From an uncultured Eubacteriales bacterium (GTDB taxonomy: Bacteria > Bacillota > Clostridia > Christensenellales > CAG-138), in contig URSN01000013.1 in the NCBI GenBank assembly GCA_900550525.1, positions 1 through 27,668 on the forward strand: 27,668 nucleotides of DNA. The letters run 5' to 3'. This document shows positions 1-27,668 of the stretch, one piece after another (position 1 is the stretch's first letter; each line of letters begins with the position of its first letter). Below the pieces are notes generated by a model. It searched no databases. It saw only the letters and a program-made list of their open reading frames with translations, and had not been told where the DNA came from. The translations under genes and the position numbers were made by a program.

Positions 1-48
1 GAAAAGTTTCGCAGCTGTGCTGCCTCCCTCTGATGCTGTACCCTAAAA

Positions 49-79
49 TGCGCTGCCCGCATGGGCTGCGCTTTTTTTG
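49..79 (+). terminator. Rho-independent terminator of an upstream, off-window gene
   Basis: A 9-bp stem (50-58 with 63-71, one T-T mismatch in the middle, 4-base loop) is followed directly by seven T residues at 72-78. This fits an intrinsic terminator for rightward transcription entering from the left edge. The other side of the stem carries a short A run, so it could also stop leftward transcripts from the regulator at 303-761. Confidence 0.6.
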
Positions 80-110
80 TTTCAGGCGGGCGTCGGAAGG
101 AGGTCAAGCC

Positions 111-302
111 TCATTTGTTCTTCTCTTCCTTCATCTTCGCCTTCCAAGTCAGGCGTTCGGTCTCGCGCCTGCAGATCTGTTTGGCCGTGACGCCCTCGAT
201 TTCCGCCAGCTCCTATTGAGACAGTTCCATTGCCCTGCGCTCTTCGCGTGCACGAAGCCCCTGTTCGCTCAGATGACTGTCGTCGAGGCCCTGCTCGGTC
301 GA
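111..302 (-). pseudogene. HTH-like tail continuing the upstream regulator frame beyond two amber codons
   Basis: Directly downstream of the TAG that ends the XRE gene (303-305), the same frame stays open except for a second TAG at 213-215, and ends at TGA 111-113. The translated text is protein-like and charged, for example REERRAMELSQ, the amber codon, then ELAEIEGVTAKQICRRE. The LSQ-x-ELAEIEGVTAKQI stretch resembles the helix-turn-helix of sigma-70 region 4-like or phage regulatory proteins. There is no convincing start codon or ribosome binding site inside. I read it as the remnant of a longer gene broken by nonsense mutations. Amber readthrough is a less likely alternative, because TAG serves as an ordinary stop at 14282 and 26450. 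Confidence 0.45.
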
Positions 303-761
303 CTAGTTGTCGTCTTCGTCAACCGCAGCGAAGAAATCGGGAATTCTCTCGGGCACGTTCAGATAGTTGGCGATCCGCAGGATGATCTCCGGGGTGACAC
401 GGGTGTATCCATATTCAAGGTTGCAGATGTACTTGCTGTCCTTGCCGAGCGCGCGACACAATTCTCTTTGACTCACTCCCAGTTCCTTTCGCAGTGTGCG
501 CAGGAGGATGCCGAAGCGGCAGAGGCCGTCATTGAGGTCTCCTGAATGGCTTCGAGGATCCTGTCCGGAGAGATGGCGCAGTTTGCGCCATTCTTCGTAG
601 GCTTCGGGTACGCTGTACATCCGGACCAGCTCCATGAGCTTGACGTCCGAAATGTTTGCCTTTCCAACCTCGTAGTCCCCGAGGGTGGTGGAATGCACGC
701 CATGTCTGGCAGCGAACTTCTCTCGGTAGAGGCCGAGCTTTTGGCAGTTGTCGTAAATCAA
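303..761 (-). CDS. XRE-family transcriptional regulator, probably 5'-truncated
   Basis: A 152-residue protein with two helix-turn-helix-like regions. Residues 1-60 include a motif (REKFAARHGVHSTTLGDYE) like a degenerate XRE fold. Residues about 84-140 form a clear Cro/C1-type HTH (LGVSQRELCRALGKDSKYIC, then NLEYGYTRVTPEIILRIANYL). It most likely binds DNA as a regulator; no target can be named. The only available start is TTG at 761. The in-frame codons just upstream still look protein-like (TPFEKL), but no ATG or GTG occurs before the GC-rich junction near 785-800, so the true amino terminus may be lost. Base composition is clearly lower in GC than the next gene. The frame ends at an amber codon and continues as an HTH-like remnant (111-302). 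The gene may be inactive. Confidence 0.6.
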   Translation of the reverse strand: MIYDNCQKLGLYREKFAARHGVHSTTLGDYEVGKANISDVKLMELVRMYSVPEAYEEWRKLRHLSGQDPRSHSGDLNDGLCRFGILLRTLRKELGVSQRELCRALGKDSKYICNLEYGYTRVTPEIILRIANYLNVPERIPDFFAAVDEDDN

Positions 762-804
762 CTTTTCGAAAGGTGTACGGTCGATATCGCCTGCCCTGCG
801 CTGG

Positions 805-2085
805 TTGGGGGCGGGGTGGCGCGCGGCTGTCGGGGCGGCGGGGGTGGCGCGCGCGGGGGCGGTCGCGCGCGGCCGGGTGGGGTCGCGCTATGTGTGGCCG
901 TCGCTGGTGCTCGCGCTCGGCGCCGTGGGCGGCGATGCGGCCGCCGCCGCGCTGCGGGCGTACGTCCCGCCGGAGCCCGCGGGGCCGGAGGAGCAGAAGC
1001 ACTGCGAGCAGATCGCCGCGGCGCACCGCCTGGCGCTGGATCGCTGCTGCGCCGAGACGCCCGCGCCGCTGCACAGCCTGCGCGCCCCGCGCGAGGCGCT
1101 GCTGCGCCCGCCCGCCGGGCTTGCCGAAGCGCTGCTGGACGAGCTGGCCGCGCTGCGCATCCCCGCGGCGGCGGAGGAGGGCGGCGTGCGCGTGCGCGCA
1201 AGCTCGCTCGACGCGCTCTACCGCGCCCGCTGTTTTTTTGAGGTCCTGCTGCCCTGCGGCCGCGTGCCGCTCGCGCCGGAGGCCGTCGCCCGCGCCGCGC
1301 GCAGCGGCTGGGAGAGCCTGTGCGGCGCCGCGCCCGATGCGCCCGATGCGCCCGCGCTGCCCTATCGCGTGGAATTGCAGCGGTATGAGGGCGATCGCGC
1401 CGGGTTCATCCGCGCGCTGGCCCGGGCCGTCGGCGGGCGCAACCAGCCCGGGCACTATGCCTTTGAACTGCGCGTCGTCTGCTGCGGCGCGCAGGCGGAT
1501 GTGTTCGTCGTGCCGGCCGCTGTGCCGGACGCGCGCTTTGCCTACCGCACCGCCGCGGTGCCGGCGGCCATCCATCCCGTCACGGCCGCGGCGCTGATGC
1601 GCCTTGCCGCGATGCGCCTTGCCGGGCGCGCCCGGCTGCGCGTTTACGACCCGTGCTGCGGCGGCGGCACGCTGCTTGTCGAGGCGGCGCGCGCGATGGA
1701 CTGCGCCGCGCTGCTGGGCACGGACGTCTCCCCTGCCGCCGTCGCCATCGCGCGGCAGTCGCTGCGGGCGGCCGGGCTGCGCGGCGCGGTGCTGCGGCGC
1801 GATTGCCTGCGCTTTGATCCCGGCGCGCCGCTCGACCTGGTCGCCGCAAACCTCCCCTTTGGCAACCGCGTGGGCAGCCATGCCGCCAACGCGCCGCTCT
1901 ACCGCGGCCTTGCCGCGCGCCTCGGCGCCCTGCTCAGGCCCGGCGGACTCGCGCTGCTGTATACCGCCGAGGGCCGCCTGCTCGCTAACATCCTGCGCGG
2001 CGCGCCCGGCCTCGCCGTGGAGGCCGTCTATGCCACCGAGGCCGGCGGCCTCGCCCCCCGCGCGTTTTTCATCCGCCGCGCCTGA
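805..2085 (+). CDS. UPF0020/Trm-like SAM-dependent RNA methyltransferase, N-terminus probably truncated
   Basis: The C-terminal half is a Rossmann methyltransferase. It shows a SAM-binding motif I (YDPCCGGGTLLVEAAR), an acidic loop (LLGTDVSPAAVAIARQSL) and a motif IV of the NPPY type written NLPFGNRVG. That combination is typical of THUMP/Trm11/Trm14-like N2-guanine RNA methyltransferases. The N-terminal part is Ala/Arg-rich with a HEAT-repeat-like stretch (RYVWPSLVLALGAVGGDAA), suggesting a helical-repeat RNA-binding domain that begins abruptly. The only available start is a TTG at 805 without a Shine-Dalgarno sequence. The frame is open from 757 but meets lower-GC DNA belonging to the divergent regulator. 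I infer the 5' end was lost at this junction, leaving no promoter. The exact RNA substrate is unknown. It converges on copy A of the structured repeat. Confidence 0.7.
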   Translation: MGAGWRAAVGAAGVARAGAVARGRVGSRYVWPSLVLALGAVGGDAAAAALRAYVPPEPAGPEEQKHCEQIAAAHRLALDRCCAETPAPLHSLRAPREALLRPPAGLAEALLDELAALRIPAAAEEGGVRVRASSLDALYRARCFFEVLLPCGRVPLAPEAVARAARSGWESLCGAAPDAPDAPALPYRVELQRYEGDRAGFIRALARAVGGRNQPGHYAFELRVVCCGAQADVFVVPAAVPDARFAYRTAAVPAAIHPVTAAALMRLAAMRLAGRARLRVYDPCCGGGTLLVEAARAMDCAALLGTDVSPAAVAIARQSLRAAGLRGAVLRRDCLRFDPGAPLDLVAANLPFGNRVGSHAANAPLYRGLAARLGALLRPGGLALLYTAEGRLLANILRGAPGLAVEAVYATEAGGLAPRAFFIRRA

Positions 2086-2093
2086 CGGAGGAT

Positions 2094-2395
2094 GTTCTCT
2101 TTTCTTTCCGGAGGCGAAAAGAGAACCAGAAAAGAAAGCCATAAACCCGCTTGGGTTGGCCCGCCGCGCCCGCCCGTCAGCGGCGCTTGCGTTTGCCTGC
2201 AAAAAATATTTTGCGGGGCTTTTCTTTCAGAAAAGCCCCGCAGGAAAAAAAGGAGAAGCGAAAGATGGGAGAGGGCTGCCCAAAAGTTTCCGCGCAACTC
2301 CCACCCCGTTAAGGTTTCTTTTCTTTGGTTCTTTCTTTTCTTTTCCTGAAAGAAAAGAAAGAACAGAGAGAAAAAGAAAAAGAAACGTAAAAGCG
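2094..2395 (+). repeat. Structured intergenic repeat, copy A
   Basis: First of three copies of a roughly 300-bp element. Left hairpin: 11-bp perfect stem 2094-2104 with 2116-2126. Central hairpin: 12-bp perfect stem 2213-2224 with 2230-2241. The 5' arm of the central stem can alternatively pair upstream (2196-2204 with 2209-2217, one T-G wobble), so the two central stems exclude each other. Right hairpin: 16-bp perfect stem 2328-2343 with 2349-2364, followed by a purine tract. Conserved linkers include GCCCGCCCGTCAGCGG (2167-2182) and CCCCGTTAAGGTTTC. It lies between the convergent methyltransferase and L,D-transpeptidase genes and takes up essentially the whole gap. No coding frame is supported. 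It may act as a bidirectional terminator or be a non-autonomous repeat element. Confidence 0.85.
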
Positions 2396-2408
2396 AAAGG
2401 ATCGTGCG

Positions 2409-3461
2409 TCAGCCGACGTCCTTGCCCCAGGCCTGTTTGACGGCGTTGGCGCGCAGGTAGCCGACCTCGCCCCAGTATTCGATCTTGATATAGCGGCCGT
2501 CCTCGGTGGTTTCGAGGATGCGGACGGAGGTATCGGTGGGGACCTTGACGATGCGCTCGCCGCCGCCGGGCTCGGTCATGAGCCAGACGGTCTGGCGGAT
2601 GAGGTTGGCGTCCTCGCGGGTATCGAGCCGGCCCTCGACCATGGAGAGGTAGCCGCGCTTGACGTAGCCCTCGCGGTCCTCATGGCGCACCTTGACCCAG
2701 GCGTCGCCCTCGAGGAGCACCTCGACCTCGTCGCCCAGGGAGAGCTTTTTGACGGAGGCGCCGCTGTCCTTGCCCTCCTTGCGCATGCGCGCGCCGTCCA
2801 TGGTGATCCAGGCGGTGGGGTTGGGCAGCTCCGGTTCGTCGTAGAAGGTCTTTTGCAGCTCGTCATAGGCGGCAAACGAGAGGGTGCTCTTGAGCGCGCT
2901 GCGCAGCGCGCGCTGCGAGGGTTCGCTGTCGGACACCTCGACGGTGGTGCCGGGGCAGGCGTAGTAATAGAGCCACTTGGCGTCCTCGACGTAGAGGCGC
3001 ACGCAGCCGTGGGAGACGTTTTTGCCGATGTTGTTGAACGCGCTGCGCTTGAGGGTGTTCACATCGCGCGCGGAGAACATGATGGAATGGAAATAGATGT
3101 CGCCGACGATCTGCGTCCAGTAGCGGGCGTACTCGTTGCTGAAGTTGGCGAACTTGCCGAAGCGCTCGCGCCCGCCCATCTTCCAGATGCCCGTTGGCGT
3201 GGGCGTGCCCTGGTCCTCGGGGTCCTCGGGGTCGAGCTCGGTGCGGCCGGTCGTGCAGAGGAAGCGCCGCACGACGCGGGTATATTCGCCGTTTTCGTCG
3301 CGTTCAAAGACGGTGACGATCTGGTTGCGCAGGTCGAGCAGGATGTAGTATTTGTCCGGGTCGGTGTTCTTGAGCTCATCGAGCGCGTGCGCCGGGCGCG
3401 GCGCGGCGAGGGCCGCGAGCACGGCGAGGGCGCACAGCAGGCAGGCAAGCGCGCGCTTCAT
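2409..3461 (-). CDS. Secreted L,D-transpeptidase (YkuD domain) with C-terminal SH3-like domains
   Basis: A 350-residue exported enzyme. Residues 1-26 form a signal peptide (MKR, then a hydrophobic core ending at PAHA). Residues about 36-180 are a YkuD domain with the hallmark catalytic segment: a His in YFHSIMF followed by SHGCVRL, whose Cys is the nucleophile. Such enzymes make 3-3 cross-links in peptidoglycan or attach groups to it, acting outside the membrane. The C-terminal half has two regions resembling bacterial SH3 domains (around GARMRKEGKDSGASVKKLSLGD and around VRILETTEDGRYIKIEYWGE), likely wall-targeting. The start ATG at 3461 is preceded by GGGAGAGGG. It follows the NlpC/P60 gene and mreB in the same direction, giving a wall-remodelling cluster. 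A hairpin and its own -10 box at 3496-3532 suggest separate transcription. Confidence 0.9.
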   Translation of the reverse strand: MKRALACLLCALAVLAALAAPRPAHALDELKNTDPDKYYILLDLRNQIVTVFERDENGEYTRVVRRFLCTTGRTELDPEDPEDQGTPTPTGIWKMGGRERFGKFANFSNEYARYWTQIVGDIYFHSIMFSARDVNTLKRSAFNNIGKNVSHGCVRLYVEDAKWLYYYACPGTTVEVSDSEPSQRALRSALKSTLSFAAYDELQKTFYDEPELPNPTAWITMDGARMRKEGKDSGASVKKLSLGDEVEVLLEGDAWVKVRHEDREGYVKRGYLSMVEGRLDTREDANLIRQTVWLMTEPGGGERIVKVPTDTSVRILETTEDGRYIKIEYWGEVGYLRANAVKQAWGKDVG

Positions 3462-3495
3462 CCCATCCCTCTCCCTTCGACAGTTCTTGCGTATC

Positions 3496-3532
3496 AGTAT
3501 ACGCGGGCAGGGCGTTTGCTATCCCTGCCCGC
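3496..3532 (-). promoter_or_regulatory. Hairpin plus -10 box between the NlpC/P60 and L,D-transpeptidase genes
   Basis: A perfect 10-bp inverted repeat (3503-3512 with 3523-3532, 10-base loop) follows the NlpC/P60 stop codon. Directly beyond it on the leftward strand is TATACT (3496-3501), a strong sigma-A -10 box, about 35 bases before the transpeptidase start. No good -35 is visible. The hairpin has no U tract, so it may be a weak terminator for the upstream gene or an operator overlapping the promoter spacer. Confidence 0.5.
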
Positions 3533-3546
3533 AGTGGCCGCGCCGA

Positions 3547-5436
3547 TCAGAAGATGCGGAACGCCATCAGGAAGTGGCTGGGCCAGTAGGAGCCGCTGAG
3601 CACCGTGGAGGTGATGCGCACCTTGCCCGCGCCGGAGCCGGCGTCGATCATCTTGCCGTTGCCCAGGTAGAAGCCCACATGGCCGGTGGCCATGGACGTG
3701 TCGGAAAAGACGAGCACGTCGCCGCGCTTGATGTCGCTCATGCTGGTGATCTTCTGGTACTTGGTGCAGCTGCGCCAGGCGACGGAGGTCATGTAGCTCT
3801 GCTTCACGCCCGCCTGATTCAGGCACCAGTAGACAAAGCCGGAGCAGTCGAACGTGTTGGGGCCCTTGGCGCCGCGCACGTACTTGCAGCCGAGCTTGCT
3901 CTCGGCGATGTCGATGAGCCGCTCCACGCCGGTGGCGCTGGAGGAGCCGCCCGACGAGCCGCCGGAGCTGCCGGAACCGCTGGAGCTGCCGCCGGAGGAG
4001 GGCTTATCGTCCGACGAGGAGGAGCCGCCCGACGAGCCGCCGGAGCTGCCGCCGGAGGAGGACGAGGCCGCCTTCTTCGCGTTTTTCGAGTTGAGCGTTT
4101 CGAGCGTGACCGTGCCGACCTTGCCGTCGGCGCCCAGCTTGTTGCGCCGCTGGAAGGCCATGACGGCCTCCTGCGTGATCTCGCCAAAGTAGCCGGTGGC
4201 GTTGGCCGCGCGCATGTAGCCCAGCTCCGCGAGGCGCTTCTGGATGGCGGTGACGTCGCTGCCGCTGTCGCCGAGCTTGATGACCTTGGCCTGCGCGTCG
4301 CTCGAGAGCAGCAGCGCCTTGGTCGCGGGGCCGACGTTGCCGTCCACGACGAGGCCGTTGGCCGCCTGGAACTCGCGCACGGCGGCGGCGGTGGCCTTGG
4401 TGAACTCGCCGCTGGCCTTGCCGTCGTAATAGCCGAGCTTTTCGAGCCGCTGCTGGAAGGTCTTGATCTCGTCGCTCTCGTCGCCCACGGAATAGAACTT
4501 GGAGATGACGTCGCTGCTGTAGAGCGTTTCCATCGTCACCGTGCCGACCTTGCCGTCGCTGGTGAGGCGGTTGCGCTGCTGGAATTCCTTCACGGCCGCC
4601 TCGGTCTTTTCGCCGAAGGTGCCGGTGATGTTGCCCTTGTCGGTGATGTAGCCCAGCTCATAGAGCCGCTGCTGCACGGCCTTCACGTCCTCGCCCTCGT
4701 CGCCGGTCTGCATGACGTAGGGCTTGGCCTCCGTACCGACGAGCATGGCGTACGTCTGGCTGCCGACCTTGCCGTCGCTGGTGAGCCCGTTGTGGCGCTG
4801 GAACGCCTTGATCGCGCTCTCGGTCAGCGGGCCGAAATGCTCCGTCGGCTCGTCGGAATCCATGTAGCCCAGCTCCATCAGGCGCGTCTGGATCGTGGCG
4901 ATGATCTCGCCGTCGTCGCCCGATTCGAGCATGGCAAACGGCGTGGCCTCGGGCTGCTGCGCATCGTCCGCGGAGCCGGCCGCGTCCGCCGTATCGGCCG
5001 CGTCCGTGGAATCCGCCGCGGGTTCGGCCGCGTCCGCCGCTTCGGGCGTCGCCGCCGGGTCGGCCGCCGGGTCCGCCGCGGGCTCGGCCGTCGGTTCGGA
5101 CAGCACGGGCACGTTCGTCGCGGCCAGCTGCGCGCTCAGATCGCCGCCCGCGTCGGCCTGCACGGCGGCCGGGGCGCGCGGCAGCGCCAGCACGAGCACC
5201 AGCACCGATACGAGCACGAGGCTCATCGCGCCGATGCCGTACCACAGCGTGCGCGGCGGCAGGCTGGTCAACAGCCGGTAGAGGCGGCGGCCCAGGCTCC
5301 TGGCCGCCCGGGCGATGGCGCGGCCCGCCCTTTGCAGCAGCGGCCCAAGCGTGCGGCCGAGCTTTCTGCCCAGCGCCGCGAGGATGCGCCCCGTTTTTCT
5401 GAGTATCGTCCGCGCCCGGCGCAGGAAGCGTTTCAT
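3547..5436 (-). CDS. Membrane-anchored NlpC/P60 peptidoglycan endopeptidase with four PG-binding repeats
   Basis: A 629-residue protein with a clear domain order. Residues 1-62 are a strongly basic cytoplasmic tail. A single membrane helix follows at about 65-86. An Ala/Pro/Asp/Glu-rich spacer comes next, then four PG_binding_1 repeats, each with a GD.G..V..(I/V)Q.RL.ELGY pattern and a TSDGKVG-type loop. A Ser/Gly linker leads to the C-terminal NlpC/P60 domain (about 510-629). The catalytic Cys lies in FDCSGFVYWCL and the His in GHVGFYLG. It likely cleaves stem peptides of peptidoglycan outside the membrane, with the repeats holding it on the wall. The long Arg/Lys-rich amino tail is unusual and might contact cytoplasmic partners, lipids or nucleic acid. 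Start ATG 5436 has an upstream AAAGGGG and its own promoter at 5485. Confidence 0.9.
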   Translation of the reverse strand: MKRFLRRARTILRKTGRILAALGRKLGRTLGPLLQRAGRAIARAARSLGRRLYRLLTSLPPRTLWYGIGAMSLVLVSVLVLVLALPRAPAAVQADAGGDLSAQLAATNVPVLSEPTAEPAADPAADPAATPEAADAAEPAADSTDAADTADAAGSADDAQQPEATPFAMLESGDDGEIIATIQTRLMELGYMDSDEPTEHFGPLTESAIKAFQRHNGLTSDGKVGSQTYAMLVGTEAKPYVMQTGDEGEDVKAVQQRLYELGYITDKGNITGTFGEKTEAAVKEFQQRNRLTSDGKVGTVTMETLYSSDVISKFYSVGDESDEIKTFQQRLEKLGYYDGKASGEFTKATAAAVREFQAANGLVVDGNVGPATKALLLSSDAQAKVIKLGDSGSDVTAIQKRLAELGYMRAANATGYFGEITQEAVMAFQRRNKLGADGKVGTVTLETLNSKNAKKAASSSSGGSSGGSSGGSSSSDDKPSSGGSSSGSGSSGGSSGGSSSATGVERLIDIAESKLGCKYVRGAKGPNTFDCSGFVYWCLNQAGVKQSYMTSVAWRSCTKYQKITSMSDIKRGDVLVFSDTSMATGHVGFYLGNGKMIDAGSGAGKVRITSTVLSGSYWPSHFLMAFRIF

Positions 5437-5462
5437 GCGCGTATGTCCCCTTTCACATCGGA

Positions 5463-5490
5463 ATTCCGTTCCAAAGACGGAATCAGTATA
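5463..5490 (-). promoter_or_regulatory. Extended -10 promoter and 5'-UTR hairpin of the NlpC/P60 gene
   Basis: On the leftward strand TATACT (5485-5490) is preceded by TGG, an extended -10 motif; no strong -35 is visible. Just downstream is a 7-bp inverted repeat (5463-5469 with 5477-5483), which would form a small hairpin at the start of the transcript. Start codon 5436 follows at normal leader length. Confidence 0.5.
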
Positions 5491-5547
5491 CCATCCAACT
5501 GTGGCGATTCCTTGAACAAAGCATAAATTCTTGCCGCTTTGCGCCCG

Positions 5548-6582
5548 TCAGCGGTCGAATTCGCCGCGGCGGTAGTCCAGCAGCGCGGCCCGGTAGGCGG
5601 AGAGGTCCTCGAGCACCCGGCCCGTGCCGATGGCCACGCAGCTGGCCGGGTCCTCCGCCAGGCGGCAGGGCACGCCGGTGTGCTCGGCGATGTAGCGGTC
5701 CAGCCCGCGCAGCTGCGCGCCGCCGCCGGTGAGGCAGATGCCGGATTCGGTGATGTCCGCGGCCAGCTCCGGCGGCGTCTGCTCAAACAGCGCGCGCACA
5801 TGCTCCATGATCTGCCGCAGCGGCTCGGCCAGCGCGTCCACCAGCTCGTTGGTCGCCACGGGCACGGCCTCGGGCAGGCCCGTGGCCAGGCTGCGGCCGC
5901 GGATCTCCACGCCCAGCTGCTCCTTCTCGATGTGCGCGCGGCCGTAGGCGATCTTGAGGTCCTCGGCCGAGCGCTCGCCGATGGCCAGCTCGTGCTTGCG
6001 CTTCATGTAGCGGATGAGCGCCTGGTCGAACCGGTCGCCCGCGACGCGCACCGTGTCCGAGAGCACCACGCTGCCGAGCGAGAGCACGGCGATGTCCGTC
6101 GTGCCGCCGCCCACGTCGAGCACCATGGCGCCGCGCGCGGCCGCGATGTCCACGCCCGCGCCGATGGCCGCGGCGATCGGCTCCTCGATCAGATAGCAGT
6201 AGCGCGCGCCGGCCTCGGCCGCCGCCTCGACCACGCAGCGCTGCTCCGCCTCCGTCACGCCCGAGGGCACGCAGATCACCACGCGCGGCCGGCACAGCAG
6301 CCGCGGCCCCACCGCCTTTTTGAAAAAGTACCGCAGCATGCGCGCCGTCACGTCGAAGTGGGAGATCACGCCCTCCTGCAGCGGCCGCACCACGGCCAGC
6401 TCCGGCGGCGTGCGGCCGACCATGGCGCGCGCCTGCTCGCCGATGGCGGCGAGACGCCCCGTCCGCCGCTCGACCACGGCGATGGACGGCTCGCGCAGCA
6501 CGATGCCGCGCCCCCTGACGTAAACGAGTATGCTGGACGTCCCCAAATCGATGCCGACGTCGGAGGTGTCGAACAGGCCCAT
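5548..6582 (-). CDS. mreB: MreB/Mbl actin-like rod-shape protein
   Basis: A 344-residue actin-fold ATPase of normal MreB length. The phosphate-1 motif is DVGIDLGTSSILVYV near the amino end. The phosphate-2 motif is VLDVGGGTTDIAVLS, and the adenosine motif GICLTGGGAQLRGLDRYI is near the carboxyl end. IEEPIAAAIGAG is also characteristic. It polymerises under the membrane and guides the elongation machinery for lateral wall synthesis. The amino terminus MGLFDTSDVG lacks the long amphipathic helix of some Gram-negative MreBs. It could equally be called Mbl, since paralogues cannot be separated from one sequence. There is no mreC or mreD beside it; it leads a leftward wall cluster instead. Start ATG 6582 has GGGGAG upstream and a promoter at 6620-6649. 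Confidence 0.92.
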   Translation of the reverse strand: MGLFDTSDVGIDLGTSSILVYVRGRGIVLREPSIAVVERRTGRLAAIGEQARAMVGRTPPELAVVRPLQEGVISHFDVTARMLRYFFKKAVGPRLLCRPRVVICVPSGVTEAEQRCVVEAAAEAGARYCYLIEEPIAAAIGAGVDIAAARGAMVLDVGGGTTDIAVLSLGSVVLSDTVRVAGDRFDQALIRYMKRKHELAIGERSAEDLKIAYGRAHIEKEQLGVEIRGRSLATGLPEAVPVATNELVDALAEPLRQIMEHVRALFEQTPPELAADITESGICLTGGGAQLRGLDRYIAEHTGVPCRLAEDPASCVAIGTGRVLEDLSAYRAALLDYRRGEFDR

Positions 6583-6602
6583 GATCGCTCCCCATCCTCA
6601 AA

Positions 6603-6649
6603 GGTATATAGATAGATACAGTATACCGCCGCACGCGCGCGCGCAACAA
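6603..6649 (-). promoter_or_regulatory. mreB promoter with overlapping inverted repeat
   Basis: On the leftward strand TTGTTG (6644-6649), an 18-base spacer and TATACT (6620-6625) form a sigma-A-like promoter about 40 bases before the mreB start. An inverted repeat GGTATA/TATACC (6603-6608 and 6622-6627) overlaps the -10 box and could be an operator. This gap also lies upstream of the divergent phage-type operon. Confidence 0.5.
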
Positions 6650-6912
6650 GGAAACAAACTATGAACAGCGCGCACGGGGCGGGGCGGGTCATCCGGCGCG
6701 GGCGGCGGATGCGGGCGGCGCGCGCGGCATTTGCGGGAGAGGACGAAAAGTCCGGCGCGGGCGGCGCCGTTTGCACGCGCAAAGCCGCACGGATGGGGCG
6801 CGCACGGGCGCGGGCGAATTATCGGAAACGCGGCGCGCGGCGGCGGTGTACGATGAAGGCGCGCCGGGCAGAGGCGGCCGGGAGGCGGCGGGCGCGGAAA
6901 GGGGAACGGACG
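6650..6912. other. Gap between mreB promoter and phage-type operon, no gene supported
   Basis: About 260 bases of very GC-rich DNA. An open frame runs in phase with the small terminase from ATG 6661, but its translation is almost all Arg/Ala/Gly and is not protein-like, so I treat it as the leader of the operon. I see no convincing -35/-10 pair for rightward transcription here. Confidence 0.4.
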
Positions 6913-7290
6913 ATGACGGTACGGGCGCTTGGCGAGAGGATCGAGGCGTACTTCGCCGCGTGCGACGCCACGCGGGAGCGCATGGAACAGAGAAACGGCG
7001 CCGCGGCGTACCGGCAGGTGCCGTACACCCTCGCCGGGCTGGCGGCCGCAACGGGCCTTGGCAAGGCGGAGCTGCTGCGCCTCGCGGCGGACGGGGGGCG
7101 GCGCGGGGCGCTCGTGCGCGCGGCGCTGCTGCGCGTCGAGCGGCACCGGAGCGAGCGCGCGCTCATGGGCGAGCTGCAGGCCACGATGGCGCAGGCGCTG
7201 CTGCGCGAGCTCGCGCCGGAGGCGGCCGGCGAGGGGGACGAGCGCCGCGTGGTGGTCGTGCTGGATGACCGGGAGGGGTGGAGCGGCTGA
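6913..7290 (+). CDS. Phage-type terminase small subunit
   Basis: A 125-residue protein at the head of a head/packaging operon. The core PYTLAGLAAATGLGKAELLR followed by VRAALLRVERHRSERAL matches the pattern of P22 gp3-like small terminases: a helix-turn-helix that recognises DNA, then a charged helix for oligomer formation. It would bind DNA and feed it to the large terminase, whose gene starts two bases after its stop codon. I chose ATG 6913 because AAAGGGG precedes it and the protein-like sequence begins there (MTVRALGERIEAYF). A longer version from 6661 or 6853 would add only a basic low-complexity stretch. Function is inferred from position and pattern; the sequence itself is divergent. 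Confidence 0.72.
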   Translation: MTVRALGERIEAYFAACDATRERMEQRNGAAAYRQVPYTLAGLAAATGLGKAELLRLAADGGRRGALVRAALLRVERHRSERALMGELQATMAQALLRELAPEAAGEGDERRVVVVLDDREGWSG

Positions 7291-7291
7291 C

Positions 7292-10249
7292 GTGAAACTG
7301 TACCTCAAGGGCCTTCCCAACCCGCGGCAGGCCGAATTCTTCGCCTCCCGGGCCCGGCACACCGCCTACGGCGGCGCGCGCGGCGGCGGCAAGAGCTGGG
7401 CCATGCGCCGCAAGCTCGTGCTGCTGGCGCTGCGCTACGACGGGCTGCAGATCCTGCTGCTGCGGCGCACGCTGCCGGAGCTGTACGAGAACCATGTGCG
7501 CCCGCTGCTTGCCGAGCTTGGCGGCGCGGTCCCCTACAGCGCGTCGCAGCGGGAGTTCCGCTTCCCCAACGGCAGCCGCATCCGCCTGGGCTACTGCGCG
7601 CAGGAGCAGGACGTATACCAGTACCAGGGGCAGGAGTACGACGTGATCGGCATGGAGGAGGCGACGCACTTTTCCGAGGCGCAGATGCAGTTCCTCACCA
7701 CCTGCAACCGCACGGTGCGCGCGGATTTCCCGCCGCGCATGTACTACACGTGCAACCCCGGCGGGGTGGGGCACGCCTGGGTCAAGCGCCTGTTCCTCGA
7801 CCGGGACTACCGCGGCAGCGAGCGCGCGGAGGACTACCGCTGCATCCCCGCGCGCGTGTACGACAACCCGGTGCTCATGCAGCGCGACCCCGGCTATGTG
7901 CGCACGCTCGAAAACCTGCCCGAGCACCTGCGCCGCGCGTACCTGGAGGGGGACTGGGACGTGCTGGCCGGGCAGTACTTCCCGGAGTTCCGGCGCGACG
8001 CGCATGTGATCGCGCCCCTCGCCCTGCCCGGGCACTGGCGGCGCTTTGCCGCGATGGACTGGGGCTATCACGATCCGTGCGCGGTGCTGTGGCTGGCCGT
8101 GGCGGACGACGGGCGCGTGTACGTCTACCGCGAGCTGTACCTGCGCCATACGCTCTCAAGCGAGATCGCGCGGCGCATGAAGCAGCTGCAGCAGGGCGAG
8201 CGCATCGCCTACACGGTCGCCTCGCCGGACGCATGGCAAAGGCGCGGCCTTGCGGACCTGGCGGGGCAGAGCATCGCGGATTCGTTCGCCGCGGCGGGCG
8301 TGCCGCTGCTTCGGGCGGACAACGCGCGCGTGCCGGGCTGGCAGCGCGTGCGGGAGTACCTTGCGCCGGCGGACGGCGGGCCGCGGCTGCGGAGCTTTTC
8401 GTGCTGCACGAACCTGGCGCGCACGCTGCCGCTGCTGCGCTTTGACGCGCACGACGCGGAGGACGTGGCCGACGGCGGCGAGGACCATGCGCCCGAGGCG
8501 CTGCGCTACGCGCTGATGAGCCGCCCCGCGCCCGCCCGCCGGCGCAGCGCCCCGCCGGCGCGCCCGGCGTACGACCCGTTCGCCGCGCCCGCGCCGCCCC
8601 CGCGCGGCGTTGAGGGGCTCTGCCGCGCGCGGCGCACAAGGAGGAGAGGAAGGGAGATCATGAGAGGGAAGCAGACAGAGCAGAAGCAGCGCCTCAGCGA
8701 CGAGGCGTACCGGCTGTTCCGGGAGTTCCGCAGCGCGTATACGGGCGAATGGCGGCGGCTGGAGAACTGCGAGCGCATGTACCGCGGCGACCACTGGCAC
8801 GACGTGCCGCAGCGCGACCCGAACGAGCCGCGCCCGGTCACGCCCGTGATCCAGTCCACGGTGGAGAACATCAGCGCCGAGCTGATGGACCGCATCCCGG
8901 AGGCGGTCATCGCCCCGGAGACGCCCGAGGACGCGCAGATCGCGCGCGTGCTCGAGGCGGTGATCCGCCAAAACCACGACCTGCTGGGCTATGCGCGCGA
9001 ATACCGCCGCATCGTGCACGACCTGCTGGTGAGCGGCTACGCGGTGCAGGAGGTCGGCTTCGACCCGTCCGCCTGCGGCGGGCTCGGGTGCGCCTATATC
9101 CGGCATGTGGACGCGCGCAGCATCCTGTTCGACCCGGCCGTGACCGACCTGCAGGACGGGCGCGCGGTGTTCAAGATCGGCCTGAGGACCCGCGCGTTCA
9201 TGGAGCAGCATTTCCCCGAGCACGCGCCGTTTCTGACGGACGACGCGTTCCGCGCCGGCGACGCGGCCGAGGATGAGGTGCTGCTGGCCGACCGGCGGGA
9301 CATGCTGCTGCTGATCGAGTACTGGTGGCGCGAATACGACGCCGCCACCGGCGGCAGCCGCGTGCACATGGCGCAGCTGTGCGCCGGGCGCGTGCTGCGC
9401 GACAGCCGGGATACGCGGCCGGAGGGCTATTTCTCGCACGGGCAGTACCCGTTCGTGCTCACGCCGCTGTTCCCGCGGCGCGGCTCGTGCCTGGGGTTCG
9501 GGTATGTGGACCTGATCGAGACGCAGCCGCGCTATGCCGACAAGCTCGACCAGATCGTGCTCAAGAACGCGCTGATGGCCTCGCACAACAAGCTGCTCGT
9601 CACCGAGGCGTCCGGCTTTGACGTGGAGGACCTGCGCGACTGGTCCAGGGACGTGCACCGCGGCGAGAGCCTCTCCGGTGTGACGTGGTTCACCACGCCC
9701 GCGCTGCCGGCCTATCTCGTGGAGTACATCCACGACATCCGCGAGAGCATCAAGCAGGAGAGCGGCGCCAACGACTTCTCCCGCGGGCAGACGGCCGCGG
9801 GCGTGACGGCCGCCTCGGCCATCGCCGCGCTGCAGGAGATGAGCAACAAGCGCGCGCGCACGGCCTCGCGCCTGCTGCACGAGGCGTTCCGCGACGCGGT
9901 GCGGCTGGAGATCGAGGCGGAGCGGGATTTCTCGCTCTTCACGCGCCGCGTGACGGTGGAGATCGACGGCCGGCGGACGCCGTGCACGTTCGAGAGCGCC
10001 ATGCTGCTGCGCGAGGCGCCCGGGCGCGTGCTGCTGCCGGTGGAGTTCTACGTGTCGGTCAAGGCGCAGCAGGAGACGCGCACCACGGCGCTGAGCCAGA
10101 ACGAGCTGGCGCTGCAGATGCTCGGCGCCGGCATCCTGACGCCGGAGCAGGCCGCGGCGCTGATGGTGTTCGACGGCAAGGAGCAGGTGCTCAAGGAGCT
10201 GCGCGAGCGGCGCGAGACACAAGCGACAACGGAAGGAGCAGGAGTATGA
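7292..10249 (+). CDS. Terminase large subunit reading in frame into the portal protein (single 985-codon frame)
   Basis: The first about 455 codons encode a complete large terminase. Walker A is at residues 27-35 (GGARGGGKS), Walker B at 117-123 (DVIGMEE), and the coupling motif TCNPGG at 153-158. The RNase H-like nuclease follows, with acidic residues at Asp256 (AMDWGYHD) and Asp313 (ASPDAW) and the C-terminal EDHAPEALRYAL. It would pump DNA into a prohead and cut it. Start is GTG 7292 with GGGAGGGG upstream. After a Pro/Ala-rich tail no stop occurs: the frame passes through the portal ribosome binding site and joins the portal start at 8660 in phase. A TGA lies one frame away at 8611-8613 (GCGTTGAGG), just where a terminase would end, so a one-base deletion or sequencing error could have removed the stop. 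Translation likely also restarts at 8660. Confidence 0.85.
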   Translation: MKLYLKGLPNPRQAEFFASRARHTAYGGARGGGKSWAMRRKLVLLALRYDGLQILLLRRTLPELYENHVRPLLAELGGAVPYSASQREFRFPNGSRIRLGYCAQEQDVYQYQGQEYDVIGMEEATHFSEAQMQFLTTCNRTVRADFPPRMYYTCNPGGVGHAWVKRLFLDRDYRGSERAEDYRCIPARVYDNPVLMQRDPGYVRTLENLPEHLRRAYLEGDWDVLAGQYFPEFRRDAHVIAPLALPGHWRRFAAMDWGYHDPCAVLWLAVADDGRVYVYRELYLRHTLSSEIARRMKQLQQGERIAYTVASPDAWQRRGLADLAGQSIADSFAAAGVPLLRADNARVPGWQRVREYLAPADGGPRLRSFSCCTNLARTLPLLRFDAHDAEDVADGGEDHAPEALRYALMSRPAPARRRSAPPARPAYDPFAAPAPPPRGVEGLCRARRTRRRGREIMRGKQTEQKQRLSDEAYRLFREFRSAYTGEWRRLENCERMYRGDHWHDVPQRDPNEPRPVTPVIQSTVENISAELMDRIPEAVIAPETPEDAQIARVLEAVIRQNHDLLGYAREYRRIVHDLLVSGYAVQEVGFDPSACGGLGCAYIRHVDARSILFDPAVTDLQDGRAVFKIGLRTRAFMEQHFPEHAPFLTDDAFRAGDAAEDEVLLADRRDMLLLIEYWWREYDAATGGSRVHMAQLCAGRVLRDSRDTRPEGYFSHGQYPFVLTPLFPRRGSCLGFGYVDLIETQPRYADKLDQIVLKNALMASHNKLLVTEASGFDVEDLRDWSRDVHRGESLSGVTWFTTPALPAYLVEYIHDIRESIKQESGANDFSRGQTAAGVTAASAIAALQEMSNKRARTASRLLHEAFRDAVRLEIEAERDFSLFTRRVTVEIDGRRTPCTFESAMLLREAPGRVLLPVEFYVSVKAQQETRTTALSQNELALQMLGAGILTPEQAAALMVFDGKEQVLKELRERRETQATTEGAGV
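8660..10249 (+). CDS. Podovirus-type portal protein (internal start of the fused frame)
   Basis: The 529-residue segment starting at ATG 8660, preceded by a strong AAGGAGGAGAGGAAGGGAG, matches P22-like portal proteins. It has an amino-terminal helical stretch (ERMYRGDHWHD), then VTPVIQSTVENISAELMDRIPE, a clip/stem region with ADKLDQIVLKNALMASHNK, the segment RGQTAAGVTAASAIAALQEM, and a long C-terminal helix rich in Gln, Glu and Arg. The portal is the dodecameric ring through which DNA enters the capsid and to which the neck attaches. Its stop overlaps the scaffold start by four bases (ATGA), showing translational coupling. The good ribosome binding site argues that portal is made separately even though the upstream terminase frame is continuous with it. 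Confidence 0.85.
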   Translation: MRGKQTEQKQRLSDEAYRLFREFRSAYTGEWRRLENCERMYRGDHWHDVPQRDPNEPRPVTPVIQSTVENISAELMDRIPEAVIAPETPEDAQIARVLEAVIRQNHDLLGYAREYRRIVHDLLVSGYAVQEVGFDPSACGGLGCAYIRHVDARSILFDPAVTDLQDGRAVFKIGLRTRAFMEQHFPEHAPFLTDDAFRAGDAAEDEVLLADRRDMLLLIEYWWREYDAATGGSRVHMAQLCAGRVLRDSRDTRPEGYFSHGQYPFVLTPLFPRRGSCLGFGYVDLIETQPRYADKLDQIVLKNALMASHNKLLVTEASGFDVEDLRDWSRDVHRGESLSGVTWFTTPALPAYLVEYIHDIRESIKQESGANDFSRGQTAAGVTAASAIAALQEMSNKRARTASRLLHEAFRDAVRLEIEAERDFSLFTRRVTVEIDGRRTPCTFESAMLLREAPGRVLLPVEFYVSVKAQQETRTTALSQNELALQMLGAGILTPEQAAALMVFDGKEQVLKELRERRETQATTEGAGV

Positions 10250-10698
10250 AGCACAACAGGGACACGTCCGCCGTGCAGGCGGCGGCGCAGGCGGCGCCAG
10301 CGCCGGAGGCCCCCGCGTCCGGCGGGGAGGAGGCGCGCCCGTTCGGCGCGCTGGTCAACGAGCTGACGGAGCTGGTGCGCTCCGGCGCGCTGCCGGAGGG
10401 GTTCGACCTGGCGGAGGCGTGCAGCGATGCGGCGTTCCTTGAACTGACCGAGGAGCTGCCGCTTGCCGCGGCCATCCGCGTGTACGCGGCCGAGCGGCGC
10501 GCCGCGCGCGCCGACGAGGGCGCGCGCGAGCGTCTTGCGGCCAAGCTGCGCAGCCGCAGCGCGCTGCCCCAGCCGGTGCGCGGCGCGTCCGGCGCGTCCG
10601 TGGAGCGGGATTACGCCGGCATGTCGGACGAGGAGTTCCGCGCGCTCGAGCAGCAGTACCGCCGCGCGGCGCAGCGCGGCATCCGCGTCCGCCTCTGA
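10246..10698 (+). CDS. Probable capsid scaffolding protein
   Basis: A 150-residue, Ala/Glu/Arg-rich, mostly helical protein between portal and major capsid genes, the usual place of a scaffold. It has a disordered Ala/Pro amino end, a helical centre (FGALVNELTELVRSGALPEG), and a basic C-terminal patch (LEQQYRRAAQRGIRVRL) of the kind scaffolds use to contact coat protein. It would template prohead assembly and then leave. The start overlaps the portal stop (ATGA) with GGAAGGAGCAGGAG upstream. No family-specific motif is visible, so the assignment rests on position, size and composition. Confidence 0.65.
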   Translation: MKHNRDTSAVQAAAQAAPAPEAPASGGEEARPFGALVNELTELVRSGALPEGFDLAEACSDAAFLELTEELPLAAAIRVYAAERRAARADEGARERLAAKLRSRSALPQPVRGASGASVERDYAGMSDEEFRALEQQYRRAAQRGIRVRL

Positions 10699-10737
10699 CG
10701 CGGCCGGGCGCAGCACAAGGAAAGGAAGGAGCAAGCC

Positions 10738-11943
10738 ATGAGCAACATCAACACCACCCTCAACACCGCGGCCACGACCTTCACCAACAAGGAGTACTAC
10801 GACCGCAAGCTGCTCGAAACGGCCAAGACGCGCCTGGTGCACGCGCGCTTTGGGCAAAAGCGCGCCATCCCGCCGCACAGCGGCAAGCGCGTGGAGTTCC
10901 GCCGCTATGAGCTCTTCACGCCCGACGCCGGCCGCCTCACGCTCGCGGAGGGCGTCACGCCCGACGGGCAGAGCCTCGCCCAGTCGCGCGTGGAGGCGGA
11001 GGTCCGCCAGTACGGCGCGTACATCGAGGTGTCCGACCTGCTGGACCTGACGGCGTTCGACAACGTCATCAACGACGGCGCGGAGCTGCTGGGCGAGCAG
11101 CTCGGCACGGTGATCGAATGGGTCACGCGCGACGCCATGTGCGCCGGCACGAACGTGCAGTACGCCGGCGGCGGCACGAGCAGGGCCGGGCTGACCGCCG
11201 AGGATACGCTGACCGTCTCCGAGGTGCGCAGGGCCGTCCGCACGCTCAAAAAGGCCAAGGCGCGCATGTTCACCTCGCTCGAGGGCGGGCAGAAGAAGCC
11301 GCACTTCATCTGCATCTGCTCGCCGGACGCGACGTTCGACCTGCAGTCCGACCCGCTCTGGCAGGACGTGTCCAAGTACGCCAACGCCGAGGCCGTCTAC
11401 AGCGGCGAGATCGGGCGGCTCTTTGGCGTCGTGTTCGTGGAGAGCACGGAGGCGAAGGTCTTTTCCCAGAGCGTGTACACCACCGTCGCCGCGCACGAGG
11501 CCGGCTGCGCCGAGGTGAAGCTCGCCTCCGTGACGGACGCGGCGGCGGCCTACCTGCGCGCCGGCGCGAAGCTGACCATCGGCGAGACGGAGTACACCGT
11601 GTCCGCGCTCGATCGCGCCAATGCGGCCGTGACGCTGAGCGCGCCCGTGGCCGCGGCCATCCCCGCCGGGACGAAGGCGTACAGCCAGGACGCCGGCGCG
11701 CTCGATGGCGACAAGCGCGGCGCGGACGTGCACGCCACGCTCGTGTTCGGCGCGGACGCCTACGGCGTGATCGACGTGGCCGGCGGCGGCGCGCTGCGCA
11801 CGATCATCAAGCCGTGCGGCAGCGCGGGCGCGGCGGACCCGCTCGACCAGCGCTCCACCGTGGGCGCGAAGGTGGAGGCGTACACCGCCGCCATCCTCAA
11901 CGACCTGTGGCTGGTGCGCATCGAGCACCGCGTGACCATCTGA
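10738..11943 (+). CDS. N4-gp56-family major capsid protein
   Basis: A 401-residue HK97-fold coat protein of the N4-gp56 family. Characteristic stretches are GKRVEFRRYELF, LAEGVTPDGQSL, VRQYGAYIEVSDLLDLTAFD, AGTNVQYAGG, TVSEVRRAVRTLKKAKARMF, YSGEIGRLFGVVFVESTEAK, HATLVFGADAYGVIDVAGGG and CGSAGAADPLDQRSTVGAK. It would form the shell that encloses DNA. Between about residues 254 and 325 there is an Ala/Thr-rich beta-like segment that looks like an inserted surface domain. AAGGAAAGGAAGGAG precedes the ATG. The coding sequence is intact and carries no sign of decay, which suggests the particle is still under selection. Confidence 0.9.
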   Translation: MSNINTTLNTAATTFTNKEYYDRKLLETAKTRLVHARFGQKRAIPPHSGKRVEFRRYELFTPDAGRLTLAEGVTPDGQSLAQSRVEAEVRQYGAYIEVSDLLDLTAFDNVINDGAELLGEQLGTVIEWVTRDAMCAGTNVQYAGGGTSRAGLTAEDTLTVSEVRRAVRTLKKAKARMFTSLEGGQKKPHFICICSPDATFDLQSDPLWQDVSKYANAEAVYSGEIGRLFGVVFVESTEAKVFSQSVYTTVAAHEAGCAEVKLASVTDAAAAYLRAGAKLTIGETEYTVSALDRANAAVTLSAPVAAAIPAGTKAYSQDAGALDGDKRGADVHATLVFGADAYGVIDVAGGGALRTIIKPCGSAGAADPLDQRSTVGAKVEAYTAAILNDLWLVRIEHRVTI

Positions 11944-12012
11944 CCGGGCGGCGGCGCGGGCGGCGGCCGCCGCCCGCGCCGCGCAAAAGCGACGGGAGAA
12001 AGGAGCACATCC

Positions 12013-12291
12013 ATGCAGTATATCACCGAGGAACAGATGCACCGCATCGAAAGCGACACCTGCGCGGCGCTTCGGAACGAGCCGCGCGCGCCCATCCGCA
12101 TCGAGCCGCTGCACGGCGAGGCGTACTGGGAGGGCGGCATCAACGGGCACTTCTTCCGCGTGCCGACGGGCGTGCCGGTCGAGGTGCCGGAGAGCCTCGC
12201 GCGGCTCATCGCCGCGGGCGAGCGCGTGCGCGTGGCCAGCGCCGAGCGCCTCTCGCCCTACCGGCGCGGCGGCGGCCGGCGCGTGGGATAA
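12013..12291 (+). CDS. Small conserved phage-head-associated protein
   Basis: A 92-residue protein directly after the capsid gene, with AGAAAGGAG upstream. The centre (YWEGGINGHFFRVPTGVPVEVPESLARLI) has the look of small proteins that follow N4-gp56 capsid genes in podovirus-like genomes: a short beta hairpin containing NGH.FRVP.G.PVEVPE, then a helix. Its role is unknown; a capsid decoration or head-completion role would fit. It ends in a Gly/Arg tail. Recognition is from memory of the pattern, not from a search. Confidence 0.65.
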   Translation: MQYITEEQMHRIESDTCAALRNEPRAPIRIEPLHGEAYWEGGINGHFFRVPTGVPVEVPESLARLIAAGERVRVASAERLSPYRRGGGRRVG

Positions 12292-12303
12292 GGGGGGAGC
12301 GGC

Positions 12304-12843
12304 ATGACGCTGCAGGAACTGTTGACGGCCGTTTTACAGCAGCTCGACCGCAGCACCGACGCGCAGACGCTCGAGACCTGGCGCGACAAGCTCACGCGCT
12401 ACCTCAACGACGCGATGGTGGACCTCTCCGGCGCGGTGCAGCCGCGGCGCACCGAGACGGTTTCGATCACGGGCGGCGCGATCGACCTGACGCTGCTCGA
12501 GCGCCCGCTGGTGAAGGCGGTGGCGCTCGCGCGCGGCGGCGCGCGGCTGCCCTTCTACTACGGCGCGGGCACGCACCTGCTGCACGTGCCCGGCGTACCG
12601 GACGGCGCGGCGGAGCTGACGTACCGCTACATGCCGCGGATGCTCGCGGCCGATACCGACGTGCCGGACCTGCCCGAATACAGCCACGGCGCGCTGGTGA
12701 CCTACGCGGTCGCGCGCGAGCGCGCCGCGGGCGACGCGGCGGCCGCCGCGCAGGCGGGCTTTGCGCTCTATCAGCAGATGCGCCGCGCGCTGCGCGCCCA
12801 CAGCGGCGAGCTGGACGCCTACCGCATCGAGAACGCCTACTGA
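12304..12843 (+). CDS. Head-tail connector / adaptor protein (P22 gp4-like or gp6-like)
   Basis: A 179-residue protein with the layout of head-completion adaptors. It has an amino-terminal helix (TLQELLTAVLQQLDR), then WRDKLTRYLNDAMVDLSGA, a beta region (TETVSITGGAIDLTLLERPL and ELTYRYMPRMLAADTDVPDLP), and a helical end rich in Ala/Arg (LVTYAVARERAAGDAAAAAQ and YQQMRRALRA). The DVPDLPEYSHGALVTYAVARE segment is typical of this group. It would sit below the portal as the first ring of the neck. ATG 12304 has GGGGGGAG upstream. It lies just before the propeller-like protein, as in P22-type neck gene order. Confidence 0.7.
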   Translation: MTLQELLTAVLQQLDRSTDAQTLETWRDKLTRYLNDAMVDLSGAVQPRRTETVSITGGAIDLTLLERPLVKAVALARGGARLPFYYGAGTHLLHVPGVPDGAAELTYRYMPRMLAADTDVPDLPEYSHGALVTYAVARERAAGDAAAAAQAGFALYQQMRRALRAHSGELDAYRIENAY

Positions 12844-12859
12844 CGGGGAGGGGATACCG

Positions 12860-14284
12860 ATGGCATTGCAGCTCTACCGCATCGCGCAGTTCCAGGGCAT
12901 CAACCAGAGCGCGTGCGAGAACAACATCGACCCGGGCGAGAGCCCGGACGCGCGCAACATGGACACATCCGGCGGGCCGCTGCGCGTGGCGCGCGGCTAT
13001 GCGCGCCACCACGAGGCCGTGCACCCGGCGCCCGGCGGCGTGCTGCGCATGGCCGTGTGGCACGCCGGCGGCGCGCGGCGCTTCCTCACGGCCACGGCGG
13101 GCGGCTGGCAGGTGCTGCCCGAGAGCGGGACGGCCTGGCAGACGCTCGCCGCGTTCGGCGCGCCCGCCGCGCAGGCGGATTTCCAGAGCGTCAAGATCGG
13201 CGGCACGGAATACATGCTCCTCTCCTGCGGCGCGCAGCAGATCCTCAAATGGGACGGCGCGTCCGCGGCGGCGGAGCCGTTCGGCAGCGCCGAGCAGCTC
13301 TCCAGCGCGCCCGCCGGGCTGCTGGAGCTGTATTACAGCCGCCTGTTCGCCGCGGGCGACCCGGCGCACCCGTGCCGCCTGTACTGGAGCTGCGCGCCGG
13401 GCGACGCGCGCACGGTGGAGGACTGGTCGCAGGACGACGCCTCCCCCAACGTGAGCGGCGGGCATGTGGAGGTCGGCACCGACAGCGACCCGATCACGGG
13501 GCTGTTCGCGCTGTCCAACCAGCTGCTCATCTTCAAGCGGGATTCGCTCTACCGCCTGCTGGGCGACCGGCCGGGCAACTACCGCATCTACCCGGTCAGC
13601 GGGCAGATGGCGCAGCCGGCGCACACCGCGTGCGTGCGCGTGGCGGACGTGCTGTACTTCCTCACCTCCGCCGGGCTGTACTATTTCGACGGGCAGACCG
13701 TGCGCCGCGCGCCGGACGCGGACAAGATCAAGGACTTCCTCGCCGGGGCCGACCTGTCGGACTGCCGCGCGGCCGCCTGCGGCGAGCGGCTCTACTTTGC
13801 CGTGAACACCGGCGCGGGCGCGGGCAACGACGCGCGCGTGGGCTACGACCTGGCGCGCCGCACCTACATGATCCGCGACGGGTTCACCGTGCGCGGGCTG
13901 TGCGCCGACGGCGGGACGCTCTTCCTGCTCACGGGGGAGGGGCGCGTGTGCCGCTTCGACGAGGGCGAAGATTACGACGGACGGCCGATTACGGCCTACT
14001 GGCGCACGCCGATGACGGACCTGGGCGGCAAGATCGCCGTCAAGCAGCTCCGGGAGCTGTACCTGCGCGGCAGCGGCGGCGTGATCGCGGTGGAGGCGAT
14101 CTCAAACGGGACCACCGAGTTCTTCGACCGGCTCATGCCCGCCGCGCTCACCGACGTGCTGGAGGCGCGGCTCACCGGCGACGGGCGCGCGTTCTGCCTG
14201 CGCCTGTCCAACGAGTTCGGCACGCATTTCACCATCGACGGCGGCGTGGAGCTGCTGTTCGACGCGCAGCGCCGCGTGCTGTAG
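12860..14284 (+). CDS. P22 gp10-like neck/hub protein with propeller-like repeats
   Basis: A 474-residue protein starting at ATG 12860 (GGGGAGGGG upstream). The amino end QFQGINQSACENNIDPGESPDARNMD is a hallmark of phage tail-accessory proteins. It is followed by repeating blade-like stretches with aromatic-Gly turns (YSRLFAAGDPAHPCRLYWS, LFALSNQLLIFKRDSLYRLL, VADVLYFLTSAGLYYFDG, GERLYFAVNT, GGTLFLLTGEGRVCRFDEG), consistent with a beta-propeller like P22 gp10, the DNA-stabilising hub of the short tail. The stop is TAG, one of few in the window, and the frame after it reaches the next start without another stop. Presence of this gene argues that the particle had a closed neck, but no tail spike gene follows. 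Confidence 0.7.
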   Translation: MALQLYRIAQFQGINQSACENNIDPGESPDARNMDTSGGPLRVARGYARHHEAVHPAPGGVLRMAVWHAGGARRFLTATAGGWQVLPESGTAWQTLAAFGAPAAQADFQSVKIGGTEYMLLSCGAQQILKWDGASAAAEPFGSAEQLSSAPAGLLELYYSRLFAAGDPAHPCRLYWSCAPGDARTVEDWSQDDASPNVSGGHVEVGTDSDPITGLFALSNQLLIFKRDSLYRLLGDRPGNYRIYPVSGQMAQPAHTACVRVADVLYFLTSAGLYYFDGQTVRRAPDADKIKDFLAGADLSDCRAAACGERLYFAVNTGAGAGNDARVGYDLARRTYMIRDGFTVRGLCADGGTLFLLTGEGRVCRFDEGEDYDGRPITAYWRTPMTDLGGKIAVKQLRELYLRGSGGVIAVEAISNGTTEFFDRLMPAALTDVLEARLTGDGRAFCLRLSNEFGTHFTIDGGVELLFDAQRRVL

Positions 14285-14317
14285 CCGCGGCGCAACGGAA
14301 GAAAGGAGGCACAGCGC

Positions 14318-14509
14318 ATGGCCTATCAACCCACCGGCGTACAGACGATGTTCCCGGTCTACCTGCAGCGCATGGCCGCGGCCGGGCAGACGCGCGAGAG
14401 CTACGACATCGCCGTGGCGCACAACGAGGCGAACCTGAACCAGAACCTGGAGACGCTCTACCGCAAGCTCCTCGAGATCGAGGAGTACCTTGCCGGTGCG
14501 GCGCAGTAA
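14318..14509 (+). CDS. Small helical protein of the phage-type operon
   Basis: A 63-residue protein with an excellent GAAAGGAGG before the ATG. After an extended amino end (MAYQPTGVQTMFPVYLQRM) the rest is a helix with heptad-like Leu spacing (NEANLNQNLETLYRKLLEIE), suggesting a coiled coil. I do not recognise a family. Position after the hub gene would fit a short neck, needle or chaperone protein. Confidence 0.55.
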   Translation: MAYQPTGVQTMFPVYLQRMAAAGQTRESYDIAVAHNEANLNQNLETLYRKLLEIEEYLAGAAQ

Positions 14510-14543
14510 GGGGCAAAACAGTGCAGATAAGGGGGAAGCAGGC

Positions 14544-15392
14544 ATGAACATTCTGAGCAAGCGCACGGGCAGGGCGCCCGTGCGGGTGCAGCTGTCCGAT
14601 CCGGCGCCCGCCACGAACTGGCGGCAGCGCGCCGCGGCAAAGGAGGCCGCCGCGCAGTTGGCGGCGCAGCAGGCGGCGCCCTCCGGCGGCAGGACGGGCG
14701 GCGGGGGCGGCGGCTCCCGCGGCGGCGCGACGCTCGAGAGCTACGTCAAGACCCTCTACGACGCGTACCGTCCGCCGCGCGCCGATTACGAGGCGATGGA
14801 CGCGGCGCAGCTGAGCGCGCAGATCGCCTCCTGGCTGCGCCCCGTCTACGAACGGGCGATGCAGGCGCGCCGCGAGCAGACGGCGGCCTACCGCGCCGAG
14901 CTCGACGCGGACGCCATCGCCCGCGGCATGGGCAGCTCCACCTACGTCACGGACGTGAAGAGCCGCCAGCTTGCCGACGAGGCGGAGGACGTGGCCGCGC
15001 TCGAGGGCGAGTACGGCGCAGAGCTCGGGCGGCTGACCATGGAGGCGGCCGAGGCCGAGCGCGAACGGGAGATGGAGGTCGCCCTGTTCAACCGCCAGCA
15101 GGACGAGGCGGCCTACATGAAGGCGTACGAGGCGGCGCTCGCGCTCTACGAGACGGCGGCAAGGCGCAGCGGCGGCGGCTCCCGCGGCGGCAGCGGCGGC
15201 GGCGGCGCGCAGCAGGCCGTGCCCGCCACCACGGCGGAGAACTGCGAGCGGTTCCTCGCCGGGCTCACGGGGCAGGAGCGCTACGCCGTCTATACCGGCA
15301 CGGACGCGGAAAACGCCCGCTACCGCAGCGAGATCATCGCCTCCGTCGGCAGCGACGGGCTGCTCGAGCTGATGCGGCGCTACCCGTTCTGA
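14544..15392 (+). CDS. Unrecognised 282-residue helical protein with Gly-rich linkers, last gene of the operon
   Basis: Starts at ATG 14544 with AAGGGGGAAG upstream. The amino end is basic (MNILSKRTGRAPVRVQ), followed by a short helix and a Gly-rich linker (about residues 47-61). A long charged helical region spans about 63-207 and includes DAIARGMGSSTYVTDVKSRQ and EYGAELGRLTMEAAEAERER. A second Gly/Ser linker covers about 209-222. A compact C-terminal domain (about 228-282) contains CERFLAGLTGQERYAVYTGT and ends in LMRRYPF. No enzyme motif or signal peptide is seen. In podovirus gene order this slot holds internal ejection proteins or a tail needle; the helix-rich, linker-separated design fits an internal or ejected protein. 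It could also be lineage-specific cargo. Followed by a strong terminator. Confidence 0.6.
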   Translation: MNILSKRTGRAPVRVQLSDPAPATNWRQRAAAKEAAAQLAAQQAAPSGGRTGGGGGGSRGGATLESYVKTLYDAYRPPRADYEAMDAAQLSAQIASWLRPVYERAMQARREQTAAYRAELDADAIARGMGSSTYVTDVKSRQLADEAEDVAALEGEYGAELGRLTMEAAEAEREREMEVALFNRQQDEAAYMKAYEAALALYETAARRSGGGSRGGSGGGGAQQAVPATTAENCERFLAGLTGQERYAVYTGTDAENARYRSEIIASVGSDGLLELMRRYPF

Positions 15393-15459
15393 GCGCGGCG
15401 CGCCCGCAGCCCGCGCCCCGGCGCAGCGGCGCAGGGGCGCGGCCGCCGCGACGGCACAA

Positions 15460-15499
15460 CGCCGCACGGCGTCCCTTTCGGGACGCCGTGCGGCGTTTT
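15460..15499 (+). terminator. Intrinsic terminator of the phage-type operon
   Basis: A perfect 16-bp stem (15460-15475 with 15480-15495), a 4-base TTTC loop and four T residues (15496-15499) lie about 70 bases after the last operon stop. It would end rightward transcription before the convergent LCP gene. Confidence 0.9.
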
Positions 15500-15557
15500 C
15501 ATGTCCTGTGTCACCCGTACCTGCGCCGACTGGAACCTATGTCAACCGTATCCCATA

Positions 15558-17546
15558 TCAGTTGAAGTTGACGCGCACCTCGTTGAAGCTGCTGTCGTAC
15601 TCGTATTTGACCTTCCAGTAGAGCTTGCTCGCCTTGTAGCCGTACTCGGCGGCCACGCGCAGCGCGAGCGACTTCACCTCGTCCATGGCGGCCTTGAGGT
15701 CGTCGTTGCGCGCGGAGAGGGAGTTGCTGCTGCCGTTGCGGTAGCGCTTGGCCTGCGCCGAGGCGTCGCTGAGTGCGCGCTCGAGCGTGTCGATCGCCTC
15801 GAAATATTCCGCGGCCAGGGCGCGCTGCTCGGCGCTGTACTGCTGCACGATCCACACGCCCTCATCCTCCGGCGCGGCGCGGTGCATGCGGCGCAGCGCG
15901 CCGGGCAGGCCGCCCGCGGCGGACGTCCCCTGCGCGCCGTCCGCGGAGGCGGCGGGCTGGGCCGGCGTTTCGGCCGGGGACGACGTGGGCGCTTCGCTCG
16001 GCTTTTCCGTGGGCCGCTCCGTCGGCTCCGCCGGGCCCACGGGCTCGCCGTCCGGCGTCGGGGCGGGCGATGCGGTCGGCTCCGTGGTGGGCTGCACCGT
16101 CGGCTCCAACGTGGACGCGCCGCCCGGGTCGGGCGTGATCGGCGCGGGCGTGGCGGGCGTGATGCTCGCCTCCGGCGTGATGCTCGGCGCCGGCGAGATG
16201 GTCGGCAGCAGGTCGTCCGCGGCGCGCAGCTCCTCGACCAGCTCGGTCAGCGGCTCGCACGTATCGAGGTACTGCTCGGCCAGCATCGAATACCAGCGGT
16301 AGAAGGCGTAGGTGCGCGTATACTCGCGGTACTGCGGCACGTCCACGCCGTAGACCTCCTTGATGATGCGCACGCGATTTCCCTGATCGGTCAGGCAGAA
16401 GTTCCAGTTGAAGATATTTGTCACGCCGGAGGTGCCGTTGGACCCGCTGCCCATGGAGTACATGCCGATGTTGTCGGCGCTGAGGTTATAGGCAAACAGC
16501 GCCAGCGCCGCCGTCTGCGAGAAGTTCGTGTTCGTGTACAGCTGCCCCTCGAACGCGGCGATCATGTCGGGGAGCTTGAGCAGGAGGTTCTGCTGCTGCA
16601 TGGACTTGAACAGCGCCACCATCATCTTCTTCTGGCGGTTGACGCGGTTGTTGTCGCCGCTTTGCGAGATGTTCTTGCGCACGCGCAGGTAGTCGAGCAC
16701 CGCCTGCCCGTCCATGTGCTGCTGGCCCTTCTTGTAGCTGCGGCCCTGGATCTTGAAATTCAGCTCAAGGTCGTAGTCCACGCCGCCCACCGCGTCCACC
16801 AGCTGCTTGACCGCCGGCATGGTGACGGCGTAGTAATAGTCCACCGGGATGCCGCCGAGCATCCACTCCGCCGCCTCGCACACCTTTTCAAACCCGGCGC
16901 CGTTCTCGGCGAACAGGCCGCCGCCGCAGTCGAGCGAGGCGTTGATCTTGTAGATGCCCTTCACGCCCGGGATGTTGGCGTAGGTGTCGCGCGGGATGGA
17001 GATGAGGTCCACGCGGTTCTCGTCAAAGTTGATCGCAAGGATCAGGATCACGTCCGCATGGAAGGCGTTGTCCTCCGCCTTGCCGTGGTAGCCGGTGAGC
17101 CGCTCCTCGGCATAGTCCACGCCGATGAACGCGACGTTGACGATGTTCTGCATCATCGACAGGTCGGCCTGCTGCTCGAGCGCGGTGTACGGGTCGAGCG
17201 TGGGCGAGGGCGTGGGCTCCTGCGTGGGCGCGGCGCTCGGGTCGGGCGTGGCGGGCAGGGGCGTGGCCGTCGCGCGGCTCACGTGGAAGAACGAGCCGGG
17301 GTCGTTGCGCAGCGCGTTGAGATAGATCAGCCCCGCGCACGCGAGCACCAGCGCGAGCGCGCCGGCGCAGATGGCGATGATGCCGCCGCGCGAGAGGCGC
17401 TTTTTCGGCTGCTCCTGCTGAAAATAATCCGTCGGCACGAACGCTTCGACGTTGTGCTCCTGCTGCGTCTGTTCGGCCGGAAGATCCTCCGGCGCCTGCT
17501 CGGCAGGCAGGCCGGGCTCCTGGTTCCGCTTTTCCTGGTCGTCCAT
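15558..17546 (-). CDS. LytR-CpsA-Psr family wall-polymer ligase with Pro/Thr-rich spacer and extra C-terminal domain
   Basis: A 662-residue membrane protein. A cytoplasmic tail of about 57 residues precedes one membrane helix (GGIIAICAGALALVLACAGL). After a Thr/Pro stretch comes the LCP domain, with VNVAFIGVDY, DVILILAINFDENRVDLISI followed by PRDTY, KINASLDCGGG, DYLRVRKNISQ and GDNNRVNRQKKMM. These hold the Arg and Asp residues that bind the polyprenyl pyrophosphate substrate. The enzyme links secondary polymers to peptidoglycan outside the cell. A long Pro/Thr-rich spacer (PSITPEASITPATPAPIT and similar) leads to a C-terminal helical domain of about 120 residues of unknown role. I chose ATG 17546 because GGAAAGGAAG lies just upstream; an alternative at 17588 adds 14 residues without a good site. 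It is divergent from a glycosyltransferase operon. Confidence 0.88.
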   Translation of the reverse strand: MDDQEKRNQEPGLPAEQAPEDLPAEQTQQEHNVEAFVPTDYFQQEQPKKRLSRGGIIAICAGALALVLACAGLIYLNALRNDPGSFFHVSRATATPLPATPDPSAAPTQEPTPSPTLDPYTALEQQADLSMMQNIVNVAFIGVDYAEERLTGYHGKAEDNAFHADVILILAINFDENRVDLISIPRDTYANIPGVKGIYKINASLDCGGGLFAENGAGFEKVCEAAEWMLGGIPVDYYYAVTMPAVKQLVDAVGGVDYDLELNFKIQGRSYKKGQQHMDGQAVLDYLRVRKNISQSGDNNRVNRQKKMMVALFKSMQQQNLLLKLPDMIAAFEGQLYTNTNFSQTAALALFAYNLSADNIGMYSMGSGSNGTSGVTNIFNWNFCLTDQGNRVRIIKEVYGVDVPQYREYTRTYAFYRWYSMLAEQYLDTCEPLTELVEELRAADDLLPTISPAPSITPEASITPATPAPITPDPGGASTLEPTVQPTTEPTASPAPTPDGEPVGPAEPTERPTEKPSEAPTSSPAETPAQPAASADGAQGTSAAGGLPGALRRMHRAAPEDEGVWIVQQYSAEQRALAAEYFEAIDTLERALSDASAQAKRYRNGSSNSLSARNDDLKAAMDEVKSLALRVAAEYGYKASKLYWKVKYEYDSSFNEVRVNFN

Positions 17547-17610
17547 ATGGCGCTTCCTTTCCAGGGGATTCTGCGCCCGCCGGCGCATGGCGCTGCGGCG
17601 GGATGTTCCT

Positions 17611-17619
17611 ATTATACCA
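17611..17619 (-). promoter_or_regulatory. Extended -10 promoter of the LCP gene
   Basis: On the leftward strand TGG precedes a consensus TATAAT (17611-17616), an extended -10 box, 65 bases before the LCP start. The -35 region is poor, as is common with extended -10 promoters. Confidence 0.6.
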
Positions 17620-17711
17620 GACTTTTGCCCAAAACAGCATGGTTTTAAGAATATAACAAACTGTTTACAAAATCCGCCCCAAAAAACATACCTTAGGGAA
17701 GGGTTTGCCCC

Positions 17712-17782
17712 TTTTCATCCGCCCGAAAATGCGGTAAAATACCAAAGCATGGCTGCTGCGCGGCATTTTTTGCATGCGCAGC
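17712..17782 (+). promoter_or_regulatory. Promoter and leader hairpin of the glycosyltransferase operon
   Basis: TTTTCA (17712-17717), a 17-base spacer and TAAAAT (17735-17740) form a sigma-A-like promoter. The leader then carries a 7-bp stem (17755-17761 with 17776-17782) enclosing a T run, shortly before the ribosome binding site GGGAGG. The hairpin could tune translation of the first gene. Confidence 0.5.
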
Positions 17783-17807
17783 GGATTTGGGAGGATACCG
17801 GAACCGT

Positions 17808-18842
17808 ATGATCGTCGTCATCCCCGCCTATCAGCCGGATGAAAAGCTGGCCGCGCTCGTGAGCGAGCTGCGGCAGCGGACCGATTACGCCATCGTCATC
17901 GTCAACGACGGCAGCAGCGAGGACCGCCTGCCGCTGTTTGCCCGCCTGGAGGCGGACGCGGTCGTGCTCCGGCACGACGTGAACCGCGGCAAGGGCCGCG
18001 CGCTCAAGACCGCCTTTTCCTACATCCGCGAGCACTACCCCGAGAGCGAGGGCGTCGTCACCGTCGACGCCGACGGGCAGCACCTCGTGCCGGACATCGT
18101 GCGCGTGTGCGAGGACTGGGCAGCGCACCCGCAGGCGCTCGTGCTCGGCTCGCGCCGCTTCACCGGCGACGTGCCCTTCAAAAGCCGCGCCGGCAACGCC
18201 ATCACGCGCAAGGTGTTCCACATCTCCACGGGCGTGAAGGTGTTCGACACGCAGACGGGGCTGCGCGCCTTCTCCGTCTCCCGCATCCCGATGATGCTCG
18301 AGATGAAGGGCGACCGCTACGAGTACGAGATCAACGTGCTGCTCTACGCCACGCGCCACCGCGTGCCCATCCGCGAGGTGTGGATCGAGACGGTGTACAT
18401 CGAGGACAACGCCTCGTCGCACTTCCACGCCGTGCGCGACGCCTGGCGCATCTACAAGATGATCCTGCTGTTTGTGGCCTCGTCGCTCACGGCGGCGGCG
18501 CTGGACTATGTGCTCGTGCTCGTGCTCGAGCCGCTGCTGTCGCACTTTGTCCGTCCGCCGCTGCTGCTGGCCACGGCGACGGCGCGCGTGATCAGCTCGC
18601 TGTGCAACTATTTCCTCAACGGCAAGCTCGTCTTTGGCGAGTGCTCGCGCCGCAGCATCGTGCGCTATTACCTGCTCGTGGCGGGCATCTATCTGGTGAA
18701 CTACCTGCTGCTGGCGCTGCTGACGGTCTCGCCCATCGGCCTGCCGCTGTGGATCGCCAAGCTCCTTGTGGAGGCCGTGCTCTACCCGCTCAGCTTCTAT
18801 CTGCAGCGGAGATTCGTATTTTCAGGAGGTGTGGACGGTTGA
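17808..18842 (+). CDS. GT2 (DPM1-like) glycosyltransferase fused to a GtrA-type membrane domain
   Basis: A 344-residue protein. Residues 1-215 are a family 2 glycosyltransferase with the nucleotide-sugar fold: MIVVIPAYQPDEKL, VIVNDGSSED, RGKGRALKTAF, VTVDADGQH (the metal-binding DxD) and GSRRF. The rest has four membrane helices of the GtrA/DPMS type (ILLFVASSLTAAALDYVLVL, LLLATATARVISSLCNYFLN, YLLVAGIYLVNYLLLALL, LLVEAVLYPLSFYLQRRFVF). Such proteins transfer a sugar to undecaprenyl phosphate and help flip it outward for polymer glycosylation. Start ATG 17808, with GGGAGG somewhat far upstream. The last codons overlap the next gene (TTGA). Its divergent neighbour is an LCP ligase, so a wall-polymer decoration role is plausible. 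Confidence 0.88.
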   Translation: MIVVIPAYQPDEKLAALVSELRQRTDYAIVIVNDGSSEDRLPLFARLEADAVVLRHDVNRGKGRALKTAFSYIREHYPESEGVVTVDADGQHLVPDIVRVCEDWAAHPQALVLGSRRFTGDVPFKSRAGNAITRKVFHISTGVKVFDTQTGLRAFSVSRIPMMLEMKGDRYEYEINVLLYATRHRVPIREVWIETVYIEDNASSHFHAVRDAWRIYKMILLFVASSLTAAALDYVLVLVLEPLLSHFVRPPLLLATATARVISSLCNYFLNGKLVFGECSRRSIVRYYLLVAGIYLVNYLLLALLTVSPIGLPLWIAKLLVEAVLYPLSFYLQRRFVFSGGVDG

Positions 18843-19915
18843 GAAGGAGAAACCCCGGCACGCGCAGGCGCGTGGCCCTGATGGCCGCCGCGGACCTGCT
18901 GGCCTTCGGCGTCGCGCTGTGCGTGTTCGCCTATTTCCACCATGTGCGCCAGCCGCAGGTGAAGCCGACCACGCTGCCGACGCCGCCGCAGGCGGTCTCG
19001 CAGCAGACGCCGCAGCCCGCCTCCGGCACGGAGCAGCCGGCCGCCCAGGCCACGCCCGCGCCCGGCGAAACGCCCGTTTCCAGCGAGGCGCCCGCCGTAA
19101 CCCCCGACCCGAACGACCTGCTCGGCGGCAAGTACGCCGAAAAGTTCTCCACGGCCGGCGTCGTCAGCGACGAGACGTGCTACCGCAGCGACAAGGTCGC
19201 GCTCGAGTTCCGCCAGGAGCAGCGCTTCGACAGCCTCGTGCACATCATCGACATCTACATCCGCGACGTGCACAGCCTGCGCACGAACCTGTGCCAGCAG
19301 GTCTTTGGCGACCGCAAGAGCATCCGCTCCCTCCCGGAGCTGCTGCCCGGCGCGCTGGCCATCTCCTCGAGCGACCAGTACAGCAACCGCAACAGCAGCG
19401 AGTGGGGCCTGCTGGTGAGCAACAGCCTGGCCTATTCGACCGATACCAATATCTATGACTTCGCCGTGCTCTTCCTCGACGGGACCATGGAGGTCTACGA
19501 GGCCGGGCAGGCCGATTTCGACGCGCTCGTCAGCCGCGGCATCTATCAGGCGTGGACGTTCGGCCCCGTAATCGTCAAGGACGGCGCCGCGCCGGACAAT
19601 TACGACGGCGCGCCCGATTACATCGCAAACAAGAACCCGCGCGTGGCCATCGGCTACTGCGAACCCGGGCACTACTACCTCGTCATGGTGGACGGCACGC
19701 GCGCGAGCGAATCCGGCTCCGCCGGCGCGACGCTTGAGGAGCTCTCCAGCCTCTTTCTCGAGCTGGGCTGCACGCAGGCGCTCAACCTCGACGGCGGCAG
19801 CACCGTGGCCATGTCGTTCGGCGGCCGCGTGCTCAATACGAGCACGCGCGACCTGAGCAGCGTGATCTATCTGTGCGAACCGGACGCGCCCGACGCAGGA
19901 GGGAATGGCGCATGA
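18839..19915 (+). CDS. Membrane-anchored phosphodiester glycosidase (NAGPA-like domain)
   Basis: A 358-residue protein starting with TTG 18839, set by AGGAGGTG nine bases upstream and a TTGA overlap with the preceding stop. It has a basic start, then one membrane helix (LMAAADLLAFGVALCVFAYF), then a Gln/Pro/Ala-rich spacer. The C-terminal domain (about residues 105-350) carries NAGPA/phosphodiester glycosidase signatures: a region around DIYIRDVHSLRTNL, and a C-terminal ALNLDGGSTVAMSFGGRVLN. This family removes sugar phosphodiesters (in animals the GlcNAc cap of mannose-phosphate); bacterial members are thought to act on surface glycans. It likely works outside the membrane on the product of the neighbouring glycosyltransferase. 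The next start overlaps its stop (ATGA). Confidence 0.85.
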   Translation: MRRRNPGTRRRVALMAAADLLAFGVALCVFAYFHHVRQPQVKPTTLPTPPQAVSQQTPQPASGTEQPAAQATPAPGETPVSSEAPAVTPDPNDLLGGKYAEKFSTAGVVSDETCYRSDKVALEFRQEQRFDSLVHIIDIYIRDVHSLRTNLCQQVFGDRKSIRSLPELLPGALAISSSDQYSNRNSSEWGLLVSNSLAYSTDTNIYDFAVLFLDGTMEVYEAGQADFDALVSRGIYQAWTFGPVIVKDGAAPDNYDGAPDYIANKNPRVAIGYCEPGHYYLVMVDGTRASESGSAGATLEELSSLFLELGCTQALNLDGGSTVAMSFGGRVLNTSTRDLSSVIYLCEPDAPDAGGNGA

Positions 19916-20166
19916 AACACCTGAAAAAACTGCTCCCGCACGCGACCATCGTGCTCTCGCTGATGACGCTCACGTTTTTCGTCATCAACCAGTTCAACAC
20001 CATGATGGGCTTTATGACCAGCAAGCTCAGCCAGTGGGTGTTCGCACTGCTCGCCCTCGCCGCGCTGCTCACGTCCGTGCGGCTCGTCGCCGCCGACCTG
20101 CGCGAGGAGCGCCGCCAGGCCGCCCGCCGCGCCCGCCAGCGCCTCCAGCCGCCCGACGGGCGCTGA
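19912..20166 (+). CDS. Small two-TM membrane protein
   Basis: An 84-residue protein coupled to the glycosidase by an ATGA overlap, with AGGAGGG upstream. It has two membrane helices (ATIVLSLMTLTFFVINQF and WVFALLALAALLTSVRLV) and a C-terminal Arg-rich tail. No family is recognised. Coupling suggests it partners the glycosyltransferase or glycosidase, perhaps as an assembly factor. It converges on repeat copy B. Confidence 0.65.
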   Translation: MKHLKKLLPHATIVLSLMTLTFFVINQFNTMMGFMTSKLSQWVFALLALAALLTSVRLVAADLREERRQAARRARQRLQPPDGR

Positions 20167-20192
20167 CCGCGCGCCGCGAACGCCTCTCTTTT

Positions 20193-20290
20193 CTTTCCGG
20201 AGGATTTTTTCGTTCTGTTTCTTTCCGGAGGGTTTCTTCTGTTCTCTTTTCTTTCCGGAGGGCTTCTTATGTTCTCTTTTCTTTCCGGAG
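20193..20290 (+). repeat. Four-fold tandem of a TTTCCGGAGG unit at the left end of repeat copy B
   Basis: CTTTCCGGAG occurs at 20193, 20221, 20251 and 20281, spaced 28, 30 and 30 bases, each within a TTCTCTTTTCTTTCC context. Copy A has this unit only once (2103-2112). The last unit forms the left hairpin of copy B, so the array is an expansion of one hairpin arm. Leftward translation gives only a PERKEN-like repeat and is not a gene. Confidence 0.8.
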
Positions 20291-20555
20291 AAAGAAAAGA
20301 GAACCAGAAAAGAAAGCCGGGAACCCGCTCCGGAAACAGCCGTTGCGCCCGCCCGTCAGCGGAACTTACATTCCCCGCAAAAATAATTTTGCGGGGCTTT
20401 TCTTTCAGAAAAGCCCCGCAGGGAAAAATGGGTAACGGATGATGGAGGAGGGCTGCCCGCTGGCTTGCGCGCAAATCCCTCCCCGATAAGGTTTCTTTTC
20501 TTTGGTTCTTTCTTTTCTTTTCCCGAAAGAAAAGAAAGAACGAAAAAGAAAAACA
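20271..20555 (+). repeat. Structured intergenic repeat, copy B
   Basis: Same orientation as copy A. Left hairpin: 14-bp perfect stem 20271-20284 with 20291-20304. Central hairpin: 12-bp stem 20391-20402 with 20408-20419, identical to copy A. Alternative upstream stem: 10-bp perfect, 20373-20382 with 20387-20396, sharing the 20391-20396 arm. Right hairpin: 16-bp stem 20505-20520 with 20526-20541. Conserved linker GCCCGCCCGTCAGCGG is at 20347-20362. It fills the gap between the convergent two-TM gene and pth. Confidence 0.85.
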
Positions 20556-20565
20556 CGGAAGCGGC

Positions 20566-21138
20566 TCAGACGCCCTCGTGCTTACGGTTATAGCGGGCCT
20601 GGGCGTCGGCGAGGCGGCCGGCGATGATGAGGCGCGCGGCGTCGGCGGCATTGCGGCAGGCGTCGGCGATGGCGGCGCGCTCGTCGCCGACGGGGCGGGC
20701 GAGCACGAAGTCCTTCAGCTCGCCGCGCCGCTGGGCGCCGACGCCGATGCGCACGCGGGGGAAGTCCTCGCTGCCGACGCAGGCGACGACGGAGCGCATG
20801 CCGTTGTGCGTGCCGGCGCTGCCGGATGCGCGGATGCGCAGCGACCCGGCGGGCAGGTCGATATCGTCATAGAGGACGATGAGCCGCTCGGGTGGGAGCT
20901 TATAGAAATGGAGCACGCGCTGGAGGCAGTCGCCGGAGAGGTTCATATAGGTCTGCGGCTTGACCAGCAGCACGCGCTCGCCGCCGTCGCTGCCCTCGCC
21001 GCACAGGCCGGAGAGCGCGCGGCGGGCGACGCGCACATGCAGCGCGTCCGCCAGCACGTCAAGCGCCTGGAAGCCCGCGTTGTGCCGTGATCCCCGGTAG
21101 GCGATGCCGGGATTGCCGAGTCCTGCAACGATCCACAT
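20566..21138 (-). CDS. pth: Peptidyl-tRNA hydrolase
   Basis: A 190-residue enzyme of normal Pth length. The amino end IVAGLGNPGIAY is followed by SRHNAGFQALD with the catalytic His. Further signatures are VKPQTYMNLSG, the YDDIDLPAG loop with the catalytic Asp, and GSAGTHNGMRSV. It releases peptides from tRNA after premature drop-off, an essential recycling step. The start ATG 21138 is fixed by homology to the family amino end. A longer frame upstream (to 21291) is spurious. There is no clear Shine-Dalgarno, and a -10 box lies only nine bases upstream, so the message may be nearly leaderless. It is divergent from metG and converges on repeat copy B. Confidence 0.95.
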   Translation of the reverse strand: MWIVAGLGNPGIAYRGSRHNAGFQALDVLADALHVRVARRALSGLCGEGSDGGERVLLVKPQTYMNLSGDCLQRVLHFYKLPPERLIVLYDDIDLPAGSLRIRASGSAGTHNGMRSVVACVGSEDFPRVRIGVGAQRRGELKDFVLARPVGDERAAIADACRNAADAARLIIAGRLADAQARYNRKHEGV

Positions 21139-21147
21139 ACCAGCAAT

Positions 21148-21199
21148 AGTGTACCACGCCCGGCGGCGCTTGACAATCACCGCGGCCGGGTGATATGCT
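21148..21199. promoter_or_regulatory. Overlapping divergent promoters of pth and metG
   Basis: Rightward: TTGACA (21170-21175), 18-base spacer, TATGCT (21194-21199) for metG. Leftward: TTGTCA (21171-21176), 17-base spacer, TGG-extended TACACT (21148-21153) for pth. The two -35 boxes share five base pairs, so the promoters should compete for polymerase. The pth start would lie only a few bases from its transcript start. Confidence 0.65.
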
Positions 21200-21310
21200 C
21201 GACAAAAGCGGGCGGGCGCGCGCGGATAGGAAGCCGCGGGGCGGACCACGCTATATAATCGGAAGGAAGCGGCGCGCAGCGCGCGGCGCACAGGCAGGGA
21301 GACAAGAGCG

Positions 21311-23341
21311 ATGGGAGCAGAGAAGCAGAAGTATTACCTGACCACGGCGATCGCCTACACCTCGGGCAAGCCGCACATCGGCAACACGTATGAGATCGTG
21401 CTGGCGGACAGCATCGCGCGGTTCCGGCGGATGCAGGGGTACGACGTGTTCTTCCAGACGGGCACGGACGAGCACGGGCAGAAGATCGAGGAGAAGGCGA
21501 AGGCGGCGGGCGTGGCGCCCAAGGCGTATGTGGACGGCGTGGCGGCCGAGATCCGGCGCATCTGGGACCTGATGAACACCTCGTACGACCGGTTCATCAG
21601 CACGACCGACGGGGACTACGAGAAGCAGGTGCAGAAGATCTTCCGCCGCCTGTACGAGCAGGGGGACATCTATAAGGGCCATTACGAGGGGATGTACTGC
21701 ACGCCGTGCGAATCGTTCTTCACGCCGTCGCAGCTCAAGGACGGCCGCTGCCCGGACTGCGGGGGCGAGGTGCACGCCGCGCGCGAGGAGGCGTACTTCT
21801 TCCGCATGAGCAAGTATGCCGACAGGCTCATCGCGCACATCGAGGCGCATCCGGAGTTCATCCAGCCGGCGTCGCGGCGCAACGAGATGATGAACAACTT
21901 CCTGCTGCCGGGGCTGCAGGACCTGTGCGTCTCGCGCACGAGCTTCCAGTGGGGCGTGCCGGTGGATTTTGACGAGAAGCATGTGGTCTACGTCTGGCTC
22001 GACGCGCTGACCAACTACATTACCGGCATCGGGTACGACTGCGGCGGGCACAGCAGCGCGCAGTTTGCGCGGCTGTGGCCGGCGGACCTGCACCTGATCG
22101 GCAAGGACATCATCCGCTTCCATACGATCTACTGGCCGATCTTCCTCATGGCGCTGGGACTGCCGCTGCCCCGGCAGGTGTTCGGGCACCCGTGGCTGCT
22201 GCAGGGCGACGGGAAGATGAGCAAGTCCCGCGGCAACGTGCTCTATGCGGACGACCTCGTCTCCGTGTTCGGCGTGGACGCGGTGCGCTATTTCGTGCTG
22301 CACGAGATGCCGTTTGACAACGACGGCGCGATCACCTGGGAGCTGCTGACCGAGCGCATCAATTCCGACCTGGCCAACACGCTGGGGAACCTGGTCAAGC
22401 GCACGGTGGACATGAGCAACAAGTATTTCGGCGGCGTGGTCGCCCGCACGGGCGAGACGGGGCCGGAGGACGCGGCGCTCGAAGCCGCCGCCACGGGGGC
22501 GGCCGGGCGCGTGTGCGCGCTGATGGACGCGCTGCGCGTGGCCGACGCGCTGACGGAGATCTTCGCGCTGTTCAAGCGCTGCAACAAGTATATCGACGAG
22601 ACGACGCCCTGGCTGCTCGCGCGCGACGAGGCCAAGCGCGGCCGCCTTGCGGAGGTGCTGTACCACCTGGTGGAGAGCATCTCCATCGGCGCGGCGCTGC
22701 TCGCGCCGTTCCTGCCGGAGACGGCCGCGCGCATCCGCGCGCAGCTGGGCGGCCAGGCGCGGCCGCTCGCGTCGCTTTCGGCGTTTGGCGGCCACCCCTC
22801 CGGCGCGCGCGTGGCGGAGAAGTCCGAGGTGCTCTTTGCCCGGCACGATCTCAAGGCCGTGCTGGAGGCCGCCGCGGCCATCGCCGCGCGGCAGCAGGCG
22901 GATGCCGGGCACACCGGCGCGGCGCAGGCGGACGCGCAGCCGGCCGGCGATGGGAACGCGGCGGGGGCGCAGCCGGCGGCCGGCGGGCAGGCGGCGGGCG
23001 AGCCGCCGCTGCCGGAGATCGAGTATGAGGATATTGCCAAGCTCGACCTGCGCCTTGCCAGGGTCGTCGCCTGCGAGGAGGTCAAGCGCTCCAAAAAGCT
23101 GCTCAAGCTCACGCTCGATGTGGGCGGCGAACAGCGCACCGTCGTCTCCGGCATCAAGGCGTGGTATGCGCCGGATGCGCTCGTGGGCAAGACGGTCGTG
23201 CTCGTGGCCAACCTCAAGCCGGTCACGCTGTGCGGCGTGGAGAGCCGCGGCATGATCCTCTGCGCCTCCGACGCGGGCGACGAGCACCTCTCCGCGCTGA
23301 CCACCCTCTCCGAAATGGAGAGCGGCCTCAAGGTCCGCTGA
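21311..23341 (+). CDS. metG: Methionyl-tRNA synthetase with C-terminal tRNA-binding domain
   Basis: A 676-residue class I synthetase. Its HIGH motif is in GKPHIGNTY near the amino end. A zinc knuckle has four Cys (CTPCESFF and GRCPDCGG), and the KMSKS motif is GKMSKSRGNVLY. An anticodon-binding helical domain follows (to about 530). An Ala/Gly/Gln-rich linker (about 535-570) leads to a Trbp111/EMAP-type domain (KLDLRLARVVACEEVKRSKK, VSGIKAWY, ILCASD). It charges initiator and elongator tRNA-Met. The Ala-rich linker is longer than usual, probably reflecting high GC. ATG 21311 has GGGAGAC upstream; promoter at 21170-21199. No T-box could be recognised in the about 110-base leader. Confidence 0.96.
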   Translation: MGAEKQKYYLTTAIAYTSGKPHIGNTYEIVLADSIARFRRMQGYDVFFQTGTDEHGQKIEEKAKAAGVAPKAYVDGVAAEIRRIWDLMNTSYDRFISTTDGDYEKQVQKIFRRLYEQGDIYKGHYEGMYCTPCESFFTPSQLKDGRCPDCGGEVHAAREEAYFFRMSKYADRLIAHIEAHPEFIQPASRRNEMMNNFLLPGLQDLCVSRTSFQWGVPVDFDEKHVVYVWLDALTNYITGIGYDCGGHSSAQFARLWPADLHLIGKDIIRFHTIYWPIFLMALGLPLPRQVFGHPWLLQGDGKMSKSRGNVLYADDLVSVFGVDAVRYFVLHEMPFDNDGAITWELLTERINSDLANTLGNLVKRTVDMSNKYFGGVVARTGETGPEDAALEAAATGAAGRVCALMDALRVADALTEIFALFKRCNKYIDETTPWLLARDEAKRGRLAEVLYHLVESISIGAALLAPFLPETAARIRAQLGGQARPLASLSAFGGHPSGARVAEKSEVLFARHDLKAVLEAAAAIAARQQADAGHTGAAQADAQPAGDGNAAGAQPAAGGQAAGEPPLPEIEYEDIAKLDLRLARVVACEEVKRSKKLLKLTLDVGGEQRTVVSGIKAWYAPDALVGKTVVLVANLKPVTLCGVESRGMILCASDAGDEHLSALTTLSEMESGLKVR

Positions 23342-23384
23342 CCCGCGCCCGCTCTGTTCTGCCGCTTTCCTTCTTTTCTGTTCT

Positions 23385-23683
23385 GTTCTTTCTTTTCTTT
23401 CAGGAAAAGAAAAGAAAGAACCAAAGAAAAGAAACCTTAACGGGGAGGGGGATGAGCGGAAGCAATCGGGCGGGCCGCCCCGCAGCGTTCGTTTCCCGTC
23501 TATCGGGCGGCCGCCCCGGCTTGCGTTACCCATTTTTCCCTGCGGGGCTTTTCTTTGAAAAGCCCCGCAAAATATATTTTGCGGGAAATCCAAGTGCCGC
23601 TGACGGGCGGGCGCGGCGGATCAACCCAGGCGGGTTCCTGAGCTTTCGCTTGGTTCTTTTTCTTTCACAGAAAGAAAAAGAAC
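23385..23683 (-). repeat. Structured intergenic repeat, copy C (inverted)
   Basis: Reverse orientation relative to A and B. Right hairpin: 16-bp stem 23385-23400 with 23406-23421, same arms as A. Central hairpin: 12-bp stem 23542-23553 with 23557-23568, same arms but a 3-base loop. Alternative stem: 10 bp, 23564-23573 with 23576-23585, sharing the central arm. Left hairpin: 14-bp stem 23653-23666 with 23670-23683, with arms that differ from A and B yet still pair perfectly. It lies between the convergent metG and XRE/TPR genes. Confidence 0.85.
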
Positions 23684-23784
23684 GAAACAAAGTTAAGTAG
23701 AACGAACCAGAACAGCAACGCGGGCGGGCCGCTTCGCCTGCACGCCGCCGCCTGCCGGCGTTGCTTTCCTGATGCAGGAAAGAT

Positions 23785-24825
23785 TTACTCTTTCAACCGC
23801 GCCAGCAGTTCTTCAAATTCCGGACCTTCACGAAGAAATGCGTATTCCTCCTTATTCGCCAACTCATCGGCCAATGTGTTTGCCAGCCTGCCGGAAAGCC
23901 ATGTTGCGCCGCTGCCGTCCGCATTGCGATATAACGGGGAATCCTGCGCATCCCACTCTTTCTTCATGGAGGGCAGCATGGTTTGCAGGATGGCCAGGCA
24001 TCCGGCCTTATCCTTTTTGGCCAGGGCAAGCTGCAAATGGGCGTTGCAGCGCATCCATTCCGGAAAACGGAATTGACGGGTCACGGCTTCATACAGATCT
24101 GCCAAATAGGCTGCGTCGCACTCCCGCTTTTCCTGCAATGCGATTTCCATCATGTTTATCAGGGCCGTCTGTATCACGGTCACGCCCTTGATGGCGCGAT
24201 GCTCCCAGACTTTTTCCGCATCCTGATACCGCTCCTGCCGCTGGTAGAGGATCGCCAATTGTTCCTCCCGGTCTATCGTGGAGAACGGCAGCGCATGGAT
24301 GAGCTCCTCGGCCGTTGAAAAATCCCCCCGGTTTCGCGCATAGGAGATCAGCATGCTGGTTGCGGTATCTCTGATCTGCGGGATTTCGCTTGCGCTCAGG
24401 CGTTGATAATACGTTTCGTATACCTCCTGATACCGCTCGCTTCCCGGTACATTGTAAAGAACAAGCGCGCCCTCCAAATACAGGATGACCGAATGGATCA
24501 GCCTGTCGCAGGCGGGATATTCCCGTATTTTGCCGATGGCCTTTTCAAACGCGGTTTCATAGCCCTGCGCCTGCGCCGTCCGATCGACCTCGTCAACAAA
24601 ATTTGCGATCTCCCTGTCCGTCAAATCTTCGTTGAAGGACAGCAGCGTGTTCAGGTCGGTTTTCAGCAAACGCGCCAATGCCGGCAAAATGACAATATCG
24701 GGATAAGCGGCGCCCGTTTCCCACTTGCTTACGGCCGGAGTGGATACGCCCAGGCGATCTGCGACCTGTTCCTGCGTCAAAGATAACGCTTTCCGCTTTT
24801 CCCGAATGACTTCATTGATTTTCAT
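23785..24825 (-). CDS. XRE-family regulator with C-terminal helical (TPR-like) sensor domain
   Basis: A 346-residue protein. Residues 1-65 are a canonical Cro/C1 HTH (IREKRKALSLTQEQVADRLG, VSTPAVSKWETGAAYPDI). The remaining about 280 residues are helical with TPR-like pairs (SERYQEVYETYYQRLSA, REEQLAILYQRQERYQDAEK, CNAHLQLALAKKDKAGCLAI). This resembles peptide- or ligand-sensing regulators of the RRNPP style, common in Clostridia. It would bind promoters and respond to an unknown signal. ATG 24825 has GGGGAGG upstream and a promoter at 24853-24881. GC content is lower than the core, so recent acquisition is possible. The divergent flavodoxin pair is a candidate target. Confidence 0.85.
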   Translation of the reverse strand: MKINEVIREKRKALSLTQEQVADRLGVSTPAVSKWETGAAYPDIVILPALARLLKTDLNTLLSFNEDLTDREIANFVDEVDRTAQAQGYETAFEKAIGKIREYPACDRLIHSVILYLEGALVLYNVPGSERYQEVYETYYQRLSASEIPQIRDTATSMLISYARNRGDFSTAEELIHALPFSTIDREEQLAILYQRQERYQDAEKVWEHRAIKGVTVIQTALINMMEIALQEKRECDAAYLADLYEAVTRQFRFPEWMRCNAHLQLALAKKDKAGCLAILQTMLPSMKKEWDAQDSPLYRNADGSGATWLSGRLANTLADELANKEEYAFLREGPEFEELLARLKE

Positions 24826-24852
24826 GGCGGCCTCCCCTGCGTGTATGCTCTT

Positions 24853-24881
24853 ATGATAGCAGAGCGGAATCTCCGGAACAA
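24853..24881 (-). promoter_or_regulatory. Promoter of the XRE/TPR regulator
   Basis: On the leftward strand TTGTTC (24876-24881), a 17-base spacer and TATCAT (24853-24858) form a sigma-A-like promoter about 28 bases before the start codon. Confidence 0.5.
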
Positions 24882-25025
24882 TGGAACCGCCGTTAAATCG
24901 ATGGTCAGAAAAGTTAACCGGCGGGTAACGCGCAATGGCGGGCTGCCGTCCTTAAGATTCCCGCGCGCCGCGTCTGCACGAAAATGCAATCCCAGGAATT
25001 TTGCAAGGCTTGCGCTTAGAGGAAT

Positions 25026-25054
25026 TTTACACGCTGCAAACCGTTTTTTAACAT
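25026..25054 (+). promoter_or_regulatory. Candidate promoter of the flavodoxin pair
   Basis: TTTACA (25026-25031), a 17-base spacer and TAACAT (25049-25054) lie in an AT-rich patch about 180 bases before the first gene. A second possible -10 (TATACT, 25062-25067) follows. The leader between has several short perfect hairpins, including a 7-bp stem just before the leader peptide. The stretch 24826-25215 shows no other gene. Confidence 0.45.
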
Positions 25055-25215
25055 ATATTCGTATACTGGAGATGTGCGGCTATGGCTTTGCCCGGAGCGC
25101 CGGGCAGCGGATTTCCGGTCTATGCAGCGGAATCCGCGCATGCAAAAGGAACCTGCGGAGAAGACGGGCGCTTCCCGGTTGCGCCGCATTGTCTGCGGCG
25201 AAGGGAGAACAATTG

Positions 25216-25236
25216 ATGAAAGGCGTATGCGCATGA
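25216..25236 (+). CDS. Possible six-codon leader peptide coupled to the next gene
   Basis: ATG 25216 is placed eight bases after AGGGAGA and encodes MKGVCA. Its TGA overlaps the start of the flavodoxin-like gene (ATGA at 25233). The best ribosome binding site in the region belongs to this mini-frame, suggesting that ribosomes re-initiate at 25233. It could be chance. Confidence 0.3.
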   Translation: MKGVCA

Positions 25237-25724
25237 GAGTAATCATCCATGACCTGGGCGCAGAATATGAAGCATCATGGAAAGCAAAATGCGACCGGTT
25301 GATTCACGCAGGCGGAAAATATGCCGGCTGCCGGGGGTGTTTCGGCTGCTGGACAAAGCATCCCGCAGAATGTTTCATACGCGACGATTTGCAGGACATT
25401 TGCCGCATTGTGGGACGGGCGGATGAACTCATCATCATTACGGAAAATTATTATGGAACATACAGCCCGTTTGTGAAAGCTGTCTTAGACCGAAGCATTG
25501 GCCTTTCCACGCCCCTGAGCACATACAGGGGCGGGCAGATGCACCACACGCTTCGCTATGGGGCGCATAAAATCATAAAGGTTTATGTATATGGAAACAT
25601 TCTGGAGCAGGAGAGAACCACCTTTGAACAAATAGCAAAGAGAAATGCAATCAATTATGGATATGGTGCGTCGCAGATCGTATTCGTCAGGCGTCCGGAG
25701 CAATTGGCAGGTGTCATGGAATGA
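25233..25724 (+). CDS. Flavodoxin-like (NADPH-dependent FMN reductase type) protein lacking the FMN-phosphate loop
   Basis: A 163-residue protein. The core YAGCRGCFGCWTKHPAECFI and ADELIIITENYYGTYSPFVK match flavodoxin_2/FMN_red family members, with a C-x2-C-x2-C cluster and a TENYYG flavin-binding loop. The usual amino-terminal strand followed by a GSP(R/K) phosphate-binding loop is missing: the protein goes from MRVIIHDLG straight into a helix. ATG 25233 is preferred over 25227 because AAAGG is then at normal spacing and it overlaps the mini-frame stop. The stop overlaps the next start (ATGA), indicating a coupled pair. It may act as an electron carrier or quinone/nitro reductase subunit. 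Lower GC than the core. Confidence 0.75.
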   Translation: MRVIIHDLGAEYEASWKAKCDRLIHAGGKYAGCRGCFGCWTKHPAECFIRDDLQDICRIVGRADELIIITENYYGTYSPFVKAVLDRSIGLSTPLSTYRGGQMHHTLRYGAHKIIKVYVYGNILEQERTTFEQIAKRNAINYGYGASQIVFVRRPEQLAGVME

Positions 25725-26452
25725 AAACGGTTTTTATAAACGGTAGCCCTAAAGAACGCTTCAGCGCTTCCGGCTATCTGGGAAAACTGCAAAGCATATG
25801 GATCGGCGGGCAAAAAATTTTTCTGAAATTGCGAACAAAAAGCGACCACAAAAAGATTTTCGAGCAGCTGCTCCATGCCGATGCCGTAATCTTTTCGATT
25901 CCGCTATACGTGGATTGCGTTCCCTCTCACGTATTATCCTTTTTGCATGAAATGGAAGGTTTCTGCAAGGAATATAAGATCGGGCTGAAGGTATATGCCA
26001 TTGCCAACAACGGATTTATCGAAGGAAAGCAAAACGCCGCATTGTTTCGCGTGATGGAGAATTTCTGCACACGGGCCGGGCTTCCCTGGTGTGGCGGCAT
26101 TGGGATTGGCGGAGGCGTTATGTTCAACGCTTTGAAAGTTGTTTTGATGATAGAAGCCGGGCTTTTCCTCGCAAACATGTTGATCAGCGGCATCGTATGC
26201 GCAAACTGGTTTCCAGGCGGCGCTGTGCAAAGCTTCCTGTTCATGCTGCTGATCGTTTTCTTCTTTCACTCCGGCGCAATCCTTTACATGATGAAAATGG
26301 GATGGAACGTCAATAAAGGAACTGGTTTTGGAGAAAAGTACACGCGCATACTTTTGCCATCGTTTCTGTTTATTCTCATTGCGGATGGTTTCTTCATACT
26401 TGTTTCTCTGTTTCAGGGCGGATTATTGAGAGGTTGGCTTCAAAGAAAATAG
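25721..26452 (+). CDS. Flavodoxin-like oxidoreductase with C-terminal membrane helices
   Basis: A 243-residue protein. The amino half has a flavodoxin fold with the phosphate loop in MKTVFINGSPKERFSASGY and the segment ADAVIFSIPLYVDCVPSHVL, then YAIANNGFIEGKQN. The carboxyl half has three hydrophobic helices (VVLMIEAGLFLANMLISGIV, SFLFMLLIVFFFHSGAILY, LLPSFLFILIADGFFILVSL), anchoring it in the membrane. It lacks the Cys cluster seen in its partner, whereas the partner lacks its phosphate loop. They likely work together in membrane-linked electron transfer; the substrate is unknown. It ends with TAG 26450-26452. Typical family members are near 180-240 residues, so length is normal. Confidence 0.75.
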   Translation: MKTVFINGSPKERFSASGYLGKLQSIWIGGQKIFLKLRTKSDHKKIFEQLLHADAVIFSIPLYVDCVPSHVLSFLHEMEGFCKEYKIGLKVYAIANNGFIEGKQNAALFRVMENFCTRAGLPWCGGIGIGGGVMFNALKVVLMIEAGLFLANMLISGIVCANWFPGGAVQSFLFMLLIVFFFHSGAILYMMKMGWNVNKGTGFGEKYTRILLPSFLFILIADGFFILVSLFQGGLLRGWLQRK

Positions 26453-26482
26453 CAAAGCCAGACGAGCCAGACAACGACAAGA

Positions 26483-26498
26483 TGAACGGCGCCGTTCA
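26483..26498. repeat. 16-bp perfect palindrome after the flavodoxin pair
   Basis: TGAACGGCGCCGTTCA is perfectly self-complementary and lies 30 bases after the last stop codon. There is no T run, so it is a weak terminator candidate or a protein-binding site. Confidence 0.5.
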
Positions 26499-26725
26499 CC
26501 CGCCGCTGTTGACGGCCCCGCCCGTCTTTGCCGAAGGATAATCGGGGCGAAAAGTCCCCCCAAATGGTTCCCCCTCCATTCCTGTTTGGATGAGGGAACG
26601 CGCCGGAATCGGAAAGCGAGCGGCCGGGCGCTTTGAGGGTTCGGCCGCCCGCTGCCCTGCCGCTTTTTCGGGCGTGCGGCTACAACTTCGGGACGTTTTG
26701 TCCACAAGTCGGAGCGCAGGACGAG

Positions 26726-26788
26726 GGACTGGGGCTTTCATATGCGCCCTGCCTGCCGGTGAAACCAGTCCTGCTCTTGCGGTTTCAC
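26726..26788 (+). ncRNA. Possible alternating hairpins of unknown RNA
   Basis: GGACTGG (26726-26732) can pair with CCAGTCC (26765-26771), with an inner TTTCA/TGAAA extension. GTGAAACC (26759-26766) can instead pair perfectly with GGTTTCAC (26781-26788). The two foldings share bases and exclude each other, as in regulatory leaders. No downstream gene or known RNA family is recognised. Confidence 0.25.
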
Positions 26789-27480
26789 GCCGCGCAAGCA
26801 CAGCCCTGTTTTCCCTGCCGCTTCAAACGCCCCTGTCCTCCCCGGCGGCAACGGCATTTAAAGCGGCAACCCGGCAGCGCGTATGCCGCAATACGCATTG
26901 CATGCAAAGTCACGCGCCAAGGGGGGCAGGCTCCTCTGCCCCCGCAGGAAGAGGCGGCATGCTGCCCTCTGCGGGACGCGCGCCGTCCTTCCCTGTTAGG
27001 CGGTCCTCCGGCTGGATCGGTTGAACAAAAGTCAGCGTGGGATTGGCGCGGCATTCTTAGCTTTGGGGAGCTCCTTTCTCCCGCTTGTTTACAGCGGGAT
27101 GGGAAGGAAAAACCGAAAAGCACCGAAAAGCGCTTCTCCCCGCGCGCAGCTCCGCCCCAGCAATGCCCCGCCGCGCCGCGGCCGCATCCCTCCCGCCGCT
27201 GTCCACATTCTTTCCTTCCCGTCACATATGGAAAACGCAGGGGGATGCAGCGCGGGTGCGCTCCCTTTCCGTATGTGCAGGGTACGCGCCCGCGGCGCAG
27301 GACAGGGCTGGCCGCCGCGGCGGGAGAGCGGATGGCGGGCCGCGCCTTGACAGGGCGGCGCAGCCCATTGTATGATGGTTTCCCCACCGGCCGCCGCCCC
27401 CGGCGCGGGAGCCGCGGCGCGCCTGTTCGGCACGGGCCCGCGCGGCCGTGCCGCGAGGGGGCAGGGGCGCCCGTCAGGGC

Positions 27481-27517
27481 GCGGCGGCAGGCCCGATCCG
27501 GTGCGGCGGCAGGCCCG
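27481..27517 (+). repeat. Short direct repeat, 22-base period
   Basis: GCGGCGGCAGGCCCG occurs at 27481-27495 and again at 27503-27517. It is likely low-complexity GC-rich DNA. Confidence 0.4.
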
Positions 27518-27668
27518 GCCCGGCATAAAACCGCCCGCCGCAGTACGATTTTCCCCGGCAACCGCCGCCCCCGGCGCGCACGCGAGCGATAGCCGCGACG
27601 AACCGCTATAACGCAAAACAAGAAATACCAAACAGGAAAGAAAAACACAGAAAGACCAACAAAAGCAC

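Follow-up and report, generated by a model that had tools for sequence, protein, structure and literature searches.

A podovirus-type packaging and capsid operon kept in the chromosomes of Christensenella-related Clostridia, likely part of a GTA-like system

Described host-kept phage particles and the operon under study

RcGTA and other alphaproteobacterial gene transfer agents (GTAs) are siphovirus-like, and the PBSX particle of Bacillus subtilis is long-tailed. According to the accessible part of PMC12946183, very few GTA systems are known, most of them from Alphaproteobacteria, with one podovirus-like case dating from 2026. FpGTA of Faecalibacterium is described there as a ten-ORF operon of 10.5 kb with an unlinked second operon carrying a receptor-binding protein (RBP), a holin and an endolysin; it has no replication genes, is near-ubiquitous in its clade and yields ~40-nm particles with packaged fragments of 8.4–8.9 kb (PMC12946183). 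The same source reports GTA-like packaging of host DNA in Christensenellaceae faecal particles, possibly from a family other than the one studied here, and its accessible part gives no operon for this packaging.

The window, i.e., the whole stretch of 27,668 nucleotides analyzed here, carries on its plus strand (6913–15392) ten closely packed genes forming a podovirus-type packaging, head and tail-nozzle operon. As far as FpGTA is described in the accessible part of PMC12946183, the two have in common a ten-ORF operon encoding small and large terminases (TerS, TerL), portal, scaffold, capsid and proteins of a short tail, the lack of replication genes and near-ubiquity in the clade; of an unlinked RBP/lysis set, parts are seen here in some of the relatives. 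They differ in operon size (8.5 kb in the window), in spread (one genus vs. 92/103 species of another bacterial family), in gene order, which is broken up in several clades of the window-type operon, and in the P22-like fold of the TerS studied here. Particles have been shown for FpGTA, whereas the window operon is known from its genes; judged by this anatomy, it may work like FpGTA I. In two protein searches, the name Faecalibacterium did not occur among the 120 best matches that each listed. Compared with the siphovirus-like RcGTA, the window operon is a podovirus-type N4-gp56/P22 module in Clostridia, and with PBSX the window system would share the character of a Gram-positive, defective, host-kept phage particle. 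RcGTA and the alphaproteobacterial GTAs, as presented in the accessible part of PMC12946183, are likewise host-kept, phage-derived and spread over several loci. Among the titles and abstract beginnings listed in literature searches, none describes this operon.

Genes of the operon and their surroundings

An earlier note on this DNA had read ten packaging and head genes here, and all ten were found as open frames at about the same positions, with TerS, TerL, portal, capsid and adaptor identified by family models. The operon opens with a P22 gp3-like TerS (6913–7290, 125 aa; Pfam GP3_package, PF16677, E 1e-8) and a TerL (7292–8620, 443 aa, frame open into the portal gene) that matches Terminase_3 and Terminase_6N and aligns at the Walker A and nuclease-domain motifs. 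Of the 39 other TerLs aligned, all have the Walker A lysine and two of the nuclease-domain aspartates, and 36 have a third aspartate. These genes are followed by a portal of P22/SU10 type (8660–10249; P22_portal, E 8e-21; phrog_156), a scaffold-like protein recognized by its place between portal and capsid, kept in relatives (10246–10698, 150 aa), the N4-gp56 family major capsid protein (10738–11943, 401 aa; Phage_capsid_3; TIGR04387, 251 bits; phrog_1357) and a small 92-aa protein, also kept in relatives (12013–12291). The remaining genes encode a gp4-like head-tail adaptor (12304–12843; SU10_adaptor, E 3.5e-12), a P22 gp10-like tail nozzle or hub (12860–14284, 474 aa), a 63-aa protein kept in loci of standard layout (14318–14509) and a putative virion protein of 282 aa (14544–15392), which has a near-invariant LDADA..RGMG stretch in an alignment of 27 sequences and homologues in the related phages L127, L134 and L137.

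No Pfam match was obtained for the hub or for the scaffold, 92-aa, 63-aa and 282-aa genes; the scaffold gene also gave no PHROG match, and the 92-aa protein matched no family in the Pfam, PHROG and TIGR04387-type model scans. The order of these four genes is repeated in relatives with standard layout. The gp10-like identity claimed for the hub was confirmed by its predicted structure despite the lack of a Pfam match: the strand-rich, confident model (pLDDT 89.9) had podovirus tail nozzles as its best PDB matches (9nwi, E 5e-23; P22 gp10, 8eap, E 3e-15; and T7 gp12). Six operon proteins were compared with PADLOC models and matched none.

The operon had also been called intact, which holds for the presence of all genes and fails at one point: TerL and portal share a single frame with no stop between them. 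Counting the stop, this frame spans 986 codons between the start of TerL and the end of the portal gene, and its stopless 13-codon joint (8621–8659, plus strand) contains an AGGAGG-type ribosome site for the portal, whose ATG is also retained inside the shared frame. TerLs extracted from host relatives stop near the corresponding point in 29/29 cases; in G360, the window's nearest relative, the contig begins within the portal gene and the TerL end is not visible. The shared frame may reflect a fused protein or a sequence error at the missing stop.

The best match among the genome contigs (L001, 86%) belongs to a MAG labelled Bacilli and was set aside as a search centre. Because 58 other searched kin of that MAG gave no match, we take the contig to be probably mis-binned. 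In it, 280 bases with in-frame stops and no TerL match precede the portal gene, and this stretch (1–280) holds a ~60-base tandem repeat immediately before the portal, where TerL would be expected.

The TerS model (pLDDT 80.6) contains a helix-turn-helix (HTH), and its best fold matches were five chains of the P22 TerS 3p9a (probability 0.97–1.00, with weak E values of 0.03–0.09). For FpGTA, the accessible part of PMC12946183 reports a TerS without an obvious DNA-binding domain. The second HTH helix carries a Y-x-Y/F pattern in 4/4 phages that is missing in 19/19 host TerS proteins, an absence that would fit, without proving, relaxed start-site recognition. A gene of 63–124 aa beside TerL in clades A–C was considered as a link to the TerS C-terminus and not accepted (hhalign probability 15.8%).

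Pfam analysis of the flank proteins bore out the cell-wall genes reported on both sides, with MreB/Mbl, NlpC/P60, YkuD and LytR-CpsA-Psr (LCP) among the neighbouring families. On the minus strand lie the NlpC/P60 wall gene with its peptidoglycan-binding repeats (3547–5436), the MreB/Mbl-like gene (5548–6582) and, beyond the operon, the LCP ligase gene (15558–17588). The strong closing terminator was likewise found, as an 18-pair hairpin on the plus strand (15458–15497; z −6.3 vs. shuffles); a simple terminator scan misses it because it requires more T residues.

The earlier note had stated that integration, replication and lysis genes are absent. For integration and replication this stood: Pfam gave no match to such families among the ten operon and ten flank proteins, and a search of the window plus 40 host loci with one phage integrase as the query gave no integrase-like match. 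As to lysis, the NlpC/P60 wall hydrolase at 3547–5436 also matches Amidase_5 (E 3e-8), although it is unlikely to act in lysis. A single contiguous element with integrase, replication and lysis genes, as in a prophage, was not seen at the window locus. The flanks were also checked for att-like direct repeats, and the longest (14 nt) fell within the range of 16 control pairs (11–16 nt).

The GC content is 0.72 in the operon, and the flanks have 0.68 and 0.66. GC3 is 0.92–0.97 in the operon genes, 0.86–0.97 in seven flanking genes and 0.66 in an eighth, a regulator (23785–24825); in GC3 the operon resembles seven of the eight measured neighbours, and the earlier note had described its base composition as matching the host core. 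The regulator lies within a stretch (23342–27668) where GC drops to 0.56 vs. 0.66–0.72 elsewhere and which is possibly acquired DNA. Three copies of an intergenic element of ~230–280 bases with A/T-rich runs occur in the window (2144–2378, 20340–20565 and 23361–23636); they are 75–88% alike in their aligned parts, one is inverted, and the element resembles a MITE- or REP-like repeat.

Presence, inheritance and dispersal in the family

Distribution was assessed, using one genome per species (n = 103), in the family that contains genome G005 and also G360 (86% to the window in capsid, 81% in MetG). The capsid gene was matched in 92 of these genomes, 90 of them at ≥51% identity; the 92 include two distant matches (36–40% identity) and one 33-residue piece at a contig end. 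The match was single in 88/92, and no internal stop was listed in any of the 92. TerL was matched in 89/103 genomes, two of them weakly, and three of the 11 genomes lacking a capsid match (G180, G361 and G427) have a strong TerL match. In an even draw over the whole order, the capsid was matched in 43/297 genomes, many of the matches being far less similar. A protein search returned 4400 capsid relatives among 7997 scored candidates, the best 120 lying on contigs of ≤3.9 Mb. A distant operon of the same type (L030, 9989–13440; capsid 48%) has neighbours that, by eye, resemble ABC-transporter and other host genes and is perhaps a second, independent domestication.

Clades were taken from an rpoB tree, with the window placed by capsid and metG: A (G349, G416, G418, G421), B (G208, G309, G371, G375, G377), C (G003, G319, G380, with G007 added by gene neighbours), D (the window and G360), E (G426, G428, G429, G431), F (G366, G367), H (G145, G278, G388, G390) and I (G005, G401, G408, G410, G413); G195 and G298 each stand alone outside the lettered clades. 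Quick trees of 28–30 genomes were compared with the rpoB reference. The splits in common with it numbered 18/25 for portal, 16/27 for capsid and 14/26 for TerL, vs. 13/26 for the housekeeping gene metG and at most 3 with shuffled labels. The three operon genes thus track rpoB about as well as metG does, which argues for vertical inheritance of the structural genes, with a reserve for capsid exchange with phages (p 0.011). Clade F and the whole of clade I were not recovered in the capsid tree; clade D joins E in the operon-gene trees and H and I in the metG tree, and rpoB leaves its position open.

Seven IMG/VR phages form a group of their own in the TerL and portal trees (100% support). The host sequences form one group (90%) in the portal tree, and in the TerL tree two host groups form a polytomy with the phages. 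In the capsid tree, the phages are nested among host capsids and a single host clade is rejected (AU test, p 0.011), which indicates exchange of capsid genes between phages and host genomes.

The related podophages (IMG/VR records L126–L135) have TerLs 56–62% and capsids 53–63% identical to those of the window and the same core order. Their longest records measure 39–41 kb, and one 39.3 kb record was read as circular because its capsid gene runs across the overlapping ends. Phage L134 carries an integrase and, behind its last operon gene, encodes a protein of at least 1024 aa that belongs to no known family, has a homologue in L137 and has none in the fetched host loci. A 2018-aa relative of this protein lies in a contiguous prophage-like element of genome G394, which holds the dispersed operon set elsewhere. 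The median portal length is 602 aa in the phages vs. 538 and 526.5 aa in the sets compared with them; phage hub and scaffold ORFs are longer when counted from the first start codon and not over the aligned part. Two faecal phage records tried as close relatives proved distant (TerL 32–34%).

Within-clade dN/dS (NG86) pointed to purifying selection on capsid and terminase, the two genes for which the earlier note had proposed this measurement. With pairs of dS ≥3 excluded from all means, and with some means resting on one to three pairs, TerL, portal and capsid gave 0.06–0.33 and metG 0.06–0.25; these three operon genes are under purifying selection. The values for rpoB in clades E, I and F (0.06–0.08) indicate tighter constraint than on every operon gene there, and the capsid values in H and I (0.31–0.33) exceed those of metG (0.17–0.18). 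Values of up to 0.47–0.61 were obtained for TerS, scaffold, the 92-aa gene, adaptor, hub and the last gene. An rpoB value of 1.33 in clade H was dropped as an artefact, probably stemming from the broken rpoB of G388.

Gene order was counted in the 84 genomes with both TerL and capsid placed. The standard arrangement, with TerL ~3.0–3.7 kb upstream of the capsid gene on the same strand, occurs in 39; TerL lies 5–20 kb downstream in 14, upstream and inverted in five, and on another contig in 26, some of which could be explained by contig breaks. In four genomes (G003, G007, G319 and G233), the capsid gene is ≥13.8 kb from the contig end, in two of them (G233 and G319) ≥31 kb from either end, and neither TerL nor portal was found within the 20 kb fetched around it. 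The system is thus dispersed over several loci in relatives. Operon genes that are split, inverted or moved elsewhere suit a host-owned system and not a phage, since we infer that a phage could not persist with its motor and shell genes at separate chromosome sites. Beside TerL, a phage-type transcription regulator is found in clade C (L174, 10978–11547; phrog_36, E 2e-10) and in G394 (L355, 8886–9407; 61% alike), a candidate regulator of the system.

The neighbours of the operon are the same within inspected clades and different between them, and the fixed mreB–LCP position expected earlier was rejected across clades. The window's flank genes lie near the operon in some relatives only: an mreB-like gene in G388 and G390, an NlpC/P60-type protein at L011 and L014–L016, and an LCP gene at L011. 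Relatives lacking the operon at this site had been named as evidence against domestication; the site does vary, and the domestication idea is not refuted by it.

Release and receptor binding had been expected to come from elsewhere, and unlinked RBP or lysis genes were indeed found in part of the relatives, with an RBP matched in only 48/103 genomes. Behind the capsid genes, the fetched loci of clades A and C carry a BppU-like RBP candidate and those of clade C also an NlpC/P60 endolysin and a Phage_holin_4_1 holin (Pfam scans of a single copy each). For members of clades D, E, F, H and I, RBP or lysis genes were located on other contigs. In G360, the sister of the window, one contig holds an RBP gene next to a gene shared with phages, and a second contig holds a holin gene; the RBP contig is separate from the capsid contig, which is just 8.9 kb long. 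Four clade E genomes and G427 have the RBP and a second fibre-like gene beside what by eye is an alcohol-dehydrogenase-like gene, and in these five genomes the first 150 RBP residues are 80–89% identical and the rest 39–64%, as expected of a receptor-binding protein. Within the tree set, no RBP was found in clades B and I, G195, G298 and G367, and one of the four clade H genomes has one.

RBP, endolysin and a 66-aa protein occur together in G366, and G388 has an RBP with a small holin-like gene. In six genomes (G005, G401 and, outside the trees, G163, G400, G402 and G412), the endolysin is followed by a small protein of 63–95 aa, membrane-like by eye, with a gene of 69–81 aa between the two in 5/6. 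In G401, whose copies were the ones scanned, the 69-aa gene matches hemolysin/holin PHROGs and the 63-aa gene has no PHROG or family match. A lone endolysin occurs at one and the same site in G278 and G390. The endolysin search as a whole gave matches in 90/103 genomes, host NlpC proteins having been picked up as well. Two further G366 loci (L346 and L352) have an endolysin and a holin beside genes that by eye resemble long-tailed-phage tail genes and, in L352, also serine recombinases; these would be separate prophages in the same genome.

Readings of the operon

The operon probably supplies the capsid and packaging functions of a podovirus-type GTA-like system that its hosts, a family of Christensenella-related Clostridia, have domesticated. 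It is well supported that it is not a stray prophage and that an intact phage set is kept in the chromosome of these gut and rumen bacteria. Host domestication, as the earlier note had proposed for the capsid and packaging genes, is well supported by the family-wide presence (92/103), the open genes, purifying selection, host-like trees that resemble rpoB and the dispersal of the parts in relatives. Also in favour count the RBP or lysis genes at other sites in relatives, the integrase of the related phage L134, the co-occurrence of a prophage-like element and the dispersed set in G394, and the published analogue FpGTA I and II. Gene transfer is the most likely function, as anatomy and analogy suggest. 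In some cells, TerS and TerL would load the N4-gp56 capsid through the portal, mainly with host DNA; adaptor and nozzle would close a short tail, an RBP and a lysis cassette encoded elsewhere would finish and release the particle, and the particle would deliver its DNA to kin cells. Counted against the GTA reading are the P22-like TerS fold with its HTH, the exchange of capsid genes with phages, the TerL polytomy of two host groups and the phages, the clade-variable site, the failure to find an RBP gene in more than half of the genomes, the shared TerL/portal frame, the constraint on rpoB above that on operon genes (E, I, F) and the capsid dN/dS above that of metG (H, I).

A PBSX-like particle, which may package DNA but kills relatives instead of delivering it, is an unlikely account of the same genes. 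The RBP with a conserved first 150 residues and a variable rest in five genomes would suit such a killer, as would the PBSX precedent discussed in the accessible part of PMC12946183. Against it stands the continued selection on motor and portal, needless for a pure killer, yet this argument is weak because PBSX, according to the same part of PMC12946183, also packages DNA.

That the operon is the structural section of a cryptic or decaying prophage is, in our view, very improbable: its genes are phage-derived, close phages exist and the window TerL lacks its own stop, but matches occur in 92/103 species with no internal stop listed, selection is purifying, the flank repeat lies within control and one phage integrase as the query found no integrase-like match, either in the window or in 40 host loci. 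A prophage remnant was rejected on the same grounds, i.e., no flank repeats beyond control, no integrase and no decay. Still harder to credit is a satellite or phage-inducible island lending capsids to, or taking them from, a helper phage, for which the related phages and the capsid genes exchanged with them would speak, against the lack of integrase and replication families in the window flanks and the scattering of parts at sites that differ between clades.

Under the GTA reading, an evenly balanced further proposal is that one podophage lineage was domesticated by the whole family ahead of the divergence of its genera, that it was kept as a gene-transfer system dispersed in capsid, motor, RBP and lysis modules, that capsid genes are still exchanged with present-day kin of the donor phage, and that the operon is the gene-level source of the GTA-like packaging reported for Christensenellaceae in the accessible part of PMC12946183. 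If true, this would be a family-wide podovirus-type GTA in gut and rumen Clostridia, beyond the one podovirus-like case of 2026 described there, and the operon offers a testable gene set for the host-DNA packaging reported in Christensenellaceae faecal particles (PMC12946183, accessible part). With closely related true phages at hand and gene order broken up to different degrees, the domestication could then be traced stepwise.

Virus catalogues can also list such bacterial contigs as viruses: the IMG/VR record L124 and the MAG contig L009 have the same length of 13,754 bases and the same match position.
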